Shown: piece after piece, positions 1 through 64,000 of the stretch
How the letters are laid out: every line of letters starts with the position of its first letter
How positions within the stretch are numbered: the stretch's first letter is position 1
From: Ceratorhiza oryzae-sativae
Lineage: Eukaryota > Basidiomycota > Agaricomycetes > Cantharellales > Ceratobasidiaceae
Direction of reading: 5' to 3'
DNA: 64,000 nt
Assembly (NCBI GenBank): GCA_030998015.1
Contig: JARWMV010000038.1
Coordinates: 1 to 64,000 of the forward strand
Translations under genes and position numbers: made by a program
Notes under the pieces: model-generated
Told to the model about the DNA's origin: nothing
Databases searched by the model: none
The model's input: the letters and a program-made list of their open reading frames with translations, nothing else

Positions 1-581
1 TGGATCGAAGGCATTGATGCATCTGAGACCTGCTATTGGCTTGTAGATCATATTATCATAGTATATACATGTAATGAATGGAGGCTACATCTCAGTGAGT
101 CATAAAGTGAGTCAGAGAAGCTTCTGGATCAATTTGGGAAGCTCTCCTGACTCACTGGAGTCATTAGATCTTGATTGATGGTCCAGTAAGATTCTAATGA
201 TCTTCGGGCCATTCCGGCGCGAGGATCCGGTGGATCGCGACGATCTTCGGGCAGCAGATACTGCCGAAGATTAGCTATCGATAGAGCATAAGATCGCTTT
301 GATAGCGTAAGCGGTTGCCGAGATATGAGCGGTGCAATGTTGTAATCAATATCTCCTGATAAGAGGAAATATTGCAACCTCTGTATCTCTCTGAGATCTT
401 ATCGTAAAATCTCAATAAAATATGCGTTGGAGAGCGGGAATTTTGTAATATTTAATGGAACAGAAAATAGTACAATTCAGAGCGCATACAAATTCAAGTA
501 TTTCACAACTTAATTACAGAGGCATTGCTTGAGGTTGGCAGAGCAGACTAAAATAATAGAAAATGTTAGTGATCCATAACA
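1..581 (+). repeat. LTR-A family long terminal repeat, 3' part, cut by window edge
   Basis: This stretch is near-identical to the last ~580 bp of the 1.3 kb LTR-like repeats at 2325-3631 and 41309-42617. It ends in CATAACA, matching the inverted TGTTATG that opens the full copies. It contains a CpG-rich block of about 240 bp. The 82-codon minus-strand frame (129-377) seen in all three copies has no recognisable domain and is treated as part of the repeat. Confidence 0.75.
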
Positions 582-1718
582 CCTACTGGACCAGTTCATG
601 CTAGTACAGGATCCAAGCTTAGTAAACTCATGGCCTACCATAAATGCAAGATTACATCACATGCATATGATGAGCCAGCTGCAAGTCTTGCTAAGGCTAT
701 TTGGCTTTATGTTGAGGTAAAATCATGGTCATTTCAGTCCAGCTATACTGCTTACCCATAGTACTAGCCTGAGAAAGGAGCAGCTGATAGCCACCAAGGG
801 TCTATCATGATGCTGCATTTGGTTGCTGCAACCTCCATCCTTGTGCCATTCTTCCAGATCTTCCTGGAGGCCCCTGTAACCTTTGCAATCAATGATATTA
901 GGCTGGAGGAGACAATTAATGTATGTTTAGGGGCTGTGCCATATAATGTCACTGACATGCAACTGCACTAGCATTTTCATAAACCTGACTTCAACTGCAG
1001 CTCAACTACATTCTTGGAGATTGAGGAAGTTCTCTGGCCAGTGGTTTTTGATCTCATTCAGCAGTGCTGTGAAGAGATTTCATATCCAAAGCCACATTGG
1101 GATGTTGGCCATGCTTGGCACAAAGAATGAACACTTGGAGTCTCCCCTCCTCTGGGGCATTGGACCAAACATCAACTAGTCACAAGTACAGGTTGGTAGG
1201 CAAATCCATGATATGATCATTAGCTTATGTCTATCATTTGTTCAGATGGTACAACATCAGGGTCAAGTCAACAGTCACATGAGCTCCAGGATGAAAATAG
1301 TAATTGTGGGTACCAAACAAAACTAAATAACCTTAAATCTTCTAATTGTTATGAAATAGCACAGTAAGCAGTTCCAGAAAAGCCATCTGGACACAGTAAG
1401 GACCATGGGGGGAACAGTGGCATGGGTAGCCAGCTTATGCCCACTGCAGGTATTGTAACAAACATACCTCAAGACATTGACAGCCCTGAAAACTTTGTAT
1501 AGGAAGTGTTCCCAACAGCCATGCCATGGGAGTTGATACAGAGAGGAGGGATGAGATGTCTGGTGAGCACAATTTTGTCTATGCATAGTGGGCTGCCTGT
1601 AAAATTATTTTCATAGGCACTGCTATCCCAAAAAATGGCAAAAAGAATATTCAGCCAGGTGCGTATACTTTTGTTATGAATATAGAAGATATCTAATCAT
1701 CACTTGATATGTCAATAG
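582..1718. other. No recognised gene; CpG-poor sequence upstream of JmjC-like gene
   Basis: Only short unrelated open frames occur here (for example 946-1179 + and 1323-1586 -). None shows a motif I know. It may hold further 5' exons of the split gene that begins to be readable at 1719, but I cannot place splice sites with confidence. Confidence 0.4.
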
Positions 1719-2254
1719 GTCCTTGTTCAAGGAAACACCAACCTTCTGATAATGAATCCTCCAACAATCAAGGTATGTAGATCAAATTTGAGCTTTCCAA
1801 AACTTAGGGTTTGACATATGTATTAGCCAAGAAGAAACCCAAAAATTCATTGAGGGGTAGCAGGAAACATGGTCAGCATCACATTTGTTATTTTTGATCC
1901 CTCTGAATAAGATCACTGACTTATCCTCTAGGGAAGCAACATAATCAAAGGAATGACAGGAAATTGAAGAAGGCTAAACCCCCTTTCAAAGTTGCTGAGC
2001 CCACCAAGCTCACTCATCTGGAGGAGAAGGAATATTGTAGTGTCACATGGACATTTGCAGAAGGTTTGAAGCCTCTGGATGGCTTATATGATAAACCAAA
2101 GGTTAGTGACTCTCAGATGATATTTGCTGATTTTCTGCTGTTGTTATAGGAAAAGCAGCATTTCTCATTCAATATCAGGATTCATAGACCAAAATCCTGT
2201 GGACCAAATGAGTACACTAAGCCAAGCTTTGAGATACCACTGGTACCTGAACAG
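1719..2254 (+). pseudogene. 5' exons of a split JmjC-like gene
   Basis: Four consecutive exons keep one reading frame when joined at clean GT-AG sites: 1719-1772, 1827-1871, 1932-2101 and 2150-2254, with introns of 48-60 nt. The product begins with a very basic Lys/Arg-rich stretch that could be a nuclear localisation signal, followed by a segment containing the readable motif EKEYCSVTWTF. The last exon ends at a gtaagt donor at 2255, and a solo LTR lies 70 bp further on. Linking these exons to the JmjC-like domain after the LTR is inference from position, strand and the LTR target duplication. I do not recognise the N-terminal domain. No start codon was identified. Confidence 0.45.
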
Positions 2255-2324
2255 GTAAGTCACAATATCTCTAGGATGATTGGCCAGGAAATTAATAAAC
2301 TGGAAGGATCATGACATGGAGCTT

Positions 2325-3631
2325 TGTTATGAGTCAGGGTAAACTTGAATATCTAGAGCTTAAGCAAAGGTAGATATGTTAGTATACACCAATCATACTC
2401 AATACTTCTTAGACTAGAGTAAGAAGGCTCAAAGTAGTTGCAATGCGATCAAGTAACACTCAAGGTAGTCTTAATCTTTCACAGTGTAAACTGACTAATT
2501 TATAGGTATAAAGAGCAAGACTACTATGGTCAGGTTCCCTTAGATATCTTAAATGTAGTTCAGCCCTAGTCGCTTGGACTAACTGATACTAATCTTAATA
2601 CTAGACTTAAGCGATAGCTTATAGGATAGATGGTGGGCTGCCTAATGCATGTACTTCCTCAGCTACAGGTACTTAGATTTCCTCTAATAGCAGGTACTTA
2701 ATGTCACACTCAATCAGGCAATATTGTATCCTTATATATCTCTGTATATAAGATACAACGACTCAGACAGTATATAACTAATATGGTACTTTATTCCTCA
2801 GTACTAGTTATATAAGAAATCACACACAGACAAGAGAAATAGAAAGAGAAAAGAAACCAATAACCAGCCTGGGTTGAGTAGAGGAGGGAAGGTGTCTGGA
2901 AGGGCCTCAGAGGAGGTCCTTTTATACCCTGAGGAGGGCATTCCAGAGCCAAATAGATACATGCATGCCAGTGCAATCATCAAAAGAGGGTACTGCTATA
3001 CTTGGGGTACACCCTAGCCCAGTATAGGATATGAGAGTAAAGACAGGGTGTGGATTGAAGGCATTGATGCATCTGAGACCTGCTACTGGCTTGTAGATCA
3101 TATTATCATAGTATATACATGTAATGAATGGAGGCTACATCTCAGTGAGTCATAAGGTGAGTCAGAGAAGCTTCTGGATCAATTAGGAAAGCTCTCCTGA
3201 CTCACTGGAGTCATTAGATCTTGATTGATGGTCCAGTAAGATTCTAATGATCTTCGGGCCATTCCGGCGCGAGGATCCGGTGGATCGCGACGATCTTCGG
3301 GCAGCAGATACCGCCGAAGATTAGCTATCGATAGAGCACAAGATCGCTTTGATAGCGTAAGCGGTTGCCGAGATATGAGCGGTGCAATGTTGTAATCAAT
3401 ATCTCCTGATAAGAGGAAATATTGCAACCTCTGTATCTCTCTGAGATCTTATCGTAAAAACTTAATAAAATATGCATTGGAGAGTGAGAAATTTGTACTA
3501 TTTAATGGAATGGAGAATAGTACAATTCGGAGCGCATACAAATTCAAGTATTTCACAATTCAATTACAGAGGCATCACTTGAGGTTGGCAGAGCAGACTA
3601 AAATAATAGAAAATGTTAGTGATCCATAGCA
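2325..3631 (+). repeat. Solo LTR, LTR-A family (1307 bp)
   Basis: The repeat starts TGTTATGAG and ends CCATAGCA, and is flanked by a perfect 5-bp target duplication AGCTT (2320-2324 and 3632-3636). Full-length relatives lie at 41309-42617 and, truncated, at 1-581; a reversed relic lies at 23261-23947. No internal coding region accompanies it, so it is a solo LTR left by LTR-LTR recombination. It sits in or beside an intron of the JmjC-like gene. The coding family it belongs to is not in the window. Confidence 0.85.
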
Positions 3632-3636
3632 AGCTT

Positions 3637-4881
3637 GTTAAAACTGTTTACCAACTGGCTGAAGCTGAACAAGATTCCCTTCCTGAGTTCTGCCATCCAG
3701 CACTTCATCTGACATTTGAGGACAGCCAAAAGATGGATGCTGCTGAACTTTAAGAGCTGTTCAAAAATCACTCACTTGTCATTGAGCCACCACCCAACTT
3801 TGCTTTGTCACATCAATCACTCTTTGAGGACCAAAATGGACAACCACATTGGATCAGGTTATGGACCCTGACCTGACTGTAGAGGTGCATGGTAAGTAAT
3901 TTTAAATAGTCTTGCTATGGTTATTTCACATTGTGTATATCAGATCTTGCTGGTAGCTCTGTTCAACCAAATCAGGAGCAAGCTTTATCTTGTTTGACAA
4001 CTGTGCAAGAGGTCTCACATCACATTAACTCTGAAAATGGCCATGTTGTCAACCTTTTGAGTATGCCTTCCAGCACTGGCCTTGTGACTGAACCACCAGC
4101 TGTAGTGTATGTTTTTTTGGCATTTGCAGCCTTTCCTGGAGCTAATACATTTGACAGAAAACTCTCATCAGACTGCTTTGCATACAACTCTACTCACAAT
4201 CTCAAAGACTGTTATGAGTGGATGGAAAATTGCTCATGGCTAATATTAGGGGGTGGAGGTGCAATCAGCCAAGATCATGTTGACTCTGCTGGGAAGGCTA
4301 CATATGTATCTGTTGAGGCTGGTGTGGGAAAGCTTTGGCTGATCTCTCTTGGACACAAAGATCAAGCTGACAAGGTCACTGATTCTAAGCCATGGCCAGC
4401 TGAGAAATGGGCACATACCTCTGCAGATGATATCAGCTGGGTGCATGAGCACTACTGGCAAGCAATTCATTTGTGTAAAGGATCTACTCTGTAAGTCTGG
4501 TGTGCCCCACCCTAACTAGCATTACTGATGGATGATTTTCCCAGTCTCATGCAGCCCTACACTATCCATATTGTTCTTACACCTGGTCCAACTCTATGCT
4601 TTGGTGGCCACTGGTGTGTGGCATGCACAATGACTTGCACAATGCATGCCCTACAATATGAGCACATTCACCCTCTAGGCTTATCAAATGAGACTCATGT
4701 GGGCTCCTGGGCTGGCATTCACCAAATGATGATCTATGCTTGGTGGAAGATCTTATCTTGTCATGCTGCTTTACCTTACCCAACAGAGAGCATGGCTGCA
4801 CTCATCCTCATGTGCCAAAACCCCCAATACTTCACCAACCTGGTAGAGCAGGCACCTCCTAGCTTAGAGAGCTATGATTGA
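3637..4881 (+). pseudogene. JmjC-like (cupin) domain gene, 3' part, decayed
   Basis: Exons 3637-3891, 3944-4490 and 4545-4881 are separated by short introns (3892-3943; 4491-4544 with a ctaac branch site and cccag acceptor). The middle exon carries an HVD triplet followed by a G-KLW motif, and the last carries a PYTIHIVLTPGPTLCFGGH motif. This is the pattern of a JmjC fold with an HxD...H iron-binding triad, as in 2-oxoglutarate oxygenases and histone demethylases. The first exon contains an in-frame TAA and a frame change, so the copy is probably dead. An acidic 64-codon frame at 4874-5068 may be a shifted C-terminus. JmjC membership is a motif call; the substrate is unknown. Confidence 0.6.
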
Positions 4882-5091
4882 CAAGACAACAAGGCTAGAA
4901 GTGCAGCTGAAGGAGTGGGCTGATAATTTGTATGAGTGGTGGGATGAAAATTTGAATGCATACAGGGTGGAATCATTTGATCAAAATAAAGCAGGGATGG
5001 AACTGGAATCTGAGGATGGAGATAACAAGGACACTGACTCAGGGATGTCAAGCATATCAGATGACTAGATTGTTCACCATGAAACATGTGT

Positions 5092-5977
5092 TGTTATGAC
5101 CCGTCAAACGGACATAACAAAACAACCAAATATTTCTACAGATTTATGGCATTTTTCCTAAGCGGAACAAGCCATAAACAAGGTCACATGACCTCGGCGC
5201 TTAGCTGGCGCTTACAGTGGTTACCCTGAACTCGCTCCAGCATTTCTCTCCATTGTTACTTGGAGCGAGGAGCAAGTTGTCACGTGATCTTGGCGCTTAC
5301 AGCAGGATCATGTGACCTCAGCGCCTACAGTGGTTACCCTGAACTCGCTCCAGCATTTCTCTCCCTTGTTACTTGGAGCGAGGAGCGAGTTATCACGTGA
5401 TCTTGGCGCTTACAGCATGATCATGTGACCTCAGCGCCTACGGTGGTTACCCTGAACTCGCTCCAGCATTTCTCTCCCTTGTTACTTGGAGCGAGGAGCG
5501 AGTTGTCACGTGATCTTGGCGCTTACAGAAGGGTCATGTGACCTCAGCGCTTATGGTTGTTACCCTGAACTCGCTCCAGCATTTCTCTCCCATGTTACTT
5601 GGAGCGAGGGGCGAGTTGTCACGTGATCTCGGCACTTATGGCAGGATCACGTGACCTCAGCGCCTACCCCTCGGACCTCATGTGGCTCTATAAGATTCGG
5701 AGCTGCACAAACTTAAGACAAACAATTACCTAACCCATAGTACTATACATAACCTACACCTACTGCGGAGTGTGCTTAGATAATACATCTGCAGCCACCG
5801 CAGCCACAGGTATATATAAGGAGGATAAAGCAAGACTGGACGCCTCAGCTTGCTTTATCTTGTCAACCACCATAGACCATAGCAAAACACTGTAACTAGA
5901 ACACTCAATACATACTGCATAGCACCAAACCGTCAACATAGCCACTACTTAAGTGCTCCACCAGGGAGCCTCCAGAG
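5092..5977 (+). repeat. 5' LTR of Rep-gypsy copy 1, 3' end missing
   Basis: It matches the 3' LTR at 20999-21894 except that the last ~15 bp are lost where the hAT-like element joins. It contains four exact-period 113-bp repeats, a TATA-like tataagattc (5690s) and a run of TCACGTGA-type boxes. Confidence 0.9.
5221..5672 (+). repeat. 113-bp tandem repeats inside the LTR (4 units)
   Basis: The unit start ttaccctgaactcgctcc recurs at 5221, 5334, 5447 and 5560, exactly 113 bp apart. Each unit has inverted arms ACTCGCTCC and GGAGCGAG and TCACGTGA-like boxes. The 3' LTR also has four units (21128, 21241, 21354, 21467). LTRs of copy 2 and the solo LTR at 37385 have two, which accounts for the 896 versus 669 bp lengths. 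Confidence 0.9.
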
Positions 5978-7415
5978 TAGAGGTGCTGTGCCTGGCTCCT
6001 GCAGCCAGAACTTGCCAGAATTCTGGCTAAAATTCCAGCAAATTCCGGCGTGCCAGTTGCCAGTGCAGGTGCCAGAATAGCCTCAAGGGTGCCAGAGTCC
6101 TAGGCGGAGTCCTGCAGTACTGGCATACCTGCATACCTGCATACCTGAATACTGGCACATTGTCACCTGTACACGACCACCACGGATTGCATATATTAAG
6201 CACTCATAAAATGCGCAAAATTCAGCGGATCAAATTTACTTTACTTGATTACAAACGGTTAAGAAATGAGCAGTATCGGCGCAGAATCGTCTAAGAAAAA
6301 TATTCAGGGGGATGCGCAGATGTTCAAGCTCGCTATCCTGAGCTCTAATTGGGGCGATATACATACCAATCGACTCGTCTCACTGAGAGGAATCGAATGC
6401 ACATATTTTCATAATAAACGAACGCTTTTATCGAAAGTTATCAGCGATATAAAGGGGGAAACCCTGAACAGCGCCACAAGCGCTAGTGAAACCAGCCGTG
6501 CAAACCTCGCTCCCTTGCGCGGAGTCGATGCGCATTATCATAAGGACTCTATATACCAAAAACCAGCCTGATTGAAGGTGTTTTAGCTGGTGAAACTGGG
6601 GGAACAGCGCCCTGATGCTGAAAACCCCCTGAAATGCGCCATGGACACCCACACAGTGCTATTCTGGCTTTCTTAGTATCACAGACAGATTCAGGGATGC
6701 TTATTGCCCTATCTCAGGTACCTGAAACATCTGGAACAAGCTTATAACATAAATTTCCGACCATGTGCAGTGATTCTGCTGGGTTGACAGTGAGGTTGCC
6801 TGCACACACCCCGGTTCATAGTTATCCAGTCAATGTATTTACTAGATATAATGTCAGTAGGGGTTTTTCAAGCTCAGGAGAAAGGCTAGCTGGTCGGATA
6901 AGCTTCAAACAGCTTTCTTTGTGGTGAAATAGCATGTGTGCATTTCCCAGAATATTTCCTGAGCATCAATTTGGAGCGAACTATGCGTTATCGAATTTTT
7001 TGCGCGGAGCAAATGACATATCTGTGATCTCCTGATTTTTGCGCATTTAATGAGCTACTTTGCGAGAGATTGTGGTGAGGTTTATGGCCCTGGAAATGTT
7101 GGCCACAAAGACCTGAACAAAAGAACTGTGTAAAATTTGCCAGAATGAATTTCTTATGAAACGTGCTCTATATCATTGGAATGCTCTCTCTTCTGTGCAC
7201 CTAATGAGCTATTACACAACTTGATGTGGTGAGTTCTGACCATAGCCAGTTGCAGGAGTCCCGGGATTCTGGCATGCTCCTGCACCTGCCAGAATTCTGG
7301 CACGGACTCCGGCAACTGGCGAGCCAGTGCCAGTGCCAGTGCCAGAATGGCCAAAAAGCGCAGGAGTCCTGCTGCAGGTGCCAGAGTCCTGCAAAATTCT
7401 GGCACAGCTTCTCTA
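5978..7415. mobile_element. hAT-like non-autonomous DNA element
   Basis: The ends are inverted: TAGAGGTGCTGTGCC on the left and, read from the other strand, TAGAGAAGCTGTGCC on the right. Next to each end is sequence dense in GCCAG/CTGGC. Internal stretches (for example tcataaaatgcgcaaaattc near 6205) resemble the element at 39365-42930. The flanking 8-mers (CTCCAGAG from the LTR and AGCGAAAT from gag) do not match, so the copy is not a simple insertion: the LTR-gag junction is deleted. No transposase is recognisable; the frame at 6266-6571 has no known motif. Confidence 0.55.
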
Positions 7416-7680
7416 AGCGAAATACAAACAAGGGGGGAACAAGCCTTTAGGGACCAGTGGCAAACAGGGGAATACCCAACCCAACAACATGGTAAGGATA
7501 CCAAACAGTGAAAAGGACAGGCGAAGGAAAGAAGGACTCTGTATCAAATGCAGTAAATCAGGGCATGTCCTGAAGGAGTGCCGAGGCCAGTGGACTACGA
7601 CAAAGCTAAGATACAAGGGAAGGCCAGCAGACAAGTTGAGGAAGAAAGCAGCTCTGAGTTGGAAAACTAATTGGTCCTAC
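7416..7680 (+). pseudogene. Gag C-terminal remnant (CCHC zinc knuckle), Rep-gypsy copy 1
   Basis: Alignment to copy 2 resumes at 7416. The remnant keeps the nucleocapsid knuckle C-x2-C-x4-H-x4-C (CIKCSKSGHVLKEC near 7543-7584). The N-terminal two thirds of gag, present in copy 2, are missing. A frame change near 7605 separates it from the downstream protease frame. Confidence 0.8.
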
Positions 7681-7687
7681 CACTTCC

Positions 7688-10600
7688 ATGTTGGAGGACC
7701 CCAATATAACCCCTACCGCAGATGTATGTTACCTCAAGAAGTCTAGTAATCAATCAATAATATACACTATGGTAGAGGGAATCATGGAACCAGCTAAGAC
7801 ACTGATTGACTCAGGATCTTCAACCAACTTCATCGATAAGGCCTATTCAAGGGAAAAAAGGATCCCAACCACTCCCCCCAAACACAAAAAATCAATTGTG
7901 GCCATTGATGGGAATGAAATCAAGGATGCCATAGAAGAAAGGGCAGAACTAAACATCAAAGTGGAAGGGAAGACACTAAAATGCTCCCTTTATGTAATGA
8001 CCCTAGGTGACACAGACATAGTCCTAGGGAAAGAATGGCTTGAAGAAGCAGAACCTATCATAGATTGGAAAGACCTTACCATCTCATAGCCAAACGAAAT
8101 CAAGGCAAGGGCAGCAAGTGAAGGCCTACAAATCCCAGAAGAATTTAGGGATTTTGAAGACCTATTTGGGGAAGAAGGTTTCCAAGAACTTCCACCCCAC
8201 CGAGGTAACCTAGACTTCAAAATGGACCTGATCGAGGGAGCAGAGCTGCCAAAGCCTGCAAAGAGGTACAGTATGTCGCCAGCAGAAACAAAGGCACTCA
8301 GGGAGTACCTAGAGGAGGAACTAAGAAACAGGAAAATAAGGCCCAGCCAGTCAGTTGTAGCTGCACCCTGTTTCTATGTGAACAAAGCAGATGGAGGACT
8401 TAGGTTGGTAGTCGACTACCGTAAGATGAATGACATCACCAAGCCAGACAGGTTTCCACTTCCAATCCAAATAGAATTGATTGAGAGACTGAAGGATGCA
8501 ACCATCTATTCAAAAATGGATGTTTGATGGGGGTTCAACAACATCAGGGTAAAAGAGGGAGACGAATGGAAAACAGCTTTCAGGACAGGAGAAGGCCAGT
8601 TTGAATGCTTGGTCATGCCATTCAGAGTAAAAGAGGGACCAAGAACCTTTACCAGGTTCATGATGGAAAAGTTCCGTGATATAATAGACGATTATGTGGT
8701 AATCTACATGGATGATGTACTAGTGTTTTCCAGAAACAGGGAAGAACATGTACAACATGTCAGGGAAGTGTTAAGAAGAATGAGGGAAAACCACCTCTTC
8801 CTCAAACCACACAAGTGTCAGTTCTTTGTGAAGGAGGTAAGCTTCATCGGAATTGTCATATCCCCGGAAGGGATATCAATGGAAAAGGAAAAGGTAAAGG
8901 CAGTTCTAGAATGGCCAGAACCTAACACAGTAAAAGAAGTCCAAGCCTTCCTAGGCTTTGTGGGGTTCTATAGAAGGTGGATAGAGAAGTTTAGTACCTT
9001 AGCCAAACCCCTCACAGATCTCACCCAAAAAGATGTCAAATTCCTGTGGGAAAGAAAACAACAGGAAGCATTTGAAGCTATCAAAGAAGCAGTAGCAAGA
9101 GAACCGGTCCTGATCCACCCAAACCCAAACAGGCCATACATACTGGAAACAGACGCCTCAGGAGTGGCCATGGGGGCGGTACTAAGCCAAAAGGGTGATG
9201 ACAACCGATTGCATCCAATTGCCTTCCTATCGAAGAGCTTCACCCCACCAGAGAAAAATTATGACACCTACGACAAGGAGTTGCTTGCAATTGTTAGGTC
9301 CTTAGAGCACTGGAGGTTATACTTAGAAGGGACAGAGGAACCTATTGTGATATACACTGACCATAGGAACCTCCAGTACTGGCAAAATGCCCAGATGTGG
9401 AATAGAAGGCATGCCAGATGGTATCTCACTCTGGCACCCTTCAATTTTCAGATTGTGTACAGACCAGGGAAACTCTCACAGAAGCCAGATGCCCTTTCCA
9501 GAAGGAGCGACCATGGGGATACCCCTATGGAACCACAGATCATGATTCCAGAAGAAAGGTTCATAGGTTTCATGGCAGAAGTACAGGGGAATTTCTGGGA
9601 AGAGCTTAAAGAAGCTCAGGAAGAAGACGAATCTATCAGATCCTTAAGGCTGAGTGTGGCAAATAAAGAACAACTACCGCCCTCAGTACAGAAGGAATTT
9701 AGACGGTATGAAATGAAGGAGGGCCTATTAAGGTATGACGATAGGCTCTACATCCCAGATGACAAGGACTTGAGGTTGAGTCTCCTTGAGGAGTGCCATG
9801 ACGCCCCAGTGGCAGGTCATCAGGGACAAGCCCGAACACTAGAATTACTATCAAGGGATTACTATTGGCCAGGAATGAAGGCCCAAGTAAACCGATATGT
9901 GGAATCTTGTGAAACATGTCAAAGAAGCAAAGGACACAAACAAGGCACTCCCCTGAAGTCCTTACCAATCCCATGGAAACCATGGGCAGATGTTGCATAT
10001 GATTTCATCGTCAAATTACCTGTCTCAAAGGGGTACGACAGTATCTTGACAGTTGTAGATCGCTTCTCCTGGCAGGCCCATTTTGTACCATGTCTGGAGA
10101 GCACCAATGCAGAAGAACTGGCAGAAATATTCATAAGGGAAGTATGGAGACATCACGGGACCCCAGAAACCACTGTCTCAGACTGAGGGCCAACCTTTAA
10201 CAGCCAATTCCTAAACGCCCTATACAAAGGAATTGGGACAAAGCCCAGATTCTCCACTGCTTTCCATCCAGAAACAGATGGTCTGTCGGAAAGGACAAAT
10301 CAATGGGTAGAAGGGTTCTTAAGAACCTTCTGCAATTATAGACAAGATGATTGGGTAAAATGGTTACCCATTGCCGAATTCTGCCATAACAACCACGTAA
10401 ATGCTACAACAGGACAAACCCCATTTGAAACAGTATATGGAAAAAACCCAAGATGGGTTGTCCGAGAGGGAGAAGAACCATCTGAGGCACCCGCTGCAGA
10501 CAACATGCGTAATCAAATGGAAAAGGTATGGGATGAGGCAAGAGCCTCAATGGAATTACACCAACAAATGGAAAAGAAAGGGAGGGAATTCAAGGTAGGA

Positions 10601-11099
10601 GACAAGGTTTGGCTGCTCCTAACAAACCTCTCGTCCAAGAGACCCTCCAAGAAACTGGACAACCGAAAAGGGGGGCCCTTTGAAATCACAGAAAAGATCT
10701 CATCCCATGCATATCGCCTGGACCTACCTAAAACATACGTGTACACAATGTATTCCATGTAAATCTCCTCTCGCCATTCACAGAAGATAAAGACTTCCAA
10801 AGAAGGCAGGCCAACCACCACCAATCATAACGGAAAAAGGAGAGGAGGAATACGAGGTGGACCACATTGCAAATTATGAATGGCGGAATGGCGAGCTGTT
10901 TTACCAAATCAGATGGAAGGGCTACGACCCAATAGAAGACACAATGGAACGTGCCAGCAAGTTTGCTGACATGAAAGAGGTTCTAAATGACTTGCAAAGG
11001 CGCTTACCAGATGCACCAATGCCAGTCAAGACAAGTCAGCACTCAGGTGACTCGAAAGGCAGGCCAAAGAGAACCAAACGAGGATCTGGAAAGCTTTAA
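7688..11099 (+). pseudogene. Ty3/gypsy pol (PR-RT-RH-INT-chromodomain), Rep-gypsy copy 1
   Basis: Domains in order: aspartic protease with DSGSS (about 7807); reverse transcriptase with YMDD (about 8704); RNase H with ETDAS (about 9148); integrase zinc region H-x-C-x2-C (about 9815-9930) and DDE core (YDFIVKLP, VVDRF); and a C-terminal chromodomain (YQIRWKGYDPIEDTMERAS, 10890-10950) ending at 11099. Lesions: TAG at about 8087, TGA at 8525-8527 where copy 2 has CGA, TGA at 10184-10186 where copy 2 has CAA, and a frame break near 10740. A chromodomain after integrase places it with the chromoviruses, which target chromatin marks. The element cannot make a full polyprotein. Confidence 0.9.
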
Positions 11100-11185
11100 A
11101 AAGAGCCATCCAGGATACCCAAGAAAGGCCAGAGCCTGCTCTACCACCTCACTTGCACCACAACACACCTGCGAAACCCCAAAAC

Positions 11186-12000
11186 ATGCCTTTCGTCACT
11201 CACCCAGTCGCACATCCCAACCGTTACACCCCACTTGCTGAAAATCAGGTGGCCCCACTTCGGCAGCCACCCACCACCAGGCGGCCAGCACCCTACCCTG
11301 GCAGGGAAAATCGTCCTAAACCAGGGATGTACTGCTCCAGTGTGGAAGACGCCCAGAGGTGCTGAACGACTGTTGCCAGGGGCTAACCTAGTATACATCC
11401 CAAAGAAGTTAAGGGATGAAAGGAACTGGATTGACGATGACAAGTACCTGGATCCCAGGTTAGGGGTCCTGACATGGCATGGAAGCCGGAAGCCAACAAC
11501 AAGAAACGCCTTGTTAAGAACACCGATGTATGTCGTCGACAATATTGTGGGACCAACAGTCGACGTGGTGACCAAGGCAGCAAGACAACAGAGGGCCACA
11601 GGCCAAATGGCAGACGGAGGGGACTGGGAGGTGGAGCGCGGGCAAAGGCATTGCTGGAAGAATGGAAGTTGACACCAGCTGCACCGTATGTGGGACTGCT
11701 CGAAGCAACTACCACTGATGAGATGTTTACTGCTATCAGGACAAAGCAGGCAAACATGAATGACTTCCGAAATTGGGTGAAGGTGCACCCAAACAAAAAC
11801 ACCAATTACGACACTGATATGACAAGCCTTACATCAAGCCTAGAATCACTGGTGTGGCTGAGGAAGAAGCCAAGCCAGAAATAAAGGAACCCACCCTGGA
11901 CCCAGCTGCAGAGGAAGCCAAACAGGACTGGGACCAGTGGGAAAACGAGCTTGTCGAAGCTCTGGAGGAGGTGCCACTGTTGGAACCAACCCCCATATGA
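11186..12000 (+). pseudogene. ORFx: extra ORF downstream of the chromodomain, copy 1
   Basis: About 270 codons follow pol on the same strand. The likely start is the ATG at 11186; the stop TGA is at 11998-12000. Small indels relative to copy 2 (near 11360 and 11630) put the pieces in different frames. The centre (LVYIPKKLRDERNWIDDDKY, about 11390-11445) is almost identical in both copies, and the tail is acidic and Glu-rich. I know no family for it. Its place after integrase is where some retroelements carry a third ORF, but no transmembrane or envelope feature is visible. Confidence 0.6.
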
Positions 12001-12081
12001 CCACTTTGCCTCCCACAAATTGTCTCCCGAATGTATAAGAGTTTTATTTTTCTTTTACACACCAAACTTAATACATTTCTT

Positions 12082-12622
12082 TTACTCTCTATTTTTACGT
12101 TTGCCCTTGAGGGGCCGGGTATAGGGCTTCTTGCCCCTGTTATCCTTCTTATTGGTCTGAACAACTGACTGGGTAGTGGGCTGCAGCCAAGGAGCCTCCC
12201 CCCCTGGGAGTCGGCCATGTAGTTCTGGAAACACCCAGAACCAGATGCTGCAAAGGGCGAAGCCTCATCAAACAAGGGAGCAGAGCCCTCCTCGAAGAAT
12301 TCGGCAAGAGCAGCCTGGTGAGACCGCTCCTCAAAGGACTTGTACTCCTGATCAACGAGCGCCCAGACACGCTCAAGGGTGGCCTCATGGGCCCGACCAT
12401 CAAGGAGGATGCGCTCTTCTACAGAACAAGTTAGCTATGTGAGAATGATGAAGAACGAACACACATACCTGGCACCCCACAGAAGAACCAATCCCCAACA
12501 CCTTGATAGAAGTCTTCAAGGGAGGCGTCGCACACAGCATCACAGTAGGCGCAGTACTCCCCCTCAGGGAGAGACCAGCAGGTGCAGTCAAGGGGATTGT
12601 AGTTAAGGGAAATAACACGCAT
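12082..12622 (-). pseudogene. ORFy: Cys-rich spliced ORF, antisense to pol, copy 1 (frameshifted)
   Basis: On the minus strand, exon 12469-12622 joins exon 12082-12418 across a 50-nt GT-AG intron (12419-12468). The N-terminal part is rich in Cys (CTCWSLPEGEYC...YCDAVC), which suggests metal binding; the C-terminus is basic. Compared with the intact copy 2 version, one base is missing near 12200, which shifts the tail. An in-frame ATG at 12712 would add about 30 hydrophobic residues, so the start is uncertain. It diverges from Rep across the intervening ~0.5 kb. I do not recognise the family. Confidence 0.6.
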
Positions 12623-13124
12623 AGTAAAGAACGGGATGAGGAAGGAAAACAACAAAACCACGAACATTAAAAAAAAATCATGGTGCAACACAATAACTTG
12701 CACAAACATCAAAACAAGGACTGGTCAGGTGACACCAACAGACACGTGACCATCTGCCAGAAAACAAACAACAAAGCATGGGAATCACATGACTTAGCCT
12801 AGTCACATGACCACCTGCCAGAAAACAAACAACAAAGCACAGGAATCACATGACCTAGCCTAGTCACGTGAATATACGCTATCCCCTAACTACCAGAGGG
12901 GTCGGAGAGGGGGCACTGGCCGAAGTGGGGGAGTGGAGGCCCCGAGCGTAGCGAGGATCAAGGCCGACGCGGAGGAACGGATGGGAGGGCACCCCTCGGA
13001 GATGTGTCATCACCGAAATAAGGTCATGTGATCACAACAAATGCAAGACGGAGTCATGTGACAATCAAAATGGACCTTGCAGCTTATATAGACAAGCACA
13101 AGGCCCGAGATAACCCACACTCTC
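12623..13124. promoter_or_regulatory. Divergent intergenic region between ORFy and Rep, copy 1
   Basis: This non-coding stretch separates two genes that point away from each other, as in ambisense CRESS-DNA virus genomes. It has two 61-bp direct repeats (12750-12871), several TCACATGA/TCACGTGA boxes and a TATA-like cttatataga at about 13083, 40 bp before the Rep-side frame. I looked for the geminivirus nonamer TAATATTAC and did not find it. Function as a shared promoter or origin is inference. Confidence 0.55.
12750..12871 (+). repeat. Two 61-bp direct repeats with near-palindromes (iteron-like)
   Basis: The string ctgccagaaaacaaacaa starts at 12754 and again at 12815, 61 bp apart. Each unit contains TCACATGA, then a CTAGCCTAG-like centre, then TCACRTGA, forming an imperfect 26-bp palindrome. 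Copy 2 keeps both units in its intergenic region (about 28780-28900). Confidence 0.75.
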
Positions 13125-13682
13125 ATGCTCTCTTCCCAGTCCCCAAACACCTCTAAAACTGTAAACGATGCTAAGCGGAAATGGATCGAACGCGGCAACA
13201 CCCCAGCCAAGTGGATCAAGCGAAGGGCAGAGGTTGGCGTCGCCATTGCCAGCGCCCTCGGTATCAAGCCGAGCCCCCTTGCCCACTTCTATGCGGCCTA
13301 CGCCAACGGATCGAGGGTCCGAAGAGCTGACCGAAACTGTGCTGGCCCCTCGGTTCCGCGTCCAGACCAGGGCGGTGCTGCTGACCTGGTTGAAGCTACG
13401 CGATCAGCCCTCAAGTGGGCTTGTCGCCCGATACGAGGCATTCTGCCGCCAACAGCCAAATCATTGGGTGACTTTGGCGGTGGTGGAACGCCACAACCCC
13501 AAGGAACCAAACTACGACCTGGCCCGGCCCCTCCATGTCCACGCCCTCTCCATCAGTCAGGAGCAGAAGGGCAGCTGGAACACCCAGAACACCCGGTTCT
13601 GGGACTTTGAGGGGCAACACCCCAACATCCTGCCGAAGGACCTCAAGGACAGACCAGGAGGCAACCCAGCAAGGGATGCCTT
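13125..13682 (+). pseudogene. CRESS/geminivirus-like Rep, HUH-endonuclease part, copy 1
   Basis: The frame from 13168 encodes rolling-circle motif I (AVLLTWLKL, about 13371), a two-His motif II (PLHVHALSI, about 13528) and a GRS-like FWDFEGQHPNI (about 13601). The sequence is cut at 13682 by the nested gypsy, within the codons before motif III. Upstream, the frame from 13125 gives a basic segment (AKRKWIERGNTPAKWIKRRA) that is better conserved between copies than the overlapping 13168 frame and is offset by one base from the Rep frame. The N-terminus is therefore unresolved. The predicted role, by family, is nicking and joining of single-stranded DNA through the Tyr of motif III. Confidence 0.8.
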
Positions 13683-14192
13683 TGTCATGGCCTAGACCAT
13701 GACCGCGATTTTATTATGAATTTTCTATATTTTATAACTTCCTTTTTTATGATGTTTTGGACAAGTCCCGTTTATTCAGATATATGCGGTTTATCTACCT
13801 TCATGTCACGTGACCTTGTTGTTGTTGACTCAATGTTTGGTGTTACCGGAATGCTCTGTCGTGATGTGGCACTGTTAGCTCTTATTGGTCCTGGTATTTG
13901 ATTTGTACTGCCTCGGCCATGAATATATAAGGGAGAGTCTGAGAGCCTTAAGCCTCAGAACTCGACCTCCTGTCGTACCCCTTCTACTACCTGTGTGACT
14001 TACCAGTCCATAGTCCCTGCCCAGTCCTCTTAAGGACAAGTGCACCTACTACCCTACTCCCTTGCGTCTTATCGCACCTTCACTGCACGTCCCACCTTAG
14101 ACGTTGTCAGTAAAGCCTCCGGCATCGCTGCCCATAGGCTTGTCATCACCACTTAGGTGTTTGACGTTACTGTTCAGGTCGTAGCTCTGACA
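13683..14192 (+). repeat. 5' LTR of nested gypsy (LTR-G)
   Basis: It is 510 bp, TGTCATGGCC to GCTCTGACA. A TATA-like gaatatataaggg lies near 13921, about 260 bp into the LTR, the likely U3/R promoter. Divergent solo copies occur at 25280-25792 (+) and 37064-38264 (-). Confidence 0.95.
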
Positions 14193-14560
14193 TTAGGTCG
14201 AGTTCTTCCTCATCACTCGGGATTGAGACGTACCCCTGTACTAGCCTACTGTGAAACGGAGAAAGGCTCGGACCGCATAATAATCAAAAGCGGAAAGAGA
14301 CTATCCAGTAACAGGTGTCTACAAGGCAGAAGGTACCTATCGCCCAACCCTAGGACTCTTGTCCATCACCGCACGTGTTGCAGACAGCAAACTACCCGCT
14401 TGCAAAAAAGACGCTCTATATCACGCCCGTCAAAGGCTTGTTGATTAGTTGTAGTCATTGTTCAACGCTAGGTAGCAGAGCAGCCACAGTGTTTGAGAGT
14501 GAAAATCCCGGCTTCAAGAGCACCCACCATACTTGTCCATCCCACTCCCTTTTTTAGCTA

Positions 14561-15873
14561 TGTCCGCACCAAACCCTGCCCCCGCTTGGATTCAGTTCGA
14601 TGCCACTCAGATTCAAATACCCACCGATCCAGCCGACCTATTAGCATTCACCCAAACAATCAAGGATGCGCTGATCGCAATAAACAACAATCTGGCGGTA
14701 TTCATCAATCAACAGTCGGCTGAACTATCCACTATCAACACCACTCTCCAGAACCACGATACAAGCCTATCTAACCTTGATACGAATGTAGTCGCGCTCC
14801 AGGCTGCAGTCCAAGCACCTGGTACAAGCACCTCTATTGCGCATACTCAAGCACCCAAGTTATCGGCGCCTGCTAAATTCGATGGTTCGGATAAAAACAA
14901 AGCGGTATCCTTCAGGGTCGCAGTGGCTCATTATTTGCGGACTTCCTATCCCTCTGCGACTGCTGATGAGCAGATCGCTTACATCATTTCCTGCCTGGAT
15001 GGCAAAGCACACGAATGGCTGGAACCCTATCTGGAAGACAATGTTATCAATGGCAATCCAGTCACTTGGCTTCACAATGTCAATGACTTCTGGACCCAAT
15101 TTAACGCTTGCTGGAACGTCGCCAACAAGACCGAAAACTTCAGGGCAAAATTCAAATCGCTCAAACAAAAGAATTCGGTCCAGGAATACTTCAAAGACTT
15201 CCAGACATATTCCCAGGGCCTCGGCTACAATGACGCATCCCTTCGCGATCACTTCTATGATGGTCTCACGGTCAAAATCAAGGAATTCCTTGTGGCCCAA
15301 GACTATGATCATATGGCTGCCAATGTCACCCTGCAAACCCTTGCAGATAAGGCACTCAGAATCGATCAGCGCATTGAGTCGTTCCAGGCACAAAACCCAT
15401 CTTCCAAATCCTCCACTTCCAATGTGGCTAGCACCTCTACCAAAGCTTCCACCTTGCCGTCAACAGCTCCTCCCAAAGGCCAGGCCAGGGAAAAGATGTC
15501 TGTTGGGGAAAAGGTGTACACACTTGGTTCAGATGGCAAGGCTCGCAAAGGAACAATCACGGCTATAAACCGCAATGCCAAGGGACAGTCGATTCCCACG
15601 ATCAAATGGAATGACGGATCATCTGAGGAAACAACCTTCAAACAAATCCAAAAAGATTCGCATCCAATCGTCGTCGCTCCCCCAGCTCCCCAACTCGCTA
15701 AAGGATCAGGTCCAGGACCCATGGATCTTGACTCAGCGGGCAAAGGGAAAAAGCCTCTCATCTGCAATAACTGTGGAGGAAGAGGCCATATCGCAAGTGC
15801 CTGCCCATCCAAACCCTATTCAGGGCAAGGCGCCACTTTATCTGATGAGGAGTCGGAAAACGAGGACCTCTGA
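14561..15873 (+). CDS. Gag of nested gypsy
   Basis: An intact frame of about 437 codons starts at ATG 14561 (an ATG at 14533 is in frame but precedes the conserved start MSAPNPAP). The N-terminal third is Asn/Gln/Thr-rich with a coiled-coil-like spacing. The centre is a Retrotrans_gag domain (LDGKAHEWLEPY, TWLHNVNDFWTQF, EYFKDFQTYSQGLGY). The C-terminus has a CCHC knuckle (CNNCGGRGHIASAC, about 15765-15806) for RNA binding. It forms the particle shell by family analogy. The stop at 15873 lies 36 bp before the next open frame. Confidence 0.85.
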
Positions 15874-15908
15874 ACGCAGATGGAGCAAGCGTCTCAGAGG
15901 AACCAAAC

Positions 15909-18900
15909 ATGGACCTGGAAATTTATGCTGTAGATAACGTATCTCCTTTAAATATATTCTTTATCGCATCTCCAGTCCAGACCGCTCCTGATAGTAAAAG
16001 CTTGAATCGTATGAAGAGACTACATGGATGGGCCATGATAGATTCAGGAGCTTCATCTTGCTTCATCCACCCACGCCTCGTCTCAGAATACAAAATACCA
16101 ACTCATAAAAAGAAAAACCCAAAAAAATTAAAAGTTATTGATGGTCGTGAAATCAGTTCTGGACTTGTCGATTCAGAATGTACATTTATATTAGAAATTG
16201 GTAGTCATAAAGAGCAGTTGGTTTGTAACGTAGCAACATAGGTAGACATAGTTTAGTACTAGGAATGTCATGGCTCAAGTTACATAATCCTCATATTGAC
16301 TGGCCTATAAAACGTGTTGATTTTAATTCTGCCTTTTGTATTAAAAATTGTGTTCCCACATCAAATGTAGTCTTTGGTAATATTGGTGGTCATTTGGATC
16401 CATTTGAATCTGACCTTGGAGGTGTCGAGGTATTCCAACCTCTTGAAGGCATCCAAAGGGACCCTGGAGGTGTCGTGGCTTCAAAACCACTTGAAGGCAT
16501 CCCAGTCGAATACCGAGACTATTCGGATGTTTTTGCAGACGATGATGTGGTGACGGAATTACCTCCCCATCGTCCATATGATCTGGAGATAGTCCTCCAA
16601 GATCCCCAAAAACCAGTTAAAGGACCCGTATATCCCTTACGCCCTTCAGATGATGAAGAACTTCGCCGGATACTCAAAGAGCAGCTTGACAAAGGATTAA
16701 TTAGACCATCCAAGTCACGTTATAGCTCCCCGGTGATCTTCGTACCCAAAAAGAATGGCAAAAGGAGAATGTGTGTCGACTATCGTGCGCTTAATGAAAA
16801 TACAGTTAAAAACTCATACCCCATTCCACTAATATCTACGCTGGTGGAAAAATTACGGGGTGCACAGGTTTTCACTACCTTGGATCTGAAATGGGGTTAT
16901 AATCTTGTTCGGATTAAGGAAGGCGACGAATGGAAAACCGCGTTCAAAACAAAGTACGGCCTGTTCGAATACCTGGTAATGCCGTTTGGACTATGCAACG
17001 CTCCAGCCGCGTTCCAAAACTTCATGAATGAAATCTTCCGAGATATCCTAGACGTCTACGTAATTGTATACCTAGACGACATCCTTATATTCTCGAAAAA
17101 CTTGGAAGATCACGCCAAGCATGTCGCAGAAGTACTACGCCGATTAAGGCTTCATCAACTATACTGCAACTTGTCTAAATGCGTGTTCAATGCTCCTGAA
17201 GTGGAATATCTAGGCGTCATCGCTAACGGCGAAGGAGTCCGAGCTAACCTGGCAAAAATCACAGAAGCGGTGAATTGGGCAACACCGAAAACCGTGAAAG
17301 GCATTCAGGAATTCCTAGGATTCGTGAACTACTACCGCAAATTCATTGAGGACTTTGCTGGACGAGCATATCCGCTCTACCAATTACTCCGCAAAGAAAA
17401 TCCTTGGCGGTGGGGTCAAAACAAAGAAAGCTCATTTAACATTCTTAAAAGAGCCCTAGTAGAATCCCATCCTCATCCAACCTGACGTCACAAGGAATTC
17501 ACCCTGGAATGCGACGCTTCTGACTACGCCACTGGTGCAATCCTCAATCAGTTAGGCAAGGACGGAAAACTACATCCAGTGGCATTTTATTCCAAAACCC
17601 TATCACCAGCGAACGTAACTACGATATACATGACAAAGAGTTGCTGGCAATGATAAGGGCGTTCAAAGAATGGCGTCACTTGCTCGAAGGATCAGTAATC
17701 CCAATTAAAGTACTGTCGGATCACAAGAACTTAGAATTCTTCCAGACAAAAAGGGAACTGAATCGAAGACAAGCAAGGTGGATGGGATTCCTAGCCGATT
17801 ACAATTATAGGATCAAATACCGCTCAGGGGCACAAAATGGCAAAGCGGACATCCTCTCCCGTCGAGAAGACCTCCGGGAACAGGCACTTAAAGAGGGGGG
17901 TGAAATCCCGCCGCTTATCAGCCCCGAGCTTTTCATTTCGGCAATTCTGACTGACCACTCCCTCAATGATATGATAAGGGATGCGTTACCAGATGATAAG
18001 TCCGTATCCAAGATCCTCAAGTCCCTCGAGGAAGACATCCCGGTTAAAGGCTGGCGTCTTGAAAATGACTTGCTGTACTATCACGACCGAATCTACGTAC
18101 CAAGCGAGTTAGAAATCAGACGTGCAGTAATAGAAAGCCGGCATGATAATCCCGCAGTAGGGCACCCAGGGCACTTCCGAACCTTAGATCTTGTATCGAG
18201 GGATTACTATTGGTCGGGAATGAAAAAGTCCATTGTCAAATATGTCCAGGCATGCGACTCGTGCATCCGCAACAAGCATTCAAATCAGGCTCCTCTGGGT
18301 CTACTCCAACCTATAGACTTGCCCAATAAACCCTGGGAGGAAATCACGTACGACCTGATTGTTGGATTGCCGATGTCTGAAGGTTATGACGCAATACTCA
18401 CGGTGGTTGATCGTTTATCGAAGATGGTGCACTTTATACCAACTCACTCAAACGCCACTGCGGTAGATGTCGCAAACCTGTTTGTAAACTTTGTCTGGAA
18501 ACTACATGGACTTCCCCGAAAAACAATCTCTGACCGCGGCCCCAACTTCAACGCCAAATTCCTACGCCAAGTGTACAGTCGCCTCGGTATAGAGCCACAT
18601 TATTCCACGGCCTACCGACCACAGGTAGACGGTCAAAGTGAAAGACTCAACCAGTTCATCGAAATCTATCTGCGTCATTATATAAACCATCGGCAGACGG
18701 ACTGGGTTGCTGCGCTACCTCTTGGGGAATTTGCGTATAACAATGGGAAACATGCTGGATCAAAACATACTCCGTTCTTTGCCTGCTATGGCTACAATCC
18801 AGACTTTACAGTCGGAAATACCAAAGGAAGCAGTGTCCCTCAAGCCAATGAATATGCCGATCACCTCAAAACTATCCATGAAGAGGCCAAGGCTGCACTC

Positions 18901-19395
18901 ACGATTGCAAATCGCACTTACTCAGAATACTACAACCGAAGCATCGTGAGGCAACCAAGATCGAAGTAGGCTCAAAGGTTTTCTTAGACGGATCAAATAT
19001 CAAAACCATCCGACCATCCAAAAGTTGGATAATAGGCGCTTCGGTCCCTACAAGGTCGTTGAACAAATGGGAAATATACATTTAAATTGGATTTGCCCAA
19101 GTCCATGAAAGTATACCCGGTTTTCCATACTGCCCTTCTGTATCCTAAACCAGTGGACGATTACCAAAGGGACCCTGTCCCAGTACCACAGTAATAACCC
19201 CTGAAGGAGAGGAACAATATGAAGTGGAGCGTATCCTGGACTCACGCAAAGTCGGTCGGAGACTGAATATTATGTCAGCTGGAAAGGCTACGGCGCAGAA
19301 GAAAATAGTTGGGAACCTAAAGCCCATCTCAAGAATGCACCGGAAGCATTATCCAATTTCCACCAAGATCACCCTGACGCGCCTGGGCCTTAATG
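15909..19395 (+). pseudogene. Pol of nested gypsy (PR-RT-RH-INT-chromodomain), frameshifted
   Basis: Protease with DSGASS (about 16041); RT with YLDD (about 17071); RNase H with ECDASD (about 17508) and DHKNLEFF; integrase zinc region (about 18163-18270) and DDE catalytic core (TVVDRLSKM, TISDRGPNF, GQSERLNQ); chromodomain (YVSWKGYG...NSWEP, about 19270-19320). Frame breaks occur near 16240, 17485, 17615, 18968 and 19265, mostly single-base indels. Despite near-identical LTRs the copy is therefore not autonomous. Confidence 0.9.
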
Positions 19396-19404
19396 GGGGG
19401 GAAG
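19392..19404 (+). other. Polypurine tract of nested gypsy
   Basis: AATGGGGGGGAAG abuts the 3' LTR start, the expected site of plus-strand priming. Confidence 0.85.
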
Positions 19405-19912
19405 TGTCATGGCCTAGACCATGACCACGATTTTATTATGAATTTTCTATATTTTATAACTTCCTTTTTATGATGTTTTGGACAAGTCCCGTTTATTCAG
19501 ATATATGCGGTTTTTACCTTCATGTCACGTGACCTTGTTGTTGTTGACTCAATGTTTGGTGTTACCGGAATGTTCTGTAGTGACGTGGCACTATTAGCTT
19601 CTTATTGGTCCTGGTATTTGATTTGTACTGCCTCGGCCATGAATATATAAGGGAGAGTCTGAGAGCCTTAAGCCTCAGAACTCGACCTCCTGTCGTACCC
19701 CTTCTACTACCTGTGTGACTTACCAGTCCATAGTCCCTGCCCAGTCCTCTTAAGGACAAGTGCACCTACTACCCTACTCCCTTGCGTCTTATCGCACCTT
19801 CACTGCACGTCCCACCTTAGACGTTGTCAGTAAAGCCTCCGGCATCGCTGCCCATAGGCTTGTCATCACCACTTAGGTGTTTGACGTTACTGTTCAGGTC
19901 GTAGCTCTGACA
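19405..19912 (+). repeat. 3' LTR of nested gypsy (LTR-G)
   Basis: It is 508 bp. The last ~300 bp are identical to the 5' LTR; differences are confined to the first ~210 bp. Confidence 0.95.
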
Positions 19913-20689
19913 GCCTTCAACTATCTTTGGAAGGATGTTGGAGCTAATGGCGAGGAGATAGAGGACCTGATGGCGGGGGACCTGACCTTGGAAAGGTTGG
20001 AGGAGATTTTGGTAAAGGGAAAGGGCGGAAAAAGGTCAAGGATGGAGGCAGACTTGGAGGATGGGACAGAGATTGTTGCCTCAGCAACAAAACAGGAGTA
20101 CTACCAGGCGTTCAAGCACCTCCACCCCCTCCAGATGGTGACGACGTGGAACTCAGTACGAGCATATGCCAAGTACACATACAAGGAAGACTGGGGTTGC
20201 ATGCCTGCAATCCCTGTGGAGTTAGAGGTCCCAGAAGACTGGGAGCACATCGACCAAGCAGACAGATGGTTTGCCAAGGAAGTCGAGAAGAAGGGAAGAG
20301 GGGTGCGCCATTGCATCCTGGTGATAGAAGGAGAAACTGGAATGGGGAAAACAGCATATGCACAATCCAAGGGCTGCCACAGCCGGATGTGCAATGTGTG
20401 GAATATGGGCAACTTGTCGGAAGATGCCAACATTTGGATCCTGGATGACATGGTCCAGTCGAATGGGAAGTACTCGCTCAAGGCCCTGAGCCAGTACGAG
20501 GCGGACTTCACAGGCAGGTACGCACATGTGAAATTGATGAAGGTACAGCCAACAGTCATTCTGGGAAATAGCCAGTCGGCAATCATGAAATGTTGGTTGG
20601 ACATAGAGGGGGAAGAAGGGGATTTATGGGTATCAAGAAATGTGGAATGGGTGTATGCAGGAGGAAAGCCATTCTTTGTATTCCCTTAG
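19913..20689 (+). pseudogene. CRESS/geminivirus-like Rep, motif III and SF3 helicase part, copy 1
   Basis: This continues the interrupted Rep gene after the GCCTT duplication. It opens with rolling-circle motif III (YLWKD, about 19921; catalytic Tyr, Lys), then a linker, then an SF3 helicase: Walker A GETGMGKTA (about 20333), Walker B WILDDM (about 20436), motif C PTVILGN (about 20550). The stop is at 20687-20689. There is no internal stop or frame change in this half. Its closest look-alikes by motif are geminivirus and genomovirus Reps. Without the nested insertion the two halves would be collinear with copy 2. Confidence 0.85.
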
Positions 20690-20806
20690 AATAATTTATG
20701 GTACTGTACAACTTCTGCTATGCCCATCCAAACAGTTGGGGCTTTCTGAGAAGAAGCAGACAAATCCTCACCCCTAAATAACCTCCACAACAAAGAAAAG
20801 AAAAAC

Positions 20807-20938
20807 AATCTCATGTAACGGAGAGGTTAAGGGGTCTAGCCTGACTCAGCCTGACCCCATCGAACGATACTGAATCAGCCGAAAGGTCGTTGGTTCAAGT
20901 CCAGCGCCCTTAACCTCCTTGGTGCATGAGATTCCTTT
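20807..20938 (+). ncRNA. tRNA-like hairpin with Pol III B box, copy 1
   Basis: Two nested inverted arms (AATCTCATG/CATGAGATT and GAGGTTAAGGG at 20823-20833 with CCCTTAACCTC at 20907-20917) enclose a perfect tRNA T-arm: stem GTTGG/CCAGC with loop ttcaagt, giving the B box GGTTCAAGTCC (20892-20902). A TTTT run follows at about 20936. The D and anticodon arms are poor, so it is not a normal tRNA gene. Copy 2 conserves all of it with a consensus B box. Pol III transcription is inference. Confidence 0.55.
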
Positions 20939-20984
20939 TGCATAAGGAACTAAACCATGTCTCGAGGTCCCCCAAGACATGTCC

Positions 20985-20998
20985 AAAGGGGGGGATAA
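20985..20998 (+). other. Polypurine tract of Rep-gypsy copy 1
   Basis: AAAGGGGGGGATAA lies directly before the 3' LTR; the same string is present beside the 3' LTR of copy 2. Confidence 0.85.
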
Positions 20999-21894
20999 TG
21001 TTATGACCTGTCAAACAGACATAACAAAACAACCAAATATTTCTACAGATTTATGGCATTTTTCCTAAGCGGAACAAGCCATAAACAAGGTCACGTGACC
21101 TCGGCGCTTAGCTGGCGCTTACAGTGGTTACCCTGAACTCGCTCCAGCATTTCTCTCCATTGTTACTTGGAGCAAGGAGCGAGTTGTCATGTGATCTCGG
21201 CACTTACGGCAGGATCACGTGACCTCAGCGCCTACGGTGGTTACCCTGAACTCGCTCCAGCATTTCTCTCCCTTGTTACTTGGAGTGAGGAGCAAGTTAT
21301 CACGTGATCTTGGTGCTTACAGCATGATCACGTGACCTCAGCGCCTACGGTGGTTACCCTGAACTCGCTCCAGCATTTCTCTCCCTTGTTACTTGGAGCG
21401 AGGAGCGAGTTGTCACGTGATCTTGGCGCTTACAGAAGGGTCACGTGACCTCAGCGCTTATGGTTGTTACCCTGAACTCGCTCCAGCATTTCTCTCCCAT
21501 GTTACTTGGAGCGAGGAGCGAGTTGTCACATGATCTCGGCGCTTACGGCAGGATCACATGACCTCAGCGCCTACCCCTCGGACCTCGTGTGGCTCTATAA
21601 GATTCGGAGCCACACAAACTTAAGACAAACAATTACCTAACCCATAGTACTATACATAACCTACACCTACTGCGGAGTGTGCTTAGATAATACGTCTGCA
21701 GCCACCGCAGCCACAGGTATATATAAGGAGGATAAAGCAAGACTGGACGCCTCAGCTTGCTTTATCTCGTCAACCACCATAGACCATAGCAAAACACTGT
21801 AACTAGAACACTCAATACATACTGCATAGCACCAAACCGTCAACGTAGCCACTACTTAAGTGCTCCACCAGGGAGCCTCCAGAGGGTCACGACA
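20999..21894 (+). repeat. 3' LTR of Rep-gypsy copy 1 (896 bp)
   Basis: TGTTATGACC to GGTCACGACA, with four 113-bp repeats from 21128, a TATA-like tataagattc near 21595 and conserved 3' end; followed by TSD TGTGT. Confidence 0.95.
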
Positions 21895-21899
21895 TGTGT

Positions 21900-22985
21900 T
21901 GCCCATTTTGCTTGACTGGCTCAGCAGCACTGACCTGATGTAATCCACAGACAGTGTGCAATATGATAAATCTCTCTTACCCCCAAGAGCAGCATATATA
22001 TGTCACACCTAAGAACTGAGAGCAACTAGACCCTCTAGCTGATCAGCCTGGGGTGGATCTCAATGTTTCAGTGGCCAAGGATCAAACTATAACAACTAAG
22101 AACAGGTGTGCAGTGAGGATGAGGATTGTAATGTCAAGTAAGATGGCTTGAGAGGTGCACTTGGCCTAAAGATACCCAAGCAAGAACTGGTAGGCTAAGG
22201 CAGATGTGCCAGAATTGTAGAGGATTCTCATTCATTTTGGTACAGGTGACCTGGAATCTACCCCAGTACTGAAAGCTAGCATGTTATGGGGTATAGAGAC
22301 CTAGCTCTTCCACTGAACAAATTACCTTTGCATCTCTCTTTGCAGGACCTAGGCATTGCTAAGAAGTGCCCAACTGTGTGCCATTTTGACTGTGGTATGG
22401 ACTCACAACTAACTCAGTGACTATTGTGTAAACACATGAGATATTAAGTACATCAATGCAGGTGACAATATTGCTCTCTTGTAACCACTGAGAAAGAAGA
22501 CTGATGCCCCTTGACATTATTTATCATGACAATTAGAGCTCTGTAATAGTGAGGTACCATGGCCATACCAGTTGGCACTTCCAGTGGTAACATTACAAAA
22601 ATCAAAGATGTTGTAGTTTCCTCTGCAATTATATGAAATCTGAGAATGAAAAAGAGCTTTGGATGAATTGTACCAAAAGCAAGCCATGTAAGCATACTAA
22701 TCCTGAAGGTTTGATGGCCCCTGCTTGGGGTGATCTGTTTGGTCAATCTTATTGTGCCAGCTTTTGGTATTTTTTGTATGAACTAGTAGCTTGTTTCTCA
22801 CCAAAATCCAAGGTCTGATTCATACTGTTATTCAATACACTTGGTTCATAAAGAGTTCTGGGATATGCACATATCTCAATTGACTCAAGATCCAATCAGA
22901 CAGGTGAACTTGTAAAAACCAAGTACATTAGCTGATGAGTTCTGAGCTTTGTTTGATTTCTGCATATAGTCCATGAAAGATTAAT
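21900..22985. other. No recognised gene
   Basis: CpG-poor sequence with only short unrelated frames. I see no motif, repeat match or splice pattern here. Confidence 0.5.
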
Positions 22986-22989
22986 ACTG

Positions 22990-23235
22990 TCCCAGGGATC
23001 ATCAGGCCAAATATTATTGCCCCATGGGTCAAATATCATATCCCCCTGGGTCAAATACTACTTCCCCCTGGGTTAAATACTAATTCCACCAGGTCAAATA
23101 CTCTCTCTCCCTGGGTCAAATACTCTCTCTCCCTGGGTCAAATACTCTCTCTCCCTGGGTCAAATACAGCCTTCTTTGGGTCAAATATAATACATCTTGG
23201 GTCAAATATAGTGTACCATGGGCCAAATACTATGT
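22990..23235 (+). repeat. 22-bp tandem repeats (about 10 units)
   Basis: The core CCCTGGGTCAAATA recurs about ten times; the best units (ctgggtcaaa at 23111, 23133, 23155) are exactly 22 bp apart, and outer units are degenerate. It directly precedes a reversed LTR-A relic. Confidence 0.85.
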
Positions 23236-23260
23236 AGTTCAGGTACTATTAGGTTTTTCA

Positions 23261-23947
23261 CCCCAAGTATAGCAGTACCCTCTTTTGATGATTGCACTGG
23301 CATGCATGCATCTATTTGGCTCTGGAATGCCCTCCTTGGGATATAAAAGGACCTCCTCTGAGGCCCTTCCAGACCACCCACTCTTACTCACCACCCAGAC
23401 TGGTTATTGGTTTCTATTTCTCCTTCTATTTCTCTTGTCTGTGTGTGATTTCTTATATAACTAGTACTGAGGAATAAAGTACCATATTAGTTATATACTG
23501 TCTGATTCATTGTATCTTATATACAGAGATATATAAGTGTACAATATTGCCTGTTTGAGTGTGACATTAAGTATCAGCTATTAGAGGAAATCTAAGTACC
23601 TGTAGCCAAGGAAGTACATGCATTAGGCAGCCCTTCATCTATCCAATAAGCTATCACTTAAGTTTAGTATTAAGATCAGTATCAGTTAGTCCAAGCAACT
23701 AGGGCTGAACTACATTTAAGATATCTAAGGGAACCTGACCATAGTAGTCTTGCTCTTTATACCTATAAATTAGTCAGTTTACACTGTGAAAGATTAAGAC
23801 TACTTTGAGTGTTACTTGATTGATTGCATTGCAACTACTTTGAGCCTTCTTACTCTAGTCTAAGAAGTATTGAGTACAATTAGTGTATACTAACATATCT
23901 ACCTTTGCTTAAGCTCTAGATATTCAAGTGTACCCAGACTGATAACA
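23261..23947 (-). repeat. LTR-A relic, reversed and shortened
   Basis: The sequence is the reverse complement of the first ~690 bp of the LTR-A repeats, ending (as read on +) in GATAACA. The CpG-rich 3' part is absent and the tandem repeat array stands in its place. Confidence 0.7.
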
Positions 23948-23949
23948 CC

Positions 23950-25279
23950 TGAGGTTTGCCTCTTGGTCTGTGAGTCTTCTTTGCAGTAGGTGATGCCTTG
24001 CTCATCTTATACCAACATGTTGATACCTGCAGAATGAGCATAATCCCAGCACATATGTTCCAATAGCTGTACTTGCACCAGATTCCAAGCTCAGGATGAA
24101 GTGAAAGAAACTATGGATACCCAAAACATTTAGCTGTGTATATAGTACTCAACAATATATGTATCTTACCTGCTTGACAATCTTATCAACAGCTCCATCA
24201 GCCTGTTTTGTATATGTCTTTCTCATGTCAATGCTAGGCAAGTGGCAACACAGGTTCTTGAGACTGGCCTTTGGATAGTGTGTTAGCCTCTGGGTTTGCA
24301 GCATGGTACAGTATGCAACTCCTTTGCAATTTTAGTCACTGATGAGGTCAGAAGGCCAGTATCCTGGTCTACACAGCCACACTCACCCTTCACCCTATGA
24401 AGTGTAAGGTCTAGGAAGGGGAGCAATGGACCATGTGTGCAGTGGCTGACATTGGCTGAGATACTCACTGCAGGCTGTAAGTGCAGTCTTGATATCAGAC
24501 CACTTGGTATCTGATTGCAACATGGTTGTAAGAGTTCAAATGCAAAGATAAACAAAAAGGTCAGAAAGGGTGGAAGCAAACACAGTAAAAATACACTGCA
24601 GTTTGAACACAGCTGCTGGGCACTGTTGTATTTAAGAAATGAAAAGGATGTCTGAAACTATGCTATTTTGTGAGCATCTAAGGGTCTAGGTCCCAAGAGC
24701 ACCACTTACCTGAGCAGGCATACACAACAGCCAAAAGTCCAGGGGACTAATTAAAATCCATTGGGCACCTTGTGAATATCATTGTAGGACACTCTGCTAG
24801 TCCAGCACAACTATCTCTAACCTAGAACAAAGTTGATTTTATTTTATTTTACTTACATGCATACAATGCAGTTGTTTGATGCATATGAAAAAGATTTGTA
24901 TTTAGAACTTTTGTTTTACATGTAGAAAAATATCTCAAGCAAAAGTGGCATGACAGAACATAAAAAGATCAATATTGATCATGTGGACTAATGGGGGGTG
25001 GGGTTGTGTGTATAGGACAAGATCAAATCAAGTCTCCACCTGCCAATACCAGTTGAGAACTCATACCAACAAGTCAATGATGGCCATAGCCTTGCAAGAG
25101 ATTCAAGTGGGTTGGCAAAATGCTAATGTTGACCTGTGGGAATATACATTAGGTGCATTCATTGAGGTATGATGGTATGGTACACACCTGCTTTCCATGC
25201 TTTCCAATACCCATATGCTTATCTGGCTTGATGTCTTGGTGAACAAAGTTGCAGCAGTCAATGTACTCAACCTGGAATC
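23950..25279. other. No recognised gene
   Basis: Short unrelated frames only (for example 24283-24579 -). Nothing recognisable on either strand. Confidence 0.5.
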
Positions 25280-25792
25280 TGTCATGGCCTAGACCATGAC
25301 CATGGATTTATTCCAATTTATTATAATTTATCTTATCTCTACTTTTCATGGACAAGTTTCATTTATTCAGATATATGTGTAGAATTATTGACTGAGTCAT
25401 GTGACCTTGTTGTTGTTGACTGTTGTTGATGCATTCTGGAATATTCTGTTGACTTGGCATCATTTCTGTTATTGTACAATTCTACCTAGGCTTCTTATTT
25501 CATATGTACTGCCTCACCTTGGAAGATATAAGGGAGAGTCTGAGAGCCCTCAGAACTCAACCTCCTGTCAATACCCCCTTCTACCTGAGTTGGTCACCAA
25601 GCCACTTAGTCTCTGCCCAGTGCTCTTAAGCACAAGTGCATCTCTAAACCTTCCTGCATGTTGTTGCAACCACCCTCCTCACTGCATGTCCCCTCCTAGA
25701 TGTTGTAGTCTTGATCCTTGGCATTACAGCCCTTGGATCTGCCATTGGATCACACTTGTTTGGTGTTGTTGTTCAGGCTGTTGGCTCTGAAA
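25280..25792 (+). repeat. Solo LTR, LTR-G family, old
   Basis: It is a divergent copy of the nested gypsy LTR (TGTCATGGCC...GCTCTGAAA), with most CpGs changed. The flanking duplication is GAATC (25275-25279) / GAACC (25793-25797), differing by one C/T transition. Confidence 0.75.
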
Positions 25793-26215
25793 GAACCCCT
25801 AAACAATAATAAATAGTTAGTATAATGCTTGTAAGCTGTGTGATGGTGATGAACAGACCTAAACACCATGTATAGTCTTCAGCAAGTGATCTGTCTTGAG
25901 GGTTGTTATAAGACAAATGAAATTGAGGGACTGAGACCTGAATGACAGCAATCAAATGAGTGTTACTCAAGGATTAAGGTGGTGGATCACTTGCAGAAGA
26001 TTGGTGTGGGGGGATAGGGTGGCAAGAGGGAGTTTGTTGGTTGGATTATGAACCTTTGGGGTTGATTTCTACCTCCAAGGGTGTTAGGGACAGTGTGACA
26101 CCTAGTGCAAGGCACAGGCTGGGCACAGGTGAGGGAAATTAGCAATTGACAGCCTTTGTACAATGAGTTGAGGATTCACAAGGCTCACCTTTAATGCTAC
26201 AGGGTGGTTGGGTGT

Positions 26216-26884
26216 TGTCGTGACCCTCTGGAGGCTTCCTTGTGAAGCACTTAAGTAGTGGCTGTGTTGATGGTTTGGTGCTATGCAATATGTATTGAGT
26301 GTTCTAGTTACAGTGTTTGCTATGGTCTATGGTGGTTGATGAGATAAAGCAAGCTGAGGTGTCCAGTCTTGCTTTATCCTTCTTATATATGCCTGTGGCT
26401 GTGGTGGCTGCGGACGTATTATCTAAGCACACTCTGCAGTAGGTGTAGGTTATGTACAGTACTATGGGTTAGGTAATTGTTTATCTTACGTTTGTGTGGC
26501 TCCAAATCTTATAGAGCTGCATGAGGTCTGAGGGGTAAGCGCTGAGGTCACTTGATCCTTCTGTAAGTGCTGAGATCACATGACAACTTGCTCCTTGCTC
26601 CAAGTCACAATGGAGAGAAATGCTGGAGCAAGTTCAGGGTAACCACCATAATCGCTGAGGTCACGTGATCCTGCTGCAAGTGCCAAGGTCATGTGACAAC
26701 TCGCTCCTTGCTCCAAGTAACAATGGAGAGAAATGCTGGAGCGAGTTCAGGGTAACCACTGTAAGTGCTGGCTAAGCACTGAGGTCATGTGACCTTGTTT
26801 ATGGCTTGTTCTGCTTAGGAAAAATGCCATAAATCTGTAAAAATATTTGGTTGTTTTGTTATGTCTGTTTGACAGGTCATAACA
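26216..26884 (-). repeat. 3' LTR of Rep-gypsy copy 2 (669 bp)
   Basis: Same family as 20999-21894 but with two 113-bp units instead of four. The polypurine tract (CCCCCCCTTT on +) abuts it at 26888-26897. Confidence 0.95.
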
Positions 26885-26951
26885 TTATCCCCCCCTTTGG
26901 ACATGTCTTGGGGGACCTCGAGACATGGTTTAGTTCCTTATGCAAAAGGAA

Positions 26952-27078
26952 TCTCATGCACCAAGGAGGTTAAGGGCACTGGACTCGAACCAACAACCTT
27001 TCAGCTGATTCAGTATTGTTTGATGAGGTCAGGCTGAGTCAGGCTAGACCCCTTAACCTCTCCGTTACATGAGATTGT
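26952..27078 (-). ncRNA. tRNA-like hairpin with Pol III B box, copy 2
   Basis: The minus strand carries the consensus B box GGTTCGAGTCC (26981-26991 on +) inside the same double inverted repeat as copy 1, with a TTTT run beyond. Changes in arm sequence between copies mostly keep pairing in the T-arm. Confidence 0.55.
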
Positions 27079-27193
27079 TTTTCTTTTCTTTGTTGTGGAG
27101 GTTATTTAGGGGTGAGGATTCGTCTGCTTCTTCTCAGAATGCCCCAACTGTTTGGATGGGCATAGCAGAAGTTGTACAGTACAGTAAATTATT

Positions 27194-28522
27194 CTAAGGG
27201 AATTCAAAGAATGGTTTTCCTCCTGCATACACCCATTCCACATTTCTTGATACCCATAAATCCCCTTCTTCCCCCTCTATGTCCAACCAACATTTCATGA
27301 TTGCCGACCAGCTATTTCCCAGAATAACTGTTGGCTGTACCTTCATCGATTTCACATGTGCGTACCTGCCTGTGAAGTCTGCCTCGTACTGGCTCAGGGC
27401 CTTGAGTGAGTACTTCCTGTTTGACTGGACCATGTTGTCCAGGATCCAAATGTCGGCATCTTCCAACAAGTTGCCCATATTCCACACATTGCACATCCGG
27501 CTGTGGCAGCCCTTGGATCGTGCATATGCTGTTTTCCCTGTTCCAGTTTCTCCTTCTATCACCAGGATGCGATGGCGCACCCCTCTTCCCCTCTTCTCAA
27601 CCTCCTTGGCAAACCATCTGTCTGCTTGGTCGATGTGCTCCTGGTCTTCTGGGACCTCTAACTCCACAGCAATTGCAGGCATGCAACCCTGGTCTTCCTT
27701 GTATGTGTACTTGGCATATGCTTGTACTGAGTTCCACATCGTCATCATCTGGAGGGGGCGGAGGCGCTTGAACGCCTGGTAGTATTCCTGTTTTGTTGCT
27801 GAGGCAACAATCTCTGTCCCATCCTCCAAGTCTGCCTCCATCCTTGACCGTTTTCTGCCTTTCCCTTCACCAAGATCTCCTCCAACCTTTCCAAGGTCAG
27901 GTCCCCCACCATCAAATCCTCTATCTCCTCACCAGTAGCTCCGATGTCCTTCCAGAGATAGTTGAAGGCATCCCTTGCTGGGTTGCCTCCTGGTCTGTCC
28001 TTGAGGTCTTTGGGCCATATGTTGGGGTGTTGCCCCTCGAAGTCCCAGAACCCCACATTCTGGGTGTTCCACCTGCCCTTCCGTTCCTGACTGATGGAGA
28101 GGGTGTGGACGTGCAGGGGCCAGGTCAGGTTGTAGTTTGGCTCCTCCAGGTTGTGCTGTTCGACCATGGCTAAGGTTGCCCAGTGATTGGGCCGGTGGCA
28201 GCAGAACACCTTGTATCGGGCGGCGAGCCCACTTGATGGGTGATCGCGTAGCTTCGACCAAGTCAGCAGCACTGCCCTGGTCTGGACATGGAATCGGGGG
28301 ACCCGTGCAGTTTTGGTCAGCTCTTCAGACCCACAATCCATCAGCATAAGCTGCATAGAAGCGGGTGAGGGGGCTTGGCTTGATTCCAAGGGCACCAGCA
28401 ATGGCGATGGTGACCTCTGCCCTGCGCTTGATTTGTTTGGCTGGGGTGTTCCCACATTCAAGCCATCTTCGCTTAGCATTGTTGATATTTTTAGAAGTAG
28501 ATGTGTCTTGTGGGGAGGGCAT
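27194..28522 (-). pseudogene. CRESS/geminivirus-like Rep, copy 2 (one-base frameshift)
   Basis: Motif I (AVLLTWSKL), motif II (PLHVHTLSI), GRS-like FWDFEGQHPNI and motif III (YLWKD) lie in one uninterrupted minus frame ending at 27745. The SF3 helicase (GETGTGKTA, WILDNM, PTVILGN) lies in the frame 27841-27194. Copy 1 shows one extra base in the AAAGGG-rich linker near 27870, so copy 2 has a single-base deletion between the nickase and helicase. The upstream frame (28522-28325) encodes the basic N-terminal segment and ends in a stop just before the Rep frame. About 78% residue identity to copy 1 in the HUH part and about 91% in the helicase (counted by eye). Confidence 0.85.
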
Positions 28523-29003
28523 GAGATGATAGCCCCTTTTACCCCCAAAGGTGTGCCCTAGATATACCCTCTCTGGTTGTTGTGGTCACATGGTTTCCTG
28601 ATGTAGGCTTGTGCTGGTTATGGCACATCTCTGAGGGGTGCCCTTCCTGCGTTCCCCTGCATCGGCCTTTCTCCTCACTATGCTCAGGGCCTCTGCTCCT
28701 CCACTTCGGTTGGTGCCCCCTCTCTGACCCCTCTGGTAGTTAGGGGATAGCGTGTATTCACATGACTAGGCTAGGTCATGTGATTCCCATGCTTTGTTGT
28801 TTGTTTTCTGGCAGGTGGTCATGTGACTAGGCTAGGCCATGTGGTTCCCGTGCTTTGTTGTTTGTTTCCTGGCAGATGGCCACATGTCTGTTGGTGTCAC
28901 CTGACCAGACCTTGTTTTGATGTTTGTGCAAGTTATTGTGTTGCACTGTGATTTTTTAATGTTTGTGGTTTTTGTTGTTTTCCTTCCTCATCCTGTCTTT
29001 ACT
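28523..29003. promoter_or_regulatory. Divergent intergenic region between Rep and ORFy, copy 2
   Basis: Counterpart of 12623-13124, with the duplicated unit containing TCACATGA-type near-palindromes (about 28780-28900). The TATA-like box of copy 1 is not preserved. No TAATATTAC nonamer seen. Confidence 0.5.
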
Positions 29004-29560
29004 ATGCGTGTTATTTCCCTTAACTACAATCCCCTTGACTGCACCTGCTGGTCTCTCCCTGAGGGGGAGTACTGCACCTACTGTGATGCTGTGTGCAACG
29101 CCTCCCTTGAAGACTTCTATGGAGGTGTCAGGGATTGGTTCTTCTGTGGGGTGCCAGGTACGTGTGCTCGTTCTTCATTGTTCTCATGTAGCTAACTTGT
29201 TCTGTAGAAGAACGCATCCTCCTTGATGGTTGGGCCCATGAGGCCACCCTTGAGCATGTCTGGGCACTTGTTGATCAGGACTACAAGTCCTTTGAGGAGC
29301 AGTCTCACCAGGCTGCTCTTGCCAAATTCTTCAAGGAGGGCTCTGCTCCCTTGTTTGATGAGGCTTTGCCCTTTGCAGTGTCTGGTTCTAGTTGTTTCCA
29401 GAACTACATGGCTGACTTCCCAGGGGGGGAGGCTCCTTGGCTGTGGCTCACTACCCAGTCAGTTGTTCAGACCAATAGGAAGGATAAAAAAGGCAAGAAG
29501 CCCTATACCTGGCCCCTCAAGGGCAAACGTAAAATAGAGAGTAAAAAGGACATGTATTAA
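29004..29560 (+). CDS. ORFy: Cys-rich spliced protein of unknown function, copy 2
   Basis: Exon 29004-29157 joins exon 29208-29560 over a 50-nt intron (gtacgt...ctgtag), giving 168 residues. The first third is Cys-rich (CTCWSLPEGEYC, YCDAVC, FFCGVP), a likely metal-binding fold. The middle looks helical, and the C-terminus is Lys/Arg-rich (KKPYTWPLKGKRK), which could bind nucleic acid or direct nuclear import. The intron sits at the same place as in copy 1. The stop falls ~65 bp before the end of ORFx on the other strand. An in-frame ATG at 28917 would add a hydrophobic leader. Family unknown; a CRESS-type second gene (for example a coat or movement protein) is only a positional guess. Confidence 0.6.
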
Positions 29561-29625
29561 GTTTGATGTGTAAAAAAAAAAAAACTCTTATACATTCGGG
29601 AGAAAACCCATGGGAGGCAAAGTGG

Positions 29626-30448
29626 TCATATGGGGGTTGGTTCCAACAGTGGCACCTCCTCCAGAGCTTCGACAAGCTTGTTTTCCCACCAGTCCCAGTC
29701 CTGTTTGGCTTCCTCCACAGCTGGGTCCAGGGTGGGTTCCTTTATTTCTGGCTTGGCTTCTTCCTCAGCCACAACCAGTGATTCTAGGCTTGATGTAAGG
29801 CTCGTCATATCAGTGTCGTAATTGGTGTTTTTGTTTGGGTGCACCTTCACCCAATTTTGGAAGTTGCTCATGTTTGCCCGCTTTGTCCTGATAGCAGTAA
29901 ACATCTCATCAGTGGTAGTTGCTTTGAGCAGTCCCACATACAGTGTGGCCAGTGTCAACTTCCATTCTTCCAGCAATGCCTTGGCCCAGCGCTCCACCTC
30001 CCAGTCCCCCCCATCTGCCATTTGGCCTGTGGCCCTCCTCTGTTGTCTTGCTGCCTTGGTCACCACGTCGACTGTTGGTCCCATGATATTGTCAACAACA
30101 TACATTGGTGTTCTTAGCAAGGCGTTTCTTGTTGTTGGCTTCCAGCTTCCATGCCATGTCAGGACCCCTAACCTGGGATCCAGGTACTTGTCATCATCAA
30201 TCCAGTTCCTTTCATCCCTTAACTTCTTTGGGATGTACACTAGGTTAGCCCCTGGCAACAGTTGTTCAGTGTACCTCTGGGAGTCTTCCACACTGGAGCA
30301 GTACATCCCTGGTTTAGGACGATTTTCCCTGCCAGGGTAGGGTGCTGGCTGCCTAGTGGGTGGGTGGCTGCCAAAGTGGGGCCACCTGATTTTCAGTAAG
30401 TGGTGTGTAATGGTTGGGATGTGCGACTGGGTGAGTGATGAAGGGCAT
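29626..30448 (-). pseudogene. ORFx: extra ORF downstream of the chromodomain, copy 2
   Basis: An open frame of 310 codons (30558-29626) covers the conserved body. Comparison with copy 1 suggests the natural start is the ATG at 30446-30448 in another frame, with an indel near 30360. The body has the LVYIPKKLRDERNW motif, a basic centre and an acidic Glu-rich tail. No known domain recognised. It ends about 65 bp from the convergent ORFy. Confidence 0.6.
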
Positions 30449-30554
30449 GTTTTGGGGTTTTGCAGGTGTATTCTGGTGCAAGTGAGGTGGTAGAGCGGGC
30501 TCTGGCCTTTCTTGGGTATCCTGGATGGCTCTTTTTTTAAAGCTTTCCAGATCC

Positions 30555-33500
30555 TCATTTGGTTCTCTTTGGCCTGCCTTTCAAGTCACCTGAGTGCTGA
30601 CTTGTCTTGGCTGGCATTGGTGCATATGGTAAGTGCCTTTGCAAGTCATTTAGAACCTCTTTCATGTCAGCAAACTTGCTGGCACGTTCCATTGTGTCTT
30701 CTATTGGGTTGTAGCCCTTCCATCTGATTTGGTAAAACAGCTTGCCATTCCGCCATTCATAATTTGCAATGTGGTCCACCTCGTATTCCTCCTCTCCTTC
30801 TTCTGTTATGATTGGTGGTGGTTTGGCCTGCCTTCTTTGGAAGTCTTTATCTTCTGTGAATGGCGAGAGGAGATTTACATGGAATACATTGTGTACACAT
30901 ATGGTTTTAGGTAGGTCCAGGCGATATGCATGGGATGAGATCTTTTCTGTGATTTCAAAAGGCCCCCCTTTTTGGTTGTCCAGTTTCTTGGAGGGTCTCT
31001 TGGACAAGAGGTTTGTTAGGAGCAGCCAAACCTTGTCTCCTACCTTGAATTCCCTCCCTTTCTTTTCCATTTGTTGGTGTAATTCCATTGAGGCTCTTGC
31101 CTCATCCCATACCTTTTCCATTTGATTACGCATGTTGTCTGCAGCGGGTGCCTCAGACAGTTCTTCTCCCTCTCGGACAACCCATCTTGGGTTTTTTCCA
31201 TATACTGTTTCAAATGGGGTTTGTCCTGTTGTAGCATTTACATGGTTGTTATGGCAGAATTCGGCAATGGGTAACCATTTTACCCAATCATCTTGTCTAT
31301 AATTGCAGAAGGTTCTTAAGAACCCTTCTACCCATTGATTTGTCCTTTCCGACAGACCATCTGTTTCTGGATGGAAGGTGGTGGAGAATCTGGGCTTTGT
31401 CCCAATTCCTTTGTATAGGGCTTTTAGGAATTGGCTGTTAAAGGTTGGCCCTTGGTCTGAGACAGTGGTTTCTGGGGTCCTGTGATGTCTCCATACCTCC
31501 CTTATGAATATTTCTGCCAGTTCTTCTGCATTGGTGCTCTCCAGACATGGTACAAAATGGGCCTGCCAGGAGAAGCGATCTACAACTGTCAAGATACTGT
31601 CGTACCCCTTTGAGACAGGTAATTTGACGATGAAATCATATGCACATCTGCCCATGGTTTCCATGGGATTGGTAAGGACTTCAGGGGAGTGCCTTGTTTG
31701 TGTCCTTTGCTTCTTTGACATGTTTCACAAGATTCCATGTATCGGTTTACTTGGGCCTTCATTCCTGGCCAATAGTAATCCCTTGATAGTAATTCTAGTG
31801 TTCGGGCTTGTCCCTGATGACCTGCCACTGGGGCGTCATGGCACTCCTCAAGGAGACTCAACCTCAAGTCCTTGTCATCTGGGATGTAGAGCCTATCGTC
31901 ATACCTTAATAGGCCCTCCTTCATTTCATACCGTCTAAATTCCTTCTGTACTGAGGGCGGTAGTTGTTCTTTATTTGCCATGCTCAGCCTTAAGGATCTG
32001 ATAGATTCGTCTTCTTCCTGAGCTTCTTTAAGCTCTTCCCAGAAATTCCCCTGTACTTCTGCCATGAAACCTATGAACCTTTCTTCTGGAATCATGATCT
32101 GTGGTTCCATAGGGGTATCCCCATGGTCGCTCCTTCTGGAAAGGGCATCTGGCTTCTGTGAGAGTTTCCCTGGTCTATACACAATCTGAAAATTGAAGGG
32201 TGCCAGAGTGAGATACCATCTGGCATGCCTTCTATTCCACATCTGGGCATTTTGCCAGTACTGGAGGTTCCTATGGTCAGTGTATATCACAATAGGTTCC
32301 TCTGTCCCTTCTAGGTATAACCTCCAGTGCTCTAAGGACCTGACAATTGCAAGCAACTCCTTGTCGTAGGTGTCATAATTTTTCTCTGGTGGGGTGAAGC
32401 TCTTCAATAGGAAGGCAATTGGATGCAATCGGTTGTCATCACCCTTTTGGCTTAGTACCGCCCCCATGGCCACTCCTGAGGCATCTGTTTCCAGTATGTA
32501 TGGCTTGTTTGGGTTTGGGTGGATTAAGACCGGTTCTCTTGCTACTGCTTCTTTGATAGCTTCAAATGCTTCCTGTTGTTTTCTTTCCCACAGGAATTTG
32601 ACATCTTTTTGAGTGAGATCTGTGAGGGGTTTGGCTAAGGTGCTAAACTTCTCTATCCACCTTCTATAGAACCCCACAAAGCCTAGGAATGCTTGGACTT
32701 CTTTTACTGTGTTAGGTTCTGGCCATTCTAGAACTGCCTTTACTTTTTCCTTTTCCATCGATATCCCTTCTGGGGATATGACAATTCTGATGAAGCTTAC
32801 CTCCTTCACAAAGAACTGACACTTGTGTGGTTTGAGGAAGAGGTGGTTTTCCCTCATTCTTCTTAACACTTCCCTGACATGTTGTACATGTTCTTCCCTG
32901 TTTCTGGAAAACACTAGTACATCGTCCATGTAGATTACCACATAATCATCTATATCACAGGAACTTTTCCATCATGAACCTGGTAAAGGTTCTTGGTCCT
33001 TCTTTACTCCAATGGCATGACCAAGCATTCAAACTGGCCTTCTCCTGTCCTGAAAGCTGTTTTCCATTCGTCTCCCTCTTTTACCCTGATGTTGTTGAAC
33101 CCCCATCGAACATCCATTTTTGAATAGATGGTTGCATCCTTCAGTCTCTCAATCAATTCTATTTGAATTGGAAGTGGAAACCTGTCTGGCTTGGTGATGT
33201 CATTCATCTTACGGTAGTCGACTACCAACCTAAGCCCCCCATCTGCTTTGTTCACATAGAAACAGGGTGCAGCTACAACTGACTGGCTGGGCCTTATTTT
33301 CCTGTTTCTTAGTTCCTCCTCTAGGTACTCCCTGAGCGCCTTTGTTTCTGCTGGCGACATACTGTACCTCTTTGCAGGCTTTGGCAGCTCCGCTCCCTCA
33401 ATCAGGTCCATTTTGAAGTCTAGGTAACCTTGGTGGGGTGGAAGTTCTTGGAAACCTTCTTCCCCAAATAGGTCTTCAAAATCCCTAAATTCTTCTGGGA

Positions 33501-33945
33501 TTTGTAGGCTTTCACTTGCTGCCCTTGCCTTGATTTCGTCTGGGTATGAGATGGTAAGGTCTTTCCAATCTATGATAGGTTCTGCTTCTTCAAGCCATTC
33601 TTTCCCTAGGACTATGTCTGTGTCACCTAGGGTCATCACATAAAGGGAGCATTTCAGTGTCTTCCCTTCCACTTTGATGTTTAGTTCTGCCCTTTCTTCT
33701 ATGGCATCCTTGATTTCATTTCCATCAATGGCCACAATTGATTTCTTGTGTTTGAGGGGAGTGGTTGGAATCCCTTTTTCCCTTGAATAGGCCTTATCGA
33801 TGAAGTTGGTTGAAGATCCTGAGTCAATCAGCGTCTTTGCTGGTTCCATGATTCCCTCTACCATAGTGTATATTATTGATTGATTACTAGACTTTTTGAG
33901 GTAACATACATCTGTGGTAGGGGTTATATTGGGGTCCTCCAACAT
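30555..33945 (-). pseudogene. Ty3/gypsy pol, Rep-gypsy copy 2
   Basis: Protease (DSGSS) and the first half of RT occupy 33945-33004; RT with YMDD, RNase H (ETDAS) and the integrase zinc region occupy 32941-31589; the integrase core (VVDRF, VSDQGPTF, GLSERTNQ), a GPF/GPY-like region and the chromodomain occupy 31721-30555. Breaks lie near 33000-32945 (indels before YMDD) and near 31650 (frame shift ahead of the integrase core). Otherwise it is about 99% identical in residues to copy 1 over the shared stretch (by eye). Confidence 0.9.
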
Positions 33946-33962
33946 GGAAGTGGTAGGACCAA

Positions 33963-35762
33963 TTAGTTTTCCAACTCAGAGCTGCTTTCTTCCTCAACTT
34001 GTCTGCTGGCCTTCCCTTGTATCTTAGCTTTGTCGTAGGTCCACTGGCCTTGGCACTCCTTCAGGACATGCCCTGATTTACCACATTTGATACAGAGTCC
34101 TTCTTTCCTTCGCCTGTCCTTTTCACTGTTTGGTATCCTTACCATGTTGTTGGTTTGGGTATTCCCCTGTTTGCCACTGGTCCCTAAAGGCTTGTTCCCC
34201 CCTTGTTTGTATTTTGCTGGTGCCCAGGTTGAATTTGATGAGTTGCTGGTCCTTGCATTCATTTTCTGGTTTGCAAACTGCATGTTGTCCATTTTGCAGG
34301 CAAAGTCGATTAATTGATCTAAGGTATATGATGGACCTTCAGCCTCATTTGCCAGTACTTCAATCCTTAAGATCTCTTGTCGTACTTTGGGTTTTAACCC
34401 TTCCCTGAATTGGTCCTTGAGGGCTTCCTGGTTCCAGTCTACCTCTTGGATCAGGATCCGGAATTGGGTAGCATAATCCAATGCGCTCTTGGTCTGTGTT
34501 AATTTCCTTAGTTTCTGGATGGCCTTTTCCTTTATGACTGGGTCATTAAAAGCATCCAGGAATCCCTTCCTGAAATCCTTCCAGGATGCAAGAATACCTG
34601 TGTGTTTGCCTGCTAGTAGTTTCCGGTGGTAAGGTTGTGCCCAGTTTGCTGCTTCCCCATCCTCCATGTTCATTAACACAGCAGATATCTTTTTTCAGTC
34701 ATCAAAGGCTGATTTGTCATAGTCAGCAAAGAAAAGTTCCATGCTGATTATGAAGTTCTCTGCTTCCTTCCCCTTTTTCCCATTAAATTTGCTGGGTCTC
34801 CCTAGTTGTGCCTCCTTAGGAGTGTGGTTTGCAGCAAGGGTAGGTTGGTTTGCTTGGGATGGAGGTTCTGTTTGGGGTCTTATTGTGGACTCAGCCTGGA
34901 AGGTTCTTCCCAGAAAGGGTGTTCGTACTGGGGAGGCTGAGGGGGATTGTGAGGGGCTTCCTATGACCACCCTAGTTCTTCCCCTGGTTTCTTCTGTCCT
35001 TTCCCTTGGCCTTCCTGCTTCAGTTGTTTTCCAGAGCTCATTTCCTAGATCGGTTACCTGTTGTTCTAGTGCAATTAGGATCTCCCCTGTGTTTTCAGTT
35101 TTCTTCTCTAAGCTTTCAAGCTTTTGCTCTTGCATTCCCAGTACCCAGTTTATTTCCATGGAGATGTCCTTTAATTCTTTTATCAGGTTCCCCATTTCTG
35201 CTTTTAGGTCGTCCTGGTTCTTTGCCACATAGAGGACATTTTTGTTGGATGTTTCCATTTACCTTACCATCCAGTCCACATTTCCTTCTTGTTGGGTTAG
35301 TGATATTTGACACTGATTTATACCTGTGATTGCCTTTTCTAGTTCCCTATGGTTATTGTCTCTAAGTTCCTTGAGCCCTGCCCTGATGGTGGTGGCAATG
35401 GTGTGAATAGGGTTGGCAGTGGCTATGGTTCCGGGACCTGGCTGGGGTTGTGTCCTTGCCTCTTCCACCAAGGCCGTGCCTTGTTTGTATATGGTTCAGG
35501 TCATATCTTCTACCTCATCCCTCTCTGGATTTGAGATATCTTCTGGGTCTGGATTTATCAGGTGAATTGGCAGTTGAGGGCTGCGGAGTGGTATTCCCCC
35601 TATTTCCCCTCCCAGGATGGGGGCCCGAGTGGGGTTGGGTTGAGCCACTGGTCGTGGGTTTTGTGGCAACCCCCCTGGCATTCCTTGGAGGGTCTCATCT
35701 GGGTTACCTTCAGCCTCTGGGGAAGCAATGGGTTTGGGTGATTGTGGCCTACTATTTGCCAC
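33963..35762 (-). pseudogene. Gag of Rep-gypsy copy 2
   Basis: Open blocks 35762-35496, 35471-35259, 35258-34695 and 34679-33963 are separated by stops. The third block is a long heptad-rich coiled coil (LKAEMGNLIKELKD...). The last is a Retrotrans_gag domain (WKDFRKGFLDAF, ALDYATQFRILIQEVDW) ending in a CCHC knuckle (CIKCGKSGHVLKEC). Copy 1 retains only the last part. Confidence 0.8.
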
Positions 35763-35899
35763 TCTGCTTTGAGATCAAGTTTGTGGTCTCTGTGACATAG
35801 TTTCTTTGTGTTCTCTTATGTATCACAGGAGTTAGCTGGTTTTCTTGTGTACTCAGCCCTTAGTATCTGTGTAGTATACTTATGTTCGCCACTAGTTAA

Positions 35900-35919
35900 G
35901 TTAAGAGCTTGCTTTATAA
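35900..35919 (-). other. Primer-binding-site region, Rep-gypsy copy 2
   Basis: Reading minus, the first bases after the 5' LTR are TTATAAAGCAAGCTCTTAAC. This is where a tRNA primer should pair; I could not match it to a named tRNA by eye. Confidence 0.4.
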
Positions 35920-36581
35920 TGTTGTGACCCTCTGGAGGCTCCCTTGTGGAGCACTTAAGTAGTGGCTGCATTGACGGTTTGGTGCTATGCAATGTATTGA
36001 GTGTTCTAGTTACAGTGTTTGCTATGGTCTATGGTGGTTGACAGATAAAGCAAGCTGAGGTGTCCAGTCTTGCTTTATCCTTCTTATATACCTGTGGCTG
36101 GTGGCTGCAGACGTATTATCTAAGCACACTCCGCAGTAGGTGTAGGTTATGTACAGTACTATGGGTTAGGTAATTGTTTATCTTAAGTTTGTGCGGCTCT
36201 GAATCTTATAGAGCTGTGTGAGGTCCAAGGGGTAGGCACTGAGGTCACGTGATCCTGCCATAAGCGCCAAGATCACATGACAACTTGCTCCTTGTTCCAA
36301 GTAACAATGGAGAGAAATGCTGGAGCAAGTTCAGGGTAACCACCATAAGCGCTGAGGTCACATGATCCTGCTGCAAGTGCCAAGGTCATGTGACAACTTG
36401 CTCCTTGCTCCAAGTAACAATGGAGAGAAATGCTGGAGCAAGTTCAGGGTAACCACCGTAAGCGCTGGCTATGCACTGAGGTCATGTGACCTTGTTTATG
36501 GCTTGTTCTGCTTAGGAAAAATGCCATAAATCTGTAAAAATATTTGGTTGTTTCGTTATGTCTGTTTGACAGGTCATAACA
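35920..36581 (-). repeat. 5' LTR of Rep-gypsy copy 2 (662 bp)
   Basis: TGTTATGACC to GGTCACAACA on the minus strand, with two 113-bp units; outer flank GGTGT. Confidence 0.95.
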
Positions 36582-36586
36582 GGTGT

Positions 36587-37063
36587 GGGGTGCTCCAGAT
36601 CCAAAGTAAATGAAAGCTGGTGCCAGCAGTAGTTCAGGCAATCAAGCAAATCAAGTCAGATGTACATATGAAGCTAGGGAATAGGTTTATCAGCTACCAG
36701 ACTGGGCAAAATATGTTCAAGAGATATGTACATTTTGGCTCATCATCAAGCAACAGCATGAGTCCTTTCTATTTTGTGTATTGGGGGCTGAGTTTGAGGA
36801 CAGTTCTAGGCCTTTTGGGATGGCTGATTCAGCTGGTTGGGGCAATGTGCATGGCATGAAGGCAGTTGCAACTGTGGTTGTGGTTGCAGTTGAAGCAACT
36901 GTGGGGGGAGGTGAGATGTTGGTTCAGGGTGTGGCTGTGCATCCCATGCTTGTAGCACCAAGTCACATTCCTCTGACCAACAACTGGCTACCCCCCCCCA
37001 CAATAATGCCTTAAGATGGAAATCCCTGGCCCACACTTCCACTCACCTGCTCCCTGTCATGAT
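36587..37063. other. No recognised gene
   Basis: Low-complexity GTTGCA/TGCAAC-rich patch near 36860-36900; no motif seen. Confidence 0.4.
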
Positions 37064-38264
37064 TGTCAGAGCCAACAACCTGAACAACAACACCAAATAC
37101 TTATGAGGTAATGGCAGATCCAAGGGCTGTAACACCAAGGATCAAGACTGCAATGCCTAGAGGGGGACATGCAGTGAGGGGATAGGTTGCAATGACATGC
37201 AGGAATAGTATAGAGGTGGGCTTGACCTTAAGAGGCCTGGGCAGAGACTAAGTGGCTTGGTGACCAACTCAGGTAGAAGGGGTAGTTCAACAGGAGGTCA
37301 AGCTCTGAGGCTTAAGGCTCTCAGACTCTCCCTTATATATTCAGCAGTGAGGCAGTACATGTGAAATAGGAAGCCTAGGTAAATTGTTATGACCTGTCAA
37401 ACAGACATAACAAAACAACCAAATATTTTTACAGATTTATGGCATTTTTCCTAAGCAGAACAAGCCATAAACAAGGTCACGTGACCTCAGCACTTAGCTG
37501 GCACTTACAGTGGTTACCCTGAACTTGCTCCAGCATTTCTCTCCCTTGTTACTTGGAGCGAGGAGCAAGTTGTCACATGATCTTGGTGCTTACAGAAGGG
37601 TCACGTGACCTCAGCGCTTATGGTTGTTACCCTGAACTCACTCCAGCATTTCTCTCCATTGTTACTTGGAGCGAGGAGCAAGTTGTCATGTGATCTCAGC
37701 GCTTACAGCAGGATCACGTGACCTCAGCGCCTACCCCTTGGACCTCACGTGGCTCTATAAGATTTGGAGCTGCACAAACTTAAGATAAACAATTACCTAA
37801 CCCATAGTACTGTACATAACCTACACCTACTGCAGAGTGTGCTTAGATAATATGTCCGCAGCCACCACAGCCACAAGTATATATAAGGAGGATAAAGCAA
37901 GACTGGACGCCTCAGCTTGCTTTATCTTGTCAACCACCATAGACCATAGCAAACACTGTAACTAGAATGCTCAATACATACTGCATAGCACCAAACCGTC
38001 AACGCAGCCACTAATTAAGTGCTTCACAAGGGAGCCTCCAGAGGGTCACAACATAAATTGTGAAATAACAGAAATGGTGCCATGTCAACAGAATATTCTG
38101 GAATGCATCAACAATGGTCAACAACAACAAGGTCACATGACTCAGTCAATAATTCTATACATATATCTGAATAAACAGGACTTGTCCAAAAGCCAGAGTA
38201 ATAGAGATAAAATAAAATAAGATAAAATTGGAATAAATTTGTGCTCATGGTCTTGGCCATGACA
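37064..38264 (-). repeat. LTR-G solo copy, split by another LTR
   Basis: Reversed, divergent LTR-G (TGTCAGAGCC...GGCCATGACA as read on +), interrupted at 37384 by the solo LTR-R. No clear target duplication remains outside. Confidence 0.7.
37385..38053 (+). repeat. Solo LTR of the Rep-gypsy family
   Basis: 669 bp, TGTTATGACC...GGTCACAACA, two 113-bp units, flanked by the perfect duplication TAAAT (37380-37384 and 38054-38058). It shows that a third full Rep-gypsy once inserted here and was removed by LTR recombination. Confidence 0.95.
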
Positions 38265-39164
38265 CAGCTACTTCTACCCCTCCTATCAAGAGTGACATAC
38301 CTGCCAAGAAACCAAAAGGTTGAGCAAAGTGCAATGCCAGGTTGCCTCCTGAAGCTGAGCTAGACATTGCCCCCAACAACAAGACAGACTTGAACTTGGC
38401 TGAGCTCAAGCTAGAGGCCAACATGGAGGAAGAACAAGGTCACATTACATGAGGGTGGAGCCAGGTGAGTACACAGGGGAAAGTGACTGCTGGCAAAAAG
38501 GGAAGGTGCATTGCTGAGGGAGGGCATGTGCCAGCCACAACTAAGAAGGGCACAACTGCTACCAAGGGCAAGCAGGCCAAGGCAAGTTTGATTGCACCTA
38601 CAAAGGTATTGCAAGGCAAGAAGGCTGTACAGGTACAAAATTGGCTTTTGTGATAGGATTTGACTGACTCTTATATGTGTGACAGAATATTGCATCTCCT
38701 GCTTCAAGGTGTGCTACAACCTCAAGTTGATCTAGCAAGCAGGTGTAGCCACAATATGTTCCATGTGTACAAACCATTGTCTGTAAGCAAGCAGCTCCTG
38801 AGTATCTTCTCTTTAGTTTTGCTCCTGATTTTATGACTTTTATGTTTATGAATATCATGTTCTGATGCTCATGTTTACAATGCTGATCTATGCAATACTG
38901 TTGCACAGATTCTTTACCAAGAACAAATAGACATTGTATCACACAATATTAAGCAGTTGTAAGATCAGGATGAGGGGAATAACAAAAGCCTTAAATATGG
39001 ACTGCAATGGGTTCTGCTGGACATGTACAAAGTCCAAGATGTATGCACTTTTCTAAATCCATTGGACTGTTTGAAATCTAGCATATGAACTTCCACAAAT
39101 ACACTGGACTTATCCAGGTCCAGTGTACCAATTGAAAGTCCATTGCTGGAGCATGCATGAGTCC
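38265..39164. other. No recognised gene
   Basis: A Lys-rich frame (38465-38653) follows a gtgagt site and an open Leu/Glu/Ala-rich stretch (about 38330-38455). It could be a relic of a spliced gene but is not identifiable. Confidence 0.35.
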
Positions 39165-41006
39165 TGTCATGAGCCATGATCAAAGGTCTTGTGGCTAACC
39201 ATCATTTTCTCTTCCTTTGTTTTCCACCTGAGTCTCATGGCTTGACCACCTCCACTTCACAAGTAAGCACCTCCACCCACTTACTGAGCCTTGTCCTATT
39301 ATTAGTCACTCACTTACTGATCACTGCCATTCACCTTACTCATGCTACTATTATTAGTACTTGCTAGAGATGTTGGGCAAGAAATTTGCTGGTTACCCAC
39401 ACCCACACCTGCACCCACAGCCAGTATGCCAGTATACCTGCAGTATCCAGCAATTTACCTGCATTCCTGCTGTTGCAGGTATACCTGTGGTTAAGTGTCA
39501 CCACTAGGTTATGATGTATATACCATAAAATAGGAAAATTTCATTGATTTCTACTGATATATAACACATCCTGTACAAAACATTCTAGTGCCCATCACAG
39601 TCCAAACAGTGTGGAGGTGAATCCATTAAAAGGGGGTCACTTTTGCAAAATTCATCACAACTGTTAGCTTATGTACTCATAAAATGTGCAGAATTCACAG
39701 CTTTTCAACCATATATGTATCACATGTGGGAAAAATCTCAGTCATGAGATCACAAGGCTTTTGTCATGCAAAATAATCCCCAAATATGTGCAGCCCTGAT
39801 TTCAACATCAAGGATGCATTTCCAAGCAAATATAATGTTTCCAGTGGATGCAGATTGTTAGAAAACCCCTATGATGTATAGCATTGCACTCATAACTATG
39901 TCCCATGTAAGTGAACTCACTCCCTCTCCCATGATTTCTAGCTGATCACTACAGGAAGCATCAGGACTTTATTTAATGCCCTTTTGCAGAATTTAAAAAA
40001 ATCCTGCAAGGGACTTTCAGACAAGTCTGACATGATGTTTCAGACCAATGTCAGGATAGCATGTGGAAAAAGTCCATTTTTGGCCAGAAAAGTCTGCAAG
40101 GGGATGTCAGAACAATACATTATAATTTCAAATTGCTTCAAACCAGTGTGTTCTTGGTACCTCACTAGGAATTGGTGCAACTTTGGGCTGTTTTGAGCCT
40201 TGTATTGCATTGTTATTGAAGGTGCTGTGGGATCAGTTGATAGTAGTCATGACTCCCTCAGGATGTAACCTCCATGGAGTTTTAAGCATTTAGCCACTTC
40301 TAGCTACAAGGGAAATAAAACCACTGGCTACTTCACAGTTGAGCTTTATTTCCAAATTAAAATTGCACTATCCCATATTGAGATGGGACTTAAATAGCCA
40401 TTTTTGGTATTAGGACTTGAATTAATTCCCAAGGCTTCCCACAATGTGATGCCCAGTTCCCCTGGGTCAGGACAAGCAAACTCACCAAATGGACATGTAG
40501 ATGAGTATTACAGGTCACTCTACTACAGTAATAAGGTGCTCTGAGTCCATCTGGATCATCAGAAAACCTTCAAACTCCATCAGACATGCTGGAGAGGGGA
40601 TTTGGCTGTAATTTCAGTACTAAGGGGTATGTTTCCCCTGTTTCACCCTCTAAATCTTGTCCAAATGAGCTGAAATTTTGTAGGTAGCATCTCTTATACC
40701 TATCGCATCTATCTAGTACAAGGGAGCAGCATTTGCACAGTGGAATTCACTAGTAGTTATTGGACTGTTAGGGGTTTCCCCCCCTGTATTTCCCCTATAA
40801 CTTATGCTACAGTTATGCTATGAAGCTGAAACAAGTATATTTGAGCTCTCCTAACTCATGCGCATCTAATAATATATTTTTATTAAGTATTTGGTGAGTT
40901 TTTAACGTGGCCACTAGTCTGCACTTTGGGGGAATTATTTTCCAAACATGTTTGCTTGTGATCCTCTCTTAGAAATTTTTTATTGCCACTGCCTATGTGT
41001 TATGTA

Positions 41007-41298
41007 CTATGCACAAGCTGAGCATCCAAATTTTTTGGATGCTGAAAGTGGATGTTAGGGACAGTTTGTGTTGGCAACATATCCATTTTGTGATTCAAAA
41101 TACTTAAAATTGGGTGTTTTGCCCATTTTCTAAGTGCATTTGTTGGGACCAGGACAATCCCAACAACATGAATCCTAGCCTAGTAAAGATCTTGTTGAAG
41201 ATGAAACAGTCCAAAGGCCACCTAAGATCTAAAAGTGGACAAAAGGTCTATTTTAAATGTAATCGTCCAAAGAATTTGGACATTCCCAATCTGCAGAG
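41007..41298. repeat. MITE, family shared with 63234-63535
   Basis: The left end has CATCCAAATTTTTTGG; the right end, on the other strand, reads CTCTGCAG then GTCCAAATTCTTTGG. The layout and ends resemble the clearer copy at 63234-63535. Confidence 0.5.
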
Positions 41299-41308
41299 AT
41301 ATGGTTAG

Positions 41309-42617
41309 TGTTACAGGTCAGGGTACACTTGAATATCTAGAGCTTAAGCAAATGTAGATATGTTAGTATACACTAATTGTACTCAATACTTCTTAGGCTA
41401 GAGTAAGAAGGCTCAAAGAAGTTGCAATGCAATCAAGTAACACTCAAGGTAGTCTTAATCTTTCACAGTGTAAACTGAATAATTTATAGGTATAAAGAGC
41501 AAGACTACTATGGTCAGGTTCCCTTAGATATCTTAAATGTAGTTCAGCCCTAGTCACTGGGACTAACTGATACTAATCTTAATACTAGGCTTAAGTGATA
41601 GCTTATAGGATAGATGGTGGGCTGCCTAATGTGTGTACTTCCTCAGCTACAGGTACTTAGATTTCCTCTAATAGGTGGTACTTAGTGTCATGCTCAATCA
41701 GGCAATATTGTATCCTTATATATCTCTGTATATAAGATACAATGAATCAGACAGTATATAACTAATATGGTACTTGATTCCTCAGTACTAGTTATATAAG
41801 AAATCACACACAGACAAGAGAAATAGAAAGAGAAAAGAAACCAATAACTGGTCTGGGTTGAGTAAGAGTAGGAGGTTGGTCTGGAAGGGCCTCAGAGGAG
41901 GTCCTTTTATACCCTGAGGAGGGCATTCCAGAGCCAAATAGATACATGCATGCCAGTGCGATCATCAAAAGAGGGTACTGCTATACTTGGGGTACACCCT
42001 AGCCCAGTATAGGATAAGAGAGTAATAACAGGGTGTGGATTGAAGGCATTGATGCATCTGAGACCTGCTATTGGCTTGTAGATCATATTATCATGGTATA
42101 TACATGTAATGAACGGAGGCTACATCTCAGTGAGTCATAAAGTGAGTCAGAGAAGCTTCTGGATCAATTTGGAAGGCTCTCCTGACTCACTGGAGTCATT
42201 AGATCTTGATTGATGGTCCAGTAAGATTCTAATGATCTTCGGGCCATTCCGGCGCGAGGATCCGGTGGATCGCGACGATCTTCGGGCAGCAGATACCGCC
42301 GAAGATTAGCTATCGATAGAGCATAAGATCGCTTTGATAGCGTAAGCGGTTGCCGAGATATGAGCGGTGCGATGTTGTAATCAATATCTCCTGATAAGAG
42401 GAAATATTGCAACCTCTGTATCTCCCTGAGATCTTATCATAAAAACTTAATAAAATATGCGTTGGAAAGCGGGAAATTTGTACTATTTAATGGAATGGAG
42501 AATAGTACAATTTGGAGTGCATACAAATTCAAGTATTTCACAAATTAATTACAGAGGCAGCACTTGAGGTTGGCAGAGCAGACTAAAATACTAGAAAAAT
42601 GTTAGTGGTCCATAAAA
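41309..42617 (+). repeat. Solo LTR, LTR-A family (1309 bp)
   Basis: TGTTACAGG...CATAAAA with flanks GTTAG (41304-41308) and TTTAG (42618-42622). Closely matches 2325-3631, including the CpG-rich block and its 82-codon minus frame. Confidence 0.85.
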
Positions 42618-44073
42618 TTTAGAGAGCTAGATTTTCACTCTATTTAATAGTGCTATTTACAAACAATTGTGGCAACCTTTTGTGTTACCTCATTCTGCTC
42701 TTGCAGCCATTCTCACTGCTCTTGCCATGCAGGTATCCACAGGTACAGTGGCACTTGTTTGTGGGTTAATGTGGGTTGCCTGCCCAGTTACCCACAGGTT
42801 TTGGGCCATACCTGCACCTGCACCTGCACCCTGCAGTGGGTATTTGCAGGTATTTTTACCTGCAGAACACTGGTATACTGGCTGTGGAACACTGGTATAC
42901 TGGCTGTGGGTTTCTCAGGCAACATGCCTAGTATTTGCTGACTGATGGATATACTAATATTAGTAACTGGCTGACTGATCACTGCCATTCATTCTTTCTC
43001 ATCCTGCATGTATGCTTAGTTACTCCCTTGGTTAGAATAGTATAACAGCAAGGAGAGCAAGCCAGTCTACCCCAGCTTGCTCTACCACATCAACTCCCCT
43101 CTAAAAGTGTCCAGTGTGAAGAACAGTCCCTAGCTGACTTATTAGCTTAAGTAATGGCTAGAAGGGCCTTGAGTCAAGGCCACATTGCAAGCCCCAGCCC
43201 TAAGCACCTGACTTAGCCACTGTCCACAGTTGCTTACTCAGTGACAGGTGTCCATCAGCCATGAGCACATAAGTGCATACAGTGTCAAGCCACAAGACAG
43301 TAGACACACACAAGGCATCAAGCCAAGACAAGCCATGCATCAGCAGTAGTCAGGATGTAGTCTGGACCCATTAAGGGCATTTAGCCACTTGTAAAGCAAG
43401 TCCAACAACCACTCTCAGAGGTTGTGACATTACTTGTAAATTACATGGCAGTAAATGACCCACGACATCATGTCAACTTTTTCACCAAACACTATATTGT
43501 ACCCCATTGTTTTTGCATCCAAGTGTGCTTCCTGGACAGAGGAAAAATACCCCCCATTCCTACTTGACTTTGCAGTGCTGAGGTTTGCCTTTAACAGCTT
43601 TGAACAGATCATCATGGGCCAAGCTGTGGAAATTGAGACAGGCTGTGAGGCCCTGGGGAACCTACGTTGCAACAAGAAGATGAGCTCCACTCACAAGCAC
43701 TGGTGAGAACCAATTATGGTATACCACATTGTGGATGTCCAGCATGTCCTGGGCACCCAAAACACAGTGTGTGACATGTTGAGCAGGCAATGGCAATATA
43801 GAGCAGACAAGGAAGCAGAAGGGAGAGAGACAACAATAGGCCTAGAATGAGATGCCCACAGAGAACTTATGGAGGAGGTGTACTTGCTGGTGGACAATGA
43901 GGGGAGTCAGAAGGTGTTGGAGAGATTTGAGCATGACCCCTATTTCAGGGAAATTGTTCAGTACCTGGTGCTGGTAGCAGTCAGTGGGGAGGACATAACA
44001 AGGAACAGCTTGGAGAGGGTGCAGAACAGGGCAAAGCATAGAGCAGTAGGGTTTGAAGTTGTGGAGGGGAAGC

Positions 44074-44442
44074 TGTCATGAACTGACATGCATATATCCA
44101 CTCTATAATATTTTCTTGATTTACTACATTTTATAAGACCATTTTCAAACATATGTGCCTTTTATGGTATATCTGTGTCATGTGATTCAGGGGATGTTCC
44201 AGACCAACAACCAAGATGTATTTCAACTCTGATGTGAAATTCTGCAGTTCCACAGTCGCTTCTATCGCTTCTATCTCTTATCAGTCATGACTCACTGTAT
44301 GGACTTGTTTGTTATGATGTGGCTTGTATCATGTATATAAACTGGGTCAAGTTCGCAGAGGACTCCTCAAGAACTTGACCTCTTGTCAAATACAAGTTCT
44401 TTTCTCTTATTTCTCTCATTGCCTGACTTGTTGCCGTCGACA
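44074..44442 (+). repeat. Solo LTR (369 bp) in the gypsy relic
   Basis: TGTCATGAAC...CGTCGACA flanked by a perfect GAAGC duplication (44069-44073 and 44443-44447). Reading across it restores a normal gypsy motif, which confirms the edges. A TATA-like gtatataaactggg is at about 44333. Confidence 0.9.
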
Positions 44443-44519
44443 GAAGCTGTGGAGGGTTGCCACCACACACCCCATCAGTCAACAGGCTCATCAAAAAACA
44501 CCAACAAGATCCTGATCAG

Positions 44520-45199
44520 TGTCATGAGCCACAATCAAAGGTCTTGTGGCTAACCATCATTTCTCTCCTTTGTGTGCCACTTCTGTCTCATGGCTTGACC
44601 ACTCTTCCCTCATGAGTAAGCACCTCCACCTGCTTACTGAGCCATGTTCTATTCTTAGTCTCTTGCTTACTGACCTCTGCCATTGTCCTTACTCATCTTA
44701 CTGTCTTGCTGACTGATAGACAAACTATTATTAGTTACTTCCTGACTGATGGACATACTATTATTAGTCACAGGCTGACTGATCACTGCCATTCTGTCTT
44801 ACTCATCCTGCATGTATGCTTAGTCACTCCCTTGTTTAGAATAGTATAAAGGCAAGGAGAGCAAGCTGGTTTACCCCAGCTTGCTCTACCTCATCAATTC
44901 CCCTCTAAAGCACTCAGTGTGAAGATCAGTCTCTAGCTGACTTATTAGCTTAAGTAACAGCTAGAAGGGCCTTGAGTCAAGGCCATGTTGCAAGCCCCAG
45001 CACTAAGCACCTGACTTAGCTACTGTCCACAGTTGCTTATTCAGCAACAGGTGTCCATCAGCCACAAGTACAGCAGTGCATACAGTGTCAAGCCAACACA
45101 AGCCATACATCAGCAGTAGTCAGGACATAGTCCAGACCCATTAAGGGCATTAGCCACTTGTAAAGCAAGGTCTGGCAACTGCTTTCAGAGGTTGTGACA
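44520..45199 (+). repeat. Solo LTR-D (680 bp)
   Basis: TGTCATGAGCC...GTTGTGACA. Flanks ATCAG and ATTGG differ by two transitions, so the target duplication is decayed. Confidence 0.75.
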
Positions 45200-45794
45200 A
45201 TTGGGCAACTCTGAGCACTATGTGCAGAAGCCATTGGTGAAGACAGAGGTCACCCAGATGAACCACTGACCCCACCACCCTGATCCTGGCCACACTTCTT
45301 CCAGACAGCTATCTGCCAAATGAACAACCAAGTCCTGCCTGCTCTCAGGTACACCCCACACAAACTACTCACAGGCATCCTCAGCACAGACTGGAAGGCC
45401 ATGACAGGGGCCCAGATCCACCAACAATACTCAGATCAGCTATCCAAAGCCAACACAGTTGACATCAATATGGTGCTGACATTGCCATGCACACCAATGC
45501 AGAGGAGAAAGCGCTAGCCCACTCCAGGAGTAGAAACAACAGTTCAACACTAAAGCCAAACTCTTCATAGGTGAAGTAGGCAACCTGGTCCAGCAATACA
45601 ACCCTAGGTGGGATAACACACACAGCAACCAGAAGAAGCTAGCCCCCAGATGGTCAGAAGCCCTGCAAATCAGAGAACCTAAAAACACCTCCTACATACT
45701 GGAGGACCTGCAAGGCTGTCTTGTGTCCCCGAGAACACACGCCAGACACCTAAGACAATTCCGAGCAAGTCCCAAACCAACACCGAAGAACTAG

Positions 45795-46322
45795 GCAGCA
45801 AAGGCAGAGGTACCAGTATACAAGGGAGAGGGGGAGGACACGAAGGACTGAGCACTGAGCATCTTATAGACGCATATACTCCCGTTTATTACTTGTTTTT
45901 GTTTTTACATGGATTAACTACATCTTGATGTGGCAATGGCAATGTTCACAACCCCTATTTTTTCTTTTCCTTTTACTTTTTACGGCCTGTTTTGTTCCTC
46001 TCTCTCTTTGGTCACGCAATGTGGTTGTCCAAGGGCAGCTGTGGTTATGTGGGGGGGCACCTGGAGTAGGGATTGACCAGGGGTATGCCCCCGGAGTCTA
46101 GTCATGTCCACTACATAGTACTATGTCATGGCTTTCCACCACCTTGCATACCCGTCTCCAACATTTATGCCATTGACGCATGTGTAACGGTCATCCACTG
46201 GTCACTGTTTCAACCATAAATTAATCTAATCAATTCAAACACCCCACGATAGCTCTATGGGCAAAATGAAACATATCATATGCTGCACCTTCAACAAAAT
46301 GAAGCCAGTGAACCGACATTGT
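45795..46322. other. Non-coding tail after gypsy relic
   Basis: Pyrimidine-rich stretch (45890-46015), then a purine run gtgggggggcacctggag near 46050 that could be a decayed PPT of the gypsy relic. No LTR identified. No gene seen. Confidence 0.4.
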
Positions 46323-46720
46323 TTAGCAGCCGATCCAGATGTGAACAACCAGCGCGACCAAAAACTGTTCTAAGACGGCAAGTTCTACACTTAAATTCTC
46401 ACATGCAGTTCAAGCTCCACTTACCAACAGCCAAATAGGTCCACAGCCAAAGCGAGTTGAAAACGGCCTTGACCCGCCATTCCTTGATCGCATTCCACTT
46501 CTTCTGGCAACAGCAACCCTGTTTGTAGGCCGGTCCTGTCCGATCTGCCATGAACCAGTGGCACCAATGTTTGGCGACCAGAGTCAGGGATCCCACTCCC
46601 ATCATGACAGCAAGGGATAGAAATTGGAGTGCAGTGGCGAATACTCTGAGACAAGATGGTCTGGCAGTAGCCAAGGAGATAGGACCCAGGATGGATTGGG
46701 AAATTGGTCCGTTCAGTGTT
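46323..46720 (-). pseudogene. DUF6535-like membrane protein gene, 3' part
   Basis: The minus exon 46425-46720 encodes LRVFATALQFLSLAVMMGVG (a membrane span), a Cys/Lys-rich loop and a second span (NSLWLWTYLAV). A GT-AG intron (46370-46424) leads to the exon 46323-46369 (QFLVALVVHIWIG, stop TAA). Fungal DUF6535 proteins have this pattern of paired membrane helices with an ERA-like loop between. The exon runs straight into the copia target duplication (46716-46720). Its upstream part is at 52676-53182 on the far side of the element. Confidence 0.5.
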
Positions 46721-47013
46721 TATTGAAACGTCTAGTGTATGTATAGTACGCTTCGGTAACTTAGCGTAGTGTATGCGAAGCGGAAGAGCTCAACGAAATG
46801 TATAATATGCAAGTGAGAGGTGAAAGTCGCTGAGTAGAGAGGCGACGCATACATTCAGTTATATAGTGAGAATCGGAGAATACAACGCATGAATAACAGG
46901 TGTATCTATCTAATGTATCTACGAATGGAGTTAACATATGAAACTCGGGGTACATGCGGAGAGTAAGGAACAACGTCAATATAACATCAAACAATATACG
47001 GGTCAGTTCAACA
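46721..47013 (-). repeat. 3' LTR of copia element
   Basis: Carries the TpG/CpA state at all six sites that differ from the 5' LTR (46808, 46889, 46898, 46939, 46978, 46989). A purine run (GGTTAGGGGGAG on minus) abuts it. Confidence 0.95.
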
Positions 47014-47031
47014 CTCCCCCTAACCGAGCCT

Positions 47032-50000
47032 TTAGTCTTTGAAAGACTTGGCCAATGACTCAAGGTCTTGTGCTAAGAGCGCGTGTGGAAAAGATTGGCC
47101 AAACGCATCTGCATGGCGTTGAGCATGTATGCCCAAGTAAGAGTTGGCAAGGTACCAATGCTGATTATAATTCAGTGGTTTCATGAAAGCATCGGCAAGG
47201 TTTTCCTTTGATGGAATGAACGATACCGTTATTGTTCCTTGTTGTATCTTGTCTTGGACAGAATTGTACGGCACATCGATATGCTTCGTACGGGTCTTGT
47301 GCGTCGGGTTGTGTGCAGCTTCAATAGCGGACTGGTTATTGCAGAGGATGGGCGAAGCGACAGGTGATGAATATTTGACCCCGATGTTGTCGAGGAACTG
47401 TGAGACAGACTTGACTTCCTTCGCAGTGTGACAACAAGCAACGGATTCAGCTTCCATAGTGGAAAGAGCAACGGACAATTGTTGCTTAGTAAGCCAGGCA
47501 ACAGTGGCGCCAGCAAGAATAATGACAGAGCTGGTGATAGACTTTCGTTGGTGTTGTGTAGCATAATCGGAGTCAGAGTAAGCAACCTTGTAGAATGGTT
47601 TGTTGCCATCGTAAGTGAGTCCTATATGCGAAGTGGCAGATAGGTAACAGTGTATGCACTTCATAACCGTAATGTGCGGGTCTCCGTAGCAATGGGAATG
47701 GCGGGCTAGGAGGCCAACCACAAAAGCGATATCAGGACGTATGCATCAAGAGAGCCAGAACAAGCAACCAAGCTGCGTAATGTAGGGATAATCGATTTTG
47801 TTGGTCGCAGGTTCGAGTATAGGCATAGTGTTCAACATAGGAGTTGTAGCAGGCGTGGCGTCGTCAAGATCAGCAAGTTTAACAATGGATTTGATGTATG
47901 ACTGCATAGTGAGTGAGAGAGTGCGATGCAGACGATTGCGAGTAATGGCGATACCAAGAAATAATCGGGTTTCGCCTAGATCCTTGCAGTCAAATAGGTT
48001 AAGTATTTCGTGCTTGATAGCCTTGATGTGGCCAGCTGTACAGCATATAACGAAATCATCGACATAGCAGATAATGATGGAGAAAATGCCATTCTTGGTT
48101 TGTGTGAAAATTGAGACGTCTTTGGCACAAGGGATGTATCCAATGGCAAGGAATTTGTTGTTGTGGAAAAGTTCCCATAGATAGCCAGCTTGATGCGATC
48201 CGTAGAGAGCCTTAGTGACAAGCATAACCTGGGAGCCGCCTTTCCCATAACCTTTGGGGAAATCGACGTAGAGTGGTATATCCATTGGTGCGTGAGTGTA
48301 TGCGCCGGTGACGTCAACCATGTGACAATCGAAATCAGCGTAAGCGACAAGAGCGAAAACGATACGAATGTATGCAAGATCGGGTGTGTTTGAGAAGGTT
48401 TCGTTGTATGTAAGGCCAGCGATTTGTTGGTTTCCGTGTATGACTAGCCTAGCTTTGAGACGGATTTTGCTCCCATCAGCATCTCGTTTGATCTTTAGAA
48501 CAGGGCCAGATGTAAGTATCTGTTGGCCAGGAGGTACGTCCCAATGAGGAATAATTTTGTAGACTTTTTGTTTCTTCAGTTGTTCAAATTCAGCATTGAG
48601 TGCAGCAAGCCAGTCGTTACAGCGGTTAGAGCAAATGGCGTCCAACCATTTAGGAGAGTCGGAGTCAGTGAGATCAGGCTGTGCAAGTGAAGAAAAATGT
48701 TTGGCGACCCAGGTGTTGTAGCAAGGTGTTTCATCATTGTGCGTAGCATCTAAAGTGAGGAAGCAGGCTTGTATGTGGTCTGGAAGGTGCAAGCAGTTTG
48801 CAGAGTGACCGAGCGATGATGTGTCAATCATGAAGACTTGGTCAGGGTTGCAGATAAAAGAGTTGATCTGTGTATGCAGACTGTTGAGTGATTGAAGCCA
48901 TAGTACACATTTGGGTTGTGATTTCTGGTTGAGGTGCATATGCTCAGGAGGATTGTTGTTCGCACAAGTCTGTAGGTGAGTAATGCATCAAGTAATGCTG
49001 GGGACGGTGCGATCAGAGGGCTGAGGCATTGTGGAAGGACCTGGAGTAGGACGATGTGAATGTTCATTGTTCGCACTAGATGGAGAAACGTCAGTGATGG
49101 TCTGAGCGGGTTGTGAGGGTGTAGGAAGCTCCCCCTGAGATAGATTGGACAGGTCTTGGTGCTGAGTGGATATATGCTTGTGTTGCTGAACGTTTGAGCC
49201 ATTTCCCATCTCCCCCTCACTCGGTGCAAAGACCTGGACCCATTTCTCATCAGATAGGGTCTCTGATTGTTCAGACGTCGATATAGGGGCTGGGGTATCG
49301 AAAGAAGTTGGATCGGGGAGGTGGCAGGGAAAATAAACATTGTGCGATTGATGGATAGCGCGATCAGGCCATGCAAGGTATCGCCAGACTCCTCCAGAGT
49401 TTCGGTCTAGACCAGTAAAAATAGTGCACCGAGTCTTGGCCTCTATTTTCGAGTGTCCTTTAGTTTGGATGAGGACATGGCAGGTAGTGCCAAAAAGTTG
49501 AAAATACGACATATCGATAGGTTTATTGAACATTTCGATCTGTGGGACACACCATTCGCCTCGGATTTTGTGGGGTAAATTATTAGCGATAAGATTTGTG
49601 TAGGCGACAGCTTCCTGCTATAAGAATAGTTTCCCCCTAGTGTTAGAGTGTCCGTGAATCATTGCACAAGATCGTTCAGCTAAGGTGCGATGTGTACGTT
49701 CAGCAGCACCATTTTGTTGCGACGAGTAAGGCGCAGTGGTAGTGATTTCAGTGCCAGTTTTGTTGCAGTACTCGCGCAAGCGTTTGTTGATCAGCTCCTT
49801 GCCGTTGTCAAAGTGAATGCGCTTGATTTCTTGCCCTTTTTGAGTGCAGATGTAATTGGCTAGGGCGATGTAGTGATTGACAGCTTCACCTTTCGTTCGC
49901 ATGAAGTGCACGAAGGTGAAACGAGTGGCAGCATCGACGAAGACAATATAGTACAGGTTCCCTTGGAGCGATGAAACAGCAGCCGGGCCCCAGACATCAG

Positions 50001-51912
50001 AGTAGAATAAATTGGCAATTTTGCAAGGGGATTCGATAGAGACGTTGCTGAAGGGTCGAACGTGAGCCTTTCCTTGTATGCAGCCGATGCAATCAAAGTT
50101 GGGGTTTAGAGATACGGTATTAGTCGTAGATATTTCGAGGCCACATGCTAGTTTCATGTTTTTGAGACGAAGGATGTTTCGGGGGTCTGTATGTGCGAGA
50201 ATGATATGCCAGTCACGCAATGTATGCGACAGATAAGCGTGCTGCCCAGGATCGGTAGTAGCCATAAGGTACCACAAATTTCCAGTGCGTTGTTCGCCTA
50301 TTTTTCGGGCTTGAGCGAATATGCATTGATCATTTGTGTCGACTTCGTCAAAGAAAGTGATGTAGTCTCTGGTCACATGAGCAGTATGCCGAGGATATTC
50401 GTCGGTCCAAGCAGATAGAGACAATAGGTTGACTGGAGATTCTTCGACGAGTGCAACGTTGGTGAAAAAGACACGGCCATCAGGGCGACCATAGACGGGT
50501 TTATTGTTAATGACACGAGGGACTCGAGCATAGGTGTACAGAGCGATTTCGCCGAAACCGGATATAGTGGCAGTGCCACCAACGCCTTGGATTGTCACGG
50601 ACATAGGAATAAAATTCGCTAGATGCTCGCGGCAATTTGTTACGTGACACGAAGCGGCAGAGTCGATAATCCAGGCGTCGTCTAGACCAATGCCGAACTG
50701 AGTGAGAGTTTGTAGTGTAAAAGAAAAGTGCATAAAGTTTTCGGCAAAATAGCGCTGGACGCATTTAGCCGATTCCTCAAAAGATGGCGAAGGAGGATTT
50801 GGTAGCGAGATCAGTTCCCGCGACGGCGAGGGAGCATAAGCGCTAGTATGACGAGTGGAACTAGATGGCCGTGTTGGATTATTCCGAGAAAACCGAAGGG
50901 AGAAAGCGAAATGTGTTGATGAGGCAAAGTTCGCATGTTCGCCATTGTTCTGATTATTGCGATTCTGGCCGTTATTCGCATTGTGATTATTTTCGCGATT
51001 ATTGGTTCTGTCTCCTGTGTTCCTACGGCCTTTTTCGCGTCCACGGTTTGTGCCTCTGCAGTTGTTATTATTTCGGCCCCCCTTGTATGCGCCGCCACCA
51101 GCCTTTCGGCATTCAGGACTCTTGTGACCGGGTATGCCGCAGTTGTGACAAATAATTTCAATTATAGCGGATGCATTTCGGGGTTGATTGATACGGCGAT
51201 TTCCGGGAATTTGGCGGTTGCGAACGAAGAACGACTTTTCGCTGTTCTGGGATTTGCGGCGATGATATTCAGCGAGTAGCCGCGATTGGATGTCAAGCGA
51301 TAGTTGTGAGCCATCGGCATCAGCCGGTTCGGGCCGTTGAGGGATCACGGAGATCAAGAGTTGCCAAGATTCAGGCAGAGAGACACAAAGTTGTCGAATA
51401 AAATCGATCTCCTTCAGTGCAGCTGAAGATTCAGCGAGAGACGCTATATTAAGGTCGTTGAAGATTTTTCGCAAGTCCTTGATGTGAGACTCGAGATCGT
51501 TGCCTTCAGTCATACGAAGAGAGGTAAACTTGTTTCGCAGCATAGTCATAGCAGCGATGCCTAGCGATTGGTATTGACTTTTGAGTAGTTGCCAGGCTTG
51601 AGCGACATTAGTGGCTCGGGCGACGTGAATCATTGGTCCGGTATCGACACGACGACGTAGAGCACCCAAAGCAGCCTTGTTCTTCTTGTCCCAGTCGTTT
51701 TGATCAGGGCCAGTAGTTGTAGGGCGTGACGTAGAGCCATCGACAATGTCCCAGACGCCTACGTCTTGGTACATGTCCTCCATTTGAATACGCCAGACTT
51801 GATAATCGTCTTGGCCTTGGAGTTTAGCGATAGAATAATTCTTGTCCGCGATGATAAGGAAAGACGCGGAGGACAGCGGATTGGTAGGGTTCGACAACGA
51901 AGAGGTGGCCAT
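47032..51912 (-). pseudogene. Copia gag-pol polyprotein, one frame with three stop codons
   Basis: A 1627-codon frame runs unshifted from ATG 51912 to the stop at 47032-47034. Domains: gag with the YQVWRIQMEDMYQDV and UBN2-like region; CCHC knuckle CHNCGIPGHKSPEC (near residue 260); protease DSAASCH (near 415); GAG-pre-integrase with CIGCIQGKAH; integrase (YSDVWGPA, DNGKEL, NGAAERTHRTL); RT with ARLVIHGNQQ and YVDDF; RNase H (STMEAESVA, NQSAIEAA, TKHIDV). Stops are TAG 49618-49620, TGA 48988-48990 and TGA 47746-47748. The two TGAs look like CGA decayed at CpG. A precise upstream start is not certain. Confidence 0.93.
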
Positions 51913-52362
51913 AGTAAATTGAGCAGCAGAAGTAGTAGGAGATTCGGTGGGCGACGGAAGGCCTAGCTGCGCGAAAGATAGAAGATATAGGCGGTCGTCG
52001 GGTGGAAATTGCCTGAGTTGGGACCGTGTATGCGCGTCGATAAGTTGCTCGTAGAGATTGAGTTGGTTAAATGCGAACTGATATTCGGTAGAGCCGAGTT
52101 GAAGAGTATAAAGTTGGTCGTGTAAATCAAGTTCGACAGTGTCAAGGGTCGATGCGCTTGACGGTGATGGAGGTAAAGATATGTCTGCAGGAGCTGGATT
52201 TAAAGTAAAATTGGCAAATTCGTCGGTAACGCCAGTAGCGTTGAGAAGGTCTTCAATGCGGCGAGCAGATGAAGTAGGCGACGAACGCGGAGACGAGGGA
52301 GGCGATTGCGCAGGTGTAGATAGCTGGGGATTCGACAGTTTGGCAGCGACGGTGAGCTCAAC

Positions 52363-52382
52363 AAAGCTCGGGGCTCATAACC
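52363..52382 (-). other. Copia primer-binding site (half-tRNA type)
   Basis: On minus, GGTTATGAGCCCCGAGC follows the 5' LTR. Its complement contains CTCATAACC with a CAT anticodon, matching the anticodon arm of initiator tRNA-Met, the half-tRNA primer known for copia-type elements. Confidence 0.75.
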
Positions 52383-52675
52383 TATTGAAACGTCTAGTGT
52401 ATGTATAGTACGCTTCGGTAACTTAGCGTAGTGTATGCGAAGCGGAAGAGCTCAACGAAATGTATAATACGCAAGTGAGAGGTGAAAGTCGCTGAGTAGA
52501 GAGGCGACGCATACATTCAGTTATATAGTGAGAATCGGAGAATACAACGCGTGAATAACGGGTGTATCTATCTAATGTATCTACGAATGGAGTTAACATA
52601 CGAAACTCGGGGTACATGCGGAGAGTAAGGAACAACGTCGATATAACATCGAACAATATACGGGTCAGTTCAACA
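52383..52675 (-). repeat. 5' LTR of copia element
   Basis: TGTTGAACTG...GTTTCAATA on minus; keeps CpG at all six variable sites. Confidence 0.95.
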
Positions 52676-53182
52676 GTGTTCCATTAAGAGAGGTCTGTAA
52701 AGTGGTCAATAATGAACGGATCGTATCACTGGTCGTTTCTGCCTTGATATGCCTCAAGGAGATTATTGCGAACCTAAGAACGAATTGGAAATAATAGCAT
52801 GAGCATAATAACAGTTTGCCCCGTGTGATCTCACAGACGCACATGGAAGCTGGCAGCGAGAGTACTCCATTCTGTAGATACCCGTGAGGGAATGAGGTTC
52901 ATCGTGCTGCACAAACACTGGGCGAGATGGACCAACAAATACTAAAAAAGGTTCGTTTGAATTGATCACCAATTTCGGCACATCGTAGACTTACTAAGCA
53001 AACTATCCAACGATCTGCATAGCGTCATAGTTGAGTATTCTAGCGGCTTGCGGTGAGAGAGATACGACATACTTTTTCCATCTATTGACAAGCTCCTTAT
53101 CGTGGCGATTGGTTTCTTGAACGTAAATTTCCCATAAAGGCGAGTCCTTCGTGAGGAGTTCAGTTGGCGGTCGCTGTCGCCA
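52676..53182 (-). pseudogene. DUF6535-like membrane protein gene, 5' part
   Basis: Minus exons 53073-53182 (LLTKDSPLWEIYVQETNRHD then KELVNRW), 52995-53014, 52835-52941 and 52676-52773 (FAIISLRHIKAETTSDTIRS) are joined by GT-AG introns of 53-61 nt. The W-x2-Y...D-KELV-x2-W pattern opens fungal DUF6535 domains. A frame change in exon 52835-52941 and lack of a clear start suggest it had begun to decay. The last exon reads in frame across the copia target site into 46720. Confidence 0.5.
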
Positions 53183-54915
53183 CTATATTTTGCTAGAGTT
53201 GAGTAATATGTGGGCGCAAGCAGATGATTCACTCGGGACTGACCCGGGCTTCATCAAGAACGGTGTACGGCGGCGGGTTGTCGGAAGAGGTTCCGGACGG
53301 CATGCTCAAACAGTTCGCGCACGCACGAAGGCAAACACGATTAAATTAGTTGCACTGGTGGAGTTGGCACGTATTCAAAGAGGGGTTCTGCACGGGCAAC
53401 TCACCGTGGTCAGGAGAGGATTCAGGGGAGCAAGGCTGAGCACAGCCACTGGCCTTAAGAGCCACCTTCTCTCGTATACGGAAGCGGCCGACCTCGACTT
53501 GTCTTGTAAATGCCGGCACACGTTGACGAAAACACCACGCTGTCGTTCCGTAAAGTTTCCTCATCGTCGGATGGACTGTCGCAACTGGCCACGAGACAGC
53601 GGCGAGGACTTTGGGTTGCGGAAACCACGCAGCAAGCACGTCGCGCTCCAATTCTCCGTTCGCACATTGACTATTCGACTCTAGCCTCGACACCATACCT
53701 CACTCACGCCGGTTTTTCCGCTCCATTTTGCAATAATCATGGCATCAGAGTCTGTCTCCCAGTCTCAGCGATGGGCCTTTCCGTGGCTGAGGCGCATGGG
53801 CCTTGGCTGGGGAAGCGATCTCGTCCTAGGCAAAAACATTCAACTAGAACAATCTCTTTGCTCACAGTACCTCCTTCCCCGCCGACCCCGGTTTTCCGAT
53901 TAACTCGTTTCTAGGTATTTTGTGGGAGCAATTCACATCCAGCAGCCTGCTTGTGTTGCATTTGCGCGTCCGGCTTGGCCTACCTGATGCGATTTCGAAT
54001 TATTGTCCATCCGGCTCTCGAGACCCATTCCAAGTCGCCATCGTCTCGAATGTTCCAACACAATAGCTCGATATCGTCTTTCCATGCCACAACTTGAAAA
54101 TCCACCCAGCAGACGAGTCCGCCAAACTTTATCAGTCAACCTCGAACATGTGCGACAGGGATTTATGACTTGCATCTGTCCAAAGTCTTGATATATTTGC
54201 TCAAATCTCCTGCAATATCTGGGCCGTAGATGAATGGCTGTACTCGAGTGAAACAGGCCGGGTATTTATTTTCGACCGCAAGTCAGGGGTACGTCAGCCG
54301 AGGAGAGAGGCGCAAACCTAGCCGGAGTCCATGCCGATATCCGCAACCCGGCAAATGATCGGCGCGACCAGTGAGTCCCATCCCGATTATCGAATATCAT
54401 CGATCCCTTTGACCCGGGATTTGAACAGACTGTCATTTTCCAACGCCTCAAGTTTGTGGTCTGGGTAATAAGACGAGACAGCCTTGGTTTGATATCTATG
54501 GTACTCTTAACCCCATGGTTTCGCTTTGTGTGGGTTCCTTTGTCCTTGGGGCAGCTTGCTTATCCAGGACATTTAGAGCCTCGAGACGAAGCTCCCACAG
54601 CACGCAACATTGGGCAGTTTTTGGATTTTTACCATGAGGCGTAGAAACGGAGCGCGGTCCCTGAAGGCGAAGTGACAGCGCATTATTTGTGCACCACACT
54701 GAGGTGAGCGCGTTGGCAGCATGCGGCAGTGAACCCATCACGCGTTTGGCGTGCGGGCGCTAGATCCCTAATATAACTACAGGGTGATCTAGCACCAAAG
54801 ATCCAACGAACCTAATGAATCAATTACCCGCACGAGCATGGCGTCCGCTATGTCTACTGTCACTAGGTATGTCTTTTGCATGCGGGCTTTCAGGACGAGC
54901 TTAACCAGTGGTTAG
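53183..54915. other. No assignable gene
   Basis: CpG-normal sequence with overlapping frames on both strands (for example 53151-53684 + and 53346-53696 -). Some look protein-like, such as a 54-codon frame from ATG 53739 and DPFDPGFEQTVIFQRLKF near 54405-54455, but I cannot assign a family or exon structure. Confidence 0.4.
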
Positions 54916-56064
54916 ACGGAGGAGGCATTCGAGCGCTCTCTTCGCTATTTATTCTTCGCGAGATCATGCAGCGTTTAAACGATAGATTACGCAGGTCGAA
55001 CCCGCGTCACCAAGATGTACATCCTTGGCAAGTATTCGACATGATCGGTGGAACCAGTACTGGCGGGTGAGCTCGGAATGTGCTTCTAGTCTGCGGGATT
55101 CTCCATCTCAGATTGACGCTAGCATCACCGCCCTTATGCTCGGGAGGCTTCATATGTCCGTGCAAGACACCATAGAAGCCTACGTCGAATTCTCCGCTTC
55201 AGTCTTCTCCGAAACCAAGTGGTGCCTCCAAGAAGGCAAATATAAAGCCACTTGTCTCGAGCAAACCATCAAGGCCATAGTCGACAGGCACGCACAAGGC
55301 GAAGAGAATGGGGATGGAGAGAATGGGAAATGGGGCGAAGCCTCGATGGAAGATAGACACGAGAGTGAAGAAAACTGCCATGTGTGAGTACTGTGTCGCG
55401 TCGATTCGTCGCTTTATCGAACATTGACGTTGTTATCAGATTCGTTTGCGCCATTCCCGCCGATACTGCCCAGACCCCCGCCCATTTTCGAACGTACCCC
55501 GTCAGCGCTCTTCGAATGCCCTATTGCAAGATCTGGGAAGCCGCTCGTGCGACGAGTGCCGCACCATACTTTTTCAAGCCATTAATTCTTAATCGCGACG
55601 ACCTGGAAGCACGTTACGTAGACGCCAGTGCGGGATGTAACAACCCGACCTACGAGCTACTCAACGAAGCTGCCAGACAATTCCCAGATCGAGCTGTCAG
55701 TTGCATCCTCAGCCTCGGCACGGGTCATCCAGACGTGATTCGAGTACGACCGGTGGGAGTAATTCCCAAGTTTCAGTTGTTGGGAATAGCCCAAGCCTTG
55801 CGAGACATTGCGATCAGTTGCGAGGATACGCATCGTAGGCTCGCCCCGCGGTTTCAATCTCCAGGGGTTTACTTTCGGCTCAATGTCCAGCAGGGGTTGC
55901 AGCGCGTTAGCGTGGAGGACCGGAAGAAGCTTGGCGAGGTGCGGGCGCATACTCATAGTTATATGACCCGCGTCGAGGTCGATAGAAAGATTGAGGATGT
56001 GGTTCAGGCGATTTTGCAGCGTCAGGCTACTATTACGGTGCGACAAGCGGTGGATGGTCAGTAA
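54916..56064 (+). CDS. Patatin-like phospholipase 1 (5' exon unresolved)
   Basis: Exons 54916-55066, 55123-55383 and 55440-56064 join in frame (introns of 56 nt each). The exons start within the oxyanion-hole motif DGGGIR; the nucleophile Ser lies in GTSTGG and the catalytic Asp in VDASAGCNNP (DAS instead of the usual DAG/DGG). Such proteins hydrolyse acyl esters of membrane lipids. Upstream, a plausible 49-nt intron with a cttaac branch ends at TTAG (54915), but the exon before it (ATG 54838, 29 nt) is in the wrong phase and lacks the usual Leu-Ser-Leu residues. The N-terminus is thus missing, remote or decayed. Length from DGGG is about 346 residues. Confidence 0.75.
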
Positions 56065-56531
56065 TAATAAGGAGCTTGGATACCACTTTCATGGTTCTTA
56101 TGAAACGTGTACTTGTATGAACGTTTTGTATGAACCGCGCTTGTAGATACCTCAAATTTTATTAATGATATATACGGGTGGTCAATTACGTATGCTGAAT
56201 CTGGATGCATCAGAAGTCTTGGAGGGTTTCGGCACAGACGGATTTCTTTCTTTGCCAGGCCACTATCGGCTAGTCGCAACTCGATGAGTCGGGCGTAACT
56301 GTCGAGTTGAATCAGTCCCAGGACTTTATGATGTGCATTGAAAATCTGGCCGCCTCTTTTATTAATGCGACGTCACTATCTCAGTAATGGCAGGAAACGG
56401 CGGCTGGAAGCTTGCGCTAACTAGTCGCGACACGGTGGGCCGATCGTCTTCATTCAGATGCAGCACGAGTATGAATCCACAATTTAACGCCAATCGGATA
56501 AAATCATGCTAGCCGGAGAATTCAAAACTGA
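56065..56531. other. Intergenic space between convergent genes
   Basis: No gene or repeat seen between the patatin-like gene stop and the polygalacturonase stop. Confidence 0.6.
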
Positions 56532-57901
56532 TTAGAAAGATCCGCCGGAGACACCCTTGTAGTTGACCGAGCCGGCCTTTCCACCAGTAACGGTGAGCTT
56601 GGAGAAGTCCCACGTGCCTATCGTTGGGTGAACGAGAGTGGTTACGAGTAAGTTCATGTTTCAGAATATTGAGACATACCAGAACAACTCTTGCCACAGT
56701 TGACTGCGACACGCTTGGCTGAAGATTCGACGGCGATCGTGTTCATGGATCCAGTAAATTTGATATCCTAAATCGAAAGAGTTGAGACCCATGTAGCTTA
56801 CATGCGCTTCAATATCACCCACCGACATCGAAACACCATCCCCGGGTGTACCAAGGGTGCTGGGATAAGATTGATCAATAATAACGCCATATTTTTTGGT
56901 GCCGGTTGCGGTGTTGCCCGAGTAGGTGACGCCAGAGACCGAAGAGCCACTCGCGGCGGCCTTGGTCTTGATTCGGAGCGCTTGGTCATTGTTGATGATC
57001 TTGTTGTTCAGGATAGATATATTCTTGACAACTGCGTTGGAGTCGACTGAGCCAATGGAAATACCATGGCCACCTGTGCAGGTGTTGCGCTGGAACACAA
57101 TGTTCGAGCCCTTGTTGAGAGCAAGACAGTCATCTTGATTTGTAATGACGCTATCTTCAATTGTAAGGTCCGTGGTTGAAACGTCGAATCCATCACTTCA
57201 GAATTGAAGTCAGCATGCGTAAACATAAGGATGCTGGTATTATCTCATTACGTATTATGGCCAGCAGGCTTTCCCCCTGACTTGCTATTTGCAGCATTAC
57301 CGGCGGCTATTTCGTGGTTATCAGAAGATGTGATCTTTGCTCGTTGGTACTTGGCACTCACAATCATCGATGGTCAGTTTCGACATGGTCAACTTCGCTG
57401 GGTTTGATATGCTATACACATGGGCAGGGGAGTTCAAGACCTTGACGTTTGTGTAGGTCCCGGATATCTTGATTTTCATCATCGGGTGTGGCTTGGTCAC
57501 GCCACCGTTTCCACCCTGACCGTCCCAGTAGGATGGGCCGTTTCCATCAAAGGTATGGCCATTCCCGTTAACTGATTCGGAGCCCCGCATAAGTCAAGGT
57601 CGTGAGTGAACGCAAGCCACTCACAAGTAACGCTAGTGCCTTGGATAGAGAACAATGGTCCGGCCCAGTTTGCTACTCCAAACTTGATATCCCCAAGGAG
57701 ATTAACAGTTGTGCCTGATAGGAGCGAAAGTTCAAAAGTCTTTCCGGCTGGAACAGTGAATCCCTGGATGTTGACGGTTGTGCACTTTTGGGCGGCGGAA
57801 ACATCATTGAGGGAAGTGATGGTCCCAGTGCAACGCCCAATCGGAGTCGCTGTCACGAGCAAAGGTGCAAGCGTAAGAACAAGAGGGGCGAAGTGCATCA
57901 T
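56532..57901 (-). CDS. Endopolygalacturonase, glycoside hydrolase family 28
   Basis: Six exons join without a lesion: 57625-57901, 57362-57571, 57252-57306, 56823-57195, 56680-56767 and 56532-56617. The introns are 53-62 nt, all GT-AG. The product is 362 residues with a signal peptide (MMHFAPLVLTLAPLLVTATP). GH28 motifs are all present: NTD (180-182), NQDD (200-203), GHG (223-225) and RIK (255-257), so the catalytic Asp trio, His, Arg and Lys are intact. It is predicted to be secreted and to cut alpha-1,4 linkages in pectic homogalacturonan, a plant cell-wall-degrading role (EC 3.2.1.15 by family). The start is the first of two adjacent ATGs. It is the only clearly intact host gene here. Confidence 0.93.
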
Positions 57902-60278
57902 ATGAACTAGTATGTACGCGACTTGGAGTTAGGGAGTTACTACTCGACGAAGGGGGAGAGCACTCTATTTAAAGGAAAACATCTAGTTGAATCGTTGGCA
58001 GAGCAAAGAGCAGCCTTACGACCCCGATGTACGTATGTCATTCTTTATGCCGGCATGAGGCCTCTAGGGCCGATTCGTGTACGCATTCACGGGCCGCCCG
58101 GACAGCAACTCCTTCCATCGCACAATAGTATCAGGATCACGCGAATGGAAACAGTTGTCGCAGAGAAGCGAACTTGAGGAATCAGTGACATGGCATGTTG
58201 AAGAGTATGATGTGGGAGTTGAGGAACGCTATATTCGGTCAGATGTACCTCGCGTAGATAGCTCGGCATGCGTAAATTTCCGGATGCCGTTACTGTGCAA
58301 CCACACATCAAGGAATAATGGATTAAGAATGTAAATGACAATTCTCTTGCATCAGACGATTGCAGCATCGTATTTCCGGGTTCGTTGATTATCTCCCAAA
58401 TAAGGGTGTTTGTGGATATCAAATATGAAGAACGACTCAACTATATTCCAGTATAACCTCCGACGGTTTTAGTATCCAACTCTGGCGCTCTCCACGTCGA
58501 GTGACTCCAAAGCTCTACTGCAGGTTATTAATTAATCACGCGAAGAACGACAAAAGGAGCAACCACCAAATTTGTCCCCCTTGGCGAGCTCGGTACTACC
58601 CTTGTGATGTCGCGGCCCGCTCAATGCCGGTGTAATGAATTTACCCGGAGCTTCATGCCGTTATGTACGTAAGCCGTGAGGGGGTAGTCGACAAGAATCA
58701 GCTAACTGTCTAATCGAAAAAGAGTCCGTAAATACCGATATTTCTGCGTTGGAGTTTTGTATACCCTGGCGGTTTCGAACATGCCAGTGAGCGGGAATAT
58801 GTGTAGGTTTATTTATATTTATGTAGGTTCCGCTGTCCGATCACTTACAAATGCCGTGGCTCGCTCTCTTGGGATAGCACTCAAGGGCATTATCATGAAA
58901 CGTGATACCTTTGGGTAAGTTTTGACTTTATCAATGGAGACTTCACTGAAGTATGCAGCATAAGTCTCAAGTTTGAATGGTTTGAATGTGCGACTGGATG
59001 AGAGTATTGAGAATTATGCGATGTAAATATATATCGCCACGCAATGCACAAAGTCTCTTAGAGCTTAGGGAATAGTCGATAAAGTAGAATTACGATATAA
59101 TCGCCCGGATGCCAAATTATCCACACGGTACCAGGGTTTACGTATATTCTCTACACGCAGTACAGAGACGGAGCGGCATGTGACTAGAGAAAGATACAAA
59201 CTAGAGTTGTGGAGTAAGCAGGCGATCGCGCCATACACTTAAATCATGTAAGAAATCATAAGGTAATCGTACGTGTGTGGTTAAGCGTTTTGTAAGGCCT
59301 TCGTCAACACCCTCCACAGAGAGCATGCGTCGCTGGCCACCTGAGATGGAAGGGAACCTCGCCCGGCCGACAATGGGGCTTTCATACATCGATTAGCTGT
59401 TACTCCTCGATCCCGTCGAGTTCTGTGTTTTTGATGGGGTGTTTCCTGTGCTCCAATACTGCATGGGGGTGGCATTTTTCGCTAGACGCAAAAATCTGGT
59501 TTCAATCACGGCTGGGGCGTTAATTCTTTCGCTATTACACATGTCTGAGGATATCCTAAGGATATACATCTGCACAGGACCGCCAGTCCTACTTGCTTGG
59601 CGTTCGTATGTATAGTAGCATTTGTGTTAACATCGTGAGTGTTACAGTCTATCATCTTGCATTCGTCCTTAAACCTGGGATATGCTGATTTTTTGGAGCG
59701 GGTGAGTGGACTTATTTCGAAGCCTCCTATTTTAATTCAGTCCCTCCCTGCCAAAATTTGGGCAGGTAGCGTGGAGCTCGCTGCGACCCGCTTTTTCCTG
59801 CGGAGCCTAGGCACCGATAGCAGATTTGCGCGTCACGTCCGGGTGGGTTTTTGTCTTGCTGACCCTTAGTTTGCATATCCCCTGAAAACAGGATACGTCT
59901 GTCGCACAAAGCTTTTGGACAGAAATGAGGGTATTATGTTACCCATTTTGGGCAAAAGATGACCAATAGTTGTTAAGGACAACTTTGATAGTATGTGAAT
60001 TCCGAACAAAGCAGTGTTTCCTCGCGGCATGGCGTTATGGCTGTGCGAACTCTGCTCCAAAAGGAAACATGACAGGCAGGCGCTTAGCGCCTTGTACAAG
60101 AACTAGAACATTTGCCTCCTCTTTTCGACCAGCATCAGGGCTCCCACCTTCTCTCTAGCATAGATGATTCTAAATGAGCCAGGGACAGGCGCGAAATCAG
60201 AGGCCTTTACGTTTCCTCTCCTTCGGTTAGCACCTGCTCCATATATTTGAGGCGCGTCACACTAACTCTTGAAAACAG
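57902..60278. other. No assignable gene
   Basis: Includes the likely promoter of the polygalacturonase (57902-58100, read leftward). Elsewhere only short frames; no repeat family of this window is present. Confidence 0.4.
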
Positions 60279-61469
60279 ACGGCGGAGGCGTAAGGGGACT
60301 GTCGTCCCTCGTGATACTAGGAGAAATCATGAAACAATACAACGCAAGACGAAGGGAATTGGATGCGTCAGCCGTAGAGATCCATCCTTGGCAAGTGTTT
60401 GATTTGATTTGCGGAACTAGCACGGGCGGGTAAGCCGACGTAATTCAGGCCCACTCAGAAACGCGAACTGACTCGGAAAAAAGTCTGATTGCAATTATGC
60501 TAGGCCGGCTTCGTATGCCCGTAGCGGCTGCAATTGAGGCTTATGCTGCACTCTCAGAATACATATTCGGAACTACAAAACCTTGGTTTTGGCAAGAAGG
60601 CACTTTCCAAGCTACGAGGCTTGAATATGCCATCAAACTATTAGTTGGAATGTATGCTGAACCACGCCCCGGCTCAAATCCGAGAATGGCCTTTGATTCC
60701 AACCACAAGGAGGAGAATAATCATTATGTCAAGGCCGGAGCCGACGTTCCAATGCTTGATAAGCGCGACGACCGCTGTCACGTGTATGTTTTTGCTTTTC
60801 ACATTTTCGCTTCTAACTAATGGTTATGAGGCTAGGATCGTTTGTGCGGTTACGGCGGACCCTATTTCTACGGTTCGATTCCGTACGTATCATGGTAGCT
60901 CGAGCTCACCCGAATGCCGCATATGGGAGGCCGCTCGTGCCACTAGCGCAGCGCCAACGTACTTCAAGCCGGTTTATATCGACGAGCACGGCATCGAGAT
61001 ACGCTATTTAGATGCTGGGCTCCAGTGCAATAACCCTATCGAACAATTGACCAGCGAGATTAGCGAATATGCGCGCTTCAAAAACCGGCGAGTTTCATGC
61101 ATTTTGAGCATAGGAACAGGTGAACGTTATGAAGCTAGCTTGCCAAAGGCCGGCTGGTTTCCCAAGCTTCAACTAGTAGGCGTGGTGAAATCTTTGAAAA
61201 AGATTGTCCTGGATTGTGAAACTGTCCACCAACGCACCGAGCGGCGGTTTGCTCACAATTTAGGTATTTATCACCGGTTGAATGTTGCGCATGGATTTCA
61301 AACAATCGGTTTACAAGAGTGGAAAGCTCTGGATCAACTAATAACTTCAACGGGGCACTATATGAGGCAACCCGAAATCGTGACCAAGTTCAACAGCGTG
61401 GTAGATTCACTGTTGCGTACTGGAGAACAGGGAACGATCACAGTTCGAAACGCTGGCGGTTTACTATAA
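60279..61469 (+). CDS. Patatin-like phospholipase 2 (5' exon unresolved)
   Basis: Exons 60279-60429, 60484-60783 and 60836-61469 join in frame (introns of 54 and 52 nt, the second with a ctaac branch). Motifs: DGGGVRGLSSL, GTSTGG and YLDAGLQCNNP, the complete patatin Ser-Asp dyad. The intron positions and phases equal those of the gene at 54916-56064, including an acceptor (gaaaacag) splitting the first Asp codon. No upstream exon with a matching phase was found in the preceding 300 bp, so this copy may be 5'-truncated. About 361 residues from DGGG. Confidence 0.75.
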
Positions 61470-61607
61470 TTAGGCTTCTCATTTATTGGACTCATAATGT
61501 TTACTGGCCCGTGAAACCATGTAGTAATGTATGGTTACGGTTAACAGATAATAAGCTATAACCACGAAGAAAATCTTATTATGAGTGGCGATTCTTCCAT
61601 TATCCTG

Positions 61608-61822
61608 GGTGGAAAATACGCATGTATGCTAGAAAGTTCTAGGAAGTACTAGAAAGATGAGTCAGAAATCGAGCCAAGTGAGTCCCAATCTCATATGACT
61701 CGGAGTGATTAGTAGGGATAAATAGAGGCCCTGCGGACCCTCTGGACGCCATTCTCTACTCACCCACATCCCTATCTTTTATTGTACTTAACTTCACAAT
61801 TTCATATATATTTGATTCCTAC
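61608..61822 (+). repeat. Left LTR of copia-like element
   Basis: About 215 bp; shares tgctag...gtactagaaagatga and ccctctggacgccattctct with the right LTR at 63156-63665. Confidence 0.65.
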
Positions 61823-61946
61823 GGTTTGTGAGCCCCGCTCAGCCGCTTTAAACCATAAGATACAAGTATATATAAACACCCCTACCCGAGATATCTCAAA
61901 CCACCTCGGGCCGAACCCAAATGCAGACTGACGGTACACTAGCGCA

Positions 61947-62698
61947 GTGTCTATCGGACTACACCACATCGCACCCTTGAGGGGGAGCGATAACTACAAC
62001 GTGTGGCGCATACAGATGGAAGATATACTGACCGATCTGATTTGTATGGCTACCCGACCCAGACAGAGTCCATACCGGCTGCTAAACGTACCATGGACAA
62101 CGACGAATACGTCACTTGTTAAGGTTAGACCGGAAAGATTTGTCAAACATCATGATGCGTGTTGATGAGAATGTGTTTACCCATATCCAAGCGTGTAAGA
62201 CATCTGCAGACGCGTGGGGCCTACTGGCGTCGAAGTTCCAAATCAAGGGAACTGTCGCGCTAATCAACCTGCGAAGGAAATTCTTCAGCCATCGCACGGA
62301 CGAGAGCGAAGCCATCGAGGAGCACATTCGAAGAATGCGTGAATGGTTCCAACAGATAAACCAAATTGCGCCAGGCTCGTTGACAGAGGTGGATTGGATA
62401 GTAACACTTGTCGCGAGCTTACAGACTCATGGGACGCATTTACCCGGTCAATAAGTTTCCAGTTCACTACAAATGATGCAAACATGCTAGCTAATGAGAT
62501 CTGCGACTTGCGATCGAGAATACTAGCTGAGGCGCACCGAAGGAGAACTAGAGACAGTGACTCGAAGGCGTTTGTCAGCATCGAGAAGTCAAATCAAGGC
62601 AGATTTGGACGTACAGATAAGATCTCTCGAGCTCGGGATAAGTCGACATCCAAATGCAGAAACTGCGGGAGGATCGGCCACTGGGCTACCGAATGCTG
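61947..62698 (+). pseudogene. Copia gag remnant
   Basis: Three frames in sequence: 61947-62165 (YNVWRIQMEDILTDL, a copia gag N-terminus), 62116-62454 (UBN2-like, VALINLRRKFFSHRTDE) and 62343-62699 with a CCHC knuckle CRNCGRIGHWATEC ending in a stop. At least two frame shifts separate them. Confidence 0.75.
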
Positions 62699-63155
62699 AA
62701 GTCCTGGCGGAGGCTCATACAAGCACGACAAGGACAGCGAGTCCAATCAAGACGATGCGCCAGATCTTGATGACGACTCAGATCATGGCAATCGCAACAG
62801 GAAGCTCAGCCTACGAGGTGAATTCCGAATCAAGGACGGGTTTTTGAACATATGAGACCCAGACGAGCCCGAAGAGGCTGCGTATGGGGGCTATGTGTTC
62901 TAGGCTCGGAGACAAACGGTGCCGACATCTCACCGAAAGGATTGGCGCGCGATCCAGATCACAAGAGCTGACTGTAGACATGCCCAAGGAGACGATTAGA
63001 CCGCAGTCTAAGAGTCGCATAATTAGCTATATTGAATATGGACAATATCTTCCACATCCATTTCTTTCTTAATTGTCTTTAATGGTCACTTTAGTATATT
63101 CGATTTAATTCTCTTTTATATTTATAATGTAACTACACTTGCTCGATTAAGGGGG

Positions 63156-63665
63156 AGTGCAGAAAACACGAATACATGCTAGACAGTACTAGAAAGATGA
63201 TTCAGTAATCGATTCAAGTGAGTGCCTATCTCACTCTGTATGCTGGTAACATCCAAATTTTTTGGATGCACAAAATAGATGTTTTGACCATTTACTACAG
63301 TCTTTCTAGCTTCATTTTGTGAATATTCTATCCCAATCACTCAAAAATTGGACAAAATGCACATTTTCCATACGTCTACATCAAGGTCATAACAATATAG
63401 AATACACTTGTTTTCATGCAGTACTGCATCTCTTAAGCATCTAGCAGCTGAAATATCATCACAGATGGTCAAAATGGACATACGTGCATTTTTTTTAACT
63501 TGCCCAAAAAAATTGGATGTCTGGGGCATGAAGAGTCATAAGACTCGGAGCGATTTGCAGGCATAAACAGAGGCCTGCAGACCCTCTGGACGTCATTCTC
63601 TACTCACTCAAATCCCTGTATTCTATTTTAATTAACTTCACTTCAATATATATTTCATTTCCACA
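63156..63665 (+). repeat. Right LTR of copia-like element, with MITE
   Basis: Matches the left LTR apart from the insertion at 63234-63535 and scattered changes; ends TTTCCACA before TCCTG. Confidence 0.65.
63234..63535. repeat. MITE (302 bp) inside the right copia LTR
   Basis: Comparison with the left LTR shows an insertion bounded by ~32-bp inverted ends: CTCTGTATGC...ACATCCAAATTTTTTGG on the left and, on the other strand, CTCTTCATGC...ACATCCAATTTTTTTGG. A 3-bp TCA flanks both sides (63231-63233, 63536-63538), as in PIF/Harbinger-type elements. No coding capacity. Confidence 0.7.
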
Positions 63666-63670
63666 TCCTG

Positions 63671-64000
63671 ACGCCCGAGCAACATCTCACTCGTGGGTAA
63701 GCTCTGAATCTTGAGCATTAAGAGTGGCGCTTGGCGCTTATCGATCACGTGTGTCCTCACTCCCGATTGATTGGTCATTCGATTGAATCCCGACGACGAT
63801 CGCAAACGCCTGGGCTTTATTGCTTGAACTCCCTGTTACTGGACTCTCTCCAAGCCCCTGAAATTTAACGTAGGCCGAACACTCATTCATATTACCTTTA
63901 TACTCTTCCAGTCACGATCCTGAGTCATACTTGACTCATAACCTTCAGCGCCTCGTCATTCGGCTCTTTCTGACTCAAACGGCCACCACAGCTGCGTAGA
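63671..64000. other. No recognised gene at the window end
   Basis: CpG-normal sequence with no open frame of note. Confidence 0.4.

Follow-up and report, generated by a model that had tools for sequence, protein, structure and literature searches.

A Ty3/gypsy chromovirus family of Ceratorhiza oryzae-sativae with a Rep-like gene as a regular additional ORF

The architecture of a Ty3/gypsy chromovirus family in the genome of Ceratorhiza oryzae-sativae, together with the selection acting on it, indicates with high probability that the family carries a Rep-like gene as a regular extra ORF which is maintained by selection. The family was recognized in a window of 64,000 nucleotides (positions 1 to 64,000 of contig JARWMV010000038.1), where an LTR element, here copy 2, occupies positions 26216-36581 on the minus strand and includes gag, a chromodomain pol and then the Rep-like gene ahead of the polypurine tract (PPT). 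The first-pass annotation of the window had described an element with this content bounded by GGTGT, and reading of the flanks located the TSD on both sides. The features of the window are listed below.

26211..26215, no strand: left copy of the TSD GGTGT of copy 2
26216..26884, minus: 3' LTR of copy 2, 669 bp
26885..26900, minus: PPT of copy 2, CCAAAGGGGGGGATAA, adjoining the 3' LTR
26952..27073, minus: 122-nt hairpin of copy 2
27194..28557, minus: Rep-like gene of copy 2, in two overlapping frames
27194..27928, minus: Rep frame of copy 2 with the helicase motifs
27745..28557, minus: Rep frame of copy 2 with the nuclease motifs
29626..30585, minus: ORF X of copy 2, 319 aa, without Pfam match
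30555..33975, minus: pol of copy 2 (protease, RT, RNase H, integrase, SH3_Tf2-1, chromodomain), in several frames
33963..35258, minus: gag of copy 2, in two frames
35906..35917, minus: PBS of copy 2, 12 nt, complementary to an LTR stretch
35920..36581, minus: 5' LTR of copy 2, 662 bp
36582..36586, no strand: right copy of the TSD GGTGT of copy 2
5092..21894, plus: copy 1, TSD TGTGT, same gene order, gag mostly missing, nested element inside
13168..13682, plus: Rep of copy 1, part ahead of the nested insertion
19913..20689, plus: Rep of copy 1, part past the nested insertion
20810..20931, plus: hairpin of copy 1
37385..38053, plus: solo LTR, TSD TAAAT

The two LTRs of copy 2 share 94.6% identity, and its reading frames are disrupted, with gag and pol each broken up among several frames and Rep divided between two that overlap. 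Pfam matches were obtained for gag, protease, RT, RNase H, integrase and chromodomain, with the integrase core (rve) under its cut-off, and this gene order is that of gypsy elements. The chromodomain scored 26.2 bits in copy 2 against a cut-off of 25.1 for the Chromo model, and 24.4 bits, slightly under it, in a further element (L050). The nearest pol proteins carry the name Tf2 protein, and elements of Rhizoctonia solani have a pol of 58% identity.

The same gene order had been claimed for copy 1 within its own TSD. Order and TSD were both recovered, but most of gag is gone and the Rep gene is split by a second gypsy element nested at 13683-19912, itself Rep-less, with LTRs of 510 and 508 bp (98.8% identity) and the TSD GCCTT. 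The solo LTR reported as a third insertion is indeed flanked by a TSD.

In the 48.8-Mb genome of C. oryzae-sativae at least 150 Rep places were scored. Among the matches listed, Rep lay downstream of pol on the same strand in 76 of 92 cases, and the pol-to-Rep spacing was 3.7-4.4 kb in 61 of these 76 pairs. An LTR was present downstream of Rep in all 34 distinct places read (38 of 38 rows) of the approximately 150 scored, at a median distance of 313 bp, and 5-bp TSDs matched in five of the seven elements read at both ends, the two others being C12 and C237. An unrelated insertion of Rep at one site is ruled out by the number of places, the linkage to pol and the downstream LTRs. Since Rep sits between pol/ORF X and the PPT, it is part of the segment that undergoes reverse transcription and insertion, and the earlier view of Rep as a component of the mobile unit that travelled along with it is borne out in every place read; Rep was not rare, not restricted to one duplicated locus and not outside the LTR unit across the places scored and read. 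The family is fairly recent, as five LTR pairs have 92.7-97.6% identity.

The linkage has exceptions on either side. Among the matches listed, a downstream Rep match was lacking for 16 of the 92 pol matches (ORF X accompanied 8 of these 16), and for 30 of the 150 Rep places neither pol nor ORF X was matched upstream. Ten of these 30 were read, and an LTR lay downstream in all ten; parts of gag, pol or ORF X were found upstream on the same strand in six (L033, L035, L038, L039, L040 and L042, with weak 37-40% matches only in L039) and were not clear in four (L034, L036, L037 and L041). Pol of L033 has 64% identity but its Rep 81%, and the trees of pol and Rep are partly discordant. A Rep-carrying deletion family was considered and rejected, the deletion junction of L033 having fully matched itself alone among the 40 candidates scored out of 290.

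Between subfamilies, purifying selection acts on Rep: the dN/dS check proposed in the first-pass annotation gave 0.11-0.29 between subfamilies (0.13 between B and C) and 0.44 among the main copies, whose core genes range from 0.27 to 0.72. The pairs compared contain two places listed in duplicate (L018=L051 and L011=L050) and the pair L043/L045 with common flanks. All Rep homologues carrying an organism name are from Ceratobasidium, Rep genes of Ceratobasidium sp. AG-Ba included, and the protein matches point to the presence of the element in several strains of this genus.

The Rep motifs were compared with the familiar motif letters of CRESS Reps. LLTW, HVH, YLWKD, GETGTGKT and VILGN, as noted at first pass, are all present in copy 2 together with HPNI; in this copy Asn replaces the second Asp of Walker B. 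The series of seven motifs (I, II, HPNI, III, Walker A, B and C) stands in CRESS order. Over 38 rows, both His of motif II were kept in 35 of 35 covering rows and Tyr and Lys of motif III in 36 of 36, while changes affected the Walker A Thr in 5 of the 38 and the second Asp of Walker B in 7. Motif columns had a conservation of 0.917 vs 0.703 elsewhere, a value reached by 13 of 20,000 random column sets. The ordered set occurred in none of 100,000 residue shuffles of one intact Rep protein, none of 120 pol proteins and none of 276 control ORFs (at least 250 aa, from 44 IMG/VR loci found by pattern scans); a search for viral relatives in IMG/VR gave none.

From these ordered motifs, the protein is very probably a true HUH/CRESS Rep. 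No significant match to known CRESS Reps was obtained; a CRESS plasmid, as suggested at first pass, or a CRESS virus is a candidate source of the gene, the link being the motifs and a sub-threshold Pfam match: no Pfam model exceeded its cut-off, and the best weak match was Gemini_AL1_M (19.5 bits vs a cut-off of 24; E 0.001 in P0010), located between motif III and Walker A. That the protein is instead an unrelated P-loop ATPase with nuclease-like motifs arising by chance is quite improbable given the motif order, its absence from shuffles and comparison proteins, and the Gemini_AL1_M match; it would agree with the lack of a Pfam model over cut-off, with the weak matches to nSTAND3 and AAA_22, which cover the P-loop only, and with the structural searches. 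Among the matches listed, a PDB sequence search found no Rep, and a fold search with the nuclease-domain model gave no Rep among the best 50 per library, the AlphaFold models being poor (pLDDT 34 for the whole protein and 52 for the nuclease domain). Plasmid and phage searches gave best E values of 1 and 3.

A 122-nt hairpin common to the subfamilies lies between Rep and the PPT. Its presence is linked to Rep, the 12 loci searched besides the window being no real control as they stop short of the matching place; among nine main copies it is more variable than its flanks. A tRNA gene behind Rep was rejected, since ARAGORN detected none and the Rfam tRNA-Sec score was 13.2 bits vs 47 needed; the stretch is the hairpin. 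At the PPT/LTR junction, TAATGTTAT occurs without a clear stem in 17 of the 18 copies covering that side, and no nonanucleotide inside a clear stem was found in these 18. As a Rep origin TAATGTTAT is a lead, and the PPT plus the LTR start could explain it; the corresponding junction of the nested Rep-less gypsy differs from it in sequence. In four of four elements the 12-nt PBS could pair with a segment of the LTR roughly 32 nt beyond a TATA box, a layout that would correspond to Tf1-type self-priming with the transcript start presumed from the TATA box.

As for the role of Rep, it may be, and we tentatively propose, that it nicks and copies element cDNA circles by rolling circle before integration. 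An LTR transcript is proposed because of the TATA box and self-primed cDNA because the PBS is complementary to the LTR; part of the cDNA would circularize, Rep would nick the circular (or linear) cDNA, perhaps at the adjacent hairpin or the LTR junction, and its helicase would yield extra DNA copies by rolling-circle replication, which integrase would insert with the 5-bp duplication seen as TSDs. A hybrid element of this kind, combining reverse transcription with rolling circle from a dedicated hairpin or LTR-junction origin before insertion by integrase, is possible, if doubtful. In favour of this role count the fixed place of Rep in the unit, the conserved nuclease residues and motif columns, the low dN/dS between subfamilies B and C, and the hairpin that is linked to Rep and common to the subfamilies. 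Rep genes in Terminons may indicate circular intermediates, as stated in a review (PMC6431247). Against a rolling-circle role, the retro machinery is complete and standard, and the element would not need Rep. The disagreement of the pol and Rep trees, the L033 identities, the Walker changes, the hairpin variability, the sub-threshold Pfam matches, the outcome of the fold search and the lack of a nonanucleotide in a clear stem were also counted against it.

It is rather unlikely that Rep acts as a host-manipulation factor, lowering DNA-methylation silencing or pushing DNA synthesis, without copying element DNA. Pushing cells towards DNA synthesis is a role of geminivirus Rep, and the changes within LTR pairs were mostly transitions (30/36, 28/30, 14/16, 43/49 and 35/37), an excess that cytosine methylation or a RIP-like process would be expected to produce, although ordinary mutation is also transition-dominated. 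A review (PMC6338049) describes a lowering of MET1 and CMT3, two plant methyltransferases, by geminivirus Rep, but the observed conservation of the nicking Tyr and of both His would not obviously be needed in a factor of this type. The standard 5-bp TSDs, PPT and PBS indicate no altered end processing, which makes it improbable that Rep, without any rolling circle, aids reverse transcription or integration by trimming, unwinding or processing ends in the manner of a single-strand endonuclease or helicase; a parallel would be the extra ORFs behind pol in rotifer LTR elements, reported to include a DEDDy-type exonuclease class linked to 3'-end processing (PMC5408684). Geminivirus-like Rep genes have been described in several fungal genomes (PMC3198968), and Rep could likewise be a passenger or antiviral decoy from an endogenized CRESS mycovirus that brings the element no benefit; this is highly improbable in view of the dN/dS values between subfamilies and among main copies, the latter within the core-gene range.

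Retroelements and rolling-circle replicons are usually regarded as separate worlds, and the family raises the possibility that two modes of self-copying are united in a single mobile element. LTR circles are usually viewed as dead ends; with an LTR family of high copy number in which selection maintains a Rep-like gene, their function becomes testable, as does the exchange of replication modules between retroelements and CRESS replicons, in a system that is abundant, fairly recent and, by protein matches, present in several Ceratobasidium strains.

The family resembles self-primed fungal chromoviruses (Tf1/Tf2, and Tj1 of Schizosaccharomyces japonicus, as described in PMC4600332) in gag-PR-RT-RH-IN, SH3_Tf2-1, chromodomain, LTRs, PPT and a PBS complementary to the presumed transcript start of the LTR, and differs from the Tf1/Tf2 type by ORF X, the Rep-like gene and the hairpin added between pol and PPT. 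Its Rep shares the motif order of geminivirus/genomovirus-type CRESS Reps as given in PMC5923481, and the weak Gemini_AL1_M match with the geminivirus type; unlike CRESS Reps, it has approximately 65 residues ahead of motif I, lacks a significant match and is placed in a retroelement. The geminivirus-like transposon of Tuber melanosporum (Liu et al. 2011, PMC3198968) is likewise present in many Rep-bearing copies in a fungal genome, but is reported to have TIRs of 37 bp and ORFs for transposase and to lack a clear TSD, whereas the family described here is bounded by LTRs and 5-bp TSDs and includes RT and integrase. Terminons, giant Penelope-like retroelements of rotifers, compare by description as a retroelement class able to carry Rep, but are described as endonuclease-deficient and telomeric (PMC6431247), in contrast to an integrase-bearing LTR element with a gypsy-type pol. 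The initial remark that no such family was known agrees with the literature searched, in which no LTR element with Rep was found; among transposons of other classes, Rep-bearing ones are described (PMC3198968, PMC6431247). The 122-nt hairpin and the Tf1-type self-priming layout are newly recognized here.

The genome searched (48.8 Mb, 253 contigs) carries related LTR elements with a CRESS-virus-like replication-initiator gene (Rep), two of which, copy 1 (5092-21894) and copy 2, lie in the window (C38:1-64000). Copy 2 and a further element of the window, with their target-site duplications (TSDs), are:

26216-36581, minus strand: copy 2, LTRs of 669 and 662 bp, TSD GGTGT
13683-19912, plus strand: nested gypsy element lacking Rep, LTRs of 510 and 508 bp (98.8% identical), TSD GCCTT

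In copy 2, gag, protease, RT, RNase H, integrase and chromodomain were all matched in Pfam, and the retroelement part looks standard. Its order is LTR, primer-binding site (PBS), gag, pol, ORF X (an open frame between pol and Rep), Rep, a hairpin, polypurine tract (PPT) and LTR. As the PPT lies 3' of Rep and adjoins the 3' LTR, Rep falls within the reverse-transcribed unit. Rep occupies two frames in copy 2, whereas two other copies have it as a single open frame, of 428 and 442 aa. No internal stop interrupts 14 of the 20 top genome matches to its C-terminal part. The first-pass annotation gave copy 1 the same order as copy 2; it is an element of the same type, but with gag mostly missing and Rep interrupted by the nested gypsy element.

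ORF X (about 300–340 aa, 3' of pol) was read at window 29626-30585 (minus) and at two Rep places elsewhere (L032:1399-2421 and L050:5351-6253), in the latter in frame with pol and past the pol stop codon. It had no match in Pfam and 130 matches in the genome, with a dN/dS between subfamilies of 0.14–0.20. An antisense ORF of about 117–201 aa faces the gap between ORF X and Rep in three copies (window 29192-29560, plus; window 11829-12434, minus; L032:2503-2856, minus).

The 12-nt PBS begins 2 nt past the LTR. In all four elements tested (main family and subfamily B) its complement is a part of the LTR that lies about 32 nt beyond a TATA-like box, the self-priming layout reported for Tf1 and Tj1 in the relevant part of PMC4600332. 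Among seven elements read at both ends, five had matching 5-bp TSDs (both window copies and those on contigs C87, C236 and C20); those on C12 and C237, which lack a TSD and have flanks in common, probably represent a single duplicated locus. LTR pairs were 92.7–97.6% identical (n = 5), with mostly transitions. The LTRs (e.g. window 5208-5733 and 26536-26770) contain 113-bp tandem units, varying in number between LTRs, with repeated GTCACGTGAC palindromes that may be protein-binding sites.

Genome-wide, 92 of 1233 pol candidates and 150 of 198 Rep candidates were scored, all 150 of the latter being used. Of the 92 pol matches, 76 were followed by a same-strand Rep match no more than 12 kb away (opposite strand, 3), at 3.7–4.4 kb in 61 of these 76 pairs. 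Among the matches listed, pol or ORF X lay upstream of Rep at 120 of 150 places and neither at 30. In all 34 distinct places read, a same-strand LTR was present 3' of Rep (38 of 38 rows, four places entered twice; median distance 313 bp). These places comprise window copy 1, the 20 top matches, three diverged ones and 10 from the group of 30 that lack pol or ORF X upstream.

The Rep sequence contains, in CRESS order, the motifs LLTW, HVH, HPNI, YLWKD, GETGTGKT, ILDD and VILGN. The full set occurred in none of 100,000 shuffles, 120 pol proteins or 276 control ORFs; it was present in 12 of 31 homologues of at least 350 aa and absent from the other 19. Several of these are gene models that, in alignment A1 (27 of 49 Rep homologues plus two copies from this genome), lack parts or have them replaced. 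Identity to the reference in A1 was 0.917 for motif columns versus 0.703 for all columns, a conservation equalled by 13 of 20,000 random column sets. In this genome, with four places entered twice, every row that covers motif II has both of its His residues (35 of 35) and every row that covers motif III has its Tyr and Lys (36 of 36), but 5 of 38 rows have an altered Walker A Thr and 7 of 38 an altered second Walker B Asp (motif names as in a section of PMC5923481). Support from databases was weak. Gemini_AL1_M (Pfam) matched 12 of 29 A1 members at E up to 1, the best match (E 0.001, 19.5 bits) falling below the cut-off of 24. Nothing relevant was found among PDB sequences, two AlphaFold models were poor (pLDDT 34 and 52), and a fold search with a low-confidence model gave no Rep among the matches listed. 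The protein is likely a CRESS-type Rep.

For Rep, 9 pairs of a subfamily B with a subfamily C copy (mean dS 0.99) gave a median Nei-Gojobori dN/dS of 0.13, 7 pairs of a main copy with the Rep place L033 gave 0.29, and 30 ordered pairs within the main copies gave 0.44; the main-B and main-C values, 0.11 and 0.15, come with saturated or high dS. Within main copies the core genes gave 0.27 (protease/RT), 0.40 (RT/RNase H), 0.44 (gag) and 0.72 (integrase), and for L033 the pol parts gave 0.51–0.70 versus 0.29 for Rep. Conservation of Rep is thus comparable to that of the core genes.

Much of the spacer separating the Rep stop codon from the PPT aligned poorly across subfamilies; one well-aligned stretch of 122 nt has 19 pairs in two helices, 99.1% paired (18 of the 30 sequences listed). 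Double-sided changes amounted to eight cells in two pairs. The cell measures were matched by none of 500 shuffles, but the number of double-changed pairs was reached by 288 and that of further pair types by all 500. Sliding the alignment by 1–3 columns left 30–62% paired, and the fold of one copy was much better than those of its shuffles, with z values of -5.3 (RNA) and -4.0 (DNA). The 17-base core was found at 148 sites in the genome and its reversed control at none; among the 100 places listed, 91 had a Rep match upstream, and 7 of the remaining 9 had the family's ORF X or pol there. In the window, covariance-model matches were confined to the two Rep elements, the nested gypsy being unmatched. 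Among nine main copies the hairpin varied more than its flanks (0.036 versus 0.013 and 0.019 differences per base), which counts against special constraint.

As the nicking residues and most ATPase residues of Rep are kept, an enzymatic role on DNA is the simplest reading, with the adjoining hairpin as a candidate site of action. The likeliest specific role, proposed tentatively, is a putative rolling-circle copying of cDNA circles; were it true, the element would come closer to a new kind. That Rep acts as an anti-silencing factor is rather unlikely, since it would have no obvious need of the kept nicking residues; in its favour, the pertinent part of PMC6338049, on accessory domains of retrotransposons, names geminivirus Rep, solely as an anti-methylation factor. 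A role as an aid in cDNA processing appears improbable. The sub-threshold Pfam match and the structural searches leave a small chance that the Rep label is a mistaken identity, against which stand the ordered motifs. Least probable is a passenger, given dN/dS values close to those of the core genes.

Among known relatives, the accessible text of Liu et al. 2011 (PMC3198968) describes a Tuber transposon with a geminivirus-like Rep, TIRs and transposase ORFs. Passages of a review (PMC6431247) note that Terminons have Rep genes, which may indicate circular intermediates, and that ORFs located 3' of pol can be acquired by LTR elements. The ORF3 types found in LTR elements of rotifers are catalogued in PMC5408684, in whose available text the whole word Rep is absent. 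No Rep-bearing LTR element was found among the entries and abstract openings listed by full-text literature searches, whose scope left out bioRxiv and most subscription papers.

By protein, the closest named matches came from strains of Ceratobasidium, at 76% identity across 94% of the query for Rep and 73% across 96% for pol, and Rep is present even in subfamilies whose RT/RNase H is only 58–65% identical. The pol and Rep trees agree only in part: the sole subfamily C pol (L042) stands apart from B, and the C Reps (L039 and L040) cluster with B, which may reflect exchange between lineages or uneven decay. L033 (C236:9900-19800), with pol 64% and Rep 81% identical and ORF X removed by a unique deletion, may likewise be a mosaic or a product of uneven decay. 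Since all organism-named Rep matches (searches giving 49 and 79 matches, many without an organism name) were from Ceratobasidium, though Rhizoctonia solani has pol at 58–59% identity (best 120 of 3015 matches), Rep was probably gained, or retained, on the Ceratobasidium side, judging from protein lists rather than genomes.

The window also contains a copia-type element at 46721-52675 (minus), with terminal direct repeats of about 293 bp (98% identical) and copia gag and integrase domains, and a further repeat family at 1-3350 and 41309-42335, about 39 kb apart, with stretches 95–98% identical.
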